Shown: piece by piece, positions 1 to 64,000 of the stretch
Layout: every line of letters starts with the position of its first letter
How positions within the stretch are numbered: the first letter of the stretch is position 1
Assembly: GCF_041415945.1 (NCBI RefSeq)
Contig: NZ_JBGCUS010000001.1
Span: 3,410,001 to 3,474,000 of the forward strand
From: Ancylobacter sp. IITR112
Lineage (GTDB): Bacteria; Pseudomonadota; Alphaproteobacteria; Rhizobiales; Xanthobacteraceae
Direction: 5' to 3'
Length of the DNA stretch: 64,000 nt
Translations under genes and position numbers: made by a program
The notes under the pieces: model-generated
The model's database searches: none
Told to the model about the DNA's origin: nothing
What the model saw: the letters and a program-made list of their open reading frames with translations, nothing else

Positions 1-1
1 C

Positions 2-49
2 GACCCGCCTGCCTTCACCGGCGTCACCGGGGTGAAGGAAGCCGACTGA
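2..49 (+). CDS. possible 3' end of an upstream gene (partial)
   Basis: The second frame is open from the window edge to a TGA at 47-49 and ends in residues TGVKEAD. It would converge with the site-2 protease gene, leaving a 15-base gap, which suits this compact genome. Only 15 codons are visible, so neither the family nor even the coding status can be established. Confidence 0.25.
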   Translation, partial: DPPAFTGVTGVKEAD

Positions 50-64
50 CGCCCACCCGTTCTG

Positions 65-1192
65 TCAGGCGCCCGGCCGCACGGGCGGGCTGCGCTTCGC
101 CCACGGGCCGAAGCGGGCCTCCGGCTGGGCGGCGCGCAGCATCATCATCTCGCCGACATTCTCCGGCGAGAGCAGGCCGACCAGCCGCCCGCCGGCATCC
201 ACCACGCCGACCACCGGCGCCGCCCGCTGGGTGAGCAGCGCCAGCGCCCGGTCGAGCGGCGTTCGCGTCCCGACGGTCGGCACCTCCGCCATCGCCTCCA
301 GCACCGGGGCCCCCGGGCCTTTCGCCTGCAGCGCGTGAATCATCGCGTCGCGGGTGAGCACCCCGCGCAGATGCTCAGCGCCGTCGACGATGGGGAACTC
401 CTTCTGCGTGGTGCGGATCAGCGCTTCCGCCGCCTCGCCGACACTGGCGGTCGGTCCCAGCGTCTCGAACTGGGTGATCATCGCGTCTTCCACCAGCAAC
501 CCCTGCGCCACTTGCTTCATCTGCACCTGCCCCGCCTCCCCGGAGGCGGCAAGGAAGACGAAGACGGCGATGATGATCAGCATCGGGTTGCCGAAAATGC
601 CGAGCACGCCGAGGCCGATGGCGAGGCCCTGGCCGATGGAGGCGGCCATCTGCGTCGCCTGCGCGTGGCTCATCCGCATCGCCAGCAACGCCCGCAGCAC
701 CCGCCCGCCATCCATGGGGAAGGCGGGAATGAGGTTGAAGACCACGAGGAAGATGTTGGCTGCCGCGAGCTTCGCCAGCAGGCTGACCTGCGGGTTCTCG
801 ATGCTCTCAATATGCTCGACGCCGACATTGCCGCCGAGGAAGAGCAGCAGCACGGCGGCGATCACCACATTCACCGCCGGCCCCGCCAGCGCCACCACCA
901 GCTCTTCCGACGGCTTTTCCGGGATACGCTCCAGCCGGGCGATGCCACCGAAGGGCCAGAGCGTGACCTCGGGCGTCTTCACCCCATAGCGCCGCGCCGC
1001 GAAGATGTGGCCGAACTCGTGCAACAGCACGCACAGGAACAGAAGCGCCACGAAGGCCACCCCGTCCCACGCCGCCCCGGCCCCACCGCGCTGGTAATAG
1101 GCGACCCAGATCCAGGCGAGAAACAGAAGGAAGGTCACGTGGATGCGGACGGCAGTGCCGTAGACGTAACCGACGGTGAGCGACCAGGCCAT
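65..1192 (-). CDS. site-2 protease family (M50) membrane metalloprotease with CBS pair
   Basis: Intramembrane zinc metalloprotease of the M50B (Rip3/SpoIVFB-like) group, 375 aa. The zinc motif HEFGH lies at about residues 58-62. The third ligand region N-L-I-P-A-F-P-M-D-G-G ends at about residue 162. Several hydrophobic segments surround both motifs. Two CBS domains occupy about residues 236-355, so adenosine-nucleotide or stress sensing is a family-level expectation. I chose the ATG at 1192 because AAGGAG lies at good spacing upstream and MAWSLTVGYVYG is a typical N-terminus; the frame stays open to 1279 but that extension is Arg-rich and has no ribosome site. Substrate unknown; divergent from the PNPOx-like gene. 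Confidence 0.9.
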   Translation of the reverse strand: MAWSLTVGYVYGTAVRIHVTFLLFLAWIWVAYYQRGGAGAAWDGVAFVALLFLCVLLHEFGHIFAARRYGVKTPEVTLWPFGGIARLERIPEKPSEELVVALAGPAVNVVIAAVLLLFLGGNVGVEHIESIENPQVSLLAKLAAANIFLVVFNLIPAFPMDGGRVLRALLAMRMSHAQATQMAASIGQGLAIGLGVLGIFGNPMLIIIAVFVFLAASGEAGQVQMKQVAQGLLVEDAMITQFETLGPTASVGEAAEALIRTTQKEFPIVDGAEHLRGVLTRDAMIHALQAKGPGAPVLEAMAEVPTVGTRTPLDRALALLTQRAAPVVGVVDAGGRLVGLLSPENVGEMMMLRAAQPEARFGPWAKRSPPVRPGA

Positions 1193-1348
1193 GAGCGTCT
1201 CCTTGTGGTGCCGTCCCCTACCATAGCCGGCCCGCCGCCGCATGACAGCGCACCGCCATGCCGGCCGGCGGCGGGCCATGGCCGGGGGCGCGGCAGGAAC
1301 CAGCCTCGCACCTGGCGGGTTCTGCCTTTGAAACCGAGGAGGCCTTCA

Positions 1349-1846
1349 ATGGACGAGAAGACGACTGCCCAAGCCATCGACCGCGTGTGGGAGATGATGG
1401 CGGATATGCGCATCTGCATGCTGGTCACCCGCGAGGGGGAGACGCTGCGCGCCCGCCCGATGGATGCCCATCCCTCGCGCGAGGAAGGCTGCATCTGGTT
1501 CCTTTCCGACCGTCGCGGCCACAAGGATGAGGAATTGGAGCGAGACCCGCAGGCGGCCCTCACCTTCGCCAAGCCGGGCGACAGCACCTATCTCTCGGTT
1601 TCCGGCCAGGCCGAGGTGTCGAACGACCGCGCCAAGATCGACGAATTGTGGAGCGACATGAACAAGGCGTTCTGGCCCCAGGGCAAGACCGATCCGAATA
1701 TCTGCGTCGTGCGCTTCCTGCCCGAACAGGCGGAATATTGGGACGGCCCGTCCAACTCGATCGGCGTGCTGTTCAAGATGATGAGCGCGCGTCTTTCCGG
1801 CTCGCCCACCGATCTCGGCGAGAACCGCAAGGTGCCGCTGGACTGA
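1349..1846 (+). CDS. pyridoxamine 5'-phosphate oxidase-like flavin-binding protein (general stress protein 26 family)
   Basis: A 165-aa split-barrel protein of the PNPOx-like/COG3871 group, cytoplasmic, expected to bind FMN or F420-like flavins; the reaction is not known. The body shows the usual pattern: an N-terminal helix (VWEMMADMRICMLVT), a central strand pair around RPMDAH and WFLSD, and a C-terminal region with EYWDGPSN and the hydrophobic stretch GVLFKMMSARL. GAGGAGG seven bases upstream of the ATG decides the start. The frame stays open far upstream, but only as antisense of the protease gene. It stands alone and converges with the AraC-type gene. Confidence 0.88.
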   Translation: MDEKTTAQAIDRVWEMMADMRICMLVTREGETLRARPMDAHPSREEGCIWFLSDRRGHKDEELERDPQAALTFAKPGDSTYLSVSGQAEVSNDRAKIDELWSDMNKAFWPQGKTDPNICVVRFLPEQAEYWDGPSNSIGVLFKMMSARLSGSPTDLGENRKVPLD

Positions 1847-1861
1847 TCAAGCCGCGAGAGT

Positions 1862-2749
1862 TCAGGCGGCGCGCACCTGTTCGCGCGCCGTCTTCACGTC
1901 GCGCACCGGCGAGGCGCCGAACAGGCGTCCATATTCGCGGGTGAACTGCGACACGCTTTCATAGCCGACGGCGAAAGCCGCGCTGCTGGCGGAAGCGCCT
2001 TCCGCCGTCATGAGCCGGCGCGCCTCAATGAGCCGCAACTGCTTCTGAAACTGCAGCGGCGACAGCGAGGTGACGGCGCGGAAATGCTGGTGGAAGGTTG
2101 AAGGGCTCATGCCTGCGGCCTCCGCCAGCCGGGCCACCGGCACCGGGCTGGCGTAGTCGGTTCGCAGCAGCGCCACCGCTCGGCCGATGCGCTGGGCGTG
2201 GCTGTCCGGCCAGCCGAGACGGCGAATGGCGGCACCGTGCCGGCCGGCGAGCAGCCAGTAATGCATCTCGCGGATCAGCGACGCCTGCAGCACCGGCAGC
2301 GCCGCCGGACGGTCGAGCAGGTGGAGCAGCCGCAAAGCCGCGCCCGCCACCTCCGCATCGGTGGGATCGACCCGCACGGGCTCCGCGGTGCCGGCAACGG
2401 CCGGCCCCATTTCGCGCACCAGTTCGGCGACAATGGCGAGGTCGAGTTCCAGCACCAGCGACACATAGGGCGTGGTGTGGCTCGCCATGGTGATCTGGCT
2501 GACGATCGGCACATCGGCGCTGATCAGCAGCGATTCGCCGGCGCGCAGGCTGAAGTCGCGCACACCCAGCGTCACCTGCTTGGCGCCCTGCACGACGAGG
2601 CAGACCAGCGGACGGGCAATGGCGTGGCTCATGCCGGAAGGCTCGGCCACACGAAAGGACATGACGCCGGGGATCGGCGTCGTCGCGATGCCGTTGGCGT
2701 CGGCGTGCCGCCGGCCGTGCCGGTCCAGTATGTCGAGCAGCGTGGTCAT
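1862..2749 (-). CDS. AraC family transcriptional regulator
   Basis: A 295-aa regulator with an AraC_N-type cupin domain in the first ~160 residues and a C-terminal double helix-turn-helix (about 185-285). The recognition-region sequence AEAAGMSPSTFHQHFRAVTSLSPLQFQKQ and the second motif with AVGYESVSQFTREYGRLFG are clear AraC signatures. It is divergent from the SDR gene starting at 2883, a pairing common in proteobacteria, so it probably controls that oxidoreductase and itself from the 133-base shared region. I prefer the ATG at 2749; an in-frame GTG at 2770 lacks a ribosome site. Inducer unknown. Confidence 0.9.
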   Translation of the reverse strand: MTTLLDILDRHGRRHADANGIATTPIPGVMSFRVAEPSGMSHAIARPLVCLVVQGAKQVTLGVRDFSLRAGESLLISADVPIVSQITMASHTTPYVSLVLELDLAIVAELVREMGPAVAGTAEPVRVDPTDAEVAGAALRLLHLLDRPAALPVLQASLIREMHYWLLAGRHGAAIRRLGWPDSHAQRIGRAVALLRTDYASPVPVARLAEAAGMSPSTFHQHFRAVTSLSPLQFQKQLRLIEARRLMTAEGASASSAAFAVGYESVSQFTREYGRLFGASPVRDVKTAREQVRAA

Positions 2750-2882
2750 GCCGTCATCATAGCTCAGCACGCGGCAGGGAAAACCGTTTTCGGAGGATCA
2801 GGCAAAAACCCGCGTCGATCCGGCAACCGCCGAACCCGGCAGTGCAGCATATTTGGTTCACCTCAATGACAGGAGACGGATC

Positions 2883-3635
2883 ATGACGATCACCCTCATC
2901 ACCGGCGGCAGCCGTGGCCTTGGCCGCAACACCGCGCTCAGCGTCGCCCGTCGCGGCGGCGACGTGGTCTTCACCTATCACAGCCGCGCCGAGGACGCGC
3001 AGGCCGTGGTCGCCGAGATCGAGACGCTCGGCCGCAAGGCGGTCGCGCTCCAGCTCGACACCGGCAACATCGCCACTTTCCCCGCTTTCGCGGAAAAGCT
3101 GCGCGCCGCGCTGCGCGAGGTCTGGGGCCGCGACAGCGTCGACCACCTCGTCAACAATGCCGGCCATGGCGACTATGCGTCCATCGCCGAGACCACCGAA
3201 GCGCAGTTCGACCGGCTGGTCGACGTGCATCTGAAAGGTGTGTTCTTCCTCACCCAGACGCTGCTGCCGCTGATCGCCGACGGCGGGCGCATCGTCAATT
3301 TCTCCTCCGGCCTTACCCGCTTCGCCTATCCCGGCTATGCCGCCTATGCGGCGATGAAGGGCGCGGTGGAGGTGCTCACGCGCTATATGGCGAAGGAACT
3401 CGGCCCGCGCGGCATCGCCGTCAACACGGTGGCGCCGGGGGCGATCGAGACGGATTTCGGCGGCGGCGCGGTGCGCGACAATGCGGAGATCAACAAGCAA
3501 CTGGCCGGCATCACCGCGCTCGGCCGCGTCGGCGTGCCGGACGATATCGGCCCGATGGTGGCGAGCCTCCTGTCGCCCGACAATCGCTGGGTCACCGCCC
3601 AGCGGATCGAAGTGTCGGGCGGTCAGGCGATCTGA
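2883..3635 (+). CDS. SDR family NAD(P)-dependent oxidoreductase
   Basis: Classical short-chain dehydrogenase of 250 aa. It shows the cofactor motif TGGSRGLG at residues 7-14, the structural motif VNNAG, the active-site serine in NFSSG and the Y-x3-K pair (YAAMK), followed by the VNTVAPGAIETDF segment after the active site. The length is typical. AGGAGA eight bases before the ATG at 2883 sets the start. Divergent from an AraC regulator that probably governs it. Substrate unknown. Confidence 0.9.
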   Translation: MTITLITGGSRGLGRNTALSVARRGGDVVFTYHSRAEDAQAVVAEIETLGRKAVALQLDTGNIATFPAFAEKLRAALREVWGRDSVDHLVNNAGHGDYASIAETTEAQFDRLVDVHLKGVFFLTQTLLPLIADGGRIVNFSSGLTRFAYPGYAAYAAMKGAVEVLTRYMAKELGPRGIAVNTVAPGAIETDFGGGAVRDNAEINKQLAGITALGRVGVPDDIGPMVASLLSPDNRWVTAQRIEVSGGQAI

Positions 3636-3687
3636 GGGGGATCCTGGCAAAGAGGCCGGGCGGGGTTCCCCGCCCGGCGCTCGGCGA

Positions 3688-4917
<1,230 letters not shown>

Positions 4918-5001
4918 ATCACGTTCCGCAGGAAAGGAGCCGAGCCCGAAAGGGCGCGCGGACTATAGGCATGGCGCGAGAGGACGCAAGCGCGGCGACG
5001 G

Positions 5002-5847
5002 TTACTCGGCTGCGGCGGGCATCCGCCAGCCCGGCCTGCGCAGGCCGGAAAGGCGCCCAGCGGCCAGGCGAATGGCGGCGGTGACATCGGCAAGGCCCAA
5101 CCAGATGGCCCTGCGCGCCCCATCCGTCCATGCCCGCAGCGCCAGCCCCGCCTGCGCCAGCGCGCGGCGAGCCTCCTCGTCCCTGATCCCGCGCGCATCG
5201 AGGAGAAGGCGGCGCAGGCCGAGCATGAGCAGAACCGAGCCGCTGCCGCCGAGCAGCACGTCCGAAAGCCAGTGGCCGCCAAAGGCGACGCGCATCACGC
5301 CAATGAGCAGGGTGAAGAGGGCCGCGGCGCCGATGGCCAGCGGCCGCACGGTCGAAGCGGCAAGTGTCGCCGCGCCGACCAGCATCGTCGCCGCCGAGGT
5401 CTCGCCCGACATGAAGGAACAACTGCCCCGGCAAGGGCCCGAACTGTCCCACCAGGGTTTGAACGCTTGCGTGCCGCCAAACTCCGCCACATGCACCGGA
5501 CGCGGCCGGCCCCAATTCTGCTTGAAGCCCGCATTGACAATGAGGGCGGGCACCACCAGCGCGATGACGATCAGGAAGACGGCGGCGCTCGGCCGCATCG
5601 GCATCGGACGTGCCGGCCGGACCAGCGCCAGCAGCAGCGAGACTGTCGCCGCGATCCAGACGGCATGCGGCAGATACATGCCGCAGGCGCGCAGCGCCCG
5701 TCCCCATTCCGTCGCGGCGACCGGAAAGCGCCGGATGCTCGCGTCGAAGAACAGACGGCTCACCTCCTGGTCGAGGCCGGGAAAGAGGCCGAGAAGCAAT
5801 GCGGAAACGAGCGCCGTCGCTGCCGCGACACGCAGTGTGATCGGCAT
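5002..5847 (-). CDS. PAP2 superfamily membrane phosphatase with SGE in place of SGH
   Basis: A 281-aa multi-pass membrane protein with a PAP2 (type 2 phosphatidic acid phosphatase) domain. Motif 1 is K-x5-RPRP (KQNWGRPRP). Motif 3 is R-x5-H-x3-D (MRVAFGGHWLSDV). Motif 2, canonically PSGH, reads FMSGETS, so the His is replaced by Glu; from memory this occurs in LpxF/LpxE-like lipid phosphatases of alphaproteobacteria. About 60 C-terminal residues after the last membrane segment are Arg- and Ala-rich. Start taken at the ATG at 5847 (MPITLRVAAATALV) after a GGGGGT stretch; longer frames lack a good start. Probably a lipid or lipid A-type phosphatase; substrate not determinable. Confidence 0.82.
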   Translation of the reverse strand: MPITLRVAAATALVSALLLGLFPGLDQEVSRLFFDASIRRFPVAATEWGRALRACGMYLPHAVWIAATVSLLLALVRPARPMPMRPSAAVFLIVIALVVPALIVNAGFKQNWGRPRPVHVAEFGGTQAFKPWWDSSGPCRGSCSFMSGETSAATMLVGAATLAASTVRPLAIGAAALFTLLIGVMRVAFGGHWLSDVLLGGSGSVLLMLGLRRLLLDARGIRDEEARRALAQAGLALRAWTDGARRAIWLGLADVTAAIRLAAGRLSGLRRPGWRMPAAAE

Positions 5848-5992
5848 TTGACACCCCCGAACCCGGCCCCCCGGGTGCATGGGCCGCTGAACGAGGCCCG
5901 CATGCAAAGATCGGATCGGCAGGCGACGACCGCGTGACGCGGTGGTAACGGGACAATGTTTGCGGCTGCCGTGGCCTGCGGGCCACGCTTGG

Positions 5993-6095
5993 AGCAATTC
6001 CCGCAAAAGCGCAGCGCGGTCTTGCGAAAGGAATTGCGTATAATCAGTGAGTTAGAGCATTTCCGGTGAATGTGAATTCACCGGAAATGCTCTAG
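5993..6095. repeat. RIME-like dispersed intergenic palindromic repeat
   Basis: Two successive hairpins. The first pairs GCAATTCC (5994-6001) with GGAATTGC (6030-6037), with an inner CGCAA/TTGCG. The second has perfect 19-base arms (6053-6071 and 6076-6094) around a 4-base loop and begins TAGAGCATTTCCGG. This two-palindrome layout matches, from memory, the Rhizobium intergenic mosaic element family. The right arm supplies the stop codon of the adjacent membrane-protein gene. Confidence 0.8.
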
Positions 6096-6604
6096 TGCGG
6101 GTTGCCCGGCGCGGCCGGCGGAAGCGGGGAAGCCGGCAGCGGCGCCGCCACCGGCCCGGCGCGTAGCGTCTTCCAGAAGCCGGCATTCCAGCCCGCCACC
6201 AGCCAATAGGCGAGCCCCCCGGCGAAACCGGCCGCGACGACGTAGAGATCGCCGTCGAACGGCACCGGCACCTCGGCATAAGGCGCGAAGACGGACGCCG
6301 CCAGCCAGGACGACACCGCGCCATTCGCCACATGGAAAATCCAGGAGCGCACCGCGAAGGCTTCGGCGAACAGGATGCCGATGAGCGCCACCGCCCACAT
6401 GGCCAGCACCACCATCATCAGCAGATAGCCCGCCGCCGCCAGCGAATCATAAAGCGCGATCGCCTCCACATCGACATTGCCGGCGAGCACGTCGCCGATC
6501 CGCCAATAGCCGAACAGGATCACCAGAAAGGAGGCGATGAAGCCGCAGATCATACCGAGCGGCACGATGATGAAGCGGAGCAGCAGGCGCAGCAGATTAT
6601 CCAT
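6092..6604 (-). CDS. conserved hypothetical membrane protein
   Basis: A 170-aa protein with about four or five hydrophobic segments (roughly residues 8-33, 55-85, 88-105 and 120-140) and a short Pro/Ala-rich C-terminal tail. I recognise no named family. It follows rlmN by nine bases on the same strand, so it is probably cotranscribed with it. The TAG stop (6092-6094) lies inside the right arm of the RIME-like palindrome, which suggests that insertion of the repeat redefined the C-terminus. Confidence 0.75.
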   Translation of the reverse strand: MDNLLRLLLRFIIVPLGMICGFIASFLVILFGYWRIGDVLAGNVDVEAIALYDSLAAAGYLLMMVVLAMWAVALIGILFAEAFAVRSWIFHVANGAVSSWLAASVFAPYAEVPVPFDGDLYVVAAGFAGGLAYWLVAGWNAGFWKTLRAGPVAAPLPASPLPPAAPGNPH

Positions 6605-6613
6605 GGCCGGCCC

Positions 6614-7846
6614 CTATTCCGCTGCCGCCGCCATTGCCCGCAGGGCGAGGCGCTCGCGGGCGGAGAGCTTTTCCGTCTCGCTCTTCAACTGGCCGCAGGC
6701 GGCGAGGATGTCGCGGCCGCGCGGCGTGCGCACCGGGCTGGAATAGCCGGCGCGGAACACGATGTCGGAGAACTGCTCGATCGTTTCCCAGTCCGAGCAC
6801 TCATATCTGGTGCCCGGCCACGGGTTGAACGGGATGAGGTTGATCTTGGCGGGAATGCCGGCCAGGAGCCGCACCAGCGCCTTGGCGTCGGCGGGGCTGT
6901 CGTTCACCCCCTTCAGCATGACGTACTCAAAGGTGATGCGCTTGGCATTCGACGCCGCCGGATAGGTGCGGCACGCCTCCAGCAGATCCTTCAGCGGGTA
7001 TTTCTTGTTGATCGGCACCAGCACGTCGCGCAGCTCGTCGCGCACGGCGTGCAGCGAGATGGCGAGCATCGGCCCGACCTCGCGCCCCAGCTTCTCGATC
7101 TCCGGCACCACGCCCGAGGTGGACACGGTGATGCGCCTCTTGCCGATGCCGAGCCCCTCGCCATCGGCCAGCACCTCGATCGCCTTGGCGACGGAATCAT
7201 AGGCGTAGAGCGGCTCGCCCATGCCCATGAACACGATGTTGGTCACCAGCCGGTCGCCCTCGGTGGGAAGGCCGGGACCCGTAGCCCGCTCGCGGCCGGG
7301 ATAGTCGCCCAGCCGGTCGCGCGCCACCATCACCTGCGCCACGATCTCGGCCGCCGTGAGGTTGCGCACCAGGCGCTGCGTTCCGGTGTGGCAGAAGGAG
7401 CAGTTGAGCGTGCAGCCGACCTGGGAGGAAACGCACAGCGTCCCGCGGTCGCTTTCGGGGATATAGACCATCTCGACATCGTGCGGCTTGTCACCGGCAA
7501 TGTCGGGGGGCAGACGCAGCAGCCATTTGCGGGTGCCGTCATTCGACACTTGCTCGACCACCACCTCGGGCCGGTCCAGCGTGAAGGCATGGCCAAGCTT
7601 CTCGCGCAGCCCCTTGCCGACATTGGTCATCTCGTCGAAGGACAGCGCCCCGCGCAGATAGATCCAGTGCCAGAGCTGGGCGACGCGCATCTTGCGCTCG
7701 CGCTCGGGCACGCCGATCTCGGCCAGCGCGTCGGCGAGGCCAGCGCGGTCGAGCCCGGCGAGGGAGCGGCGCGTCTCGTGGCGGGCGATCTCTAAGGGAG
7801 CACGCGCCCCGGCGGCGGAGGCCGCTGTGGTGTCGATCAGGTTCAT
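6614..7846 (-). CDS. rlmN: dual-specificity 23S rRNA/tRNA adenine-C2 methyltransferase RlmN
   Basis: Radical SAM enzyme that methylates C2 of A2503 in 23S rRNA and, in characterised homologues, A37 of some tRNAs. The iron-sulfur motif C-x3-C-x2-C is at residues 145, 149 and 152 (GCTLNCSFC). The SAM-binding [12 protein letters not shown] block follows. The essential C-terminal cysteine is present in AACGQL. The 410-aa length is slightly long through an N-terminal extension of about 20 residues. Start at ATG 7846; the upstream ribosome site is weak. Confidence 0.97.
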
Positions 7847-7988
7847 ATCGCTATCGAAGATGTCCGTTTGCGCGCCTCATAGCACAGCACGGCCAGCGAG
7901 GCGAATGGGCGCAGCGCCTTGCGGCCATGCGGGGCGGCGGAAACAACCGGGACGCGGCTCCTCCAGTGGGATGGCCGGGGAGATTCCT

Positions 7989-8720
7989 TCACTTCAGCGG
8001 CACCCAGATGTCGATGACGAGGTCGTCCTCGGGCGTGTTTCGCGGATCGGAGCGGTATTCCTCGACATAGAGGTCCTGCGCTTCCAGGTCCTTGGCGTCG
8101 AGCAGGTTGGCGATCTGCTCATAGGTGGGGTCCATCGCGTCGTAGGGCCCGCGATGGGTGAAGCGCAGCGCCCGGCCGGCGGGCGAGGCGGAAAACATCA
8201 TGCCGTTCTGCGGCTTGTCGGTCGTCGCCCCCTCGAACGGTACCGCCGCCTCGAAATCGAAGCCGAGATCGTCGGTCGCGGTGTAGATGATGAAGGAGGC
8301 GCCGTTGGGCTTCAGCTTCAGCCGCGCCATCTCGGCGTCAATCTGCTTCAGCGCCGCGACGATGGTCCTGAAGGCGTCATCCCAGTTCGCATGGCCCGCC
8401 TTCATCAGCACCGGCACCGGCTTCATCACCGATTCCTCGCCAAACCCGTCGGGCCGCGTCATCGGGTCCGGCGCGGGGGCGACATTCTGCGTCTCCACCG
8501 CGCGCGGATCGACCATGGGCGGCGCCACCATGCCGTCATCGTCGAGCGGCGCGGCATCCGGCGCGGCGGGCTCCACCTCACCGGGAGCGCTCGCCGGGGG
8601 AGAGGTCGGAGGAGAGGCCGCGTCCTGCGCCCGCACGGTGGCGGGCAGCGCCAGCCCGGCCAGAAGCATCGTCAGCACGAGAAGCCGGCGCGGCAGGCGG
8701 GCGGAAAAGATCACCATCAT
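7989..8720 (-). CDS. exported GyrI-like (effector-binding) domain protein
   Basis: A 243-aa protein with a signal peptide (residues 1-32, basic start, hydrophobic core LLVLTMLLAGLALP, AxA-type cleavage near TVRAQD). A Pro/Ala/Asp-rich linker of about 60 residues follows, then a GyrI-like small-molecule-binding domain. The C-terminal EEYRSDPRNTPEDDLVIDIWVPL is the diagnostic end of that fold. A periplasmic location is inferred; ligand unknown. I chose the first of two adjacent ATGs (8720) because the signal sequence begins there; no clear ribosome site is visible. Confidence 0.8.
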   Translation of the reverse strand: MMVIFSARLPRRLLVLTMLLAGLALPATVRAQDAASPPTSPPASAPGEVEPAAPDAAPLDDDGMVAPPMVDPRAVETQNVAPAPDPMTRPDGFGEESVMKPVPVLMKAGHANWDDAFRTIVAALKQIDAEMARLKLKPNGASFIIYTATDDLGFDFEAAVPFEGATTDKPQNGMMFSASPAGRALRFTHRGPYDAMDPTYEQIANLLDAKDLEAQDLYVEEYRSDPRNTPEDDLVIDIWVPLK

Positions 8721-8979
8721 GGTCGATTCACCGGAAAAAAGGCGCGACGCCAGAGCACGGCGGGGATGAGGCTGCGATGGCACGATTCCTAGCATTCCGC
8801 ACCCCTGCCCGCGACGGCCCAGCCGGCAGGGCGGTGCGGTTCCCCGGCCCCTGTCGCCGCGCCGCGACACCTGATCGGGTATGCCCGATAAGTCTGGCCA
8901 AGCCGCGGCGCTTCACCATATAAGGGCCGGCATGCTCCTCACCCGGCGGCGATCCGCCGCCTGCCGCGAAACCGGGTCC

Positions 8980-9846
8980 ATGGCCGCGCTGGAAAACCGT
9001 CCCTTCGTCAAGATGAACGGCCTCGGCAACGAGATCGTCGTGCTGGACCTGCGCGACGCTCCGCTGGCCGTGCCGCCGGAAGAGGCGCGCGCCCTCGCCC
9101 GGCCGCAGGCGCTGCCCTTCGACCAGATCATGGCGCTCTACCCGCCGCGGACCGAAGGCACACAGGCCTTCGTTCGCATCATCAATGCCGACGGCTCGGA
9201 ATCCGGTGCCTGCGGCAATGGCACGCGCTGCATCGCGTTGTATGAGTCCGGCCGCACCGGCACGCACGACATGGTGTTCGAAAGCGCCGCCGGACCGCTC
9301 GCCTGCAATATCGCGCCCGACGGCATAACGGTGGATATGGGCATGCCGCGCTTTGGCTGGCACGACATTCCCCTCGCCGGCCCGGTCAGTGATACCCGCG
9401 CCATCGAATTGCAGGCCGGGCCGGCGGACGCGCCGGTGCTGCGGGCGCCTGCCGTGGTCAATGTCGGCAACCCGCACGCCATCTTCTGGGTGGAGGACAT
9501 CAACGCGGTCGACCTCGCTCTTCTGGGGCCGGAACTGGAACACCATCCGATCTTCCCGGAACGGGCCAACATCTCCGCCGCGCAGGTGCTCTCGCCCGAT
9601 CACATCGTGCTGAAGGTATGGGAGCGCGGCGTGGGCCTCACCCGCGCCTGCGGGACGGCCGCCTGCGCCGCCGCGGTCTGCGCCGCGCGGCTCGGCCTCA
9701 CCGGCCGGCGCGTCACCATCAGCCTGCCCGGCGGCGATCTCGTCATCGACTGGCGCGAGAGCGACGACCACATATTGATGACCGGCCCCGCCGAATTCGA
9801 GTTCGACGGCCGGCTCACCGCCGCCATGCTCGGCGATGCCGCGTGA
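8980..9846 (+). CDS. dapF: diaminopimelate epimerase
   Basis: Interconverts LL- and meso-diaminopimelate for lysine and peptidoglycan synthesis. Both catalytic cysteines are visible: ACGNGTRC (Cys78) and ACGTAACAA. The N-terminal [15 protein letters not shown] block is typical of Hyphomicrobiales homologues. I chose the ATG at 8980, which gives 288 aa. An in-frame ATG at 8932 has the better ribosome site (AAGGG) and would add 16 residues, so the start is uncertain. First gene of an overlapping run with mtaB, ftsY and yciB; the next pathway step, lysA, is at 60.7 kb. Confidence 0.96.
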
Positions 9847-9848
9847 CC

Positions 9849-11144
9849 ATGGCGCCCACCCCCTCGTCCCGTCCCATTGAGGTCGTCAGTTTCGGCTGCC
9901 GGCTGAACGCGCTCGATTCCGCCAGCGCCAAGGCGATGGCCGGCGCAGCGGGGCTTGAGAACGCGGTCATCGTCAATACCTGTGCCGTCACCGCCGAGGC
10001 GGTGAAGCAGGCGCGCCAGACCATCCGCCGGCTCAAGCGCGAAGCGCCCTCCCGCCGCATCATCGTCACCGGCTGCGCCGCGCAGACCGAGCCCGCCGGC
10101 TTCGCCGCCATGGCGGAAGTCGATCGCGTGCTCGGCACCGCCGAAAAGACCGCGCCGGAGGCATGGCAGGCGACCCGCGCCGCGCTCGATTTCGGCCTTG
10201 GCCACGAGACAAAGATCGTCGTCGGCGACATCATGGCCGTGCGCGAGACCGCACCGCATCTGCTCGACGGGCCGGCCGACACGATCGAGGGGCACACGCG
10301 CGCCTTCGTGCAGGTGCAGGATGGCTGCGACCATCGCTGCACCTTCTGCGTCATTCCCTATGGACGGGGCAATTCCCGCTCCGTGCCGATGGGCGCCGTC
10401 GTGGTGCGGGTGCGCGAGCTGGTGGAACAGGGCGCGCGCGAAATCGTGCTCACAGGGGTCGATCTCACCTCCTATGGCAGCGATCTGCCTGGCACGCCAC
10501 GGCTAGGCACGCTGGTGCGCGCACTGCTGCGCCATGTGCCGGAATTGCCGCGGCTGCGTCTGTCCTCCATCGATTCGGTGGAAGTCGATGCCGAGCTGAT
10601 GCGGGCGCTGGCGGAGGAAGAACGGCTGATGCCGCATCTCCACCTCTCGCTGCAGGCCGGCGACGATCTCATTCTAAAGCGCATGAAGCGCCGGCATTCG
10701 CGCACGGACGCCATCGGCTTCTGCCGCGATCTGCGGCGGGTGCGGCCCGATATCGTGTTCGGAGCCGATCTTATCGCCGGCTTTCCCACCGAGTCGGAAA
10801 CCGCCTTCCGCGCCTCGCTCGATCTGGTTGACGAGTGCGGGCTGACGCATCTGCACGTCTTCCCCTTCTCCCCCCGCCCCGGCACCCCGGCGGCGCGCAT
10901 GCCGGCGGTGGCCCCTGCGGTCGTGAAGGAGCGCGCCCGCCGCCTGCGCGAGAAGGGCGCGCACGCATTGCTTCGCCATCTCGCCGGCGAAGTGGGCGCG
11001 CGGCGCGAGGTGCTGACCGAGCGCGGCGGCCTCGCCCGCACCAAGAGCTTCACCCCGGTGCGCCTTGCCACGCCGCTGGCGCCCGGCACGCTGACCCATA
11101 TCCGCATCGCCGGCCATGACGGCGTTCGGCTGATCGCGGCATGA
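9849..11144 (+). CDS. mtaB: tRNA t6A37 methylthiotransferase MtaB
   Basis: Radical SAM methylthiotransferase that converts t6A37 to ms2t6A37 in tRNAs. The N-terminal UPF0004 domain has its three cluster cysteines in FGCRLN, NTCAVT and TGCAAQ. The radical SAM motif CDHRCTFC follows at about residue 155. The C-terminal part includes the SLQAGDD and FPFSPRPGTPA blocks and a TRAM-like end. The ATG at 9849 gives 431 aa; a GTG at 9843 overlapping the dapF stop (GTGA) is an equally possible, translationally coupled start. Confidence 0.96.
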   Translation: MAPTPSSRPIEVVSFGCRLNALDSASAKAMAGAAGLENAVIVNTCAVTAEAVKQARQTIRRLKREAPSRRIIVTGCAAQTEPAGFAAMAEVDRVLGTAEKTAPEAWQATRAALDFGLGHETKIVVGDIMAVRETAPHLLDGPADTIEGHTRAFVQVQDGCDHRCTFCVIPYGRGNSRSVPMGAVVVRVRELVEQGAREIVLTGVDLTSYGSDLPGTPRLGTLVRALLRHVPELPRLRLSSIDSVEVDAELMRALAEEERLMPHLHLSLQAGDDLILKRMKRRHSRTDAIGFCRDLRRVRPDIVFGADLIAGFPTESETAFRASLDLVDECGLTHLHVFPFSPRPGTPAARMPAVAPAVVKERARRLREKGAHALLRHLAGEVGARREVLTERGGLARTKSFTPVRLATPLAPGTLTHIRIAGHDGVRLIAA

Positions 11145-12094
11145 CCGACATGAACGACGAGACCACCCAGGCCCGCCCTGGCTTCTGGAAGCGCCTGACC
11201 CAGGGGCTGACCCGCACCGCCACCGGCCTGTCGACCGGCATCACCGACCTGTTCACCAAGCGCAAGCTTGATGCCGACACGCTGGAGGATCTGGAAGACG
11301 TGCTGATCCGCGCCGATCTCGGCGTCGACACCGCCGCCCGCATCGCCGCCGCCGTCGGCAAGGGGCGCTATGACAAGGCGATCGAGCCGGAGGAAGTGCG
11401 GGCCCTCGTCGCCAGAGAGATCGAGGCGGTGCTGAAGCCGGTGGCGCAGCCGCTGGTCTTCGCCGGCGAAGCCAAGCCGTTCATCCTGCTGATGGTCGGC
11501 GTCAATGGCTCGGGCAAGACCACCACCATCGGCAAGCTCGCCTCCACCCTGCGCACGCAGGGCAAGAAGGTGGTGCTCGCCGCCGGCGACACTTTCCGCG
11601 CGGCGGCCATCGAGCAATTGAAAGTGTGGGCGGAGCGCACCGGCGCCACCCTCGTCGCGCGCGCCCCCGGCGCGGATGCCGCCGGCGTCGCCTTTGACGG
11701 GCTGCAGCAGGCGCGCAGCGAAGGCGCCGACGTGCTCATCATCGACACGGCGGGCCGGCTGCAGAACCGGGTCGAACTGATGGACGAGCTGGAAAAGATC
11801 GTCCGGGTCATCAAAAAGCAGGATCCCACCGCGCCGCACGCCGTGGTGCTGACGCTCGACGCCACGGTGGGCCAGAACGCCCTGCAGCAGGTGGATGCGT
11901 TCAAGCGGGTGGCGGGCGTCACCGGCCTCGTCATGACCAAGCTGGACGGCACGGCGCGCGGCGGCATTCTCGTCGCCATCGCCGCCAAGCACGGCCTGCC
12001 GATCCATCTCATCGGCGTCGGCGAGGGCATTGACGATCTGCAGCCCTTCGCCGCGCGCGATTTCGCCCGCGCCATCGTCGGACTGGAGGACTGA
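11141..12094 (+). CDS. ftsY: signal recognition particle receptor FtsY
   Basis: SRP-receptor GTPase that docks ribosome-nascent chains to SecYEG at the inner membrane. G1 is GVNGSGKTTT (residues 120-129), G3 is DTAGR, G4 is TKLDG. The 317-aa protein lacks the long acidic A domain of E. coli FtsY and keeps only a short N-terminal amphipathic segment (FWKRLTQGLTRT) before the NG domain, as is usual in alphaproteobacteria. Its ATG overlaps the mtaB stop by four bases (ATGA). Confidence 0.97.
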   Translation: MTDMNDETTQARPGFWKRLTQGLTRTATGLSTGITDLFTKRKLDADTLEDLEDVLIRADLGVDTAARIAAAVGKGRYDKAIEPEEVRALVAREIEAVLKPVAQPLVFAGEAKPFILLMVGVNGSGKTTTIGKLASTLRTQGKKVVLAAGDTFRAAAIEQLKVWAERTGATLVARAPGADAAGVAFDGLQQARSEGADVLIIDTAGRLQNRVELMDELEKIVRVIKKQDPTAPHAVVLTLDATVGQNALQQVDAFKRVAGVTGLVMTKLDGTARGGILVAIAAKHGLPIHLIGVGEGIDDLQPFAARDFARAIVGLED

Positions 12095-12097
12095 CCC

Positions 12098-12697
12098 ATG
12101 AGCGAAGCACCGTCCGGCCCCGCCACTGGCACCCGCCTGCGCACCATGCACCCGCTGCTGAAATTCGCGCTGGAGTTGGGCCCGCTGGTGGTGTTCTTCA
12201 TCGCCAATGGGCGCGGCGGCATCTATGTCGCCACCGGTGCCTTCATGGTCGCCACCTTCGCCGCTCTGGCTGTCATGTGGATCATCGCCCGCAAGATCGC
12301 GGTCATGCCGCTGGTGTCGGCCGGCGTGGTGCTGGTGTTCGGCACGCTCACCCTGGTGCTGCAGGACGACCATTTCATCAAGATGAAGCCGACGCTGGTG
12401 AACGCGCTGTTCGGCATCGCCCTGCTCGGCGGGCTGTGGCTGCGCAAGCCGCTGCTGCCCTATGTGATGGGCGATGTCTTCGTGCTCACCGATCAGGGCT
12501 GGCGCGAATTGACCGTTCGCTGGGGCGTGTTCTTCCTCGTCATGGCGGTGCTGAACGAGATCGTCTGGCGCAGCGTGTCCACCGACACCTGGGTGGCGTT
12601 CAAGACCTTCGGCTATCTCCCCCTCACCCTTGTCTTCGCCATGGCGCAGGTGCCGCTGATGACGCGCCACGCGCCGCCGGAAGGCAAGGGCGAATAG
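12098..12697 (+). CDS. yciB: septation protein A (YciB/IspZ family)
   Basis: A 199-aa inner-membrane protein of the intracellular septation A family. It has the conserved LKFALELGPLVVFF start and the later blocks DDHFIKMKPT, RWGVFFLVMAVLNE and SVSTDTWVAFKTFGYLP, with five or six membrane segments. It lies four bases after ftsY in the same operon. The last codons sit in a 36-base tandem duplication whose second copy lacks the stop codon (see repeat at 12675). Confidence 0.95.
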   Translation: MSEAPSGPATGTRLRTMHPLLKFALELGPLVVFFIANGRGGIYVATGAFMVATFAALAVMWIIARKIAVMPLVSAGVVLVFGTLTLVLQDDHFIKMKPTLVNALFGIALLGGLWLRKPLLPYVMGDVFVLTDQGWRELTVRWGVFFLVMAVLNEIVWRSVSTDTWVAFKTFGYLPLTLVFAMAQVPLMTRHAPPEGKGE

Positions 12698-12746
12698 GCG
12701 GCGGGTCCCCCGCCGGAAGGCAAGGACGAACAGGCGGCGGGGCCCC
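12675..12746 (+). repeat. 36-bp tandem duplication spanning the yciB stop codon
   Basis: Two adjacent 36-base copies (12675-12710 and 12711-12746) differ at three positions. Copy 1 encodes the end of YciB with its TAG; copy 2 has CAG at the same place. Because 36 is a multiple of three, the frame continues past the stop as AAG-PPPEGKDEQ-AAG and on to a TGA near 12792, inside the end of the converging aldo/keto reductase gene. Confidence 0.85.
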
Positions 12747-12762
12747 CGCCGCCAGCGCCCGC

Positions 12763-13809
12763 TCAGGGGCACGGATTGCCGCGCAGCTGGTGAACGGCGT
12801 CGATACGCGCGAGCACATCGGGCGACAGCGTCACATCGACCGCGCCGATATCGGTGACGAGCTGTTCCATCGTCGTCGCGCCGATGATGGCCGAGGTCAC
12901 GAACTCCCGCGTCAGGCAGAAGGCGATCGCCATCTGCGAGGGGTCAAGGCCCGCGTCGCGGGCGAGGCTGAGATAATCGTCGATCGCCGCTTCCGCCCCC
13001 GGCACCTGATAGCGCGTCGCGCGCTGGAACAGCGCGGTGCGCGAGCCCGCCGGGAGCGCCCCCTTCTGGTACTTGCCGGTGAGATAGCCCTGCCCCAGAG
13101 GGGAATAGGCCAGCAGGCCCACATCCTCGCGCAGGCCCACCTCGGCGAGCGCCGTCTCATAGGTGCGGTTGAGGAGATTATAGGCGTTCTGCAGCGAGGC
13201 GACGCGCGGCCCGCCGGTGCGTTCCGCCTCGGCGAGGAATTTCATCGTGCCCCAGGCACTCTCATTGGAGAGGCCGACATGGCGGATCTTGCCTTCCTGC
13301 ACCAGTTCGGCGAAGGCGCCCAGCGTCTCGGCGATCGGGGTCTCCTCGCCGGCCGCGCGCTCCCAGCGTGTGGGATTGGCGCCGAACTGCGCCACGGGGC
13401 GGCCGGGCCAGTGTAACTGGTAGAGGTCGATATAGTCGGTCTGAAGCCGCTTGAGGCTCTTCTCCACCGCCTCGCGGATCTGGCCGCGGGTGGCGCGCGC
13501 GGGCGAGCCATCGTCGCGGAACCAGGTCATCTGCGAGAGGCCGCACACTTTGGTGGCGAGGATTACCTTGTCGCGATTGCCACGCGCCTTGAACCAACTG
13601 CCGATGATGCGCTCGGTGGAACCCTGGGTCTCGGGCTTTGGCGGGATCGAATAGAGTTCGGCGGTATCGAAGAAGTTGATGCCGTGGTCGAGCGCATAGT
13701 CCATCTGCGCGTGGCCTTCGGCCTCGGTGTTCTGCTCGCCATAGGTCATGGTGCCGAGACAGATCGTGGAGACCTCGAGGCCGGTGCGGCCGAGCGGGCG
13801 ATACTGCAT
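12763..13809 (-). CDS. NADP(H)-dependent aldo/keto reductase, Tas-like
   Basis: A 348-aa (beta/alpha)8-barrel oxidoreductase closely resembling E. coli Tas in length and pattern (MQYRPLGRTGLEVSTICLGTMTYG). The catalytic residues are recognisable: Asp and Tyr in FFDTAELY, Lys in ILATKV and His in LYQLHWPG. The NADP-binding C-terminal segment is near FVTSAIIGATTMEQL. Physiological substrate unknown. Convergent with yciB. Confidence 0.92.
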   Translation of the reverse strand: MQYRPLGRTGLEVSTICLGTMTYGEQNTEAEGHAQMDYALDHGINFFDTAELYSIPPKPETQGSTERIIGSWFKARGNRDKVILATKVCGLSQMTWFRDDGSPARATRGQIREAVEKSLKRLQTDYIDLYQLHWPGRPVAQFGANPTRWERAAGEETPIAETLGAFAELVQEGKIRHVGLSNESAWGTMKFLAEAERTGGPRVASLQNAYNLLNRTYETALAEVGLREDVGLLAYSPLGQGYLTGKYQKGALPAGSRTALFQRATRYQVPGAEAAIDDYLSLARDAGLDPSQMAIAFCLTREFVTSAIIGATTMEQLVTDIGAVDVTLSPDVLARIDAVHQLRGNPCP

Positions 13810-13899
13810 GTGGGGCGCTTTTCGGAAAAGAAGAGGAGGAGTGAGGCCAAGATAGGTAGCCTGCGGCGCAGCGGCAAGCTGACGCGACGGCGCCTCCCC

Positions 13900-15945
13900 T
13901 CAGGGTTGGGGCGAAGGCGCGTTCGGCTCACCCCGCACCACCGCCGCGATCTGCCTGAACGCCGCCGTCAGCGTCGGCTCGATCAGCGCCGCGCCATAGG
14001 GCGAGATATGGTCGCCATCAAGATAATAGGTTCCCCCGCGATCGCCCCAGCGGTAGCGGCCGTCGCGCGCGAACAGCTCGTCGAAGGACAGCACCCACAC
14101 TTTTTCGCCCCGCAGCTTGTCCAGCTCCGCCTCGGCGAAGGCCTGCAGCTTGTCGTCCACCTCGATGGCAGTGGAGCTCTCCTCCACAGCCCGCTCAAAC
14201 TGCGCTGCGCCTATACCGTGATCGAGATCGAGCAGGATCGACTGTTCGATCACCTTGCGGGGCAACACCCGATGTTCCGGCAGTTGGTCGATCAGCACCA
14301 CCGCGGCGCCGAGATCGCGATAGTCCTTCACGGTTGCCGCGAGATGGCTGGCGAAGGTGGCGCGCGAGGTGGCCAGCGAAGGGATGGACGCCTCCCCTTC
14401 CGGGCCGAGGGCGAAAGCGCGTCCCCCTTCGCGTCCGGCATAGACCGACCAGCGCGCCACCAGCACCACCACGTCGAAATGCCCCTCGCGCACCGCCCGC
14501 ACCTGGTCGCGGGTGACCTGCTCGCACACTCCGACAGAGAAGATCGCCCGGTGCAGCGTGGTGCGGTTGATCGGCGGACAACTGGCAAGCGCCATCTGGT
14601 AGACGGCATTGTCGCGCCCGACACCGGCAAAGGCCGGCAACAGGGCGCTGGCGTGGCTGTCACCAATCACCAGAATCCGCAGCTTCGGGTTGGCGGGGGT
14701 GAACACCGCGCAGAGCGGCGCGCGCTTCTCCTGCGCCGGAACGGGCGTGCAGGACAGCTTCAGCGGCGCGCTGCGCGTCGAGGCGAGCAGGCGTTCGGCA
14801 TAGCTGCCCGGCGCCACGCCGGCGAGCCGGGCCGGGACGCCGCCGGAAAGGCTGGCATAGAGCCCCACCGCCACGAAAAAGGCGCCGCCCACGCCGCTGG
14901 CCAGGAAGACAGCCCGCGACGAGGGCAGCAGCGGCACGGGCCGCCGGCGGAAGGGCTGTTCGACAAAGCGCCAGCTCAGATAGGCGAGGCCCATGGATAG
15001 CAGCGCGAGCCCCATCATCAGCGTCGGCGCCGGCTCGACCAGCGAGCGGATGCGGGCAAAGGCGAAGAGCGGCTGGTGCCAGAGATAGGCGCTGTAGCTG
15101 ACGAGCCCTATCCCCACCAGCGCACGCGCCGAGAGCACGCGCGCCACCCATGTGCCCTTATGGGCGAACAGCACCACCAGCGCCGCCCCGCCGACCGGCA
15201 GAAGCGCATAGAGACTCGGGAATGGTGTGCTCTCGTCGAAGGCGAAGATCGCGACCAGGATCATGCCGAGACCCAGCGCGCTCAGCCAGTTATTCGCCTG
15301 CGGCGGGCGGTGAGTGGCGAGAAAGCCGCAGATCGAGCCGGCGAGAAGTTCCCAGATGCGGAACTGCGGCAGGTAGAAATTCGCCCGCGGCGCGTAGCGC
15401 CAGCCCCATTCGGTGGCGACCAGCCCGGCAACCGCGCCGGCGACCACCATCCAGAACAGCCGGCGCCGGCCGAAGCGCCAGAGCAGCGCCAGCGTCAGCG
15501 GCGCGAACAGGTAATATTGTTCCTCGACCGCGAGGCTCCAGGTGTGCAGCAGCGGCTTCAACTCGGCGGCAGCGGCGAAATAGCTGCCTTCTTCGCTCCA
15601 GAACAGGAAATTGGACACGAAGAACACCACCGTCACCAGGCTCGCGCCGAAGGCGCTTAGCTGGTCGGGGATCATCCAGAGCCAGGCGAAAGGCAGGCAG
15701 GCCAGCATCACCACGAAGAGAGCGGGAAGGATGCGCCGCGCCCGCCGCTCGTAGAAGCGGGCGATGGAGAAGCGCCCGGCCTCGATCTCGGTGAGAAGGA
15801 TGACGGTAATGAGGTAGCCGCTAATGACGAAGAAAACGTCGACCCCGACATAGCCGCCGGAAAACGCCGAAAAACCCGCGTGAAACAGGATGACGGGAAC
15901 GACAGCGACAGCCCGCAGGCCGTCGATCTCGCTTCGATATTTCAT
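13900..15945 (-). CDS. acyltransferase family protein (AT3 membrane domain plus SGNH domain), copy A
   Basis: OafA/PatA-type O-acyltransferase of 681 aa that would acetylate a surface polysaccharide or glycolipid. The N-terminal AT3 domain (about residues 1-345) starts YRSEIDGLRAVAVVPVILFHAGF, has about ten membrane segments and the R-x10-H motif. A periplasmic SGNH domain follows (about 425-670), with block I GDSHASALLPAF and block V DGDHISPYG. I chose the ATG at 15945 after a GGGGGCAT ribosome site. It is a tandem paralogue of the next gene; the AT3 halves are nearly identical while the SGNH halves diverge. The acceptor is unknown and no polysaccharide locus is adjacent. Confidence 0.93.
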   Translation of the reverse strand: MKYRSEIDGLRAVAVVPVILFHAGFSAFSGGYVGVDVFFVISGYLITVILLTEIEAGRFSIARFYERRARRILPALFVVMLACLPFAWLWMIPDQLSAFGASLVTVVFFVSNFLFWSEEGSYFAAAAELKPLLHTWSLAVEEQYYLFAPLTLALLWRFGRRRLFWMVVAGAVAGLVATEWGWRYAPRANFYLPQFRIWELLAGSICGFLATHRPPQANNWLSALGLGMILVAIFAFDESTPFPSLYALLPVGGAALVVLFAHKGTWVARVLSARALVGIGLVSYSAYLWHQPLFAFARIRSLVEPAPTLMMGLALLSMGLAYLSWRFVEQPFRRRPVPLLPSSRAVFLASGVGGAFFVAVGLYASLSGGVPARLAGVAPGSYAERLLASTRSAPLKLSCTPVPAQEKRAPLCAVFTPANPKLRILVIGDSHASALLPAFAGVGRDNAVYQMALASCPPINRTTLHRAIFSVGVCEQVTRDQVRAVREGHFDVVVLVARWSVYAGREGGRAFALGPEGEASIPSLATSRATFASHLAATVKDYRDLGAAVVLIDQLPEHRVLPRKVIEQSILLDLDHGIGAAQFERAVEESSTAIEVDDKLQAFAEAELDKLRGEKVWVLSFDELFARDGRYRWGDRGGTYYLDGDHISPYGAALIEPTLTAAFRQIAAVVRGEPNAPSPQP

Positions 15946-16057
15946 ATGCCCCCGCACCGGCAGACACTGCACGACATAGCCCCGGGGCGGAGCGATAAAC
16001 CACGCCGTCCGGCCCGTCGAGCGCCGAGCGGCAACATTGCGTCACATTTCCGCCACC
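15946..16057 (-). repeat. upstream region of acyltransferase A, duplicated at 18134-18245
   Basis: About 112 bases that align without gaps to 18134-18245. The first ~77 bases differ at only about three positions; the distal part is more diverged but keeps GTCACATTT. Since this is the only upstream space of each gene, it presumably holds the promoter and leader. Confidence 0.85.
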
Positions 16058-16114
16058 CTGCGGCTAGGATGCCGCGGCGTGGCGCGGCCCGCCATCGGAT
16101 CCGGATCCGGCGCT

Positions 16115-18133
16115 TCAGCGCGCCGGCAGGGCGCGGGTGATGTCGGCGAAGGCCGCTGTCACACTGTCCTTGAGAAACGCGCCACCATGCACCGAGAGAT
16201 GGTCCTGGTCGGAATAGAAGGCGCCCTCGCGATCGCCCCAGACATAGCGCCCCTGGCGCTCGAACTGGGCGTCGAGCGACAGCACCCACACCTTCTCGCC
16301 CTTCAGCTTCTCGAGTTCACCCGACGCGAAGCCTTGCCGCGCCACGTCGGCCTCCAAGGTGGTGGAGCTTTCCCAGATCGCCTGTTCCAGCGCCTCGCCG
16401 TCGAACCCGCCGCGCAGTCCGAGCAGCGCCGCCTGCTGCAGGATTTTCTGCGGCAGCACCTTCTGTTCCGGAATCTGGTCCAGCAGCACCACCGCGACAC
16501 CCTGTTCAAGATAACGCCGAACGGTTTCCGGCAGCGCCGCTGCGAGGGCCTCATGCGCGTCAGCCTGGGACGGATAGCCGCTGGCGCCCTCGCGCGAGAT
16601 CAGCGCCTTGTTTCTCAGCCCGACCGGATACATCGACCAGCGAGCCACCAGCACCACAATATCGAACCGGCCCTCCGCGGCCGCCTGAAGCTGCCGGCGG
16701 GCGAGATCCTCGCACACGCCCAGCTCGAACAGGCCGCCATGCACCGACACGCCGAGGAGCGGCGGGCAACTGGCGGCACCCATCCAGTAGACGGCGCTGC
16801 TTTGCCCCACCCCGGCGAAGGCCGGCAGCGTCGCTTGCGAATGGCTGTCCCCCAGAATGAGAATGCGGTGGCGAGGATGCGCCGGCTGGTAGATCGGGCA
16901 CAGCGCACCGACACCCCCGGGCGCGCGGCTGCGGTCGCAGCCGGCATCGACCGAGGGCCGGTTGGCCGAGGCGATCAGCCTTTCCTCCCGGCTTCCCGTC
17001 TCAAAGCTGGCGAGCCGTGACGGGATGCCCTTGGAAACATTGGCGAAAGTGCCGATGCCGGCGAAGAGGACACCCACCAGCAGGCTCACCCGGAACACAA
17101 GGCGCTGGTCCGGCAGCAGCGGCACCGGCCGCCGGCGGAAAGGCTGTTCGACAAAGCGCCAGCTCAGATAGGCCAGCACCAGGGACAGGGCGGCCAGCCC
17201 CATCATCAATTCCGGCGCCGGCTCCGCCAGCGCGCGGATGCGGGCAAAGGCGAACAGCGGCTGGTGCCAGAGATAGGCGCTGTAGCTGATGAGCCCGATG
17301 CCGACGAGCAGGCGCGCCGACAACAGGCGCGCCACCCATGTGCCCTTATGGGCGAACAGAACCACCAGCGCCGCCCCCCCCACCGGCACCAGCGCATAAA
17401 GGCTCGGAAAGGGCGTGGTCTCGTCAAAGGCGAAGATCGCGAACGCAATCAAGCCGAGCCCCAGCGCGCTCAGCCAGTTATTTGCCTGCGGCGGGCGGCG
17501 GGTGGCGAGAAAGCCGCAGATCGAGCCGGCGAGCAGTTCCCAGATGCGGAACTGCGGCAGGTAGAAATTCGCCCGCGGCGCGTAGCGCCAGCCCCATTCG
17601 GTGGCGAGAAGGCTCACAAGCGCGGTGGCCACAACGATCCAGAACAGCCGGCGCCGGCCGAAGCGCCACAACAGGGCGAGGCTCAGCGGCGCGAACAGAT
17701 AAAACTGTTCTTCGACCGCGAGGCTCCAGGTGTGGAGCAGCGGCTTCATTTCCGCCGCCGGGGCGAAATAGCCTCCGGACTCCTGCCAGAACAGGAAGTT
17801 GGAAACGAAGAACACCACCGCGGTGACGCTCTGGCCGAACTGCTTAAGCTGTTCCGGGATCATCCACAGCCAGGCGAAGGGCAGGCAGGCCAGCATCACC
17901 ACGGAGAGAGCGGGAAGAATGCGCCGGGCCCGCCGCTCATAGAAGCGGGCGATGGAGAAGCTGCCGTCCTCGATCTCGGTGAGGAGGATGGAGGTGATCA
18001 GGTAACCGCTGATGACGAAGAAAACATCGACCCCGACATAACCGCCGGAAAAGGCTGCGAAACCGGCGTGGAACAGGATGACGGGAACGACGGCGACGGC
18101 CCGCAGGCCGTCGATCTCGCTTCGATATTTCAT
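16115..18133 (-). CDS. acyltransferase family protein (AT3 membrane domain plus SGNH domain), copy B
   Basis: A 672-aa paralogue of copy A with the same AT3 start (KYRSEIDGLRAVAVVPVILFHAGF). Its SGNH domain carries GDSHSQATLPAF (block I) and DQDHLSVHG (block V). Membrane-domain stretches match copy A almost residue for residue over long runs, whereas the SGNH domains share only motifs. This suggests one acyl-transport/transfer module serving two different acceptors. Start at ATG 18133 with the same GGGGGCAT ribosome site. The two start codons are 2,188 bases apart. Confidence 0.93.
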   Translation of the reverse strand: MKYRSEIDGLRAVAVVPVILFHAGFAAFSGGYVGVDVFFVISGYLITSILLTEIEDGSFSIARFYERRARRILPALSVVMLACLPFAWLWMIPEQLKQFGQSVTAVVFFVSNFLFWQESGGYFAPAAEMKPLLHTWSLAVEEQFYLFAPLSLALLWRFGRRRLFWIVVATALVSLLATEWGWRYAPRANFYLPQFRIWELLAGSICGFLATRRPPQANNWLSALGLGLIAFAIFAFDETTPFPSLYALVPVGGAALVVLFAHKGTWVARLLSARLLVGIGLISYSAYLWHQPLFAFARIRALAEPAPELMMGLAALSLVLAYLSWRFVEQPFRRRPVPLLPDQRLVFRVSLLVGVLFAGIGTFANVSKGIPSRLASFETGSREERLIASANRPSVDAGCDRSRAPGGVGALCPIYQPAHPRHRILILGDSHSQATLPAFAGVGQSSAVYWMGAASCPPLLGVSVHGGLFELGVCEDLARRQLQAAAEGRFDIVVLVARWSMYPVGLRNKALISREGASGYPSQADAHEALAAALPETVRRYLEQGVAVVLLDQIPEQKVLPQKILQQAALLGLRGGFDGEALEQAIWESSTTLEADVARQGFASGELEKLKGEKVWVLSLDAQFERQGRYVWGDREGAFYSDQDHLSVHGGAFLKDSVTAAFADITRALPAR

Positions 18134-18245
18134 ATGCCCCCGCACCGGCAGACACTGCACGACATCGCCCCGGGGCGGAGCGATAGCCCACGCCGTCCGG
18201 CCCGTCGAGAACCGCGGGGCCACACTTCGTCACATTTGCGCCACC
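18134..18245 (-). repeat. upstream region of acyltransferase B, duplicated at 15946-16057
   Basis: Second copy of the duplicated leader/promoter segment. The GTCACATTT block is at exactly the same distance (98 bases) from the start-codon complement as in the first copy. Confidence 0.85.
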
Positions 18246-18270
18246 GCCGGCCGCCGGCGCCGGCGTCCCG

Positions 18271-18948
18271 TCAGCCGGGCTTGGACTCGCCGGGGGCCGG
18301 GGTCTTCAACGTGGCGAGAAACGCCTCCACGGCGGGGAGCATGCGCTCGACGATGATATCCACACCGGCCGAAGTGGGATGAATACCGTCCGGCTGGTTC
18401 AGCCCCGTCTGGCCGGCCACGCCGTCGAGGAAGAACGGATAGAGCGGCACGTCGTATTTCCGCGACAGCCGCTCATAGATGCCGTCGAAGCGCGTCTGGT
18501 AGGCGCTGCCAAGATTGGGCGGCGCGCGCATGCCGGCCATCAGCACGGGAATGCCACGCGCCTTCAGCCGCGCCAGAATGGCGTCGAGCGAGCGCTCCGG
18601 GATCGCCGGATCGAGACCGCGCAGCGCGTCATTGGCACCGAGTTCAAGGATCACCCCATCCGTGCCCTCGGGGATCGACCAGTCCAGCCGGGCGAGGCCG
18701 GCGCTGGTGGTGTCGCCGGAGACGCCGGCGTTTTCGATCACAACGTCGTGTCCTTTCGCCCGCAGCGCCGCCTGCAGCCGTACCGGGAAGGACTGGCTGG
18801 CCGGCAGCCCATAGCCGGCGGTGAGGCTGTCACCGAACGCCACGAGGCGCAGCGGCTCGGCCGCAGCGGCGGTGAGGGCGCCCGCCCCGGCAAGCAGGAC
18901 AAGGCCGCAGAGAGCGAAAAGCCGATGGAGCAATCGTGACAAGGGCAT
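18271..18948 (-). CDS. GDSL/SGNH arylesterase, TesA-like, exported
   Basis: A 225-aa hydrolase resembling E. coli TesA (acyl-CoA thioesterase I/lysophospholipase L1). A signal peptide (residues 1-29, ending AAAAEP) is followed by block I AFGDSLTAGYGL (nucleophile Ser), the Gly in GVSGDTTSAG, the Asn in LGANDALRG and the catalytic D-x2-H in PDGIHPTSAG. Start at ATG 18948 after GAAAGGG. It is divergent from the ybbA-ybbP-like genes, the same association as E. coli tesA/ybbA. A periplasmic esterase or lysophospholipase role is inferred. Confidence 0.9.
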   Translation of the reverse strand: MPLSRLLHRLFALCGLVLLAGAGALTAAAAEPLRLVAFGDSLTAGYGLPASQSFPVRLQAALRAKGHDVVIENAGVSGDTTSAGLARLDWSIPEGTDGVILELGANDALRGLDPAIPERSLDAILARLKARGIPVLMAGMRAPPNLGSAYQTRFDGIYERLSRKYDVPLYPFFLDGVAGQTGLNQPDGIHPTSAGVDIIVERMLPAVEAFLATLKTPAPGESKPG

Positions 18949-19047
18949 ACCCTTTCGGAAGCGGTGCAGCGCAACATATGGTGCGCATGATCCCGACCTC
19001 CATAAGGCGAGACATCGCCCGCCCGGACCAGAGACGAAAAGAGACCC

Positions 19048-19767
19048 ATGCCCGCTGACACCTCCCCCGCCCTCGCGGTCCGCCTCGATGGCGTCGAACT
19101 CTCCCTCGGCAGCGGCGCTGCGCGCGTGCACATCCTCAAGGGTGTGTCGCTCGCCATTCGTCAGGGCGAAGCGGTCGGCCTTGTCGGCCCCTCCGGCTCG
19201 GGCAAGTCGAGCCTGCTGATGGTGCTCGCGGGGCTGGAGCGGGCCGATGCCGGCCGGGTCGAGGTGGCGGGACAGCAATTGACCGGGCTGGACGAGGATT
19301 CGCTCGCCCGCTTTCGCGGCCGCCATGTCGGCATCGTGTTCCAGGCCTTCCACCTGATCCCGACCATGACGGCGGTGGAGAACGTCGCCGTGCCGCTGGA
19401 ACTGGCCGGACGGCCGGACGCCTTCGTCCGCGCCGCCGCCGAACTCACCGCCGTCGGCCTCGGCCACCGGCTCGACCATTATCCCTCGCAATTGTCGGGG
19501 GGTGAGCAGCAGCGCGTGGCGGTGGCCCGGGCGCTGGCGCCCGAACCGCGCATCCTCGTCGCCGACGAGCCGACCGGCAATTTGGACGAGGCGACCGGCA
19601 AGCAGATCATGGACCTTCTTTTCGAGGCGCAGGCCCGGCGCGGCGCCACGCTGGTCATTGTCACCCACGACCCGATGCTGGCCCAGCGCTGCAACCGCAC
19701 GGTGCGGCTGCGCTCCGGCCGGGTAGAGACGGAAGGCGCGCGGGCCGGCTCCGAGGCCGGCGCATGA
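19048..19767 (+). CDS. ybbA: ABC transporter ATP-binding protein, YbbA-like
   Basis: A 239-aa ATPase of the MacB/LolD-like type. Walker A is GPSGSGKSS, the Q-loop follows in VFQAFHLIPTMT, the signature is LSGGEQQRVAVARAL, Walker B is ILVADEPTGNLD, and the H-loop is in VTHD. It overlaps the permease gene by four bases (ATGA). Together they form a type VII-like ABC system without a separate periplasmic partner in view. E. coli YbbAP is thought to work on lipids or hydrophobic compounds with TesA; the same is inferred here. Confidence 0.92.
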   Translation: MPADTSPALAVRLDGVELSLGSGAARVHILKGVSLAIRQGEAVGLVGPSGSGKSSLLMVLAGLERADAGRVEVAGQQLTGLDEDSLARFRGRHVGIVFQAFHLIPTMTAVENVAVPLELAGRPDAFVRAAAELTAVGLGHRLDHYPSQLSGGEQQRVAVARALAPEPRILVADEPTGNLDEATGKQIMDLLFEAQARRGATLVIVTHDPMLAQRCNRTVRLRSGRVETEGARAGSEAGA

Positions 19768-22364
19768 ACAGCGATCAGGTGTCCACCGCTGCCGGGGCCC
19801 CCACGGCCGCACCGCTGCGCGCGCCCAGCCGCCATACGCTGGCACTGCGCTTCGCCCTGCGCGAATTGCGCGGCGGCCTGCGCGGCTTCGCCGTGTTCCT
19901 CGCCTGCCTCGCGCTCGGTGTCGCCGCCATCGCCGGTGTCGGTGCCTTTTCGCGGGCGCTGACCGACGGGCTGGCCCGCGAGGGCACGACACTGCTGGGC
20001 GGCGATGCCGCCTTCACCCTGGTGCAGCGCGAGGCGAGCCCGGAGGAATACCGGCTGATCGAGGCGGGCGGGCGCGTTTCCACCGTCGCCACGCTGCGCG
20101 CCATGGCGCGTGCCGGCAGCGGCGAGGCGCTCGACGCCACGCTGGCGGAGGTGAAGGCGGTGGACGGTGTCTACCCCATGGTCGGCTCGCTCGACATCAC
20201 CCCGCCGCAGCCGCTCGCCACGGCGCTGGCCCGCGACGGCGACGCCTATGGCGCGCTGGTCGACCCCGCCCTCGCCGATCGGCTTCAGTTGAAGATCGGC
20301 GACCGTTTCCAGCTCGGCGCCGCGACGCTCATCCTGCGCGGCACGCTGGAGCGCGAGCCGGACCTGCTCTCCACCGGCATCGGCTTCGGCCCGCGCGTGC
20401 TGATCGCGATCGACGCGCTGCGCGCCAGCGATCTGCTGCAGCCCGGCAGCCTGGTGCGCTGGCACTACCGGGTGAAGATGGACCGCCCGGCCGACCTCGC
20501 GGTTTTTGTCGAGGAGGTGCAGAAGGGCGCGCCGGAAGCCGGCTTCGAGGCCCGCACCCGCGAGGCCGCCGCGCCGCGGCTGGAGAACAATGTCCGCCGC
20601 TTCACCGAATATCTGACCCTCGTCGGCCTGACAGCCCTCCTCGTCGGCGGCGTCGGCGTCGCCAATGCGGTGAAGAGCCATCTCGACGCCAAGCGCGGCG
20701 TCATCGCCACCTTCAAGAGCCTCGGCGCGCCGGGGCGGACGGTGTTCGCCATCTACCTCGCGGAAGTGGGGCTGATCGCGGCCATCGGCATCGCCATCGG
20801 CATCGCGGTTGGCTCGTCCCTGCCCTTCCTGGCCAATGCCGCCTTCGGCCACCTGCTGCCGGTGGCCATCGAGCCGAGCCTGCAACCGGGCGCGATCCTG
20901 CTGGCGCTGGCCTATGGCGGGCTCATCGCCCTGGCCTTCGCGCTCTGGCCGCTGGGCCTCGCACATGATGTGCCGGTGTCGGCGCTGTTCCGCGAGCATG
21001 TGGAAGGCGGGCGCCGCCGGCCACGCCTCGTGTACATCGCCCTCACCGCATTGGCGGTGCTGGCGCTGGCGGGTCTCGCCGTCTACGCTTCCGAACAGCG
21101 CAACATCGCGATGATCTACCTCGCGGCGGCGGCGAGCGTGCTCGTGGTGCTGCGGCTCGTCGGCGCCGGGATCATGGCGCTGGCCCGCCGGCTGCCGCGC
21201 CCGCGCTCCACGGCGCTGCGTCTCGCGCTCGCCAATATCCACCGGCCGGCGGCGCTTACCCCCACCATCGTGCTTTCGCTCGGCCTCGGCCTCACATTGC
21301 TGGTGACACTGGCACTGATCGACCGCAGCCTGACGCGCGAACTCACCTCCCGCCTGCCGACCGAGGCGCCGAGCTTCTTCTTTCTCGACATCCAGAACAC
21401 AGAGACCGAGGCCTTCACGCGTTTTCTGAAGGACAAAGCGCCGGAGGGCGAGGTGGAAGTCGTGCCCATGCTGCGCGGGCGCATTCTCACCCTGGGCGGG
21501 CGCCCGGCGGAAAGCCTCGATCCGCCGCCGGAATTCGCCTGGGTGCTGTCCTCCGACCGGGGCATTACCTATGCGCAGACGCTGCCCGAAGGCTCGGTGC
21601 TCGCGTCCGGGGAGTGGTGGCCGGCCGATTATGCCGGCCCGCCGCTCGTCTCCTTCGAGCGCGAGATCGCCGACGCCTTCGGCCTCAAGATCGGCGACGA
21701 GGTAACGGTGAACGTGCTCGGCCGCTCCATCACCGCCACCATCGCCAATCTGCGCGATGTGGAGTGGGAGCGGCTCGCCATCAACTTCGTCATGGTGTTC
21801 TCGCCCAACACTTTCGCCGGCGCGCCCCACACCTCGCTGGCGACGCTGACCCTGCCGGAAGGCGGCGATGTCGCCACCGAGCGCCGCCTCGGGCGCGCCG
21901 TGGCGGCGGATTTCCCAGCCGTGACCGCCGTGCGGGTGAAGGAGGCGCTGACGCAGATCGGCGAGATCGTCGGCAATCTGCTCATCGCCATCCGCGGCGC
22001 CAGCCTCGTCACCCTGCTTTCCAGCGTGCTCGTGCTCGCCGGCGCGCTGGCGGCCGGGCAGCACCACCGGGTCTATGATGCCGTCATACTGAAGACGTTG
22101 GGCGCCACACGGGCGCGGCTGGTGGCGGCCTATGGGCTCGAATATGCCGCGCTCGGCCTCGTCACATCAGTGGTGGCCGTGGGTGCCGGCGTGGCGGCGG
22201 CCTATGTGGTGGTGGTCTATGTGATGAAGCTCGGCTTCGCCTGGTCGACCGGAGCGGCGCTGGGAGCGGTAGCGGTGGCGCTGGTGCTCACCGTCGGCTT
22301 CGGCCTCATCGGCACCTGGCGGGCGCTGGGGCAGAAGCCGGCGCGCATCCTGCGCAATCTCTAG
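19764..22364 (+). CDS. ybbP: FtsX-like ABC permease, YbbP-like
   Basis: An 866-aa permease with two FtsX-type domains. Membrane segments lie near residues 37-60, 285-305, 335-360, 375-400 and 420-480, and again in the last ~120 residues, separated by large periplasmic parts. The length and two-module layout match E. coli YbbP (about 800 aa). The start overlaps the ATPase stop. It partners the upstream ATPase; transported substrate unknown. Confidence 0.92.
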   Translation: MNSDQVSTAAGAPTAAPLRAPSRHTLALRFALRELRGGLRGFAVFLACLALGVAAIAGVGAFSRALTDGLAREGTTLLGGDAAFTLVQREASPEEYRLIEAGGRVSTVATLRAMARAGSGEALDATLAEVKAVDGVYPMVGSLDITPPQPLATALARDGDAYGALVDPALADRLQLKIGDRFQLGAATLILRGTLEREPDLLSTGIGFGPRVLIAIDALRASDLLQPGSLVRWHYRVKMDRPADLAVFVEEVQKGAPEAGFEARTREAAAPRLENNVRRFTEYLTLVGLTALLVGGVGVANAVKSHLDAKRGVIATFKSLGAPGRTVFAIYLAEVGLIAAIGIAIGIAVGSSLPFLANAAFGHLLPVAIEPSLQPGAILLALAYGGLIALAFALWPLGLAHDVPVSALFREHVEGGRRRPRLVYIALTALAVLALAGLAVYASEQRNIAMIYLAAAASVLVVLRLVGAGIMALARRLPRPRSTALRLALANIHRPAALTPTIVLSLGLGLTLLVTLALIDRSLTRELTSRLPTEAPSFFFLDIQNTETEAFTRFLKDKAPEGEVEVVPMLRGRILTLGGRPAESLDPPPEFAWVLSSDRGITYAQTLPEGSVLASGEWWPADYAGPPLVSFEREIADAFGLKIGDEVTVNVLGRSITATIANLRDVEWERLAINFVMVFSPNTFAGAPHTSLATLTLPEGGDVATERRLGRAVAADFPAVTAVRVKEALTQIGEIVGNLLIAIRGASLVTLLSSVLVLAGALAAGQHHRVYDAVILKTLGATRARLVAAYGLEYAALGLVTSVVAVGAGVAAAYVVVVYVMKLGFAWSTGAALGAVAVALVLTVGFGLIGTWRALGQKPARILRNL

Positions 22365-22512
22365 CGAGGCGCGGCTCACGCAGCGTCAAACCTGTCGCAA
22401 ACTTCACTTGCGGCAGGAAGGGCGCGCCCTCATATTCACGCTGACTTCCCACGCTTGCCGGCATGTCGCCGGGAACGGGTGGGACACGGGATTACCGGGA
22501 GAGGATCCGACC

Positions 22513-23292
22513 ATGTCCGACTTTAACCGCAACGTCTCCGTGCCGCGCTTCGGGGCGACGGCGGCGCGGACGCAGGCCGAGATCGACCAGGGCCTGCGCG
22601 CCTATATGCTGCGCGTCTACAACTACATGACGCTCGGCCTCGCCATCACCGGCGCGGCGGCGCTGGGCATCTACATGCTCGCCGTCTCCGACGTGGCGAC
22701 GCCCTACCAGTTCGCCGGCATCTACCTCACCGAGTTCGGCGCCACGCTGTTCGGCAGCCCGCTGCGCTATGTCGTGATGTTCGCGCCGCTCGCCGCCGTG
22801 CTGTTCCTCAGCTTCCGGGTCGACCGGCTGAGCGTCGCCACCGCGCAGACCATTTTCTGGGTCTATGCCGCGCTTGTCGGCGTGTCGCTGGCCAGCATCT
22901 TCCTGGTCTACACGCATGAGAGCATCGTCCGGGTGTTCTTCATCACCGCAGCGGCGTTCGGCGGCCTCAGCCTCTATGGCTACACCACCTCGCGCAGCCT
23001 GTCGGGCCTCGGCTCGTTCCTCGTCATGGGCCTGATCGGCATCCTGGTCGCCATGGTGGTGAACATCTTCCTCGCCTCCTCGATGCTGCAGTTCGTCATC
23101 TCGGTGGTGGGCGTGCTGGTGTTCGCGGGCCTCACCGCCTACGACACCCAGCGCATCAAGGAGATGTACTTCGCCGGCGACGACGACGTGGTGGCCGGCC
23201 GCAAGGCGATCATGGGCGCGCTGACGCTCTATCTCGACTTCATCAACATGTTCATCATGCTGCTGCAGCTTTTCGGCAACCGCAACAACTGA
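22513..23292 (+). CDS. Bax inhibitor-1/YccA family membrane protein
   Basis: A 259-aa protein with seven hydrophobic segments and the family's C-terminal pattern: FAGLTAYDTQRIKEMYF with acidic residues, then ALTLYLDFINMFIMLLQLFGNRN. Homologues such as BsYetJ are pH-sensitive calcium leak channels; function here is inferred. The ATG at 22513 follows GGGAGAGGA. A strong terminator lies 24 bases downstream, so it is monocistronic. Confidence 0.95.
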   Translation: MSDFNRNVSVPRFGATAARTQAEIDQGLRAYMLRVYNYMTLGLAITGAAALGIYMLAVSDVATPYQFAGIYLTEFGATLFGSPLRYVVMFAPLAAVLFLSFRVDRLSVATAQTIFWVYAALVGVSLASIFLVYTHESIVRVFFITAAAFGGLSLYGYTTSRSLSGLGSFLVMGLIGILVAMVVNIFLASSMLQFVISVVGVLVFAGLTAYDTQRIKEMYFAGDDDVVAGRKAIMGALTLYLDFINMFIMLLQLFGNRNN

Positions 23293-23315
23293 GCCGCCTG
23301 ACCTCCTGAACGAGG

Positions 23316-23358
23316 AAAAGCCCCGGCCAAGGCGATGAGCGCCCGGCCGGGGCTTTTT
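23316..23358 (+). terminator. rho-independent terminator after the BI-1 gene
   Basis: Perfect 13-base arms AAAAGCCCCGGCC (23316-23328) and GGCCGGGGCTTTT (23345-23357), a 16-base loop and a run of five T. Confidence 0.92.
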
Positions 23359-23445
23359 CGTCGGCGCCCCGCCCGGCCTACCGCCTTCCCCTTTCGGAAG
23401 ACGCCTAGAGTCGTGGACCGCCCCCGGCGGATACAGGAGGACGCC

Positions 23446-23805
23446 ATGAGCTATATTGACGGCTTCGTCATCGCCGTGCCGACCGACAAGAAGGACGCCT
23501 ATCGCACCCTCGCCGAGATGGCCGCGCCAATTTTCTTGGAACATGGCGCTCTTCGGGTGGTCGAGACCTGGGGTGACAATGTGCCGGACGGCAAGGTCAC
23601 CGATTTCCGGCGCGCCGTGCAGGCGACGCCCGAAGAAACAGTGGTCTTCTCCTGGATCGAATGGCCTTCGCGCGAGGCGCGCGAGGCCGGTATGGAGAAA
23701 TTCATGGCCGATCCGCGCCTCGCGGGCATGACCGACATGCCCTTTGACGGGCAGCGCATGATCTTCGGCGGCTTCGCTCCGCTGCTCGACCAGACGCGAA
23801 ACTGA
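23446..23805 (+). CDS. DUF1428 family protein (YbaA-like)
   Basis: A 119-aa cytoplasmic protein with the DUF1428 pattern: it begins MSYIDGFVIAVPTDKKDAY, has the middle block VVETWGDNVPDGKVTDF and ends PFDGQRMIFGGFAPLL. A dimeric alpha-beta barrel fold is expected; no activity is known. CAGGAGG six bases before the ATG at 23446 fixes the start. Monocistronic between the BI-1 terminator and gabD. Confidence 0.92.
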   Translation: MSYIDGFVIAVPTDKKDAYRTLAEMAAPIFLEHGALRVVETWGDNVPDGKVTDFRRAVQATPEETVVFSWIEWPSREAREAGMEKFMADPRLAGMTDMPFDGQRMIFGGFAPLLDQTRN

Positions 23806-23987
23806 ACCACGCACTGCCCGCACCGTCACAACCGATGTGATCGCCCGGCGATTGTCGCTTTGCCGGCCGGGCGCTAAATAGCCTTGGCCGGCGCCGGCCA
23901 GGAGGGCCGCGCCCCGGAAGGCTGAGCCGGTCAGGGCGTACCGCCTGGCGGGTTCTTCAGCCTTCCCCTGATGGAGAGGCGGAACCC

Positions 23988-25430
23988 ATGAACTGGGCGG
24001 ATTTCAAGCGCGACGCGAATTTCATCGACGGGCAGTGGGTGGGCGCCGATGCCGGCGGCACGATCGAGGTCACCAACCCCGCCACGGGCGAGGTGATCGG
24101 CACCGTGCCCAATGCCGGCGCGGACGAAACACGGCGCGCCATCGCTGCCGCCGCGACCGCGTTCGAGAGCTTCTCGCGCACCACGGCGGATGAGCGCGCC
24201 AAGCTGCTGCGCCGCCTGCACGCCGTCATCATGGACAATCAGCGGGCGCTGGCCGAACTCCTGACCATCGAGCAGGGCAAGCCGCTTGCCGAATCCATGG
24301 GCGAGGTCGGCGCCAGCGCCGCCTATGTGCTGTGGTTCTCGGAAGAAGCCCGCCGCGTCTATGGCGACACCATCCCCTCGCCCTGGGGCGAGCGGCGCAT
24401 TCTCGTCACCAAGCAGCCCGTCGGCGTGGTGGCCGCCATCACGCCGTGGAACTTTCCCTCCTCCATGGCGGCGCGCAAGATCGGGCCGGCGCTGGCCACC
24501 GGCTGCACCTCGGTGATGAAGCCGGCGACCCAGACCCCCTATTCCGGCCTCGCCTGGGGCGTTCTGTGCGAACAGGCGGGCTACCCCAAGGGCGTCGTGA
24601 ACATCCTCACCGGCTCGGCCTCGGCCATTGGCGGCGAGATGACCTCCAGCCCCACCGTGCGCAAGATCACCTTCACCGGCTCCACCCCCATCGGCAAGCT
24701 GCTGATGAAGCAGGCTGCCGATACGGTGAAGCGTGTCTCGATGGAACTGGGCGGCAACGCGCCCTTCCTCATCTTCGATGATGCCGATCTCGACAAGGCG
24801 GTGGAAGGCGCCATCGCCTCGAAATACCGCAACTCCGGCCAGACCTGTGTCTGCGCCAACCGCTTCTATGCCCAGGCCGGGATCTATGACGCCTTCGTCG
24901 AGAAGCTCGCCGCCGCCTCGGCCAGGCTCAAGGTTGGCTCCGGCCTTGACGAGGGCGTGGTGCAGGGCCCGCTGATCGACGACAAGGCGGTAGCCAAGAC
25001 CGAGAGCTTCGTCGCCGACGCCCTCGCCAAGGGCGGCAAGGTGGTCACCGGCGGCGGGCGGCATGAACTCGGCGGGCAGTTCTTCCAGCCGACCGTCATC
25101 GCCGGCGCCACGCCGGAGATGAATTTCGCCCGCGAAGAGATTTTCGGCCCCGTCGCCCCGGTGTTCCGCTTCGAGACCGAGGAAGAGGCGGTGCGCCTCG
25201 CCAACGATACCGAGTTCGGCCTCGCCTGCTATTTCTACACGCGCGATCTCGCCCGCGCCTTCCGTGTCTCGGAGAACCTGCGCTACGGCCAGGTCGGCAT
25301 CAATGCCGGCGTCATCACCACGGAAGTGGCGCCCTTTGGCGGGGTTAAGGAATCGGGCGTCGGTCGTGAAGGCTCGAAATACGGTATCGAGGAATATCTC
25401 GACATCAAATATGTCTGCGTTGGACTCTAG
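23988..25430 (+). CDS. gabD: NAD(P)-dependent succinate-semialdehyde dehydrogenase
   Basis: A 480-aa aldehyde dehydrogenase that oxidises succinate semialdehyde to succinate in GABA and related degradation. It shows the cofactor block ITPWNFPSSMAARK, the catalytic Glu in MELGGNAPF, the catalytic Cys287 in SGQTCVCANR and the GabD-like C-terminus KESGVGREGSKYGIEEYLDIKY. No GABA transaminase lies next to it. GGAGAGG precedes the ATG. It is followed by AT-rich hairpins and a terminator. Confidence 0.95.
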   Translation: MNWADFKRDANFIDGQWVGADAGGTIEVTNPATGEVIGTVPNAGADETRRAIAAAATAFESFSRTTADERAKLLRRLHAVIMDNQRALAELLTIEQGKPLAESMGEVGASAAYVLWFSEEARRVYGDTIPSPWGERRILVTKQPVGVVAAITPWNFPSSMAARKIGPALATGCTSVMKPATQTPYSGLAWGVLCEQAGYPKGVVNILTGSASAIGGEMTSSPTVRKITFTGSTPIGKLLMKQAADTVKRVSMELGGNAPFLIFDDADLDKAVEGAIASKYRNSGQTCVCANRFYAQAGIYDAFVEKLAAASARLKVGSGLDEGVVQGPLIDDKAVAKTESFVADALAKGGKVVTGGGRHELGGQFFQPTVIAGATPEMNFAREEIFGPVAPVFRFETEEEAVRLANDTEFGLACYFYTRDLARAFRVSENLRYGQVGINAGVITTEVAPFGGVKESGVGREGSKYGIEEYLDIKYVCVGL

Positions 25431-25443
25431 ATCACATCCCGAT

Positions 25444-25522
25444 CTGATCTCTTCAGATCAGTAGAACCTCAATATTCTAGTGGCTGGTCCGATCAGATCT
25501 TATTAACCTGATCAGACCAGCC
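25444..25522. repeat. paired GATC-rich inverted repeats downstream of gabD
   Basis: Hairpin 1: CTGATCT (25444-25450) with AGATCAG (25455-25461), loop CTTC. Hairpin 2: 15-base arms 25482-25496 and 25508-25522 with one mismatch around the AT-rich loop ATCTTATTAAC. Both contain GATCAG/CTGATC. The stretch is markedly AT-richer than its surroundings. It is not a standard terminator, because no T run follows. Confidence 0.75.
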
Positions 25523-25554
25523 TCTAAACCGGCAAGCGGAACAACGCATCAGAC

Positions 25555-25579
25555 GGCCGGTCCCCGCGACCGGCCTTTT
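25555..25579 (+). terminator. rho-independent terminator after gabD
   Basis: Arms GGCCGGTC (25555-25562) and GACCGGCC (25568-25575), loop CCCGC, then TTTT. It touches the stop codon of the converging TetR gene. Confidence 0.8.
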
Positions 25580-26241
25580 CATGACAGGGAGCGCTGCGCC
25601 GACGCGCTCGCGGCGGGCAACGCCGCCGGCGCCCGCGGCACCGCCAGCAGTTCCCGCACGAAATCGGCGAGGTCGGCAATGTCGTCGAGGATGCGCTCAT
25701 CGCCCCGGCTGGCCGAAGCGTAGAAAATGCCGTCGAGCATCAGGCCGATGCGCCGAGCGGTGCGGGCGATATCCACGGGAGCGAAGTCGCCGCTCGCCAC
25801 ACCGCGCGCCAGCGCTCCTTCAAGCAACTGCTTCTCACGGCCATAGAAGCCGGCGATCAGCGCGTCGAGTTCTTCGTCGCGCAGGCCGGAGCTGGCATAG
25901 TCGCTCATCAGCTTGACCATTAGCGCCAATGTCGGGGCCAGTTCCATATGGATGTCGAGCCAGGCGAGGATTTCCGCCAGCGGCTCGGCCCCGGCCGCGC
26001 GCCGTTCCTCATAGCCGGCCATCAACTGCTCGATGGCATGCCCAAGAGCGCGCCGCACGAGATCATCCTTATTGGCGAAGTAGTGGTAAAGCAGCCCGAC
26101 ATTGATGTCGCAGACCAGCGCGATGTCGCGAACGGTGACCACCGAGAAATGGCGCGCCGCGAACAGCCGCAAGGCTTCTTCGAGGATCATCACCCGCCGC
26201 TCGGCGGGCTGCAGGCGCTTGCGCGCGGGGCGGGCGGTCAT
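25579..26241 (-). CDS. TetR family transcriptional regulator
   Basis: A 220-aa repressor with the N-terminal TetR helix-turn-helix (about residues 18-60: ALRLFAARHFSVVTVRDIALVCDINVGLLYHYF) and a less conserved ligand-binding C-terminus. It does not resemble RutR. It is divergent from the ABC transporter/monooxygenase operon that starts at 26378, so it is the likely local regulator. The ATG at 26241 follows GGAGGAAACGC. A perfect inverted repeat overlaps its leader (26250-26265), consistent with autorepression. The ligand is probably the transported compound or a product, which is inference. Confidence 0.9.
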   Translation of the reverse strand: MTARPARKRLQPAERRVMILEEALRLFAARHFSVVTVRDIALVCDINVGLLYHYFANKDDLVRRALGHAIEQLMAGYEERRAAGAEPLAEILAWLDIHMELAPTLALMVKLMSDYASSGLRDEELDALIAGFYGREKQLLEGALARGVASGDFAPVDIARTARRIGLMLDGIFYASASRGDERILDDIADLADFVRELLAVPRAPAALPAASASAQRSLS

Positions 26242-26249
26242 GCGTTTCC

Positions 26250-26265
26250 TCCGTATTTGTACGGA
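26250..26265. promoter_or_regulatory. candidate TetR operator
   Basis: Perfect inverted repeat TCCGTA-TTTG-TACGGA, adjoining the ribosome site of the TetR gene in the 136-base divergent region. Palindrome length and position fit a TetR operator; binding is not shown. Confidence 0.5.
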
Positions 26266-26294
26266 ATTTTCTGCCTTGCACATATGCTAAGCGT

Positions 26295-26309
26295 GCCCAT
26301 TTGTTGGGC
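26295..26309. promoter_or_regulatory. second inverted repeat in the divergent TetR/ABC region
   Basis: GCCCA-TTTGT-TGGGC, perfect 5-base arms, within the larger imperfect frame GTGCCCA...TGGGCTTGCAC. It lies about 70 bases upstream of the binding-protein gene. It could be an operator or a promoter-proximal hairpin. Confidence 0.35.
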
Positions 26310-26377
26310 TTGCACCCGATATTAAGTCACCGTTTAATAGCCCGGTCCAGCCAATTCAGCGACCGGAGCCACCCCTC

Positions 26378-27457
26378 ATGAAGCGCATAATCAGGGCTGC
26401 AGCCGTTTTCGCCAGCCTCGCCGCCGCCGCCCTTGCGGGAGCCCCCGCCGCGTATGCCGCCCCGAAGAAAAGTTTCAAGGTCGCCTACACCGTCTATATC
26501 GGCTTCATGCCCTTCGCCTATCTCAAGTCCTCCGGCATCATGAAGAAATGGGCCGACAAATACGGCATTGATGTCGAGATCATCCAGGCCAACGACTATG
26601 TCGGCTCGATCAATCAGTTCATCGCCGGGGAGATCGACGCCGTCGGCGTCGCCTCCATGGACGGCCTGACCATGCCCGCCGCCGGCGGCGTCGACACCTC
26701 CATCCTGCTGATCACCGACTATTCCAACGGCAACGACATCGTCGTTTCCAAGACCGCCAAGGATGTGAAGGAACTCGCCGGCCAGGACGTGTATCTGCTG
26801 CAGTACAGCGTCTCGCACTATCTGCTGAACCGGGGCCTGCAGCTCGCCGGCATCGACGACCCCACCGCCGCCAAGACGGTGAACATCTCCGATGCGGAAA
26901 TCTCCGCCGCCTTCATCTCACAGGACGCGATGAAGCACGCGGTCTCGTGGAAGCCGCTCACCGAGGACATGCTCAAGGTCGCCGGCACCACCAACCTGTT
27001 CGACAGCTCCAAGATCCCCGGCGAGATCATGGACGTGTTCATCGGCAACACCGCCACGCTCAAGGACAATCCGGACTTCGCCAAGGCCGTCGTCGGCGCC
27101 TGGTATGAGGCGCTCGGCATCCTCAAGGCCGGGGGCGAGAAGGCCGAGGACATGCGCGCGGTGATGACCAGCGCCATGGGCACGGATGCGAGCGGCCTGC
27201 AGGCGCAGCTCGACACCACCCATTTCTTCTACACCCCTCAGGAGGCGGCCAGCTTCCTGCTGTCGCCCGAAAACGCCAAGATCTGGAACAACATCCGCAC
27301 GTTCTGCTTCCAGCAGGGCCTGTTCGGCCAGGGCGCCACCAGCGTCGACTCCATCGGCATCGAAGTCGCCGACGGCACCGTGCTGGGCGACAAGGCGAAC
27401 ATCAAGATGCGGGTCAACGCCAGCTTCACCAAGGACGCGGCCGACGGGAAGCTGTGA
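26378..27457 (+). CDS. ABC transporter periplasmic substrate-binding protein (urea-carboxylase-region type)
   Basis: A 359-aa exported binding protein with a signal peptide (residues 1-27, ending AAYAA). The NMT1/SsuA-like fold shows the pattern KKSFKVAYTVYIGFMP, GIMKKWADKYGI, NDYVGSINQFIAG and MPAAGGVDTS. From memory this matches the TIGR03427 family, found beside urea carboxylases now known to act on guanidine. No carboxylase or its associated proteins are present here; instead an FMN monooxygenase follows. Unusually, 309 bases of structured spacer separate it from the permease, consistent with higher expression of the binding protein. Ligand unknown, probably a small nitrogen compound. Confidence 0.88.
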   Translation: MKRIIRAAAVFASLAAAALAGAPAAYAAPKKSFKVAYTVYIGFMPFAYLKSSGIMKKWADKYGIDVEIIQANDYVGSINQFIAGEIDAVGVASMDGLTMPAAGGVDTSILLITDYSNGNDIVVSKTAKDVKELAGQDVYLLQYSVSHYLLNRGLQLAGIDDPTAAKTVNISDAEISAAFISQDAMKHAVSWKPLTEDMLKVAGTTNLFDSSKIPGEIMDVFIGNTATLKDNPDFAKAVVGAWYEALGILKAGGEKAEDMRAVMTSAMGTDASGLQAQLDTTHFFYTPQEAASFLLSPENAKIWNNIRTFCFQQGLFGQGATSVDSIGIEVADGTVLGDKANIKMRVNASFTKDAADGKL

Positions 27458-27766
27458 GCGGCGGCGCTCCCTCTCCGCATCCGGTCCCCGGACACGCGGC
27501 GCGCGGCGCCGGTCCGGGGACCAGCGACCCGGAACCAGCGCCCTGTAACCAGCGGCCGGGCCGACGAAGCGGAAAGATCGCGGTGACACCTGCAGCCGCG
27601 CGCGGCACCTGGTTCCGGCTCGGCGCTCCGCCTTCGGCTCCGTGGGGCGACGACACGGCCCTCGCATCGTTCCGCGCCCTCCCCGGAGAGGGCGCGCCAA
27701 GGCGGCCCTTGGGCCGAGGAGAGACACCGGCGAAGCCGGGACGACACCCTTCAGATGGAAGGCTCC
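27458..27766 (+). other. structured intercistronic spacer between binding protein and permease
   Basis: No gene is supported in these 309 bases. They contain a hairpin with arms GGTCCCCGGA (27483-27492) and TCCGGGGACC (27513-27522); three direct 14-base repeats starting ACCAGCG at 27520, 27534 and 27548; a hairpin GCGCCCTC/GAGGGCGC (27674-27695); then GGCCC-TT-GGGCC and CCGGC-GAA-GCCGG, which look like parts of a dispersed intergenic repeat. No T run follows, so it is more likely an mRNA-stabilising or attenuating region than a terminator. Confidence 0.65.
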
Positions 27767-28585
27767 ATGCGTCGCATCATCAACTACGCCCCCCGCCCCG
27801 GCGTGCGGCTCATCCTCGCCATCCTGCCCTTCATCCTGGTGCTGGCGATCTACATGCTGGGCTCCAATGCCCGCCTCGCGGTGGAGCCGGCCGACAAGCT
27901 GATGCCGAGCTTCGCCAGCTTCTGGAACACCATGGTGCGCATGGCGACCACGGTGGACAGGGCGACGAGCCAGTATCTCCTGTGGTGGGACACCTGGCTC
28001 AGCCTGCAGCGCCTGTTCATCGGCCTCGGCATTTCCGCGGTGCTCGGCCTCGTGCTCGGCATCATCGTCGGTTTCGTGCCCTATCTGCGCGCCACCTTCG
28101 AGCCGTTCTTCGCCGCGTTTTCGCTCATTCCGCCGCTGGCGGTGCTGCCGATCCTGTTCATCCTCTTCGGCCTTGGCGAGGCCTCGAAGATCGTGCTGAT
28201 CGTGTTCGGCATCGCCCCCTTCATCATCCGCGACGTGATGCTGCGCGTCTCGGCGCTGCCGACCGAGCAGATCATCAAGGCGCAGACGCTCGGCGCCTCG
28301 ACCTGGCAGATGATCTCCGGCGTGGTGCTGCCGCAGGTGATGCCGCGCCTCATCGACTCGGTGCGGCTCTCGCTCGGCGCCGCCTGGCTGTTCGTCATCG
28401 CGGCGGAGGCCATCACCTCCGAAGGCGGGCTGGGCTACCGCATCTTCCTGGTGCGGCGCTACCTCGCCATGGATGTGATCCTTCCCTACGTCATCTGGAT
28501 CACCCTTCTCGCCTTCCTCATGGATTACGCGCTGCGCCGCCTCGCCGTCGCCGCCTATCCCTGGGACCAGATAAAGGCGGCCTGA
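27767..28585 (+). CDS. ABC transporter permease (binding-protein-dependent, SsuC/TauC-like)
   Basis: A 272-aa inner-membrane permease of the BPD_transp_1 family with about six membrane segments. The cytoplasmic coupling loop is seen in KAQTLGASTWQMISGVVLPQVMPRLIDSVR (EAA-like motif). I chose the ATG at 27767, preceded by GGAAGG, rather than the ATG 12 bases earlier, which has no ribosome site. Partner of the upstream binding protein and the immediately adjoining ATPase. Confidence 0.9.
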   Translation: MRRIINYAPRPGVRLILAILPFILVLAIYMLGSNARLAVEPADKLMPSFASFWNTMVRMATTVDRATSQYLLWWDTWLSLQRLFIGLGISAVLGLVLGIIVGFVPYLRATFEPFFAAFSLIPPLAVLPILFILFGLGEASKIVLIVFGIAPFIIRDVMLRVSALPTEQIIKAQTLGASTWQMISGVVLPQVMPRLIDSVRLSLGAAWLFVIAAEAITSEGGLGYRIFLVRRYLAMDVILPYVIWITLLAFLMDYALRRLAVAAYPWDQIKAA

Positions 28586-29434
28586 ATGACCACCATCACC
28601 TTCGAGAATGTCTGGAAGGAATATGACGAGCGCGTCGTGCTCGAACAGGTCAACCTGTCGCTCGACGACCACGAATTCCTCGTCATCATCGGCCCCTCCG
28701 GCGTCGGCAAGACCACGCTGCTGCGCATGCTGCTGTCGCAGGAGCGCCCGACGCGCGGGCGCATTCTGATCGACGGCGAGCCCATCGCCGCCGAGCCCAC
28801 CGCCGACCGGGGCGTGGTGTTCCAGCGCTATTCCGTGTTCCCGCACCGCACCGTGCTGGGCAATGTGATGATGGGCCCGCAATGGGCGGGCGCGCCCATT
28901 CTCGGCCGCTTCTTCGGCGCTCGCCGCAGGGCGCTGGAAAAGAAGGCGATGGCGTTGCTCACCCGCGTCGGCCTCGGCGAGCACGCGGACAAATACCCGG
29001 CGCAATTGTCAGGCGGCATGCAGCAGCGCCTCGCTCTGGCGCAGGCGTTGATCATGAAGCCGAAGGTGCTGCTGCTGGACGAGCCGTTCGGCGCACTCGA
29101 CCCCGGCACCCGCAAATCCATGCACGAACTGGTCGGCGAACTCTGGGAAGAGAACCGCATGACCATCGTCATGGTCACGCATGATCTGCCCGAAGCCTTC
29201 CTCCTCGGCACCCGCGTCATCGCCGTCGACAAGCGGCGCAACGACCCGCAGGCGCCGGAGCGCTTCGGTGCCAGCATCGTCTCCGATTTCGAAGCCAAGT
29301 GCCGCAGCGTGCGCGAATCCCGCCTGTTCGAGGCGGAGCGCGCGCGTGTGCGCCTCGCCCTGCTGGGCACCGCCGACACAGCCGTGGACAGCCCGTCCGT
29401 CCCGGCCTTCGAGACTGTTCTAGTGAAGGACTGA
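28586..29434 (+). CDS. ABC transporter ATP-binding protein (SsuB/TauB-like)
   Basis: A 282-aa ATPase: Walker A GPSGVGKTT, signature LSGGMQQRLALAQAL, Walker B LLLDEPFGALD, H-loop VTHD. A C-terminal extension of about 60 residues follows the nucleotide-binding domain. The ATG directly abuts the permease TGA. It energises uptake of the unknown ligand, and the next gene follows after four bases. Confidence 0.92.
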   Translation: MTTITFENVWKEYDERVVLEQVNLSLDDHEFLVIIGPSGVGKTTLLRMLLSQERPTRGRILIDGEPIAAEPTADRGVVFQRYSVFPHRTVLGNVMMGPQWAGAPILGRFFGARRRALEKKAMALLTRVGLGEHADKYPAQLSGGMQQRLALAQALIMKPKVLLLDEPFGALDPGTRKSMHELVGELWEENRMTIVMVTHDLPEAFLLGTRVIAVDKRRNDPQAPERFGASIVSDFEAKCRSVRESRLFEAERARVRLALLGTADTAVDSPSVPAFETVLVKD

Positions 29435-29438
29435 CACA

Positions 29439-30752
29439 ATGGCCGACAAGCGCTTCCACCTCGCCTGGTTCATGAACTTCACGCCCGACGAATGGCGCGA
29501 ACCCTTCGGCCAGGGCGGCAATCCGTGGGACGGCCGGTTCTATATCGAGATGGCCCAGGCGATGGAGCGCGCCTGCTTCGATCTGATCATGATCGAAGAC
29601 AAGCTGATGGTGCCGGAGACCTATGGCGGCTCGCGCGATCTCTCGCTGAAGCACGCCATGATGGTGCCGAAGGCGGATCCCGCGCCGCTGGCGGTGGCCA
29701 TGGGCATGGCGACGCAGCATCTCGGCGTCGTCGCCACCATGTCGACCATGGCCTACCCGCCCTTCATGCTGGCGCGCCTGTCCTCCACCATCGACAGCCT
29801 CACCAAGGGCCGTTTCGGCTGGAACGTCGTCACCTCGGCTGAGGATCTGATGGCGAAGAATTTCGGCATGGACAAGCTGCCTCCGCGCGAGGACCGCTAC
29901 GCCATGGCCGAGGAATACATGGAAGTCTGCGACAAGCTGTTCAACAGCTGGGAGCCGGACGCCGTGGTGCTGGACCGCAAGAACGGCATCTATGCCGATG
30001 GCTCCAAGGTCCACACCATCGACCACAAGGGCACCTATTACCAGGTGCGCGGGCCGCTCAACACCGTGCCCTCGCCGCAGCGCCGCCCGGTCTATCTGCA
30101 GGCCGGCGCCTCGCCGCGCGGGCGCGACTTCGCCGCCCGCTATGCCGACGCCATCGTCTCGGTCGCCAATGGCGTTGAGGGCATGAAGGCGTTCCGCGCC
30201 GACATCCGCGCCCGCGCCGAGGCCATCGGCCGCAACCCCGACGACATCAAGGTGTTCTTCTGCATCTGCCCGAGTCTGGGCGAGACGGAAGCGGAAGCGC
30301 GCGCCCGCTACGAGAACGTCACCATGTCGGACAATTTCGTCACCGACGTGCTGATCTCCATCTCCGCCATCACCGAGATCGACTTCTCAAAATACGACCT
30401 CGACAAGCCTCTGCCGGAAAAGCTCGTCACCAACGGCGAATCCGGCACGCTCGACAAGTTCCAGCAATGGGGCTCGGGCAAGACGCTGCGCGAGCTCGCG
30501 GCCTCGGGCGGCGGCGGCCTCGTCTCCTCCATGGAACTGATCGGCACTCCGGCGCAGGTCGCCGACAAGATGGGCGAGGCGATGGCCGAGGTTGGTGGCG
30601 ACGGCTTCCTCATCACCACGCCGGTGCTGCGGGTCTCCCGCCGCTACATCGCCGAGATCTGCGACGGGCTGGTGCCGGAGCTGCAGGCCCGCGGCCTCGT
30701 GCGCACCGAATACAAGCACCAATTGCTGCGCGACAATCTGCGCGAGTTCTGA
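29439..30752 (+). CDS. LLM class flavin-dependent monooxygenase (NtaA/SnaA/DszA family)
   Basis: A 437-aa bacterial luciferase-like, reduced-FMN-dependent monooxygenase. The start HLAWFMNFTPDEWREPF and the blocks WDGRFYIEMAQAMERACFD, FGWNVVTSAEDLMAKNFG and RRPVYLQAGASPRGRDFAARYAD are characteristic of the nitrilotriacetate monooxygenase/DszA group, which attacks C-N or C-S bonds. It is not RutA, which is shorter and differs throughout. It lies four bases after the ATPase gene with AAGGA upstream, so it belongs to the uptake operon, and the downstream RutF-type reductase would supply FMNH2. Substrate unknown. Confidence 0.92.
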   Translation: MADKRFHLAWFMNFTPDEWREPFGQGGNPWDGRFYIEMAQAMERACFDLIMIEDKLMVPETYGGSRDLSLKHAMMVPKADPAPLAVAMGMATQHLGVVATMSTMAYPPFMLARLSSTIDSLTKGRFGWNVVTSAEDLMAKNFGMDKLPPREDRYAMAEEYMEVCDKLFNSWEPDAVVLDRKNGIYADGSKVHTIDHKGTYYQVRGPLNTVPSPQRRPVYLQAGASPRGRDFAARYADAIVSVANGVEGMKAFRADIRARAEAIGRNPDDIKVFFCICPSLGETEAEARARYENVTMSDNFVTDVLISISAITEIDFSKYDLDKPLPEKLVTNGESGTLDKFQQWGSGKTLRELAASGGGGLVSSMELIGTPAQVADKMGEAMAEVGGDGFLITTPVLRVSRRYIAEICDGLVPELQARGLVRTEYKHQLLRDNLREF

Positions 30753-30826
30753 CCCGCGCGAGCCAATGGGGCGCGGATTCCCCGCGCCCCGGGTGCCGGC
30801 CTTCATCCGGCAGGAAGGAGAAGGGC

Positions 30827-31369
30827 ATGTCCCCCCCGTGCTCGCCGCTCGACGGCGCTCCCGATAATGGTCCGCCGCCGGTGACGCGGCAGGGCTTCCG
30901 CAACGCCATGGCCCGCCTCGGCGCGGCGGTGAACATCGTCACCACAGACGGGCCGGGCGGTCGCCACGGCTTCACCGCCTCTGCGGTGTGCTCGGTCACT
31001 GACAGCCCGCCGACCCTGCTGGTGTGCCTCAACAAGGGTTCCTCCGCCGCCCCTCCCGTGCACGCCAATGGCGTCGTCTGCATCAACACGCTGGCGGCGG
31101 GGCACGAGCCGCTGTCCAACCTGTTCGGCGGCCGCACCCCGCCGGAGGAGCGCTTCGCCAGCGGCAACTGGCGGGCCGCCGTCACGGGCGCACCCCTGCT
31201 GGAGGGAGCGGTCGTCGCCTTCGACTGCCGCATCGTTCGCACCGTCGAGGTCGGCACCCATGACGTGCTGTTCTGCGAGGTGGTCGGCGTCGCCGAAGGC
31301 GGCTCGCATGAGAGCCTGATCTATTACAGCCGCCGCTACCACACGCTGTCCGGCCCCACCGACGACTGA
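30827..31369 (+). CDS. rutF: RutF-type NADH:FMN oxidoreductase
   Basis: A 180-aa flavin reductase. The stretches MARLGAAVNIVTTDGP, GFTASAVCSVTDSPPTLLVCLN, LSNLFGGRTP and VGTHDVLFCEV match E. coli RutF almost word for word. RutF delivers reduced FMN to the pyrimidine monooxygenase RutA; here the partner is the NtaA-type monooxygenase 74 bases upstream, since no rutA or other rut gene is in view. The ATG at 30827 follows AGGAAGGAGAAGG. It converges with the purine operon, leaving a 21-base gap. Confidence 0.92.
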   Translation: MSPPCSPLDGAPDNGPPPVTRQGFRNAMARLGAAVNIVTTDGPGGRHGFTASAVCSVTDSPPTLLVCLNKGSSAAPPVHANGVVCINTLAAGHEPLSNLFGGRTPPEERFASGNWRAAVTGAPLLEGAVVAFDCRIVRTVEVGTHDVLFCEVVGVAEGGSHESLIYYSRRYHTLSGPTDD

Positions 31370-31390
31370 GGCGCGCTCAAGGCGCGCCGC

Positions 31391-32293
31391 TCAGCTCCCG
31401 CGATAGGTGGAATAGCTCCACGGCGTCACCACCAGCGGCACATGATAGTGCCCCTCCGGCTCGGCGATGCCGAAGCGGATTGGAACCGTGTCGAGAAAGG
31501 CCGGGCCGGTCAGGCCCGCCCCCGGCAAATCGAGCCCGCGTGCGGCGAAATAGGCGCCGACATGGAACACCAGCTCATAGCGCCCCGCCCGCAGCGGCGC
31601 GCCGGAGATCAGTGGCGCATCGGTGCGTCCGTCCGCATTGGTCACCGCTTCGGTGAGAAGCGCCCGCGCGCTGGCTCCCACCTCGTAAAGCTCCACCCGC
31701 ACGCCCTGCGCTGGTCCACCTCTATGGGTGTCGAGCACATGTGTGGACAGGCGGCCGAACACGTTGGGCTGACCCGTCCCCACCACGCGCTCCACCAGCC
31801 GCAGCGCGGTGATATGGCCGATTTCGACCAGGGCGGCGGCGAGTTCCTCCTCCCGCTTGTGCAGTAGCCGCGCGTCGAAGGCGTCGAGCAATGCGTCGCG
31901 CGTCTGCCGCCGCACACAGATGACGAAGGGAAAGCCGAAGCGGGCGTGATAGGCGGCGTTCAGCCGCTCGAATCGCGTGAATTCGGCCTCGGACAGCCGG
32001 TCCAGCCCCAGCCCCGCCTGTTCGGACACCGAAGCTGGGGCGATATCGCCGGCCCGTGCCGCCTTTCCCGCCAGATCGGGATGCGCCGCCACGAACGCGA
32101 TGCGCTCCGCCTCCGGCCGCGCCCACACCGCCGCCATCAGCGCCTCGTGCAACGCCGTCACCGTGGCGAAGGGCGCATGGGCGAAGGCGGCTTCCGCCAC
32201 CCAGGGCGCGTGCTCGAAAATGCCGTCCAGCGCGGCAATGAAGCCGTCGCGGTCGAGCGTGTTCAGCGTGTCGAGGGAGACGGGATGCGTCAC
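31391..32293 (-). CDS. bifunctional OHCU decarboxylase / 5-hydroxyisourate hydrolase (UraD-UraH fusion)
   Basis: A 300-aa fusion catalysing the last two steps to (S)-allantoin. The N-terminal half (about 1-165) is 2-oxo-4-hydroxy-4-carboxy-5-ureidoimidazoline decarboxylase with the catalytic His71 in [11 protein letters not shown]. The C-terminal half (about 182-300) is the transthyretin-like hydrolase with [11 protein letters not shown], an Arg in PIRFGI, GHYHVPL and the terminal tetrapeptide YRGS. The domain order equals that of plant allantoin synthase. It starts with GTG overlapping the guanine deaminase stop (GTGA) and is the last gene of the purine operon. Many bacteria keep these as two genes. 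Confidence 0.94.
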
Positions 32294-33654
32294 GGTTGCT
32301 CCTCACCATGCACGGGCCGGAACGCATCGCCCGGCCGGTCGCGGTCGTAGACGGGCCGGCCGGCGACATAGGTGGCGCGCACGGCCCGGTCGTCGCCGAG
32401 CGTCATCAGGAGAAACAGCACTTCCTCCATCGAGGCGCAATAGCCGGCGCGGAACGCCATGAACGGGGTCGCCTTCGGGTCGAGCACGCAGATATCGGCC
32501 TCCATCCCCGGCGCCAGCCGGCCGACGCGGTCCTCCAGTCCGAGCGCCCGCGCCCCGCCTGATGTGGCGAGATAGAAGCCCTGCACCGCATCGAGCTTCT
32601 GCCCGACCATGGCCGCGACCTTGTACGCCTCGTTCAGCGTCTGCAATTGCGACAGCGAGGTGCCGCCGCCAACATCGGTGCCGAGTCCGACCTTCACCGG
32701 CCGGCGGGGGTCCACCGCCTCGAACAGGCGGAACAAGCCGCTGCCGAGAAAGAGGTTGGAGGTCGGGCAATGCGCCAGCGCCGCTCCCGCCTGGTGACAG
32801 GTGCAGAAATCGGCCTCATGCAGATGTATGCCATGGCCGAACATGGAACGCGGCCCCACCAGCCCGGCCTGGGCATAGACATCGAGATAGGAGGCGCGCG
32901 CGGGGAAAAGCTCCCGCACCCATTCGATTTCGGCCGGATTCTCGCACAGATGCGTCTGCAGGAAGAGGCCGTCGCGTGTCTTCAGCAACGCCCCGGCGGC
33001 GTCGAGCTGCGCCTCGGTCGAGGTCGGCGCGAAGCGCGGGGTGACGCAGTAGAGCGCCCGCCCCCGCCCGTGCCAGCGCTCGATCAAAGCGAGGCTCTCG
33101 TCATAGCCGCGCTGGGCCGTATCCAGCAAAGCCGCCGGCGCGTGGCGATCCATCAGCACTTTGCCGGCTATCATCCGCGCATCGAACCGCGCCGCTTCGG
33201 TGAAGAAGGCGTCCACCGATGACGGATGGACCGTGCAGTAGACCATCGCCGTCGTCGTGCCGGCGCGCAGCAATTCGCGCAGGAACAGATGCGCCACCCG
33301 CCCGGCATGGCCGGAATCGGCGAAGCTCATCTCGGCGGGGAAGGTGTAGGTCTCCAGCCATTCCAGCAATTGCGTGCCGAAGGCGCCGATCACCTGCATC
33401 TGCGGATAATGCACATGCGCGTCGATGAAACCGGGCACGAGGAGATGGCCGGGAAAATGCTCCACCGCCACGCCCTCGGGCAGCGTGTCGCTGAGTTCCG
33501 CATAGGGGCCGAAGGCGGCGATCCGCCCGTCCTCGATGACGATGAGCGCGTCGTCATGGGTGATGAGGCAGCCGCGCGAGGGCTGCTCGAACGGATTGCC
33601 CGCCAGCGTCGCCGCCGGCCCGCGCAGCACCCGCGATTGAAGGCTCCCGCTCAT
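32290..33654 (-). CDS. guaD: guanine deaminase
   Basis: Converts guanine to xanthine and ammonia. A 454-aa amidohydrolase-fold protein with zinc ligands visible in [10 protein letters not shown], the His of [19 protein letters not shown] and the Asp of [11 protein letters not shown], plus the GuaD-typical [21 protein letters not shown]. It overlaps both neighbours by four bases, which indicates translational coupling with the dehydrogenase and the UraD-UraH fusion. Its product is the substrate expected for the next enzyme. Confidence 0.96.
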
Positions 33655-36377
33655 GACGCCGCCTCTTCCGCCATCTGGGCGGGCAGCAGTGCGTAGAGTT
33701 CATCCGCCACGAAGGGCGTCGCGCGCAACCGCACGCCGGTGGCGTCGAAGATCGCATTGGCGAGCGCCGCCGCCACCGGATTGAACGGGCTTTCGCTCAT
33801 CGACTTCGCTCCCATAGGACCGATGGAGTCATAGGTTTCGGCGAAGAACACCTGCGTGCGCCGCACATCGGCGAAGGCGGGGATATGGTAGCCGCGAAAG
33901 CTGGCATTGGTCACCGCCCCCTGATCGTCCATGATCAGCCGCTCATAGAGCGCGGCGCCGATCGCCTGCGCCACGCCGCCTTCCACCTGGCCGCGGCACT
34001 GCATCGGGTTGACCACCGTGCCGGCATCCGCGGCATGGAGGGAGCGCAGAATGCGGATTTCGCCGGTGCGCCCATGCACCGCGACCTCGAAGCCCTGCAC
34101 ATTGAACGCCACCGAACGCGGACTGCCCGCCGCGTCGCCCAAGGCCTCCAGCGGCGCCAGCGCGGCGAGGGCGATCCGCCTCTCGCCCGCCACCACCGCC
34201 TCGCCCTCGATCCGGCAGTCGCCCGCCGGCACATCCAGCCGGGCGGCCGCGGCCTCGCGGATGAGCGCCGCCAAACGCGCCGCCGCCGCCTGCGTCGCGC
34301 TGCCGGCCACCACCGTACCGGTCGAACCGTAAGCGCCGGTGTCGTGGTCGACATGGGCGGTGTCGGACTGGCGCACGCTAATCTGCCCCGGGCGGGCGCT
34401 GAGCAGCGTGGCAGCGATCTGCACATGCACGGTGGTGGTGCCGTTGCCGAATTCCGCCGTGCCGGTGCGCAGCTCGTAGGTGCCGTCGGGCGTCAGCATC
34501 AGCCGCGTCTGCGCGACATGGCCGCGCGGGGGAATGGTGTCGATCATGGCTGCCGCGATGCCGCGCCCGACCTGCCACTCCGCGCCCAGCAGTGTCGGCA
34601 GCGGCCCGGCCAGTTCGGCCTCCACCCGGTCGAGGCACTGGTCGAGCCCGTAGCTGCCCATCTCGACATCGTGGTGCGGCGGACCGGACGACACCATCGC
34701 ATCGCCCGGCCGCACCATGTTCAGCCGCCGCAGCGCGACGGGGTCCATGCCGAGCTTGTGCGCCAGCTCGTCTATGGCCGATTCCACGGCGAAAACGGTC
34801 TGGCTCAGCCCATAGCCGCGAAAGGCACCGCTGGGCAGGGAATGGGTGTAGACCGACCAGCCTTCCACCCGCTTGTTCGGGCAGTTATAGAGCGCGACGC
34901 TCTCTCCCGAACCGTGGAACAGCACACCCGCCGCATGGTTGCCATAGGCGCCGGTGTTCAGCAGCATGCGCATGGAGAAGGCGGTCAGCCGCCCGTCCCG
35001 CGTCGCGCCGAGCGTCACCGTCACCTTCATCGGATGGCGGCTGGTGGAAGCGGCGAACTGCTCTTCGCGGGTATATTCCAGCTTGACCGGCCGCCCGGTT
35101 TTCAGCACCGCCAGCGCCACGATGTCCTCGGTCAGCATTTCCTGCTTGCCGCCGAAGCCGCCGCCGACCCGTTCCGCGAAGACCCGCACGCTCTCGCGCG
35201 GCAGGTCGTAAAGGGCGGCCAGCGCGTCACGGGTGAGGAAGGGCGTCTGGGTGGAACTGCGGATCACCAGCCGCCCCTCGGCGTCACGCCAGCCAATGCA
35301 GCCATGGGTTTCGAGATGGGCGTGCTGGACGCGCTGGCTCTCATAGGTCGCCGTGTGGATCACATCGGCCTCGTCCAGCCCGGCGGCGATGTCCCCCACC
35401 CCGCCCGCCAGCGCGGCGGCGATGTTGCGGGAGGCCTCCGCGATGCGGCTCTCCGGCCCTTTGTCCCCATGCACCAGCGGCGCGCCGGGCGCCATGGCAT
35501 CCTCGGGGTCGAAAACCGCCGGCAGCAGCTCATAGTCCACGCGGATCGCGGCGCATCCGGCCTCTCCCGCGGCTTCGCTCACCGCCACCACGGCGGCCAC
35601 GCGCTGGCCGACATGGCGCACCACCGCGTCGAGCACGCGGGTGTCGTCGGCATCGTCGGTGGCGTGGTGGTGACGCGCGGAGGAGAACAACCGTGACGGC
35701 GCGTCCTCATGCGTCAGCACGGCCACCACCCCCGGAAGGGCCAGCGCCGCCGCCGTGTCGATGGCACGGATGCGCGCGTGCGGATGCGGCGAGCGCAGCA
35801 GCTTCATGTGCAGCAGCCCCGCCAGCTCGCCCTCCGGCGCCACATCCATGGTGTAGCGCGCGGCCCCGGTGACGATGGCCGGCCCGGCCGGCGCGGCCAC
35901 GGAGCAGCCCACGCGGCCCTGCCGCGCGTCGGCCTCCACCGTCGCGATCCCGGCCACCGCATCGGCGATGGCGGCATAGCCGGTGCAGCGGCACAGATTG
36001 CCCTTGAGCGCGTCCGGCAGGTCCGCGCGCTGGCCCTGGTCGAGCGCGGCTGACGTCATCACCATGCCGGCGGTGCAGAAGCCGCACTGGAATCCCTGTG
36101 CCTTCAGGAAGGCCTCCTGCACCGGGTGCAGACCCTCGCCCTCGCACGTCGCCGCCAGCCCTTCAATGGTGGTAACGGCGCGCCCCTCGGCACGGAAGGC
36201 GGGCGTGACACAGCTATGCACCGGCCGGCCGTCGAGATGCACCGTGCAGGCGCCGCAATCGCCGGCATCGCACCCCTTCTTCACCCCGAACCAGCCCAAT
36301 TCCCGCATCAGGGTGCGCAGGCACTGGCCCGGCCGCGCCTCGGTCTCGATCGCCTGGCCATTGACGCTCAGCCTCAC
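33651..36377 (-). CDS. xanthine dehydrogenase-type fused 2Fe-2S/molybdopterin subunit (XdhD-like)
   Basis: A 908-aa protein joining the small FeS subunit to the large molybdopterin subunit, the architecture of E. coli XdhD. Plant-type 2Fe-2S cysteines are at 36, 41, 44 and 56; the second cluster uses C98, C101, C129 and C131. The molybdenum part shows [15 protein letters not shown] and, near the C-terminus, [12 protein letters not shown] with the presumed catalytic Glu. It starts with GTG overlapping the FAD-subunit stop (GTGA). With the FAD subunit it should hydroxylate xanthine or hypoxanthine to urate; the fused form leaves some doubt about purine specificity. An XdhC-type cofactor-insertion chaperone is not in the window. 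Confidence 0.9.
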
Positions 36378-37207
36378 GCGCGCCCCTCATCCCGTTGGTC
36401 CAGTTCGTCGCGGATCTCCTGCGCCAGCAGGTGAGTCATGTGGCGCCGCCAGTCCGGCCGGCCGTGCATGTCGTCATAATAGAGCGACTGAGGGATCGCC
36501 GCTGCCAGCCGCGCGGCGAGGCCGGCGGAGCTTGGCACAGCGGGAAAGGCGATTTCCACCGGCCGCCTTGTGGCGGCGGTCACGGTGAGCGCGAAGCCGC
36601 CATCGTCCGCGCGCGTGCCGATCAGCAGCACGCCGGAACGCCCCAGCGGGGTGAGCGACGCGCGGCGGAAGGCCGCCCGGCGGCGCAGCGCCGCCGCCGG
36701 CAGCTCCACCGAGCGCAGCACCTCACCCGGCGCCAGCGCCACCTCGCGCGGGCCGCGCACAAGATCGGCGACCCGCGCGCGCCGCTCGGCGCCGTCCGGT
36801 CCCCAGACAATGCCCTCGCCCTCCAGCGCGACCGCGAGCGAGATCATCGGCCCGGCGGGCAGGCCGAGGCAGATATTGCCGCCCACCGTCGCCGTGTTCC
36901 AGATCTTGAACGAGGCGAGGAAGGAGCGGCAGCACGCCCGGATGAGGCTGGCCGCCCGCCACGCCACCGGCGGCTCGAAACCGTTCAGTTCGGCGACGGT
37001 GCAGGTGGCGGAAATGCTCAGCCCGTCCGCCCCGGCGCGGAAAGGCTCCCAGCCGAGCCCGGCGAGATCGACGAGCCGCCGTACCGAAGGCTGCGGCTCG
37101 GAGAACAGCCAGGTGCCGCCACCCACCACCGCGTCGCCCCCGCGCGCGGCCGGAAGCTCCGCCCGTACGCGCGGTCGCAGCACTTCGGTGACCCCGTTCA
37201 AGTCCAT
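36374..37207 (-). CDS. FAD-binding subunit of the xanthine dehydrogenase-type enzyme (YgfM-like)
   Basis: A 277-aa CO dehydrogenase flavoprotein-type subunit. The FAD contacts are in [22 protein letters not shown] (residues 27-48) and [17 protein letters not shown]. It passes electrons from the FeS clusters of the next gene's product to NAD+ or another acceptor. The pairing of a short FAD subunit with a fused FeS-Mo subunit copies E. coli ygfM-xdhD. An AGGGATCAGG ribosome site precedes the ATG at 37207; uricase ends 29 bases upstream. Confidence 0.9.
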
Positions 37208-37236
37208 GCCTGATCCCTGCGGCCGTTGCTGCCCGC

Positions 37237-38076
37237 TCAGCGGCGCCCCACCGTGCAGACGATCTGGCCGTGCGGCTCGTCGGTCGGGGTAAAGACCTGC
37301 CCGTCAAAGGCGCGGCCGAAGGGCGACAGGTCGATGGGGAGATAATGCTTGTTCGGGCAGGCCATGGACATCTCGGCCACCTCGGGCACGGCGGCGAGCA
37401 CCGCTTCGCCCATCTGGTACAGCGTCGCCTGCACGCCCGGGCTGTAGGTGGTGGCAAACACCTTGAGCGCTGCATCGAGCACCGCGGCATTGGCGGCGGC
37501 GTAGCTCGCGGGCGTGCCGCTCCACCGCCAGGTCGCCTCCATGGCGGTGGCGAACAGGCGGTCGGCGGTCGGCTTCAGCGTCGTCGCCTCATCGACCCAG
37601 TAATCTTCCCAGCCCGACTCGGTGGTCTTGAGGAAGGTATAGCCGTCGACCCCGGAAGCGAGCCGGCTTCCCTCGCGCGTCGCCTCCAGCCGGACGAAGG
37701 GCTTGCCATTACCATCGAGCACAAAGGCATGGTCATGCGCGGCGCCATCGACCACCAGCCGCCGCCACTTCGTCTCATGCGCGGTGACCTCAACGCCGGC
37801 GACATGAGGGTAGCGGTCGAGAAAATACTGCGCGAGCACGCCGGCGAACACCTCGTTCTCCGCCCCGACATGGTCGCGGGCGACAATGTTGATGATGTTC
37901 TTGATCGAATCGGTGGCGATCACCTGCCGGTTGTCGCCCTGTGTGTAGGCAGCGGCAAAATCGCCGGTCAGCATCGCCTGCACGGAAAGCTCGCGCACCT
38001 CATGGCGGGCGCTGTCGCGCGCAACCCGCATGATGCGCACGCGCCCCTTGCCATAGCTGTTGGAAATGAGCGGCAT
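37237..38076 (-). CDS. urate oxidase (cofactor-independent uricase)
   Basis: Oxidises urate to 5-hydroxyisourate with O2. A T-fold protein of 279 aa from the ATG at 38076; a GTG at 38082 would add two residues, and GGGGG lies upstream of both. The catalytic triad can be read as Lys10 (SYGKGRVR), Thr55 (IATDSIKN) and His in CPNKHYLPIDL. It is the first gene of the guanine-to-allantoin operon, and the divergent region with palindromes lies just upstream. Slightly shorter than fungal uricases. Confidence 0.95.
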   Translation of the reverse strand: MPLISNSYGKGRVRIMRVARDSARHEVRELSVQAMLTGDFAAAYTQGDNRQVIATDSIKNIINIVARDHVGAENEVFAGVLAQYFLDRYPHVAGVEVTAHETKWRRLVVDGAAHDHAFVLDGNGKPFVRLEATREGSRLASGVDGYTFLKTTESGWEDYWVDEATTLKPTADRLFATAMEATWRWSGTPASYAAANAAVLDAALKVFATTYSPGVQATLYQMGEAVLAAVPEVAEMSMACPNKHYLPIDLSPFGRAFDGQVFTPTDEPHGQIVCTVGRR

Positions 38077-38104
38077 CGGCACTGTCCCCCGGCAACGGAT
38101 CGGT

Positions 38105-38148
38105 CGTTTGATAAACGCCTATGCGAAAGCGGTGCCAGTCTGACACCG
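38105..38148. promoter_or_regulatory. inverted repeats upstream of the purine operon
   Basis: CGTTT-GAT-AAACG (38105-38117) is a perfect palindrome 29 bases before the uricase ATG. CGGTGCCA-GTC-TGACACCG (38130-38148) is a 19-base palindrome with one mismatch. They are candidate operators for a purine regulator; none is adjacent, so the protein is unassigned. Confidence 0.45.
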
Positions 38149-38278
38149 GGCCACGCCCGGCGGAAGCCACCCGGATCGGGCGGACCGCAACATCGCGGAG
38201 CCCGGCGGCGCGGGAAGCGGGTGGCGCCGGCGCGCCGACCGGGTGAAAATGGGTGCTCATTTCCCAGCCGGGTGTGCC

Positions 38279-39088
38279 ATGAACCTTCCTCCCTCTTCCG
38301 ACGCCTCCCCGTCGCATACCCTGCAGCGCCCTTTCCGGCTTGACGGCCGCGTCGCGCTGGTAACGGGGGCGGGGCGCGGGCTCGGCTTCGAAATGGCGAA
38401 GGCGCTCGCCGCCGCCGGCGCCCGGGTGGTGATCAATGGCCGCCACGCCGGACGGCTGGACGCCGCCGCCGCCGCTCTCGCCGCCGCGACCGGCCGCGCG
38501 GTCGCCACTGCCCCCTTCGATGTCGCCGACGCCGACGCCGGCCGCGCGGCCATCGCCGCCATAGCGGGGGAACATGGCCGGCTCGACATTTTGGTCAACA
38601 ATGTCGGCGCCCGCGACCGACGGCCGCTGAAGGATTTCACCGCCGGCGAAATGGAGGCGCTGATCGCCGCCGATCTCATCGGCCCGATGCTGCTGGCGCG
38701 CGAAGCAGCAGAGCACATGGCGGCGCACCGGCATGGCCGGCTGATCACCGTCACCTCGATCGCCGCCCACATCGCCAACCGCCATGATCCCGTCTACACC
38801 GCCGCCAAGGCCGGGCTCGGCGGGCTGATGCGGGCGCTGGCGGTGGATTATGCGCGGGCCGGCATCACCAGCAACGCCATCGCCCCCGGCATGTTCGCCA
38901 CCGAGACCAATGCCGGCCTCGTCGCCGATGCCGCCTTCTCCGCTTTCGTCGATACCCGCGTGCCCGTCGGCCGCTGGGGTCATCCGCCGGAAATCGGGGC
39001 CGCCGCCGTGTTCCTGGCCTCGGATGAGGCCTCCTTCGTCAACGGCCATGTGCTCATCGTCGATGGCGGGCAGTCGATCCGCATGTGA
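38279..39088 (+). CDS. SDR family oxidoreductase
   Basis: A 269-aa short-chain dehydrogenase with an N-terminal extension of about 25 residues, cofactor motif TGAGRGLG, VNNVG, catalytic Ser in VTSIAAH and Y-x3-K in YTAAKAG, then the IAPGMFATET segment of gluconate 5-dehydrogenase-like SDRs. The ATG at 38279 lacks a clear ribosome site, and a GTG at 38243 is possible, so the start is unsure. Divergent from uricase. Substrate unknown and a purine link is not supported. Confidence 0.88.
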   Translation: MNLPPSSDASPSHTLQRPFRLDGRVALVTGAGRGLGFEMAKALAAAGARVVINGRHAGRLDAAAAALAAATGRAVATAPFDVADADAGRAAIAAIAGEHGRLDILVNNVGARDRRPLKDFTAGEMEALIAADLIGPMLLAREAAEHMAAHRHGRLITVTSIAAHIANRHDPVYTAAKAGLGGLMRALAVDYARAGITSNAIAPGMFATETNAGLVADAAFSAFVDTRVPVGRWGHPPEIGAAAVFLASDEASFVNGHVLIVDGGQSIRM

Positions 39089-39201
39089 ACCATCCGCGCC
39101 CACGTTAAGCATAGTGCGCGCAAGGGCCGCGCGATGATTTCACATCTCCGCAAGGCTCTCTAGATAAGCCCTGGATCGGACCAGATGACGGAGAGCAACG
39201 G

Positions 39202-39846
39202 ATGAGCTTCAGCGATGACCTGCGCCAGGAAAGCGCGCAGGACTGGCAAGCCTGCGTCGACCATCGTTTTGTCGGGGAGATATTCGCCGGCACGGTGCCG
39301 CCGGAGGTCATGCGCCGCTATCTGACGCAGGACTACCAGTTCATCGACGGCTTCGTCGCCCTGCTCGGCATGGCGATCGCCACGGCCGACCGCTTCGGGT
39401 CGCGCATCCGCTTCGCCCAGTTCGCGGCGATGATCACCAGCGACGAGAACACCTATTTCCAGCGCGCCTTCGTCGCGCTCGGCGTGCCGGAGGCCGAGCG
39501 CATCCATCCGGTGCTCACCGCGCCTACGGCCGGCTTCCAGACCCTGATGAAGGACGCCGCCGCCAGCCGGGATTATGCGAGCTGTCTCGCCGTGCTCGCC
39601 GTCGCCGAATGGCTCTATTTGAGCTGGGCGGACCGTCCCGATGCTCCGCTTCCGCCCGACTTCGTGCATGCAGAATGGATCACCCTGCACAATAATGCGG
39701 AATTCCGCACCTTCGTGACCTGGCTACGCGGCGAATTGGATCGTGTGGGCGCCGCCGCCGACTCCGCCGTGCGGGCTAATGCCGCCGCCTTCTTTCGTCG
39801 TGCCGTCACGCTGGAAAGGGCATTCTTCGATCACATCTACGAGTGA
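39202..39846 (+). CDS. TenA family protein, Glu type (TenA_E)
   Basis: A 214-aa helical-bundle protein of the TenA/thiaminase II family. The start SFSDDLRQESAQDWQACVDHRFVGEI, the D44-Y-x-F-I-D pattern and the WLYLSW helix are family features. The catalytic cysteine of thiaminase II (in LPCYWLY of the B. subtilis enzyme) is replaced: the aligned segment reads VAEWLY with Ala135 and Glu136. It therefore belongs to the TenA_E group, believed to salvage thiamin breakdown products such as amino-HMP. No TPP riboswitch precedes it. GGAGAG upstream of the ATG. Confidence 0.88.
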   Translation: MSFSDDLRQESAQDWQACVDHRFVGEIFAGTVPPEVMRRYLTQDYQFIDGFVALLGMAIATADRFGSRIRFAQFAAMITSDENTYFQRAFVALGVPEAERIHPVLTAPTAGFQTLMKDAAASRDYASCLAVLAVAEWLYLSWADRPDAPLPPDFVHAEWITLHNNAEFRTFVTWLRGELDRVGAAADSAVRANAAAFFRRAVTLERAFFDHIYE

Positions 39847-40251
39847 TTCGATAAACCAATGGATGTACACCGCCGCTCAAGGATTGTACTTGGCGGCGGC
39901 ACTCATCAAGAAATTGTGCGTACTAAAACGTTTAACCCTGCTGTCCTGCGGACGTTGCCCGCGCCGATCTCTGACGTTGCGGCAGTACAGGAGCACCCCT
40001 CGTCTCGCAAGGCGTGTTACCGCGCAGAAGCGTGGCAAACCTTTGCCGCCACAGCACTTCATTCGACTTGACCACGCGCCGTCGGAACATGGGGGGCGCC
40101 ACGCGGCCGCCGTCAAAACAGGGGGCAGCGCGTGAATTTTTTCGTTTGGGGCTGACAAAGCTGCCATATCGCTGCCGCTTTGCTTGCTATTTGCTTATTG
40201 ACGTTTGCTCGTTTGATGTTAAATCCATCTCAGTCTCAATGGAGAAAATAG
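39847..40251 (+). other. long regulatory spacer upstream of mucR
   Basis: These 405 bases hold no supported gene. Near 39868-39897 there is an imperfect hairpin (CCGCCGCTCAAG against CTTGGCGGCGG), and the octamer palindrome AAACGTTT follows at about 39927. The 3' 120 bases are AT-rich and T-tract rich, which is where MucR-type regulators usually bind, so autoregulation is likely. Confidence 0.6.
40198..40225 (+). promoter_or_regulatory. predicted mucR promoter
   Basis: TTGACG (40198-40203), a 16-base spacer and TAAATC (40220-40225), 26 bases before the start codon. The surrounding sequence is AT-rich compared with the genome. Confidence 0.55.
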
Positions 40252-40716
40252 ATGTCTGAGCAGGATGCCGTGTCGGCCGATTATCTCGGCCTTACCGCGG
40301 ATGTCGTTGCGGCTTTTGTCGGCAACAACTCGGTGCCCGCCGCCGAACTTCCCGATCTGATCGCCAAGGTCCACGGCGCCCTGCTTCGTCTCTCCGCTCC
40401 TGCCCCGGCTGTTGTCGAAGAGGTGCTGAAGCCTGCGGTGCCGGTGAAGAAATCGGTGACGCCGGAATATATCATCTGCCTGGAAGACGGCCTCAAGTTC
40501 AAGTCGCTGAAGCGTCACCTGCGCACCAAGTACAATATGACGCCGGAAGATTACCGCGCCAAATGGGGCCTGCCGAACGACTATCCCATGGTCGCTCCCA
40601 GCTATGCCGAGGCGCGTTCCAATCTGGCGAAGAAGATGGGTCTCGGCCAGCAGCGCAAGAAGCCGGCGCCCGCCCCGGCGGCCAAGCCGCGCGGCCGCGC
40701 CAAGAAGGTTGCCTGA
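40252..40716 (+). CDS. mucR: MucR/Ros family transcriptional regulator
   Basis: A 154-aa global regulator that controls exopolysaccharide, motility and cell-cycle genes in Hyphomicrobiales, with H-NS-like behaviour. The zinc-finger-like core [28 protein letters not shown] is at residues 69-95. Of the four usual ligands, Cys76, Asp79 and His89 are present, but the last His is Lys93, so zinc may not be held. A basic Pro/Ala/Lys tail (about 130-154) could add DNA contacts. GGAG precedes the ATG; a strong terminator follows. Confidence 0.95.
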
Positions 40717-40760
40717 GGCGGGGCATCGCCTCCTCGCCTCCCGCCCTTGAGACATCGAAA

Positions 40761-40793
40761 AAAGGCAGCGCCGGCACCGGCGCTGCCTTTTTC
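40761..40793. terminator. bidirectional rho-independent terminator
   Basis: Perfect 15-base arms AAAAGGCAGCGCCGG (40761-40775) and CCGGCGCTGCCTTTT (40778-40792) with a T run on both strands. It serves mucR and the converging glutamine amidotransferase gene. Confidence 0.93.
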
Positions 40794-40832
40794 ATGAGGT
40801 GAAGATCGGCCCGCCGAGCCGCGGGCCGGCGC

Positions 40833-41603
40833 TCACGACATGCACGTGCCTGCGTCTCCGGCGCGAAGAGCAGGATCTTCCTCCCCCAGCCACCGCTCGA
40901 GAAACGCCTCCAGCCACAGCCGGATGCGCGCATCGTGCTGGAGGCGGTCGCTGAAATGCGCCCGGCGCGGGCGGGCCCCCGGCAGGTCCAGCCGCTCACC
41001 GCCCTGCACCGTCCAGCGGCACATCATGTGATGCGTCACCTCCGGGTGAAACTGGATACCGAAGGCGCGCTCGCCGTAGCGGAACGCCTGGTTGGGGAAG
41101 GTCGGCCCCTGGGCGAGAAGTTCGGCGCCGGTGGCGAGATCGAAGCCCTCGCGGTGCCAGTGATAGACATGGTCCGGCCAGGTCGGGCCGGCGGGCGCCG
41201 GCGCCCCCAGCATGCGGGCGCCCGCCTCGGTGGCGCGGATCGGGTAGTAGCCGATCTCGACCAGCCCTTCGGGATGAGGTGCGACGCGGGCGCCGAGATG
41301 GCGCGCCAGCATCTGCGCGCCGAGGCAGATGCCGAGATAGGGCTTGCCCTCGCGCAGCGGCACGCCCAGCCAGTCGATCTCGCGGCGAATATAGTCATGG
41401 CTGTCATTGGCGCTTTGCGGGCCGCCGAACACCACGGCGCCGGCATGGCCGGCCAGCGTCTCCGGCAGTTCCTCGCCGAGGCAGGGTCGGCGGATGTCAA
41501 GCCGGTGCCCGCGCTCGGCCAGAAGCCGCCCGACGCGGCCGGGAGAGGAATGCTCCTGGTGGAGCACGATGAGAACGGGAAGCGGAGTGTCTGCGACAGC
41601 CAT
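40833..41603 (-). CDS. class I glutamine amidotransferase (GMP-synthase-like GATase)
   Basis: A 256-aa stand-alone GATase domain protein. The nucleophile Cys is in LGICLGAQ, the oxyanion region in VVFGGPQSAND, and the catalytic His/Glu in GIQFHPEVT. These stand-alone proteins often transfer or hydrolyse a glutamine-type amide, but the acceptor cannot be told. The ATG at 41603 starts MAVADTPLPVLIVLHQEHS, the normal beginning of the fold; the further open frame upstream is low-complexity. It may form an operon with the upstream TerB-like gene. Confidence 0.88.
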   Translation of the reverse strand: MAVADTPLPVLIVLHQEHSSPGRVGRLLAERGHRLDIRRPCLGEELPETLAGHAGAVVFGGPQSANDSHDYIRREIDWLGVPLREGKPYLGICLGAQMLARHLGARVAPHPEGLVEIGYYPIRATEAGARMLGAPAPAGPTWPDHVYHWHREGFDLATGAELLAQGPTFPNQAFRYGERAFGIQFHPEVTHHMMCRWTVQGGERLDLPGARPRRAHFSDRLQHDARIRLWLEAFLERWLGEEDPALRAGDAGTCMS

Positions 41604-41706
41604 GATCTCGTCGGCACGAACGGGGCGGGAAGCGCTCGCTTTCGCCAAGCAAGGATGACGCCACGATTCGCCGCGCGCCTCAACCCCCGACGGCGCCGCC
41701 CGGTGC

Positions 41707-42168
41707 TCAGCCCTCAAAAGCGTCGCGCACCCGCTTGCGGATGTCGACGCGGTCGCGCGAGGTGACATTCAGCAGTTCCGCCGCGCGCCAGACCAGATTG
41801 TCCTCGAACTCGGTCAGCCCGCCATCGGCATAGGCGACCTCGAACATCATCTCCACCACCCGGCGGCGGCCTTCCTCATCCATGGCGCGGTTCAGCACGC
41901 TGGTGAAGCCGTAGAGGTCGACTGCCTCGGCGTCGCGGGCGATGGCGGCTTCAAGCAGCTTTTCCGCGTCATCCTCGGAAAGGGTGAACCGGGCCGCAAG
42001 CAGGCGGCGCAGCTTGTCCATCTCGTCGGCGCCGATCACGCCGTCGATCGTCACCACATGCACCAGCAGCGCCGCGGCCGCCAGCCGGTAGTCATTCTCG
42101 GCAAAAGCGGAGGCCTCGCGACCACCCCCGGCGATCTCGGCGATAAAATCGGTCAGCGAGCGCAGCAT
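41707..42168 (-). CDS. TerB-like (tellurite resistance/COG4103) family protein
   Basis: A 153-aa all-helical cytoplasmic protein with the TerB-type pattern: helix AAAALLVHVVTIDGVIGADEMDKLRRLL, acidic turn, then VVEMMFEVAYADGGLTEFEDNLVWRAAELL, that is, two related metal-binding-like repeats with conserved D-G. No ter operon is nearby, so tellurite resistance should not be assumed. The ATG at 42168 has GGAGGAG upstream; longer frames are not supported. Confidence 0.88.
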   Translation of the reverse strand: MLRSLTDFIAEIAGGGREASAFAENDYRLAAAALLVHVVTIDGVIGADEMDKLRRLLAARFTLSEDDAEKLLEAAIARDAEAVDLYGFTSVLNRAMDEEGRRRVVEMMFEVAYADGGLTEFEDNLVWRAAELLNVTSRDRVDIRKRVRDAFEG

Positions 42169-42367
42169 GAAGGGCGGCTCCTCCGCAGCGTGTCGGTCGG
42201 CTCGGAATTGGGATGGGCCCGGCAAAGGACCTGAGCCGTGGGTAAAGCAATCCCCGCAAGGGTGCAACGGCCGCTCGGCCGCGCGCGACCGAAGCCGCGA
42301 CGCCGGTGCAGAGCCGCCACACCCTGGCGCTACGGCTCCGCCAGTCACGCCTGCACCCGCCTGACGC

Positions 42368-42401
42368 AAAAAAGCCCGGCGGGGTCGAGGAACCCGCCGG
42401 G
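42368..42401 (-). terminator. rho-independent terminator after the GntR gene
   Basis: On the minus strand, arms CCCGGCGGG (complement 42393-42401) and CCCGCCGGG (complement 42375-42383) are followed by GC and six T (42373-42368). Confidence 0.85.
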
Positions 42402-42434
42402 TCGAGGTTGCGGACAGGGCGCCGGCCGGCGGCC

Positions 42435-43163
42435 CTATTCGAGATAGTCGGCGTAGCGCGCGACATGGTCGGCGAGGCCGAGCGCATGGTTGCGCACCAG
42501 CACCTCGGCCGCGTCGGTATCGCGCGCCTCCAGCGCCTGGATGATGGCGAGATGATCCTGGATCGAGCGGTCGGCCCGGTTCTCCTCGCCGATCGTCTTG
42601 CGCCGGATCATCCGCATATGGGTAAACAGGTTTTCCGCCAGATTGACGAGAATGCCGTTGCCGCCCATGGCGATGATCGTCTGGTGGAACTGGATGTTGA
42701 CCTCGGAATATTCGTCGAGCTTGGCGTGCGGGCCGCCGCCCTCGTCGAAGGAGGCGAACATCTGCCGCAGCCTGCCGATCTCCTCATCCGTGGCATGCAC
42801 GGTGATGAGACGGGCGGCGAGGCTTTCAAGCGCCGCCCAGACCTGGATCATCTCGATCACTTCACGGCGCGTCTTGCGCACCACATAGATGCCGCGCCGC
42901 GGCACGGAGTGCACGAAGCCCTCGCGCTCAAGCTGGGCCATCGCCTCGCGCACCGGCGTGCGGCTGACGCCCAGGCTCTGCGCCAGTTGGCGCTCATCGA
43001 GGCGCACCTCGCTGGGCTGGTCATAGATGTTGAGCGAGACGATCACCTCCTTCAGCGCGGTATAGGCGCGGTTCTTGAAGGTGGAGGTGTCTTCGAGCGG
43101 CGCCACGGAGAGCTTGGCCGCTCCTCCATTGACACGGCGAATGGTGCTCTCGACGCTCATCAT
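42435..43163 (-). CDS. GntR family (FCD) transcriptional regulator
   Basis: A 242-aa regulator with an N-terminal winged helix (about residues 30-95: VRLDERQLAQSLGVSRTPVREAMAQLEREGFVHSVPRRGIYV) and an FCD ligand domain with the metal-binding Asp/His pattern (EVNIQFHQTI, DHLAIIQALE). It lies downstream of tctA on the same strand and is probably the regulator of the tctCBA transporter, perhaps responding to the imported carboxylate. The inverted repeat ATACCAA-TC-TTGGTAT upstream of tctC is a plausible operator. Confidence 0.92.
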   Translation of the reverse strand: MMSVESTIRRVNGGAAKLSVAPLEDTSTFKNRAYTALKEVIVSLNIYDQPSEVRLDERQLAQSLGVSRTPVREAMAQLEREGFVHSVPRRGIYVVRKTRREVIEMIQVWAALESLAARLITVHATDEEIGRLRQMFASFDEGGGPHAKLDEYSEVNIQFHQTIIAMGGNGILVNLAENLFTHMRMIRRKTIGEENRADRSIQDHLAIIQALEARDTDAAEVLVRNHALGLADHVARYADYLE

Positions 43164-43496
43164 GAGGCTTCCGTCTCCGGCCTGCGCCCGGGCAGCGGCC
43201 CAGGGCGTCGGCGGTGAAGCTCCGTATCGGCATAAATCATTGGCGTTGCCTCCCGTCCCCCCGAAACGTCGGTTCGCGCCTCCGTCCGCCGGCCACTTTC
43301 TGCTGCGTGGCTCGGGCGGCGGAGTGTCCCGCGACCGTTGATGGCCCGATTTCCCTCTCCGGGGGCGAGGGATTCGGCGGAAGAGCGATTGGCCCCGCCC
43401 TTCGCCTGGGCGCCCGAGGAGGATGACGTTACGTCATCCTCCTCGCGGCTGAACCCGCCGCACGCTGGCGCGCGGCGGGCCCGTTGATTATCGGCG
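43164..43496 (-). other. spacer between tctA and the GntR gene with a perfect palindrome
   Basis: No gene is supported in 333 bases. The striking element is a perfect palindrome with 15-base arms (43415-43429 and 43431-43445; left arm begins CGAGGAGGATGACGT) around one base. No T run follows on either strand, so it may be a factor-dependent terminator, an RNA-processing hairpin or an operator. Confidence 0.6.
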
Positions 43497-45017
43497 TCAG
43501 GCCGGCTGGGCGGAAGTCCCGCGCAGCTTGCCAAGCGCCAGGCCGATCAGCGGCCACAGGCCGGCGATGAGGCCGAGGCCCATGATCGAGGACACCAGAC
43601 CGTTCGACCAGAACACCGAGATGGTGCCGCCGGAGGACAGCAGCGCCTGGCGGAAGGCTTCCTCGGCGCTGTCGCCGAGCACGATGGCCAGCACCAGCGG
43701 CGCCAGCGGGTAGTTCGTCTTCTTCAGCAGGTAGCCGAGGACGCCGAACACCATCATCATCAGCACGTCGAAGACGTTATTGTTCACCGTGTAGGCACCG
43801 ATGGCGCAGATCACCAGGATCACCGGGGCGATGATCGAGAAGGGGATGCGCAGGATCGAGGCGAACAGCGGCACCGTGGTCAGCACGAGGATCAGGCCGA
43901 CGATGTTGCCGAGATACATGGAGGCGATGAGACCCCACACGAACTCCGCCTGCTCGACGAAGAGCATCGGACCGGGCTGCAGACCCCAGATCAGCAGGCC
44001 ACCGAGCAGAACCGCGGCGGTCGGCGAACCGGGAACGCCGAGCGCCAGCATGGGCAGCATGGCGGCGGTGCCGGCGGCGTGCGCGGCGGTTTCGGGAGCG
44101 ACGACGCCCTCGATCTCGCCATTTCCGAAGTTCTTGCCGTTCTTCGACACGCGCTTGGCGATGCCATAGGCCATGAAGGAGGCCGGGGTGGCGCCCGCCG
44201 GGGTGATGCCCATCCAGCAGCCGATGATGCAGGAGCGCAGCGAGGTCACCCAGTAGCGCGGAAGCGTCTTCCAGGTCTTCCACACCACCTTGGGGTCGAT
44301 CTTCGCCGCCTTGCCGCGGAACTCCAGTCCCTCTTCCATCGTCAGCAGGATTTCGCCGATACCGAACAGACCGATGACCGCGATGAGGAAGTCGAAGCCG
44401 TTGAGCAGTTCGGTGATGCCAAAGGTCAGGCGAAGCTGGCCGGTCACCATGTCGAGGCCGACTGCCGCGAGGGCAAAGCCGATCATCATGGAGACGATGG
44501 TCTTGGAAGGCGTTTCCTTGCTCATGCCGACGAAGGAGGCGAAGGCAAGGAAATACACCGCGAACTTCTCGGCCGGCCCGAACTGCAGCGCGAACTGCGC
44601 CACCAGCGGGGCGATCAGCGTGATCATGACGATCGCGAAGAAGGCGCCGACGAAGGACGAGGTGAACGCCGCGGTGAGGGCTTCACCCGCGCGGCCCGAC
44701 CGCGCCATTGGATGGCCGTCGAAGGTTGTGGCCACCGACCAGGGTTCGCCCGGAATGTTGAACAGAACCGAGGTGATGGCGCCGCCGAACAGCGCGCCCC
44801 AATAGATGCAGGTCAGCAGGATGATCGCCGAGGTCGGCGACATGGAGAAGGTGAGCGGCAGCAGGATGGCGACGCCGTTGGCGCCGCCGAGGCCCGGCAG
44901 CACGCCGATGATGACGCCCAGCAGAATGCCGATGGCCATCAGCAGGATGTTGAACGGATCGGAGGCGATGCCGAATCCGTGGTAGAGGTAGGTGAAATTC
45001 TCAGCAATCATGTTCAT
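43497..45017 (-). CDS. tctA: tripartite tricarboxylate transporter large permease TctA
   Basis: A 506-aa inner-membrane protein with about twelve membrane segments. It shows the TctA signatures GVLPGLGGANGVAILLPLTF near residues 38-57 and GITPAGATPASFMAYGIAKR in the second half, where the G-x-x-P-G motifs form the substrate and sodium site. It completes the tctC-tctB-tctA set for secondary, binding-protein-dependent carboxylate uptake. AGGGGGAT upstream of the ATG at 45017 supports that start. Confidence 0.96.
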   Translation of the reverse strand: MNMIAENFTYLYHGFGIASDPFNILLMAIGILLGVIIGVLPGLGGANGVAILLPLTFSMSPTSAIILLTCIYWGALFGGAITSVLFNIPGEPWSVATTFDGHPMARSGRAGEALTAAFTSSFVGAFFAIVMITLIAPLVAQFALQFGPAEKFAVYFLAFASFVGMSKETPSKTIVSMMIGFALAAVGLDMVTGQLRLTFGITELLNGFDFLIAVIGLFGIGEILLTMEEGLEFRGKAAKIDPKVVWKTWKTLPRYWVTSLRSCIIGCWMGITPAGATPASFMAYGIAKRVSKNGKNFGNGEIEGVVAPETAAHAAGTAAMLPMLALGVPGSPTAAVLLGGLLIWGLQPGPMLFVEQAEFVWGLIASMYLGNIVGLILVLTTVPLFASILRIPFSIIAPVILVICAIGAYTVNNNVFDVLMMMVFGVLGYLLKKTNYPLAPLVLAIVLGDSAEEAFRQALLSSGGTISVFWSNGLVSSIMGLGLIAGLWPLIGLALGKLRGTSAQPA

Positions 45018-45056
45018 GGGCGCTATCCCCCTGGGTGGCCTTCTTGTCTGTCCGGA

Positions 45057-45557
45057 TCAGAGACCGAGCATGGCCTCGACCGGCCCCTTCGGGAGCGGGA
45101 TCAGGAACCACCGTTCGAGTGTGATGTAGAAAAAGGCCGGGACGCCGAAGGCAACGGCCAGGGAGAGCGGCCAGCCGTAATTGCCGAGCCAGACCATGAA
45201 GAGGATGATGAGCGCCACCGAGGGAATGTAGATCCCGAGGAACGGCACCAGCGCCACATAGATGCAGGCGGGGATGAGGACCTTCAGCACCTGAACGAGC
45301 TGCTGGTTCTCCGCGAAGATCGCGTCAGGATCGACACGCAGGCCCGCCACCACATTGATGAGGCTGCAGATGCAGATGATGAGCCCGACATAGAAGGGGA
45401 AGAAGCCGGCCTGCGGGCCGTCCGAGCCCCACCCGAAGCCGACGATCATGCTGCCATAGAGGACGATGAGGCCGAAGGCCAGGGTCAGCAGCGCCGTGCC
45501 GACTTCAACGGCGCGTTGCTTGGGCCCCGACTCGGCTCCGTGGTGAGACTGTTCCAT
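45057..45557 (-). CDS. tctB: tripartite tricarboxylate transporter small permease TctB
   Basis: A 166-aa membrane protein with four hydrophobic segments, the conserved GPQAGFFPFYVGLI motif at residues 47-60 and the TctB C-terminal FYITLERWFLIPLPKGP. It lies 39 bases upstream of tctA. The 257-base gap to tctC contains three GGATCGC direct repeats (45728, 45750, 45763) and no gene. Confidence 0.93.
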   Translation of the reverse strand: MEQSHHGAESGPKQRAVEVGTALLTLAFGLIVLYGSMIVGFGWGSDGPQAGFFPFYVGLIICICSLINVVAGLRVDPDAIFAENQQLVQVLKVLIPACIYVALVPFLGIYIPSVALIILFMVWLGNYGWPLSLAVAFGVPAFFYITLERWFLIPLPKGPVEAMLGL

Positions 45558-45814
45558 CGAGATGTCTCCGAAAATCCGCGCAAAAGCAGGGCCGGCGGGA
45601 CAAGGCCCGTCGACGGCACGCTGGCGCCAGCCCGCTGAATGATTGTTGTTATGTCTCGCCCGGAGTGCGGCGAAGGAGGAGGCCCACCGCCTCCTCTTGC
45701 GCGCCGCGCATGCCGCGATCCGGTCGAGGATCGCGCGGCCGGCCCTTGAGGATCGCTCTTAGGGATCGCCCTTGGGGGTCGGCCGTGCTCGGGGCTACGC
45801 CGTCAGGGGGCGTA

Positions 45815-46825
45815 TCAGTTGCCGGCGATGAAGCCAGCCGCCTGCATCAGGTCCTTGTGGGTCTTCTCGGACTGGTCGAGCCAGGCCTTGAATTCGTCGC
45901 CGGCCATGAAGGTCTGGTTGAACGCACCGTCCTTCATGAGCTGCTTCCACTCGGGGGTCTCGCGCACCTTCTTGAACAGCTCGACGAAGTAGTCGACCTG
46001 CTCCTGGCTCACGCCCGGGGGCATGAAGATGCCGCGCAGCATGAGATATTCGACATCAAGACCGGCGGACTTGCAGGTCGGGACCGAGGACCAGGACAGG
46101 TCGCCCTGAATCTTGTCGGTGTAGGGCAGCGTCTTGGAGTCGAACACGCAGAGCGGACGCAGCTTGTCGCCGCGCCACTGGGAGACGGCCTCGATCGGGT
46201 TGTTCACGCTCGAATTGATGTGGCCGCCGACGAGCTGCACCGCGACTTCGCCACCGCCCTTATAGGGGATGTAGGTCATCTTCTTGCCGAGCGCCTTCTC
46301 GATGGCGACGGTGATGATCTGGTCTTCCTGCTTGGAGCCGGTGCCGCCCATCTTGAAGGTATTGTCCGGCGCCGCCTTGATCGCCGCCTCATATTCCTGC
46401 GCGGTCTTGTAGGGCTCCTGGGCGTTCACCCACAGCACGAATTCGTCGAGCGCCAGCATCGCGACCGGGGTCAGATCCTTCCAGTTGAAGGGAATGCCGG
46501 TAGCCAGCGGGGTAGTGAACAGGTTGGAGAGCGTGATGACGATCTTGTGCGGATTGCCCTTGTTGCTCTTCACGTCGAGGAAGCCCTCGCCGCCGGCGCC
46601 GCCCGACTTGTTGATGACGACGAGCTGCGTCGACATCAGGTCGTGCTTGGCGATGATGCCCTGAAGCGTACGGGCCATCTGGTCGGCGCCGCCGCCGGTG
46701 CCGGCGGGCACGATGAACTCGACCGGCTTGGTGGGTTCCCAGGCGGCGGCGGCCGGCAGCATGGACAGGGCCGTCATGCCAAGAGCGGTCACGGCACCGA
46801 GGCCGAGAGCATGCAGATGTTTCAT
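45815..46825 (-). CDS. tctC: tripartite tricarboxylate transporter substrate-binding protein TctC
   Basis: A 336-aa periplasmic binding protein of the Bug family. The signal peptide is residues 1-28 (ending AAAAW). The family block KPVEFIVPAGTGGGADQMAR and the central PYKGGGEVAVQLVGGHINSSVNNP carry the carboxylate-binding loops. The ligand is not predictable; a di- or tricarboxylate or aromatic acid is typical. The start at 46825 has GGAAGGAAA upstream. The long upstream AT-rich region probably holds the regulated promoter. Confidence 0.95.
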   Translation of the reverse strand: MKHLHALGLGAVTALGMTALSMLPAAAAWEPTKPVEFIVPAGTGGGADQMARTLQGIIAKHDLMSTQLVVINKSGGAGGEGFLDVKSNKGNPHKIVITLSNLFTTPLATGIPFNWKDLTPVAMLALDEFVLWVNAQEPYKTAQEYEAAIKAAPDNTFKMGGTGSKQEDQIITVAIEKALGKKMTYIPYKGGGEVAVQLVGGHINSSVNNPIEAVSQWRGDKLRPLCVFDSKTLPYTDKIQGDLSWSSVPTCKSAGLDVEYLMLRGIFMPPGVSQEQVDYFVELFKKVRETPEWKQLMKDGAFNQTFMAGDEFKAWLDQSEKTHKDLMQAAGFIAGN

Positions 46826-47572
46826 TTGGCGTTTCCTTCCCAAAGGGTTCTGGCGAACGGCCGACTCATTGGCTGGTCGGCTCTTGCGTTTGGGTCCAGC
46901 CTTCCGCCGCGGAGCGGGGCGTGACCTCGATAGCCGGGGGCGTTGTTGTGTCTCTCCGCCGGATATTCTGTGGAATAACTTGTACCAAGAATAAGCCAAA
47001 GCCAAGCGATAATTCGAAAGTCCAATGTTGCGGCGCAAGGTCAACTGGTATTACGTATTACTGTTATTTTGTATTTGGCATACCAATCTTGGTATACTCC
47101 ATACCTTATAATGTACGGATGAATACGTTATTACTTAAACGATTGAACCAAAAGCCGTTTTTCCGGGCTTTTCGCCGCTCACGCCGCGGCCGCGGCGGCA
47201 GGTAGGGCACAGCCCGCCGACGTGTCGTCACGCAGGTGCACAAGAAGCGCGGGACCGGCGAATACTTGCGGCGCCGCCCTCCGCCGTTTTTCGCCCCTGA
47301 CTCGCCCACTTTCTCGCCATATTGTTGCGATGCAACATAGGCATTGTGCTGGACGGCGATGGATTCTCTCTCCCGTCGTCGCCGGCCACGCGCGCGCTGC
47401 GCAGCGGCAACCAGGCGGCTGTGGTTCGTCGCCCGGCTAGGTCGCGGCGCGGAATCGTTTTTGCTAGGAGTCGGGTGAACCGGGGTCGGGAAACACGGCT
47501 TCCGCCCGCCGCGCGAAACGAACCGATCCACCTCCCGTCCCGGGCATGGGACGCCAAGGAGACACCGCCCAT
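46826..47572. other. AT-rich divergent regulatory region between tctC and zwf
   Basis: These 747 bases hold no supported gene. Bases 46960-47150 are strongly AT-rich against the genome average and contain CTTG-TAC-CAAG, several GTATTA steps and the GntR-like inverted repeat at 47080. A weak hairpin AAAAGCC/GGCTTTT (47150-47172) follows. The rest towards zwf is GC-rich with no clear element. Confidence 0.65.
47080..47095. promoter_or_regulatory. candidate GntR operator upstream of tctC
   Basis: Perfect inverted repeat ATACCAA-TC-TTGGTAT in the AT-rich part of the tctC upstream region. Size and symmetry resemble operators of FCD-type GntR repressors; the regulator gene lies downstream of the same transporter. 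Binding is inferred only. Confidence 0.5.
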
Positions 47573-49048
47573 ATGACCAGCCGCGTAATTCCGGTGGCGC
47601 CCTTCACCCTCACCGTCTTCGGGGCGACGGGCGACCTTGCGCGTCGCAAGCTGATCCCCGCGCTGTTCCACCGCGACCTCGACGGGCAGATTCCCGAGGA
47701 CGCGACCATTATCGGCGTCTCGCGCCGGGCGCTCAGCGACGACCAGTTCCGCGCCTTCGCCCGCCAGGCCTTGACCGACCATATCCCCGCCAGCGAACTG
47801 GAAGGACCGGAAGTCGACCGCTTCCTCGCACGCCTGTCCTATGTCGCCGCCGATGCCGACGCGGATGGCGGCTGGCCGGAGCTGGCGCAGCGCGTCGGCG
47901 CCTTCCCCGAGCATATCCCGGTCTATTATCTCGCCACCGCCCCGCATCTGTTCGGGCCGATCTGCGAGCGGCTGGGCAAATACGGCCTCGCCGAGAAGGG
48001 CCGCGTCGTCATCGAAAAGCCGATCGGCAAGGATCTGAAATCGGCCGTCGCGCTCAACCAGCAGATCGGCCGCATCTTCCCGGAAGACCGCGTCTACCGC
48101 ATCGACCATTATCTCGGGAAGGAGACGGTGCAGAACCTGATGGCGCTGCGCTTCGCCAACGCCCTGTTCGAGCCGCTGTGGAACAACGCCCATATCGACC
48201 ATGTGCAGATCACCGTGGCCGAAGCGCTCGGCGTCGAGGAGCGCGCGGGCTATTACGACACCGCCGGCGCCATGCGCGACATGGTGCAGAACCACATTCT
48301 CCAGTTGCTCTGCCTCGTCGCCATGGAACCGCCGGCCTCGCTCGACGCCGACGCGGTGCGCGACGAGAAGCTGAAGGTGCTGCGCGCGCTCAAGCCGATC
48401 GACGACCAGAACATGGCCGCCGTCACCGTGCGCGGCCAGTACCGCGCCGGCGCCTCGGCGGGCGGCGCGGTGCCGGGCTATCTCGACGAACTCGGCTCCT
48501 CCACCAGCAGCACCGAGACCTTCGTCGCGGTCAAGGCGGAGGTGGAGAACTGGCGCTGGGCCGGCGTGCCCTTCTATCTGCGCACCGGCAAGCGCCTCGC
48601 CTCGCGCGTCTCCGAGATCGTCGTCGGCTTCAAGCCGGTGCCGCATTCGGTGTTCGACGCCAATGTCGGCACCATCGAATCCAACCGGCTCGTCATCCGC
48701 CTGCAGCCGGACGAGGGCGTGAAGCTGTGGCTGATGATCAAGGATCCCGGCCCCGGCGGCATCCGCCTCACCCATGTGCCGCTCGATATGAGCTTCGCCA
48801 AGGCATTCAAGGTGCGCAACCCGGATGCCTATGAACGCCTCATTCTCGACGTGGTGCGCGGCAACCAGACCCTGTTCATGCGCCGGGACGAGGTCGAGGC
48901 GGCGTGGAAATGGGTCGATCCGATCCTGGAGGCCTGGCGCAACGCCAAGGAACCGCCGCGCCCCTACACCGCCGGCACCTGGGGGCCCTCGGCCGCCATC
49001 GCCCTCATCGAGCGTGACGGCCGCACGTGGCTCGAAGACGGCGCCTAG
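47573..49048 (+). CDS. zwf: glucose-6-phosphate 1-dehydrogenase
   Basis: Oxidises glucose 6-phosphate to 6-phosphogluconolactone with NADP+, the entry to the Entner-Doudoroff and pentose phosphate routes. 491 aa. Cofactor motif GATGDLARRKL at residues 16-26 and the active-site block RIDHYLGKETVQN with the catalytic His region. Further blocks include YYDTAGAMRDMVQNH and FYLRTGKRL. The ATG at 47573 follows AAGGAGA; an ATG at 47546 lacks a ribosome site. The last codons form unit 1 of a tandem repeat. First gene of zwf-pgl-edd. Confidence 0.97.
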   Translation: MTSRVIPVAPFTLTVFGATGDLARRKLIPALFHRDLDGQIPEDATIIGVSRRALSDDQFRAFARQALTDHIPASELEGPEVDRFLARLSYVAADADADGGWPELAQRVGAFPEHIPVYYLATAPHLFGPICERLGKYGLAEKGRVVIEKPIGKDLKSAVALNQQIGRIFPEDRVYRIDHYLGKETVQNLMALRFANALFEPLWNNAHIDHVQITVAEALGVEERAGYYDTAGAMRDMVQNHILQLLCLVAMEPPASLDADAVRDEKLKVLRALKPIDDQNMAAVTVRGQYRAGASAGGAVPGYLDELGSSTSSTETFVAVKAEVENWRWAGVPFYLRTGKRLASRVSEIVVGFKPVPHSVFDANVGTIESNRLVIRLQPDEGVKLWLMIKDPGPGGIRLTHVPLDMSFAKAFKVRNPDAYERLILDVVRGNQTLFMRRDEVEAAWKWVDPILEAWRNAKEPPRPYTAGTWGPSAAIALIERDGRTWLEDGA

Positions 49049-49153
49049 CGGCGCCTTGGGGCTCGAAGACGGCGCCTAGAGGCGCCTTAGGGCTCGAAGA
49101 CGGCGCCTGACCGGCGCCTTTGGGTTGGAAGACGGCGCCTGACCGGCGCCTGC
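49030..49153 (+). repeat. four tandem imperfect 31-33-bp repeats spanning the zwf stop codon
   Basis: Units start at 49030 (31 bp), 49061 (31), 49092 (33) and 49125 (truncated). Each carries GAAGACGGCGCCT and a GGCGCC...GGCGCC self-complementary pair. Unit 1 encodes the last residues LEDGA and the TAG of zwf; later units repeat that stretch, with TAG or TGA after the same codons, out of phase. They probably form a series of hairpins in the zwf-pgl intergenic RNA. Confidence 0.85.
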
Positions 49154-49315
49154 CGTGACCACCGCGCCCCGCCGGGACCCGTGGGCGCTCAACCAGACGT
49201 GCGGCGACCGGCCTCCGGTCGTCGCACAACTGCCCTATACTGACCGCTGGCGCCTCAGGCGCCGCGATCCGTAGAGGCGCCGGCTTGGGCCGGCACGAGA
49301 GGGAGACTGCCGGGC

Positions 49316-50008
49316 ATGCCGGAACTGCACGAATTGAAGGACAGCGCCGAGGTCGCACGCGCGGTCGCCGATTTCGCCAGCGCGGCGCTCGCCGCGCGCG
49401 TCGCCCGCAGCGGCATGGCCAGCCTCGCCGTCTCCGGCGGACGCACGCCCACCCGCTTCTTCGAGGAGCTCTCCACCCGCGACCTGCCCTGGGACAAGAT
49501 CGCCGTCACCCTCGTCGATGAGCGCTGGGTACGCGAGACCTCCGACCGTTCCAACGCCCGACTGGTGCGCCAGCACCTGTTGCAAAACAAGGCTGCAGCC
49601 GTGCGATTCGTGCCCCTTGCCAATGACGCGCCGACGCCGGAAGACGGGCTCTTCGCCGTCAACGAGGCGCTGGAAGATATCTCCTGGCCGCTCGCCTGCG
49701 CCATTCTCGGCATGGGCGATGACGGCCACACCGCCTCCTTCTTCCCCGGCGGCGACCATTTGAGCGAGGCCATCGACCCTGACGCGGCGCTCGGTCTCAT
49801 TCCCATGCGCGCTCCCGATGCCGGCGAGCCGCGCATCACCCTCACCCTGCCGGTACTGCTGGCCGCCGACGCGCTCGCCCTGCACATCGAGGGCGAAGCC
49901 AAGCGCCCGGTGCTGGCGAAGGCGCTGGGCGAGGGCCCGGCGACCGACATGCCGATACGTGCCGTGCTGCGGGCGAAGCCCGCGCTCGACATCTTCTGGT
50001 GCCCCTGA
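49316..50008 (+). CDS. pgl: 6-phosphogluconolactonase
   Basis: Hydrolyses 6-phosphogluconolactone to 6-phosphogluconate. 230 aa, DevB/SOL family. The sugar-phosphate-binding SGGRTP loop is at residues 40-45, VDERWV follows at about 67, and the catalytic region GMGDDGHTASFFPG is at about 140. It lies between zwf and edd on the same strand. A GAGGGAGA ribosome site sits somewhat far from the ATG. Confidence 0.95.
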   Translation: MPELHELKDSAEVARAVADFASAALAARVARSGMASLAVSGGRTPTRFFEELSTRDLPWDKIAVTLVDERWVRETSDRSNARLVRQHLLQNKAAAVRFVPLANDAPTPEDGLFAVNEALEDISWPLACAILGMGDDGHTASFFPGGDHLSEAIDPDAALGLIPMRAPDAGEPRITLTLPVLLAADALALHIEGEAKRPVLAKALGEGPATDMPIRAVLRAKPALDIFWCP

Positions 50009-50038
50009 GCCGGGCGCGCCTATTTCCGCCTGCCGTCC

Positions 50039-50060
50039 CGGCGGCCCGTCCGGGCCGCCG
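50039..50060 (+). repeat. GC-rich hairpin between pgl and edd
   Basis: Arms CGGCGGCCC (50039-50047) and GGGCCGCCG (50052-50060), loop GTCC. No T run follows, so it is an mRNA hairpin rather than a clear terminator. Confidence 0.5.
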
Positions 50061-50113
50061 CCACCGAAGACCGGCCGGACCTGCCGGCCGCCGCCGACCC
50101 TGAGGAGAGCCGC

Positions 50114-51952
50114 ATGGCCACTGCCATTCCGTCCCATGTGAATGCCCGCATCGGCGAGGTCACCGAGCGCATCGCCACGCGCTCGCGTGACGCCCGCGCG
50201 CGCTATCTCGAACGGATCGCTGAGGCCGCCGAGCGCGGGCCGAGCCGGGCCAAGCTCGGCTGTGCCAACCAGGCGCACGGCTTCGCCGCCTGCGGCCCCT
50301 CCGACAAGGCCATGCTGCGCGAAGGCAGCGGCGCCAATCTCGGTATCGTCACCGCCTATAATGACATGCTGTCCGCCCACCAGCCCTATGAGAGCTACCC
50401 CGCGCTGATCCGCGCCGCCGCGCGCCGCGCCGGCGGCACGGCGCAGGTGGCGGGCGGCGTGCCCGCCATGTGCGACGGCGTCACCCAGGGCGAGGCCGGC
50501 ATGGAACTGTCGCTGTTCTCGCGCGACGTGATCGCGCTCGCGACCGCCGTCGCCCTGTCGCACCAGACCTTCGACGCCGCCGTCTTCCTCGGCATCTGCG
50601 ACAAGATCGTGCCCGGCCTCGTCATCGGCGCGCTTTCCTTCGGCCATCTGCCCGCGGTGTTCATTCCCGCCGGGCCGATGACCTCGGGCCTGCCCAATGA
50701 CGAGAAGGCGAAGATCCGCCAGCTCTTCGCCGAAGGAAAGGTCGGGCGCGAGGCACTGATGGAGGCGGAGAGCCAGTCCTATCACGGGCCGGGCACCTGC
50801 ACCTTCTACGGCACCGCCAACACCAACCAGATGATGATGGAGATCATGGGCCTGCATCTGCCCGGCGCCTCCTTCGTCAACCCCAACACGCCGCTGCGCG
50901 AGGCGCTGACCATTGCGGCGGCCGAGCGCGCCATGGCGATGACCGCGCTCGGCAATGATTATGTGCCGGTCGGCCGCATGCTGGACGAGAAGGCCTTCGT
51001 CAACGGCATTGTCGGCCTGCACGCCACCGGCGGCTCGACCAACCACACGCTGCACATCGTCGCCATGGCGGCGGCGGGCGGCATCACCCTGACCTGGGAC
51101 GATTTCTCCGACCTCGCCGAGGTGACGCCGCTGCTCTGCCGCGTCTATCCCAATGGCAAGGCCGATGTGAACCATTTCCACGCTGCCGGCGGCATGGGCT
51201 TCGTCATCCGCGAACTGCTCGCCGACGGCAAGCTGCACGCGGACGTGGAAACCGTGTGGGGCGGCGGGCTCGATGCCTATACGCAGGAGCCGGTGCTGCG
51301 CGAGGACGGCACACTCGGCTGGCGCGAGGGGGCCGAGGCGAGCGGCGACACCGCCGTGCTGCGCGGAGCCGGGGAGCCCTTCCAGCCCACGGGCGGGCTC
51401 AAGCTGCTGGCGGGCGAATTGGGCAAGGCGGTGATCAAGACCTCCGCCATCGCTGCCGAACGCCACATCATCGAGGCGCCAGCCCGGGTGTTCCACAGCC
51501 AGGAGGAGCTTCAGGCCGCCTTCAAGGCCGGGTCGCTCACCGGTGACTTTGTCGCCGTGGTGCGCTTCCAGGGGCCGAAAGCCAACGGCATGCCGGAACT
51601 GCACAAGCTGATGCCGCCGCTCGGCGTGCTGCAGGACCGCGGCCACAAGGTGGCCCTCGTCACCGATGGACGCCTGTCCGGCGCCTCCGGCAAGGTGCCA
51701 GCGGCGATCCACGTCACCCCGGAAGCCGCCGATGGCGGCGCCATCGCGCTGATCCGCAATGGCGACATTATCCGGCTCGACGCAGTGGCCGGCACGCTCA
51801 CGGTTCTGGTGGAGCCGGAAATGTGGGCGGAGCGGGCGCCGGCCCCGGCCAATCTCGCCCCCTCTCATGTCGGGGTCGGCCGCGAACTTTTCGCCGCCTT
51901 CCGCGCCTGCGTCGGCACGGCGGATACCGGGGCCAGCATCTTCGCGGTGTGA
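50114..51952 (+). CDS. edd: phosphogluconate dehydratase
   Basis: Dehydrates 6-phosphogluconate to KDPG, the committing step of the Entner-Doudoroff pathway. 612 aa, IlvD/Edd family with an oxygen-sensitive FeS cluster; the cluster cysteines are expected in [24 protein letters not shown] and the [15 protein letters not shown] block. The C-terminal part shows [29 protein letters not shown] precedes the ATG. The KDPG aldolase gene (eda) is not in the window. Confidence 0.97.
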
Positions 51953-51961
51953 GGGGCGAGG

Positions 51962-52051
51962 CGTCATCCCGGCCGGCGGCGCAGCCGCAGAGCCGGGATC
52001 GTTCTCACGCCCGCGCGATCCCGGATCGACCTACGGTCGTGCGGGATGACG
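51962..52051. repeat. dispersed GTCATCCCG-type palindromic repeat, copy 1
   Basis: Terminal arms CGTCATCCCG (51962-51971) and CGGGATGACG (52042-52051), with an inner GCCGGGATCG and CGATCCCGG pair. The same layout recurs at 57562-57668. It fills the gap between two converging genes. Confidence 0.75.
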
Positions 52052-52057
52052 GCCGGC

Positions 52058-53143
52058 TCAATAAAGCGGGCCGATCTTGCCGAGCGGCAGCATGCCGAGC
52101 ATCACCTGTCCGTTGCGGAAGCTGAAGGGGAAGGAACTCGCCTTCTGCCCGTCCACCGTGGTGGGCATCCCCGCCATCATCATCGCCGGGGCGAGATTGG
52201 CGAGGAAGTCCGGCATCAGCCCCGCCGCCGCCAGGGCGCTGAACAGCGGCTGCGCCTTGACCACGGCGAGGTCGAGCCGGCCATCGGGCCGCATCTGGGC
52301 GTCGAGGCCGAGATCACCGGAGGCGCTCAGCGCACCGCCGCCCCCGGTGATGCGCGCGAGCTGCAATTGCACCCGCCCGCCAGCCTGCTGCCATAAAGCG
52401 AGGCGCTCGGCTTCCGGCATGGCGCGGAACGGCGGCACTTGCGTCACCGTCGCCTCCACCTCGCCGTCGATCGACTTCGCGGCTTGGGCGGCCGCCTGCG
52501 CCGCCGCGACGCCGCTGGTGCGGGGCGTCGCGCTCAGCGCCATGCCGCTCGCGCCGGTGAAGCCGAAGGCGATGTCGAGCGTGCCCGTCGCCTCGCCGGG
52601 ATGATGGCGGACATGCAGTTCCACATGGCGGGCGGAGAACACCGTCGCCCCGCCCTCCGCCAGCGCATAGTCATTGGCGGCGATGGAGACGCGCTCGGCC
52701 TGACCGGCCCGGCCAACGCCACTCACCTGCAGCAGCGACCAGGTGGCGGTGATCTCGCGGCCGCTCCCGGCCTGCGTCAGCACCGAAGGGCCTTCGAATT
52801 CCGCGATGATATGCTGGGGGTTCCACACCTGCGCCACCGCATGGGCGCGGGTCATCGTTGCTTTCCATGCCTCGGGGCCGGCAAAGGTGACGGTGGGTGC
52901 GTCGCAGATCAGTTCGAAGCGGAAAGGATAGCCGCCGAATTCGCGGCTGGCGCAGGTCCAGTTGCGCCCTTCCGCCGCCTCACGCACCATCCAGGCGTCG
53001 ATTTCGGCTTCCGCCCGGCCCGCGCTCCAGTACCACAGGAACGACCAGCCGATGCCCAGCAGAACCAGCGCCGCGAAAGGCAGCGCAATCAGCCACCGAC
53101 GCCGGGGGGCGGCAGGATCGGGGCGGGCATCGGAAGCGGTCAT
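52058..53143 (-). CDS. DUF2125 domain-containing protein
   Basis: A 361-aa protein with an N-terminal membrane anchor (about residues 16-38) and a long periplasmic DUF2125 domain marked by AEIDAWMVREAAEGRNWTCASREFGGYPFRFELIC, where two cysteines may form a disulfide. Widespread in alphaproteobacteria and of unknown function. It converges with edd across a palindromic repeat. GGAG precedes the ATG. Confidence 0.88.
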   Translation of the reverse strand: MTASDARPDPAAPRRRWLIALPFAALVLLGIGWSFLWYWSAGRAEAEIDAWMVREAAEGRNWTCASREFGGYPFRFELICDAPTVTFAGPEAWKATMTRAHAVAQVWNPQHIIAEFEGPSVLTQAGSGREITATWSLLQVSGVGRAGQAERVSIAANDYALAEGGATVFSARHVELHVRHHPGEATGTLDIAFGFTGASGMALSATPRTSGVAAAQAAAQAAKSIDGEVEATVTQVPPFRAMPEAERLALWQQAGGRVQLQLARITGGGGALSASGDLGLDAQMRPDGRLDLAVVKAQPLFSALAAAGLMPDFLANLAPAMMMAGMPTTVDGQKASSFPFSFRNGQVMLGMLPLGKIGPLY

Positions 53144-53362
53144 GGGAGAACTCCAGCTAGGCGGGCGGCGCAGGCTCGAACGCCGATACGGCAGGCTTAA
53201 GGCGGGCAGATCGTGCCTGCGCGTCGGCCGGCGCCGCCGCCTCCCGGTTTAGGCGCTGCGCCCGGCTTGCGCCAGAGCGCGGAGGCAGGCAAGCAGGAGA
53301 GGTGCCGCGCGCCGAGTCACGCCGCCGCGCCAAGTGCCCCCTCGCCACTCCAGGTGTCCGCC

Positions 53363-53920
53363 ATGCCCGCCGCCGGTTCCTTCGCCCATTCCCTCGCGCC
53401 GGGCGAGCCGCTCTGGGTGTTCGGCTATGGCTCGCTGATGTGGAATCCGGGTTTCGCCTATGAGGAGCGTGTGCCGGGCAAGCTGATCGGCGCGCATCGC
53501 TCCTTCTGCGTGAAGTCGGTGCATTGGCGGGGAACGCCGGAACGGCCCGGCCTGGTGCTCGGCCTCGACCGTGGCGGCGCCTGCATCGGCATCGCCTTCC
53601 GGGTCGCACCGGCGCTGGCGGAGGCGACGCTTACCTATCTGCGCGAGCGCGAGCAGGTCACCAACATCTACCGCGAGGCGGTGCGCCGGGTCTGGCTAAA
53701 GGATGGAAGCACGCGCACCGTGCCGGCCGTAGTGTTTCTGGTCGATCGCAGCCATGCGCAATATGCCGGCCAACTCACGCTGGAGGAGCGGCTGCATCTT
53801 ATCCGGCAGGGCCACGGCATGGGCGGCCCCAATGCCGATTACGTCACCGCCACCGCCCGGCATCTAGCCGAACTCGGCATACGCGACGAGGAAATCGGCT
53901 GGCTGGTGGCCCGACTGTGA
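53363..53920 (+). CDS. chaC: gamma-glutamylcyclotransferase, ChaC-like
   Basis: Probably cleaves glutathione to 5-oxoproline and Cys-Gly in the cytoplasm. 185 aa. The substrate loop VFGYGSLMWNPGF is at residues 19-31. RGTPERPGLVLGLD and the catalytic-Glu region LTYLREREQVTNIY resemble E. coli ChaC. I took the ATG at 53363 (MPAAGSFAHSLAPGEPLWVFGYGS); an upstream in-frame start is possible but would add low-complexity sequence. Converges with the LexA-box gene. Confidence 0.9.
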   Translation: MPAAGSFAHSLAPGEPLWVFGYGSLMWNPGFAYEERVPGKLIGAHRSFCVKSVHWRGTPERPGLVLGLDRGGACIGIAFRVAPALAEATLTYLREREQVTNIYREAVRRVWLKDGSTRTVPAVVFLVDRSHAQYAGQLTLEERLHLIRQGHGMGGPNADYVTATARHLAELGIRDEEIGWLVARL

Positions 53921-53936
53921 ACAGGGCGCCCGCCCC

Positions 53937-54260
53937 TCACAGAGGCGCCAGCGTGCCGCTGTCGGCGTCGGGCAGAACGCGCAGATGGATTTCCTGCGCG
54001 CCGGTGGCCAGTGCGGCGCTGCGGGCCTTGGCCCCGGCCGGGCCGGCCCAGACCGGGATGCGGCGCGTGCCTTCCATCCGCACCGCGATGGCGACGGCGG
54101 CGGGATAGTCCGGCGCCTCCTCCGCGGCATAGACGGAATAGACCTGCCGACGGCCATCAGTGCCGCGCCACAGGCGGAAGCGACGCGCCAGCAGGCCGCT
54201 GGCGCTGAGCGGGCCGGCATCCTCAAGCGAATCAAAGCGGGTGGTGTCGCGTGTCATCAT
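53937..54260 (-). CDS. small hypothetical protein under a LexA-type promoter
   Basis: A 107-aa basic/neutral protein with no family I recognise; no signal peptide or membrane segment. It has short beta-rich stretches (RQVYSVYAAEE, AAVAIAVRMEG, IHLRVLPDADSG), compatible with a small alpha/beta fold. Two adjacent ATGs (54260 and 54257) begin the frame and no ribosome site is present. A promoter with an overlapping LexA box ends immediately before the start, so SOS induction and a leaderless message are predicted. It lies 88 bases after the YdcF gene on the same strand. Confidence 0.78.
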   Translation of the reverse strand: MMTRDTTRFDSLEDAGPLSASGLLARRFRLWRGTDGRRQVYSVYAAEEAPDYPAAVAIAVRMEGTRRIPVWAGPAGAKARSAALATGAQEIHLRVLPDADSGTLAPL

Positions 54261-54295
54261 GGGAACAAATCTAGAACATCTGTTTGCGGCGTCAA
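54261..54295 (-). promoter_or_regulatory. SOS promoter with LexA box GAAC-N7-GAAC
   Basis: On the minus strand: -35 TTGACG (54295-54290), 16-base spacer, -10 TAGATT (54273-54268). The LexA box of alphaproteobacterial type, GTTC-N7-GTTC (54277-54263), covers the -10. The predicted transcription start lies within one or two bases of the ATG at 54260. Confidence 0.72.
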
Positions 54296-54348
54296 CCGTT
54301 CTGTGGAGGAATCCGCGAAGATGCTGAAGGTTCCCTTGACAAGACCCC

Positions 54349-55032
54349 TTAGGGCGGGGGCAGGCGCCCGGTTTCACGCATTTGCGATGTCACCGCCGGC
54401 CAGGCCCGCACCCCGAGCGAAGCGGCGAGGAACTTCACATATTCCACCGCCAGCAGCCGCAGGCCGGCCAGCGTCGGGGGACCGCCCTCGGCGGCGCGCC
54501 GGGGCACGACGGGATAGGGCACCAGCGTGATGCCGGGCGTGGTGCGACGCAGTTCCACCAGGGCCCGTGGCATGTGCCAGGCGGAGGTGACCACCAGCAG
54601 CGAGCGGAAATCATGCGCCTTCGCCCATTCCCCGGCTTCGATGGCATTGCCTTGGGTGTTTAGCGCGGCGCGGCCGAGTTCGACGCAGCATTCCAGCGCC
54701 TCGCGCGTCGCCGGCACGGTGCGCATGATCTCGTCGAGTGTGGTGTCGGGATGCACGCCGGTGATCAGCAGGCGCTTGCCCCGCCCCTCCAGCAGCAAAT
54801 TGGTCGCCTCCGCGATGCGCTCGGACCCGCCGGTCAGCACCACAATGCCGTCGGCACGGCGCCCGGCCTGAGCATCGCGGCCCTCGATACCGGCGACGAA
54901 AAGGGCGAAGCCGGCGACCAGCGCGAGCAGCGCCGCAAGAGGCACGGCAGCGAGAAGCCACAGCCACTGGGCGGGCCGGCGGCGCGGCCGGCTCGGCATC
55001 GGCGCATGCGCGGGATCGGAAGGGGAGAGCAT
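54349..55032 (-). CDS. YdcF/ElyC family (DUF218) membrane-anchored protein
   Basis: A 227-aa protein with one N-terminal membrane segment (about residues 23-47) and a periplasmic DUF218 domain: ADGIVVLTGGSERIAEATNLL, LLITGVHPDTT, LNTQGNAIEAGEWA and VVTSAWHMPRALVELRR. Homologues take part in envelope or peptidoglycan precursor processes, though the biochemical role is unclear. It starts 14 bases after the ftsX stop, so it is probably cotranscribed with ftsEX. Confidence 0.9.
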   Translation of the reverse strand: MLSPSDPAHAPMPSRPRRRPAQWLWLLAAVPLAALLALVAGFALFVAGIEGRDAQAGRRADGIVVLTGGSERIAEATNLLLEGRGKRLLITGVHPDTTLDEIMRTVPATREALECCVELGRAALNTQGNAIEAGEWAKAHDFRSLLVVTSAWHMPRALVELRRTTPGITLVPYPVVPRRAAEGGPPTLAGLRLLAVEYVKFLAASLGVRAWPAVTSQMRETGRLPPP

Positions 55033-55046
55033 GGACACGGCGCTGC

Positions 55047-56075
55047 CTAGCTGATGCCCCGCAGGGTGCGGTAGACCGTCAGGCGCGAGGTCAGCGTCGT
55101 CACCAGCGCCACCAGCACCGCCACACCGATGATGCCGCCATAGCCGCGCGCGTCGATGGTCATCGCACCGACGAAGGTATCCACCTGCTGGTCGACCCGC
55201 AGCCAGGATGGCACCGTCGACCCGAGGAAGAACAGCGCGATGGCCGCACCGCCGCCCACCGCCGCGCCCTTCAGGCCGACGGTGAGGAAGTGGCGCTGGA
55301 ACTCCGAGACGATGAAGGTATCGCGCGCCCCGACGAAATGCAGCACCTCCACCACGAAGCGGGCCGCTTCCACCGCGGCGCGGGTGGCGACAGTGACGCA
55401 CAGCACCGTAGCGGTGGCGACGAGGGCCAGCACGGCCAGCCCTATCGTCATCGCCGTGCGGGTGGTGGCGGCGAGCCGCTCCGCCCAGAGCCGGTGGTCG
55501 TCAAGCGTGGCGGAAGGCACCTGCCGGGTCAGCACCTCGCGCAGCGCCGCCAGCGTCTGCGCATCCGCCGTCGCGCCGAGCCTCACCGTGACCAGCCGCG
55601 GCACCGGCAGATTGGCGAGGTCGAGCCCGGCGCCGAGCCAGGGCTCCAGCAGGCGGGCGGTGGCGGCGGGGTCAAGCGCCGTCGCGTCGGCGATGCCGGG
55701 CGTCGACTTGGCGAGTTCCACCGCCTTGGCCAGAGCGGCGTCGACATCCAGCCCGTCGCCCGGCTTGATCTCGATCGTCGCCTCGCGGGCAATGTCGGCG
55801 GTCCACTCGGCCGCGACATTGCTCACGGCGGAGACCGCGCCGATGGTGATGCCGGCGAGAAACGTCATGATGGCGATCACCGCGATCAGCGCCCGCGTCG
55901 TCACCGTGGTGCTGGGCACGATCGGCCGCTGCGCCGCCGACTTGCCGGCGGAGGCGCCCGCGGCGCCGGGTCCAGGCTTTGCGGCGCGCTCGGCGGCGCG
56001 CTCGGCCGCCGGCGCCCGCAGCCGCCCGGCCATGGCCGCCAGCCGTCCCGATCCCGTGGCTCGATGTTCAGTCAT
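55047..56075 (-). CDS. ftsX: cell division protein FtsX
   Basis: Membrane partner of FtsE; regulates septal peptidoglycan hydrolysis through its periplasmic loop. 342 aa with a long Ala/Arg-rich cytoplasmic N-terminus (about 58 residues), one membrane segment at about 62-85, the periplasmic domain (about 90-205), then three more segments. The family pattern VEVLHFVGARDTFIVSEFQRHFL is present. It overlaps ftsE by eight bases. Confidence 0.94.
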   Translation of the reverse strand: MTEHRATGSGRLAAMAGRLRAPAAERAAERAAKPGPGAAGASAGKSAAQRPIVPSTTVTTRALIAVIAIMTFLAGITIGAVSAVSNVAAEWTADIAREATIEIKPGDGLDVDAALAKAVELAKSTPGIADATALDPAATARLLEPWLGAGLDLANLPVPRLVTVRLGATADAQTLAALREVLTRQVPSATLDDHRLWAERLAATTRTAMTIGLAVLALVATATVLCVTVATRAAVEAARFVVEVLHFVGARDTFIVSEFQRHFLTVGLKGAAVGGGAAIALFFLGSTVPSWLRVDQQVDTFVGAMTIDARGYGGIIGVAVLVALVTTLTSRLTVYRTLRGIS

Positions 56076-56727
56076 AGACGGTCAGGCGCCCCTGATTGAT
56101 GACAAGGCGGCGGGCGTCGAACTGGTCCATCAGCCCGATATCGTGGGTCGCGATCAACACGGATGTACCGCTCTTGTGCAGTTCGAGAAACAGGCGCAGC
56201 AGGCGGCGCGCCAGGCTGGGATCGACATTGCCGGTCGGCTCGTCGGCCAGCAGGATTTCCGGCCGGCTGATCAGCGCCCGGGCGATGGCGGCGCGCTGCT
56301 TCTCGCCGCCCGAGAGCACCGGGGGCAGAACATGCATGCGCTCGCCCAGCCCCACCCAATGCAGCAATTCGGTCACTTCCGCCCGGTAGCTCGATTCCTC
56401 CCGCCCCTGCACGCGCAGCGGCAGCGCCACATTCTCATAGGTGCTGAGATGGTCGAGCAGGCGGAAATCCTGAAACACGATGCCGATGCGCTGGCGCAGC
56501 GCCGCCGTCTCGTCCGGCGCCAGCTTGGCGGCGTCGCGGCCGAAAATGGTGATCAGCCCGCGCGTCGGGCGCAGGGAAAGGAACAGCAGCCGCAGCAGCG
56601 TCGTCTTGCCGGCGCCGGACGGGCCGGTGAGGAACTGGAAGGAATGCGGGGGAATGCCGAAGGTGACATCCCGCAGAACCTCCGGACCCATGCCGTAGCG
56701 CAGGCCGACATTTTCGAAGCGAACCAA
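56068..56727 (-). CDS. ftsE: cell division ATP-binding protein FtsE
   Basis: ABC ATPase that works with FtsX at the divisome. 219 aa: Walker A GPSGAGKTT, Q-loop GIVFQDFRLLDHLST, signature LSGGEKQRAAIARAL, Walker B LLADEPTGNVD, H-loop ATHD. The normal start VRFENVGLRYG is preceded by a TTG codon (56727); an in-frame TGA lies two codons upstream, so TTG must be the start. AAGGA at eight bases supports it. Confidence 0.95.
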   Translation of the reverse strand: MVRFENVGLRYGMGPEVLRDVTFGIPPHSFQFLTGPSGAGKTTLLRLLFLSLRPTRGLITIFGRDAAKLAPDETAALRQRIGIVFQDFRLLDHLSTYENVALPLRVQGREESSYRAEVTELLHWVGLGERMHVLPPVLSGGEKQRAAIARALISRPEILLADEPTGNVDPSLARRLLRLFLELHKSGTSVLIATHDIGLMDQFDARRLVINQGRLTVYD

Positions 56728-56933
56728 GACTCAATCCTTCGACGGGACATGGTGCCCGCTGATTCTGATGCCGCGACCTCTAACATAGCGTGTGCACGGC
56801 GTCGCAAAAGACAGGCGCGGGCGCCGGTAACGGGAAACCCCGCTGGACGCGCGGCGATGCCCCGTTCATCCTGCCGGCAAAGCACAAGCCGCGCCAGTTG
56901 CGTGCGCGTCACCCGCCGGGCAAGAGGAAGCCG

Positions 56934-57521
56934 ATGACCGAAGACACCACCGCCCCGACCGCCGCCGATGCCGGGCACGGCTCTCGCAATGCCCGGATCG
57001 AGGTGCTGTTCGATGCCGAGACCATCGCCGAGCGCAACCGTGAACTGGTCGCGGACATCGTCAAGGCCGCGCCGGAGAAGCTGGTGGTGATCGCCGTCCT
57101 CAAGGGCAGCTTCGTCTTTGCCGCCGATCTCATCCGCTCCATGCACCATGCCGGGCTGGCGCCGGAGGTGGAGTTCATCACCCTGTCGAGCTATCGCGAC
57201 GCCCGCATTTCCTCCGGCCATGTCACCGTGCTGCGCGATATTGAGACCGATGTGCGCGGGCGCGACGTGCTGCTGATCGACGACATTCTCGAATCCGGCC
57301 GGACACTGGCCTTCGCCAAGGATCTGCTCGCCGCGCGCGGCGCCCGCCGGGTCATGGTGTGCGTGCTGCTGGAAAAGCCGCACAAGCGCGCGGTGCAGAT
57401 CGAGGCGGATTTCGTCGGCTTCAAATGCCCGGATTATTTCGTCGTCGGCTATGGCATGGATGTCTCGCATGCGTTCCGCCAATTGCCCTTCATCGGCTAC
57501 ATCCCCGAAGCGGAGAAATAG
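56934..57521 (+). CDS. hpt: hypoxanthine phosphoribosyltransferase
   Basis: Salvages hypoxanthine (and usually guanine) with PRPP to IMP/GMP. 195 aa with an extra N-terminal stretch of about 20 residues. VLKGSFVFAADLIR, SSYRDARISSG and the PRPP loop VLLIDDILESGRTL are clear, as is the C-terminal VGYGMDVSHAFRQLPFIG. An AGAGGAAG ribosome site precedes the ATG at 56934. Divergent from ftsE. It competes with the guanine-degrading operon at 31-38 kb for the same bases. Confidence 0.95.
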   Translation: MTEDTTAPTAADAGHGSRNARIEVLFDAETIAERNRELVADIVKAAPEKLVVIAVLKGSFVFAADLIRSMHHAGLAPEVEFITLSSYRDARISSGHVTVLRDIETDVRGRDVLLIDDILESGRTLAFAKDLLAARGARRVMVCVLLEKPHKRAVQIEADFVGFKCPDYFVVGYGMDVSHAFRQLPFIGYIPEAEK

Positions 57522-57561
57522 CGGCGGCGGTGGCGGCTCGCGCCGGCACGCATTTCCCTTT

Positions 57562-57668
57562 CGTCATCCCAGCCGCAGCGAAGCGGAGAGACGGGATCGC
57601 CTGCCGAGCCCGCTTGCCAGCATCGGCAGCCGATCCCGGATACGGCCTGCAGCTGTTCTGGGATGACG
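57562..57668. repeat. dispersed GTCATCCC-type palindromic repeat, copy 2
   Basis: Terminal arms CGTCATCCCA (57562-57571) and TGGGATGACG (57659-57668), with inner GACGGGATCG and CGATCCCGGAT, as in the copy at 51962. It fills the gap between hpt and the converging TIGR02302 gene. Confidence 0.75.
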
Positions 57669-57676
57669 GACCGGCC

Positions 57677-60520
57677 TCAGAAGTCGCGCAGCAGCCGTTC
57701 GAGATAGTCGAGTTCGAGCCGCGGCCGGTCCGGCTCGCCAAAGCGGCGGCGCAGTTCCTCCAGCACGCGGCGGGCGCGCTGCATGTCGAATTCTTCCGGC
57801 ACCTTCACCGTGTTGTCGTCGCCATAGTCGCGCGAGCGCATCGGCCGGCCGAGCGGGTCGGTGCGCTCGGCGCGCTGGCCGGAAGGCCCGCCCGGGCCTT
57901 CGCCGCCGGGCCCGCCCTGCTGCTGCATCGCCTCGGCCATTTGCTGGGCGCCCCGGCGCAGCGCCTGCAGCGCTTCGCTCTGCGCGTCCACCGCGCCGGT
58001 GCCGTCGCCCTCGCCCAGCGCCTGCTCGGCCTCGCGCATCGCCTGTTCGGCCTGGGCGAGACCGTTCTCGCCCGGCATGCCCTGGCCCTGGCCGCGCCCC
58101 TGCCCCTGCTGGCCTTGCCCTTGCTGGCCCTGCCCTTGCTGGCCCTGACCTTGCTGGCCCTCGCCGTTCTCGCCTTGCTGCCCTTGTTGGCCCTGCTGCC
58201 CTTGCTGGCCCTGTTGACCCTGGCCCCGCATCGCCTGCTGCATCTTCTCACGCAGTTGGCGTAGCTGGTCACGCAACTGCTCCTGATTCTGCCTGAGGTC
58301 GTTGAAGGCCTGATCCTGCTGGCCGTCGCGCCCTTCCTTGAAGGTGCGGTCGCGCAATTGCTGCTGGCGGCGGATCATGTCGCCGAGCTGGTCCATGGAC
58401 TGGGACATCTGGCTCTGCCCCTGCTGGCGCTGCTGCTGACGACCGGCCTGCAGGCCGTTCAGCATATTCTGCAATTCGCTCAGCATCTGCCGCGCCGCGT
58501 CGCGCGCGCCGTTCTTCGCCATGTCCTCGATGCGATCGAGCATCTTCTGCAGGTCCTGCGGGCGGACCGTGCGGGTGTTGGGGTCCATCGGCTGGTTGTC
58601 AGCGCGGTTCGGGTTGCGCCGCGCCTCCTCGGCCAGCGCCTGCATGAACTCGTTCATGGCGTCGCGCAGTTCCTGCGTCAGCCGCGCGATCTCCTCGTCG
58701 GACGCATTGTTGTCGAGCGCGTTCTGCAGCGCCTGCTGCGCGTCGCGCAGCCGCTTCTCGACATCGGAGAGGTCGCCATCCTCGATGCGGACCGCCACCT
58801 CCCAGAGATAGTCGACCACCCCGCGCAGATCGTCGTCGCTGCGGGCATTGGCCAGCCGGTAATAGGCGGTGCGCAGGCCGATATAGTGCGAGGGATCGGG
58901 CGTGAACGCTTCCGGCGCGATGGCAAGCGCATCGAGCGCGGCCTGCACCCGCTCGCGCTGATTGGCGTCGAGCGCGAGCCGGCGTCGCTGCTCGATCAGC
59001 GCCCGCGCCAGCGGGTTGGAGAAGGCGCGCTGCGGCAGGGCGAAGACGCGCGGCGCGGACTGGCCGGAATTGCCCGCCTGGTCGCGCGTCACCAGCACCA
59101 TCTCCACCGTCGTCCCGGCCCAGGGATTCTCGGTGAAATCCTTTGTCGTCTGCCCGCTCGCCATGCGCGAGAGGCTGCCGACCAGCGGCAGCGGAAAATT
59201 GGGCACCTCGACCAGCGGGCGGGGAGCGGCAGGAGCCGGGGCGTTCTTCAGCGCGTGCAGCGGCGCCGGCGGCGGCACGGCGGTAAAGCGCGCCTCGGCG
59301 CCGGCAATGCCGTAATCGTCCTCGGCCTTGTAGCTCAGCGCCAGCGCGTTATTGCCCGACGCCTGCGGCTCCTTGGTCAGCTCGATGGTCGGCGGCAGAT
59401 CGGGCTGAGCGCGGAAATGCCAGGAGACGGAGCGGCCATCCGGCCCTTCGATACGCGCCATGCCATCGGCGGCGATGACGAAGCGCCGTTCCTCGGTCGC
59501 GGCGCCGGGTTGCGCGGAAGGCGCACGGGCGGAGGCGCCCTGTTTAGCGGGTGACGCATCGGTCACGGTCGGGCTCTTGCCCTCCTGCGGCGCGGCGGCG
59601 AGGCCGCCCTGCGTCTCCAGCCGGGCCTCATCGAGCCCGATGACCCGCACCACCAGCTCGCTACCCGCCGGCACCGTCATCGCGCTCGCCTCATAGGACG
59701 GCCCCTCCCCCTCGGGCGACGCGGCGACGCCCTGAGCCACCTCCTGCGAGCGCAGGCCCGGCAGCAGGATGGGCGCCCGGCCGGTATAACCCGGCGGGTC
59801 CACCCAGGCGTCGATGCGGTAGGGCCTGGGCGGCACCAGCTCGGCCCAGTCGAAGGCGGAAGCGATGCGGCGCAGATGCTCGCCCGGCACCATGAAGAAG
59901 GTGGCGATCACGCCGAGCAGCACCAGCGCCCGTAGCGCGCGCCCGTCGCGGGCGGCGATGCCGGGCGACGGCAGGCCGACGCGCAGGCTGCCGATCTGTG
60001 CCGACATCCGCGCCAGATGCGCCCGCCACAGCGCGGCGCCGACGGGATCGTCGGGCTTCGAGGCGAGATGGTCGGAAAGGGCGGTGGCCGGCCGGTGCGG
60101 CAGATGGCTCTCGCGGTCGAGCCGCGCCAGCGTCTCGCGCGCCGAAGGGGGCCGGATGCGCAGCGCCGGCACCAGCGCCAGCGCGAACAGCGCGGCAAAC
60201 AGGACAAGGCCGATGATGCGGCCGAGCGGCGGCAGCGCCAGCCACAGGCCAAGCCAGGAAGCGATGAGAAAGACGCCAAGCGCGGCGCCGAATGCGACGA
60301 TGGCGGGCCAGACCCGCTCCCACAGCAGCACACCGCGCGCGCGCCGGAGCGCCGCCTCCATGCGCGCCGCGGTCGAGCCCGGCTCGGCCGCGCGCCTGTC
60401 GCCGGCTGCGGCCCGCATCCTGTCGGCGCGCGGGTTCACCCCCGCCGCCGGGCGGCCTTCGCCTTCCGTTCCATCCGGTGTTGCCGTCACGCGGCCGACC
60501 TCCGACGCTCTCAGGTCCAC
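57677..60520 (-). CDS. TIGR02302 family (DUF4175) membrane protein
   Basis: A 947-aa protein with membrane segments near residues 70-120 and at about 195-215. A large periplasmic part follows with a Gln-rich coiled region (NMLNGLQAGRQQQRQQGQ...) and a Gly/Gln tract at about 764-814 built on repeated G-Q-Q/G-Q-G units. It ends with a conserved EELRRRFGEPDRPRLELDYLERLLRDF. The family lies next to lysA in many Hyphomicrobiales; function unknown. The start is GTG at 60520; the first ~50 residues are low complexity and a later start cannot be excluded. Confidence 0.88.
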   Translation of the reverse strand: MDLRASEVGRVTATPDGTEGEGRPAAGVNPRADRMRAAAGDRRAAEPGSTAARMEAALRRARGVLLWERVWPAIVAFGAALGVFLIASWLGLWLALPPLGRIIGLVLFAALFALALVPALRIRPPSARETLARLDRESHLPHRPATALSDHLASKPDDPVGAALWRAHLARMSAQIGSLRVGLPSPGIAARDGRALRALVLLGVIATFFMVPGEHLRRIASAFDWAELVPPRPYRIDAWVDPPGYTGRAPILLPGLRSQEVAQGVAASPEGEGPSYEASAMTVPAGSELVVRVIGLDEARLETQGGLAAAPQEGKSPTVTDASPAKQGASARAPSAQPGAATEERRFVIAADGMARIEGPDGRSVSWHFRAQPDLPPTIELTKEPQASGNNALALSYKAEDDYGIAGAEARFTAVPPPAPLHALKNAPAPAAPRPLVEVPNFPLPLVGSLSRMASGQTTKDFTENPWAGTTVEMVLVTRDQAGNSGQSAPRVFALPQRAFSNPLARALIEQRRRLALDANQRERVQAALDALAIAPEAFTPDPSHYIGLRTAYYRLANARSDDDLRGVVDYLWEVAVRIEDGDLSDVEKRLRDAQQALQNALDNNASDEEIARLTQELRDAMNEFMQALAEEARRNPNRADNQPMDPNTRTVRPQDLQKMLDRIEDMAKNGARDAARQMLSELQNMLNGLQAGRQQQRQQGQSQMSQSMDQLGDMIRRQQQLRDRTFKEGRDGQQDQAFNDLRQNQEQLRDQLRQLREKMQQAMRGQGQQGQQGQQGQQGQQGENGEGQQGQGQQGQGQQGQGQQGQGRGQGQGMPGENGLAQAEQAMREAEQALGEGDGTGAVDAQSEALQALRRGAQQMAEAMQQQGGPGGEGPGGPSGQRAERTDPLGRPMRSRDYGDDNTVKVPEEFDMQRARRVLEELRRRFGEPDRPRLELDYLERLLRDF

Positions 60521-60651
60521 ACCAGCCCCAGCGTCACCTTAACATGGCGACACCGGCACGCCAGCCCTGCCGCCGGAACGGGCACGCTCAACCCATCAGC
60601 AGATCGTGAAGCCGCGACAGGCCCTGCGCGGCAAGACGGCGCCGGCCGGGC

Positions 60652-61920
60652 TCAGGCGAGCCAGGCGGGGACGCGGTCGAGCGCGATCAGTTCGTCCACC
60701 TCGACGCGGGGGCGCACAATCGCGAATTCCCCACCCCGCGCCAGCACTTCCGGCACCAGAGCGCGCGTATTGTAGGTGGAGGCCTGCACCGCGCCATAGG
60801 CGCCGGCGGTCATGACGGCGATGAGATCGCCCGCCTTCAGCCCCGGCAGGCGGCGCCCCAGCGCCAGGAAATCGCCGGATTCGCACACGGGCCCCACCAC
60901 ATCCGCGACCATCTGTCCCTCGCCGGGCACCGCCTCGCGCACGGGCAAAATCTCGTGATGCGCGTCATAGAGGGTCGGGCGGATCAGGTCGTTCATCGCC
61001 GCGTCGACGATGACGAAGTGCTTGCCCTCGCCTTCCTTCACATAGAGCACGCGGGCGACGAGGATGCCGGCATTGGCCACCAGCATGCGCCCAACCTCGA
61101 AGACGAGACCGAGGCCGAGATTATGCGTGTGCCGCTTCACCAGCGCCGCATAGGCGGAGGGCAGCGGCGGCTCGGCCTCGCCGGCGACATAGGGCACGCC
61201 GAGCCCGCCGCCGAGATCGAGATGGGTGAGCGGGTGCCCCTCCGCCATCAGGTCGCGGGCGAGTTCGACCAGAAGCGCGGTGGCGTTGTCGAACGGGCCG
61301 AGATCGGTGATCTGGCTGCCGATATGCATGTCGACGCCGGTGATGCGCAGCCCCGGCAGGGCGGCGGCGTGGCGATAGACCTCGCGTGCCCGCGACACCG
61401 GAATGCCAAACTTGTTGTCGGACTTGCCGGTGGAGATTTTGTGATGGGTCTTGGCGTCCACGTCCGGGTTGACGCGGATCGAGACCGGCGCCGCCACCCC
61501 GTGGCTCACCGCGACTTCCGAGAGGGTGAGCAGTTCCGGCTCGCTCTCGACATTGAAGCACATGATGCCGGCATCGAGCGCCGCCGCCATTTCCTCACGG
61601 GTCTTGCCGACGCCGGAGAACACGATTTTGTGCGGCTCCACGCTCGCCGCCAGCGCGCGCTTCAACTCCCCGCCGGAGACGATGTCCGCCCCCGCGCCGA
61701 GCCTGGCGAAGGTGCGGATCACCGCCTGGTTGGAATTGGCCTTCACCGCGTAGCACAGCGTGGTGCGCATATCGGCGAAAGCCTCGGTGAACACGCGGTG
61801 GTGCCGCTCCAGCGTCGCCGTGGAATAGGCGTAGAACGGCGTGCCGACCGCGCGGGCGATATCGACAAGGCTCACATCCTCGGCGTGGAGGATGCCGTCA
61901 CGATAGGCGAAATGGTGCAT
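60652..61920 (-). CDS. lysA: diaminopimelate decarboxylase
   Basis: PLP enzyme that decarboxylates meso-diaminopimelate to lysine. 422 aa, fold III. The PLP lysine is in CYAVKANSNQAV (about residue 60). HIGSQITDLGPF, the Gly-rich LDLGGGLGVPY, and the substrate-site CESGDFLA and GAYGAV blocks all match. It is 13 bases after lptM and upstream of the TIGR02302 gene. The preceding enzyme gene, dapF, is in the window at 9 kb. Confidence 0.97.
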   Translation of the reverse strand: MHHFAYRDGILHAEDVSLVDIARAVGTPFYAYSTATLERHHRVFTEAFADMRTTLCYAVKANSNQAVIRTFARLGAGADIVSGGELKRALAASVEPHKIVFSGVGKTREEMAAALDAGIMCFNVESEPELLTLSEVAVSHGVAAPVSIRVNPDVDAKTHHKISTGKSDNKFGIPVSRAREVYRHAAALPGLRITGVDMHIGSQITDLGPFDNATALLVELARDLMAEGHPLTHLDLGGGLGVPYVAGEAEPPLPSAYAALVKRHTHNLGLGLVFEVGRMLVANAGILVARVLYVKEGEGKHFVIVDAAMNDLIRPTLYDAHHEILPVREAVPGEGQMVADVVGPVCESGDFLALGRRLPGLKAGDLIAVMTAGAYGAVQASTYNTRALVPEVLARGGEFAIVRPRVEVDELIALDRVPAWLA

Positions 61921-61933
61921 GGCGCTTCGGTGG

Positions 61934-62143
61934 TCAGAGCAGGCCGTCGAGGATGAAAGGCGTCTTCGGCTTCACCGGGCCGGTATCTTTCGGCACCTTG
62001 CCGTCCGGGCCGGGCTGCGCCTGCGGCGAACCGGGCGGCGGCTCCAGCGGGCCTTTCACGCCGCAGCCGCCCAGCGCCAGCGCGCCACCGAGCGCGAGCG
62101 TAAGAGCAAAGGTGCGGCACAGGCGGGAGAGAGCGCGGGACAA
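61934..62143 (-). CDS. lptM: lipoprotein LptM (YifL-like)
   Basis: A 69-aa lipoprotein with a signal sequence and lipobox LALGGC; the lipidated Cys27 begins the conserved GCGVKGPLEPPP motif. In E. coli, LptM assists maturation of the LptDE lipopolysaccharide translocon. The remaining 35 residues are Pro/Gly/Lys-rich. Located directly before lysA, the usual place in proteobacteria; the commonly adjacent argH is not in the window, and xthA is the upstream neighbour. Confidence 0.92.
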   Translation of the reverse strand: MSRALSRLCRTFALTLALGGALALGGCGVKGPLEPPPGSPQAQPGPDGKVPKDTGPVKPKTPFILDGLL

Positions 62144-62237
62144 GGAGGCTTCCTCGGCTGGGTCGGATCAGGTTCAGGGGCAACCTATAACGCCGCTTGC
62201 GGAAAGGCGAGGCCCGCCGCGCCGCGCATCGCCGCTG

Positions 62238-63056
62238 TCAGGCGTCGAAAGTGGCGATCACCGGCACATGGTCGGAAGGCCGCTCCCAGCCGCGCGCCTC
62301 GCGCAGCACGGTGAGCGCGCGGGCCGTCGGCGCCAGCGCGGGGGTCGCCCACACATGGTCGAGCCGCCGGCCGCGATTGGAAGCCGCCCAGTCGGCGGCG
62401 CGGTAGCTCCACCAGGTGAAGAGCTTCTCCTGCGGCGGGATGAAATTGCGCATCACATCCACCCAATTGCCAGCCGCCTGAAGCTTCGCCAGCTTGTCCA
62501 CCTCGACCGGCGTGTGGCTGACCACGTCGAGCAACTGCTTGTGGCTCCACACATCCGCCTCCAGCGGCGCGATGTTGAGATCGCCCACCAGCACCGAGCG
62601 CGCGGCGGGATCCTGCGGGTGCAGGTGCTCCCAGGCGGTTGCCTCGTCGAGAAAGGCGAGCTTGTGGCGGAATTTCTCGTTCACATCAGGGTCGGGGATA
62701 TCGCCGCCGGCGGGAATGTAGAAATTATGGATGGTGAGCGGCGCGGACAGCCCGGCCTCGCGGCCGAGCACGACAGAGATGTGCCGCGCATCGCCCATGT
62801 CGCAGAAGCCTTGCCGGCTCACATCCTCGAAAGGCCGTTTCGAGAGGATGGCGACGCCGTGATAGCCCTTCTGGCCATGGATGGCGGCGTGGGGATAGCC
62901 GAACTTGGCCGCCTCCTTCAGCGGGAAGCGGTCATCCGGCGTCTTGGTCTCCTGCAGGCAGATGACATCCGGCTGATGTTCCTCGGCGAGCTTGGCGACG
63001 AGCCCGATGCGCAGTCGCACCGAATTGATGTTCCAGGTAGCAATCGAGAGCGGCAA
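62238..63056 (-). CDS. xthA: exodeoxyribonuclease III
   Basis: AP endonuclease/3'-5' exonuclease of base-excision repair. 272 aa of the EEP family. The first block SIATWNINSVRLR, the metal-binding Glu in CLQETKTPD, the catalytic D-x-N in LVGDLNIAP, and RRLDHVW plus the final SDHVPVIATF with the catalytic His are all present. I see no LexA box in its upstream region, which instead holds a dispersed repeat. Confidence 0.96.
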   Translation of the reverse strand: MPLSIATWNINSVRLRIGLVAKLAEEHQPDVICLQETKTPDDRFPLKEAAKFGYPHAAIHGQKGYHGVAILSKRPFEDVSRQGFCDMGDARHISVVLGREAGLSAPLTIHNFYIPAGGDIPDPDVNEKFRHKLAFLDEATAWEHLHPQDPAARSVLVGDLNIAPLEADVWSHKQLLDVVSHTPVEVDKLAKLQAAGNWVDVMRNFIPPQEKLFTWWSYRAADWAASNRGRRLDHVWATPALAPTARALTVLREARGWERPSDHVPVIATFDA

Positions 63057-63096
63057 AGCGGGAGAACCTGTCGGGGGCGGGAATCGGCCGCGACAC

Positions 63097-63200
63097 TAGA
63101 TCATTTCTCGGCTTCACGGAAACAGTGAAATGATCTAATTCTTTGTTTTGTCGCGTCTTCTTTACGCGAACCGGTATCCACCTCGCTCGAAAACGCTCTC
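63097..63200. repeat. RIME-like dispersed repeat, long form
   Basis: Arms TAGATCATTTC (63097-63107) and GAAATGATCTA (63127-63137), then a tail with CTTTGTTTTGTCGCG, a CGCG...CGCG hairpin, ACCGGTATCCAC and CGAAAACGCTCT. From memory this is a widespread intergenic repeat of Hyphomicrobiales, related to the element at 5993. Confidence 0.75.
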
Positions 63201-63260
63201 AAGCATTTGCCGCGAAGGGGAGTCCGCCCCGGCGATCCGCACCGAGCGCCGGCACGGAAG

Positions 63261-64000
63261 TCACCGATCGGCCGCCGCGACGCCGGCGAGAATGTCCAGG
63301 CTGTGCTGCAGCGCTTCCGGCGCGATGTGGCGGGCGATCACGACGAGGCGCGTGCTGTGGTCCTCGCTCGGCCACGCCGCGAGCCGCACCGGCGGGTGCA
63401 GCAATTCCCGCACCGCATGCACCACCAGTGGCGCCTCTTCGCCCGCAATATTCACGATCCCCTTCATCCGCAGGAGATCGCCGCCGCGCAGCGACAGCAG
63501 CGCCCGCAGCCAGAGCCGTAGCGCCGCGCGCGTCACCGGGCGGTCGAGCGTGAGGGCGAAGGCGCGGATGTCGCCGTCATGCGACGGGGTGGTGCCGGCG
63601 CGGGCCGGCGCGAAGGCCTGTTCATTCAGCCAGCGCAGCACGTCCTCCTGCGCCCGCGCCGGGGTGTCGGGGACGAGGGCGAACAATTCGCGCGGGCTGA
63701 TGGCGCCGTTGACGACCGTCACCCGGGCCGCGCCGGGGTTGAGCGCCGCCAGCCGCGCGCCCAGCGCCCCCACCTCACCGGCGGGGGCGAGATCGGTCTT
63801 GGTGAGCAGGAGAATATCCGCCAGTGCCACCTGGTGGCGCGCCTCGGCGAAATCGTCGAGCTGGCCCGCCGCGTTCACCGCGTCCACCGTCGTCGCCACG
63901 GCGCGCAGCGCGAACCGTTCCACGAGGCTGCGCTCGGTGAGCAAGCTGTGCACCAGCGCCCCCGGATCGGCGAGGCCGGTGGTCTCGATGGCGATCCGCG
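63261..64000 (-). CDS. CobW/G3E family GTPase (metallochaperone), 5' part missing
   Basis: The C-terminal 246 codons of a CobW-type GTPase; the frame runs off the right edge, where the complement reads RIAIETTGLADPGALV, the switch region of the family. The guanine-specificity motif is TKTD (LLLTKTDLAP). The C-terminal CobW_C domain runs from about 63650 to the end with RLVVIARHI. The N-terminal P-loop and CxCC metal motif lie outside the window, so zinc-chaperone versus cobalt roles cannot be told apart. Confidence 0.92.
   Translation of the reverse strand, partial: RIAIETTGLADPGALVHSLLTERSLVERFALRAVATTVDAVNAAGQLDDFAEARHQVALADILLLTKTDLAPAGEVGALGARLAALNPGAARVTVVNGAISPRELFALVPDTPARAQEDVLRWLNEQAFAPARAGTTPSHDGDIRAFALTLDRPVTRAALRLWLRALLSLRGGDLLRMKGIVNIAGEEAPLVVHAVRELLHPPVRLAAWPSEDHSTRLVVIARHIAPEALQHSLDILAGVAAADR

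Follow-up and report, generated by a model that had tools for sequence, protein, structure and literature searches.

A TetR-linked operon pairing a TIGR03427-type importer with an NtaA-family monooxygenase in Ancylobacter, and its association with guanidine metabolism

Described guanidine systems and the Ancylobacter operon

The natural source of guanidine is named as a major gap in its biology in a review (PMC12186494). One described route runs through MgdH and MgdL of Vreelandella boliviensis, which remove the methyl group of methylguanidine and are encoded in a guanidine-carboxylase operon; residues D49 and R51 are required in MgdL. According to the same report, guanidine importers have been the subject of no studies (PMC12508155). 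Another is the guanidinase pathway (GdmH, Sll1077), whose enzyme is a hydrolase (PMC8390497). The operon considered here lies in Ancylobacter sp. IITR112, within a stretch of 64,000 nucleotides (the window), and encodes an ABC importer, an FMN-dependent monooxygenase (LLM) and a flavin reductase beside a TetR-family regulator gene (Table 1).

The operon would resemble the MgdH/MgdL system in using an importer and an oxygenase to prepare an N-alkyl guanidine for a guanidine pathway, but it has an FMN monooxygenase with a reductase instead of a 2-oxoglutarate dioxygenase, a TetR regulator instead of a riboswitch, and a location that in most hosts is outside the guanidine operon. Its binding protein, permease and ATPase belong to the same families as the TIGR03427 systems under guanidine-I riboswitches, from which it differs in a long stem, changed residues, putative TetR control and an LLM where those systems have a carboxylase or guanidinase. 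With the guanidinase pathway the likeness is at genome level, a GdmH-type gene standing directly behind a guanidine-I riboswitch, whereas the operon itself is unlinked to the guanidinase gene and its LLM is an oxygenase. Like NtaA, EmoA, DmoA and DszA, the LLM falls in TIGR03860 and has a flavin reductase gene alongside, but it forms a distinct clade; among the literature matches listed, none joined this family to guanidine metabolism. The Rut pyrimidine pathway shares the RutF-like reductase, and RutE in one sister operon, but the LLM is of another subfamily than RutA.

Table 1. Features of the operon and its surroundings (window positions; scores in bits)
Feature	Position	Strand	Remarks
Aldehyde dehydrogenase, succinate-semialdehyde type (neighbour)	23988..25430	+	TIGR01780 675, cut-off 646
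TetR-family regulator	25579..26241	-	divergent from operon; start 26241 is the gene caller's choice
Second palindrome TCCGTATTTGTACGGA	26250..26265	.	restricted to part of the genus; near TetR start
Conserved palindrome TATTAAGTCACCGTTTAATA, proposed TetR operator	26320..26339	.	38 bp before binding-protein start codon
Periplasmic binding protein, TIGR03427 type, putative guanidine/urea-type, divergent clade	26378..27457	+	403.9, curated cut-off 333.9
ABC permease	27767..28585 (ORF called from 27755)	+	PF00528
ABC ATPase	28586..29434	+	PF00005
NtaA/DmoA-family FMN-dependent monooxygenase (LLM), key enzyme	29439..30752	+	TIGR03860 430, curated cut-off 279.7
Flavin reductase, RutF-like	30827..31369	+	PF01613 144; TIGR03615 249.2, cut-off 254.75

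Gene order, regulation and recurrence

All six genes in 25579-31369, five in one direction and TetR divergent from them, have open reading frames, and profile scores for each part confirm the layout described by an earlier sequence-only reading. The tight spacing which that reading proposed suits the last four genes (gaps of 0, 4 and, between LLM and reductase, 74 bp) better than the first, since the gap between binding protein and permease is 297 or 309 bp; the permease start MRRIINY at 27767 is the start in most homologues. Its joining of a urea/guanidine-carboxylase-type transporter to an oxygenase is borne out, since binding protein and LLM both exceed the curated cut-offs of their models. 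The reductase, presumed to supply reduced FMN, has RutF as its best model and narrowly misses that equivalog's cut-off, and the regulator is not RutR (26.7 bits, cut-off 368). The predicted structure of the LLM was poor (mean pLDDT 62.5, from 8 sequences) and was left out of the reasoning. An aldehyde dehydrogenase gene, regarded here as a neighbour of the operon, accompanies the module at 9 of 59 related loci, all in the Ancylobacter group; in the window a terminator-like hairpin (25555-25575) lies 3' of this gene.

Across the 59 related loci, taken from named records and counted by tblastn with several loci ending at contig ends, the order binding protein-permease-ATPase-LLM recurs in 40, with the reductase at most 1.5 kb behind the LLM in 35 of these, and a RutF-like reductase gene is present in 39 loci overall. 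This gene order is beyond chance. The LLM clade shows at least 71% internal identity, more distant paralogues being about 35-63% identical; sister paralogues (about 60%) stand with amino-acid-type ABC genes. Neighbours of the Hut, biuret-hydrolase-like, amidase and IorAB-like kinds each occur in few loci and were kept out of the mechanism.

The TetR gene is divergent in 51 of the 59 loci, and the module is marked by a palindrome of the pattern TATTAA-N8-TTAATA, at least 10 of whose 12 arm positions are kept in 48 of 51 intergenic regions between TetR and binding protein or LLM. The window holds a single match, and 100 shuffles gave none. The regulator may bind this putative operator, and the second palindrome is possibly an extra regulatory site. 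An Rfam search of window positions 22000-40000 (E up to 1) found no riboswitch at the operon; likewise, Rfam gave none over the gathering score at loci L087, L088, L089, L080, L076, L098 and L054, and none at L090, L091, L093, L095, L097, L094 and L099.

Links to guanidine metabolism and the ancestry of the importer

A guanidine-I riboswitch or TIGR03424 (carboxyguanidine deiminase) over cut-off occurs in 58 of 64 LLM-clade genomes on the strict count (60 if two genomes are added by gene order), against 20 of 288 genomes of the class. Of the six that fail the strict test, LLM genomes of Citreicella, Salipiger, Chthonobacter and Acidisoma have neither marker and no guanidine-carboxylase genes at the LLM locus. 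The association is strong but confounded by kinship, since both LLM-less Ancylobacter genomes also carry the riboswitch and the comparison runs across families rather than within them. TIGR03424 is over cut-off in 26 of 36 LLM genomes outside the genus; it is absent from the window genome, and among 30 genomes of the genus none exceeds the cut-off and four score below it. Genes of the TIGR03427 type typically neighbour those for urea/guanidine carboxylase and allophanate hydrolase; no such neighbours were found among the annotated genes of the window, and the allophanate hydrolase gene of this genome is 0.2 Mb from the operon (C1:3641624).

In the window genome the riboswitch (G000 C1:4405007-4405118) lies outside the window, directly 5' of an arginase-family gene of the guanidinase (GdmH) type, and all 30 genomes read in the genus carry such a gene at the riboswitch. 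The product of the window genome's gene scores 549 bits against 7esr, 530 against 9fek and only 175 against guanidinobutyrase; 7esr and 7oi1 we take to be the Synechocystis guanidinase (the structure record reads probable agmatinase 2). The operon is 0.96 Mb away and has a different regulator, a separation that counts against the explanation preferred below.

Gene order supplies a closer link in other hosts. Of nine loci whose importer is of the Acetobacteraceae type, five have guanidine-carboxylase genes adjoining the LLM; three arrangements are seen (L095; L091; L090, L092 and L096), and a riboswitch is present at L092 and L096. MgdL-like genes, so assigned by motif and context alone, lie near the LLM in L090, L096 and L099 (3 of 59 loci, 3 of the 9), all with the D-x-R motif. 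A creatininase over cut-off stands near the LLM in L063 and L096, with a close homologue in L090. In L099 an MgdL-like gene, a 2-oxoglutarate dioxygenase gene and the LLM gene follow one another on one strand; because this locus carries both oxygenases, they need not share one job. In tblastn searches of the 59 loci, for which two MgdL-like proteins and one dioxygenase served as queries, the dioxygenase appeared in L099 only and neither gene at any Ancylobacter locus, including L049, a near-identical relative of the window, so that the pair of dioxygenase and lyase beside an importer is not found at the Ancylobacter operon.

The ancestry of the binding protein points in the same direction. In a quick tree, whose 94 rows collapsed to 86, the LLM-linked binding proteins, 41 in number, all fall on one side of a branch nested within TIGR03427; the surrounding proteins come mostly from guanidine loci, this group being defined by origin with a few members (e.g. 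L110) lacking demonstrated guanidine-gene neighbours, and the nearest are those beside dioxygenases and MgdL-like genes. Of the 20 riboswitch matches over cut-off in the class sample, 13 lie about 0.25 kb or less upstream of a TIGR03427 stretch (compared by hand), and it is on this riboswitch control that TIGR03427 systems are regarded as putative guanidine importers. The LLM-linked proteins have a long stem (0.98) and have changed at residues that the guanidine group conserves, e.g. W37Y, W43F and E76G, in a comparison that left three long-branch rows out of that group and kept six dioxygenase-side rows separate. Their ligand may therefore differ more than assumed.

An ordinary importer lies between riboswitch and guanidinase gene in both LLM-less Ancylobacter genomes but in only one of 28 with the LLM (Fisher p 0.007), a contrast that speaks for the explanation preferred below. 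Alternatively, the operon might mainly have taken over the import of guanidine itself, the LLM acting on a minor or unrelated co-imported compound. This we consider unlikely, though the absence of the ordinary importer from 27 of these 28 guanidinase loci would fit it, and so would the finding that, in the window genome, no TIGR03427 protein other than the operon's own binding protein exceeds the cut-off. Against it stand the changed residues just described and the genomes holding both importers (Rhizobium rosettiformans L133, 32-66-11 L134, Methylopila turkensis L152, Chelatococcus L150 and Rhodobacteraceae L151). Moreover, TetR and LLM persist at loci with no importer beside the LLM. In favour of the preferred explanation, where the guanidine locus of such genomes was read, six of seven carry an importer there (L072, L076, L098, L100, L104, L106), the part of the locus read for the seventh, L067, showing none.

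A proposed route and the remaining alternatives

The explanation we favour on balance, and by no means confidently, is a TetR-controlled unit of uptake and oxidation, in which a substituted guanidine would be imported and oxidatively N-dealkylated with release of guanidine. As its hosts are for the most part equipped for guanidine breakdown, the operon probably removes side groups from nitrogen compounds resembling guanidine and so makes them usable. The importer, a diverged relative of guanidine importers, would take up an N-substituted guanidine, the candidates being first the N-methylguanidine type and then the creatine type or a guanidino acid. The reductase would provide FMNH2, with which the LLM may oxidise the N-alkyl carbon and thereby break the C-N bond, yielding guanidine and an aldehyde or oxo acid; NtaA oxidises the N-alkyl carbon of nitrilotriacetate. 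The released guanidine could then act on the guanidine-I riboswitch and be consumed elsewhere, by guanidinase and a putative urease in Ancylobacter; other hosts would use the guanidine carboxylase pathway.

Two further features of the proteins count against this explanation. The solved chains nearest to the LLM by sequence, dimethyl-sulfide monooxygenase (6ak1, 274 bits) and DszA (5tlc, 268 bits), act on sulfur compounds, and the predicted structure of the binding protein (mean pLDDT 88.6) has a fold nearest to the sulfonate-binding proteins SsuA and TauA. Both would fit an oxidative C-S cleavage for sulfur supply, acting on a sulfonate, a thioether or a guanidino-sulfonate such as taurocyamine. 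This appears improbable, because the binding protein scores far below the SsuA-family (58 bits, cut-off 163.5) and taurine models (25 bits, cut-off 490), no sulfur genes were recognised among the recurrent neighbour clusters (labelled through few references and by eye), and, taurocyamine excepted, the guanidine links are left unexplained. The predicted fold does not itself identify the ligand.

Opening of a pyrimidine, hydantoin or purine-derived ring by the LLM, with hydrolases and RutE completing the pathway at some loci, seems more doubtful still. It would account for the RutF-like reductase, for the C-N hydrolases or amidases found next to the module at 6 of 59 loci and for the purine operon adjoining the module in the window, but neither RutA nor RutE has a match over cut-off in the window genome, RutE exceeds it in a single sister operon (1 of 59 loci), and the links to guanidine would go unexplained. 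The purine neighbourhood, which the sequence-only reading had used as a clue to the substrate, was dropped, since only 7 of 59 loci have a uricase cluster alongside, and these belong to Ancylobacter or its near relatives. Of the substrates that reading had proposed, the N-heterocycle is thus not supported, while within the N-substituted ureas and guanidines the comparative evidence favours guanidine, through the co-occurrence with riboswitch and pathway, the carboxylase genes beside the LLM and the binding-protein tree. Least probable is a route in which a substituted urea or biuret is oxidised to supply allophanate hydrolase rather than guanidine metabolism: 60 of 66 genomes, the window's among them, have that enzyme over cut-off, a figure with no counterpart from the class sample, but it also serves the guanidine carboxylase pathway, and a biuret-hydrolase-like gene (312 bits, cut-off 370) lies behind TetR in just 3 of 59 loci, all Ancylobacter.

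Under the N-dealkylation reading, the operon could represent a flavin-dependent entry into guanidine assimilation, running parallel to the 2-oxoglutarate route or substituting for it, and the ordinary importer could have become dispensable in Ancylobacter because guanidine is now produced inside the cell; this wider proposal is put forward tentatively, as something slightly short of an even prospect. If true, a flavin enzyme freeing guanidine from substituted guanidines would be one answer to the question of guanidine's source, a function would be assigned to an LLM clade spread through the Alphaproteobacteria, the TetR regulon would be predictable from the operator, and two unrelated types of oxygenase would have been recruited beside related importers.

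The monooxygenase module and its flanks

The NtaA/DmoA-type FMN-dependent monooxygenase of TIGR03860 (hereafter LLM) encoded in the window shares 100% identity with its A. polymorphus counterpart, which identifies the source genome as an Ancylobacter. The stop of the reductase gene lies 21 bp from the end of the first of a set of convergent genes, which comprises a uraD-HIUase fusion, guanine deaminase, xanthine dehydrogenase and uricase.

Features of the operon in the window
Feature	Position	Strand	Basis
TetR	25579-26241	-	gene annotation of the window
Binding protein, TIGR03427	26378-27457	+	profile match
Permease, then ATPase	between binding protein and LLM	+	gene annotation
LLM monooxygenase, NtaA/DmoA subfamily	29439-30752	+	profile match
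Flavin reductase, RutF-like	30827-31369	+	profile match

A homologue search in which five aligned LLM proteins served as the query returned 59 loci in named records, mainly from Alphaproteobacteria or unplaced proteobacterial MAGs, with one labelled Gammaproteobacteria. The order binding protein-permease-ATPase-LLM is kept at 40 of the 59, with a reductase at most 1.5 kb behind the LLM in 35 of these 40, and a divergent TetR gene is found at 51/59. Beyond the module the flanks are variable, including an IorAB-type molybdoenzyme (12/59), an aldehyde dehydrogenase (9/59), a uricase cluster (7/59) and urocanase (3/59). The purine operon, taken as a clue to the substrate in the sequence-only reading, is therefore a local neighbour rather than such a clue.

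The interval between TetR and the next gene contains the palindrome TATTAA-N8-TTAATA, which has a single match in the window and none in shuffled sequence. Of 51 intergenic regions, 48 match at least 10 of its 12 arm positions, the misses being three Rhodobacteraceae-type loci (L069, L070 and L073). The exact degenerate pattern occurs once each in 35 of 192 loci, with no match in the separate set of stretches chosen for guanidinase or guanidine-carboxylase genes (L133-L192). The palindrome marks TetR and LLM as one module, even at loci without an adjacent importer, and is a putative operator to which TetR would bind.

Several other features were observed around the module. The IorAB-type pair lies close to the TetR gene at 12 loci, one of them that of A. 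polymorphus (L049); in L049 it occupies the SSADH/TetR interval (window equivalent 25431-25578), and it is absent from the window strain and from A. dichloromethanicus (L052). In the window, the interval between the SSADH-type gene and TetR has repeated GATC-rich inverted repeats (25460-25550) adjoining a terminator-like hairpin (25555-25575). A TenA-like protein (39202-39846), which scores 59.5 bits against thiaminase II with a cut-off of 130, has an SDR gene beside it, and several Ancylobacter loci retain this protein next to their purine cluster. LLM paralogues in L037, L038 and L039 (~60% and 45% identical) stand alongside amino-acid-type ABC genes, with RutF-like reductases in L038 and L039 and, by eye, a RibB-like gene in L038; this layout, which we take to be S-alkyl-cysteine-type, likely serves a different substrate.

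Association with guanidine genes

Behind the LLM, nine loci carry a different NMT1-type importer, for which TIGR03427 (the urea/guanidine-type binding-protein model) is the best family model; the L095 score, 154 bits, is under the cut-off. Five of the nine have guanidine-carboxylase genes as neighbours. In L095, UAAP2, carboxylase and allophanate hydrolase lie on the same strand upstream of the LLM (gap 350 bp); in L091 the carboxylase lies upstream of TetR; and in L090, L092 and L096 the genes for carboxylase and allophanate hydrolase are downstream and convergent. As the nine loci are kin, these three arrangements represent three events at most. A guanidine-I riboswitch precedes the carboxylase genes in L096 (89.7 bits) and L092 (91.6 bits), and L092 holds the whole set in 11.3 kb: the LLM comes first, with binding protein, permease and ATPase behind it, and on the convergent side follow allophanate hydrolase, carboxylase, UAAP2, UAAP1 and the riboswitch. 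Elsewhere, in Parvibaculum indicum (L136:3067-6736), an Acetobacteraceae-type importer, a gene resembling creatininase (115 bits against a cut-off of 235) and, by eye, a glutamine-synthetase-like gene stand ahead of guanidine-carboxylase genes. Allophanate-hydrolase loci of Chenggangzhangella (L141) and Chelatococcus (L142) have two biuret-hydrolase-like genes, an amidase and an ABC set.

In the window's genome a guanidine-I riboswitch (C1:4405007-4405118, minus strand) lies directly 5' of an arginase-family gene, 0.96 Mb from the operon. Its product scores 549 bits to 7esr/7oi1 and 530 to 9fek, which we take to be guanidinases, and 175 to guanidinobutyrase. This riboswitch-led match makes it probable that the genome encodes the step from guanidine to urea. 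Sll1077 is shown in PMC8390497 to be a guanidinase. Each of the 30 genomes of the genus has a guanidinase-type gene and a HypA-like gene at its riboswitch, and the ordinary guanidine importer occurs in the riboswitch/guanidinase interval only in G003 and G025, both without LLM, and in G022, where importer and LLM coexist. The operon's binding protein is the one TIGR03427 protein over cut-off in the window's genome.

Across genomes, the carboxyguanidine deiminase subunit (TIGR03424) scores above its cut-off in 26 of 36 LLM genomes outside Ancylobacter versus 14 of 289 of the class sample. The riboswitch passes its cut-off in 29 of those 36, in 30/30 genomes of the genus (including both without LLM) and in 19/289 class genomes, among them the window's own. 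Of 64 LLM-clade genomes, made up of 28 from the genus and 36 others and omitting the three MAG loci L101, L103 and L105, 58 have at least one of the two markers, versus 20/288 class genomes, a statistic inflated by kinship, which the p-values ignore. Four LLM genomes have no guanidine marker of any kind. Only two other class-sample genomes have an LLM at E <1e-190 (G229 and G306, 65-66% identity), and both have riboswitch and deiminase.

Ancestry of the binding protein and a possible substrate

In a quick-method tree of 86 distinct binding proteins, all 41 LLM-linked proteins fall on one side of a long-stemmed branch (support 100), nested within other TIGR03427 proteins mostly from riboswitch or guanidine-gene sites. 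Because of this riboswitch control, TIGR03427 systems presumably import guanidine. The LLM-linked proteins carry substitutions at sites that the guanidine group conserves (e.g. W37Y, W43F and E76G), which argues for a changed ligand. Their next relatives adjoin dioxygenases (support 97 for the combined set of 47), and the closest have a small D-x-R protein 5' and a 2-oxoglutarate dioxygenase 3'. The motif in the small protein of L198 is LQG-x5-DLR, and PMC12508155 gives D49 and R51 as required by MgdL, the lyase of methylguanidine demethylation. Two of these dioxygenases were scanned and match Pfam DIOX_N/2OG-FeII_Oxy; among solved structures, one of them matches 9ovh best, recorded as an ethylene/succinate-forming enzyme. 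Rows that run from a LysR-like gene through an MgdL-like protein and a TIGR03427 binding protein to one or two 2-oxoglutarate dioxygenases (L198:6359-10418 in G326, L199:5756-8576 in G099) are candidate methylguanidine-type systems outside a guanidine operon.

Homologues with the D-x-R motif, MgdL-like by motif and context, also occur near the LLM in L090, L096 and L099. In L099 (3140-9209, an Acetobacteraceae MAG) MgdL-like gene, dioxygenase, LLM, binding protein and permease follow on one strand, placing two oxygenase types side by side, and the dioxygenase is 62.5% identical to that of L198. No dioxygenase of this type was found within L090 or L096, where creatininase and SDR genes adjoin the MgdL-like gene.

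Among the matches listed in the open PMC literature, none links this LLM family to guanidine metabolism. In the proposed route an N-substituted guanidine would be imported, the reductase would supply FMNH2, and the LLM would oxidise the N-alkyl carbon, releasing guanidine and an aldehyde or oxo acid; the guanidine would then be consumed via guanidinase or guanidine carboxylase. Comparative evidence suggests the first and last steps, and the middle ones are modelled on the NtaA family. An aldehyde product would suit the flanking aldehyde enzymes (SSADH type at 9 loci, IorAB at 12, RutE at 1), which are not present throughout. N-methyl guanidines are the first candidate substrates suggested by the MgdL-like neighbours and the creatininases.
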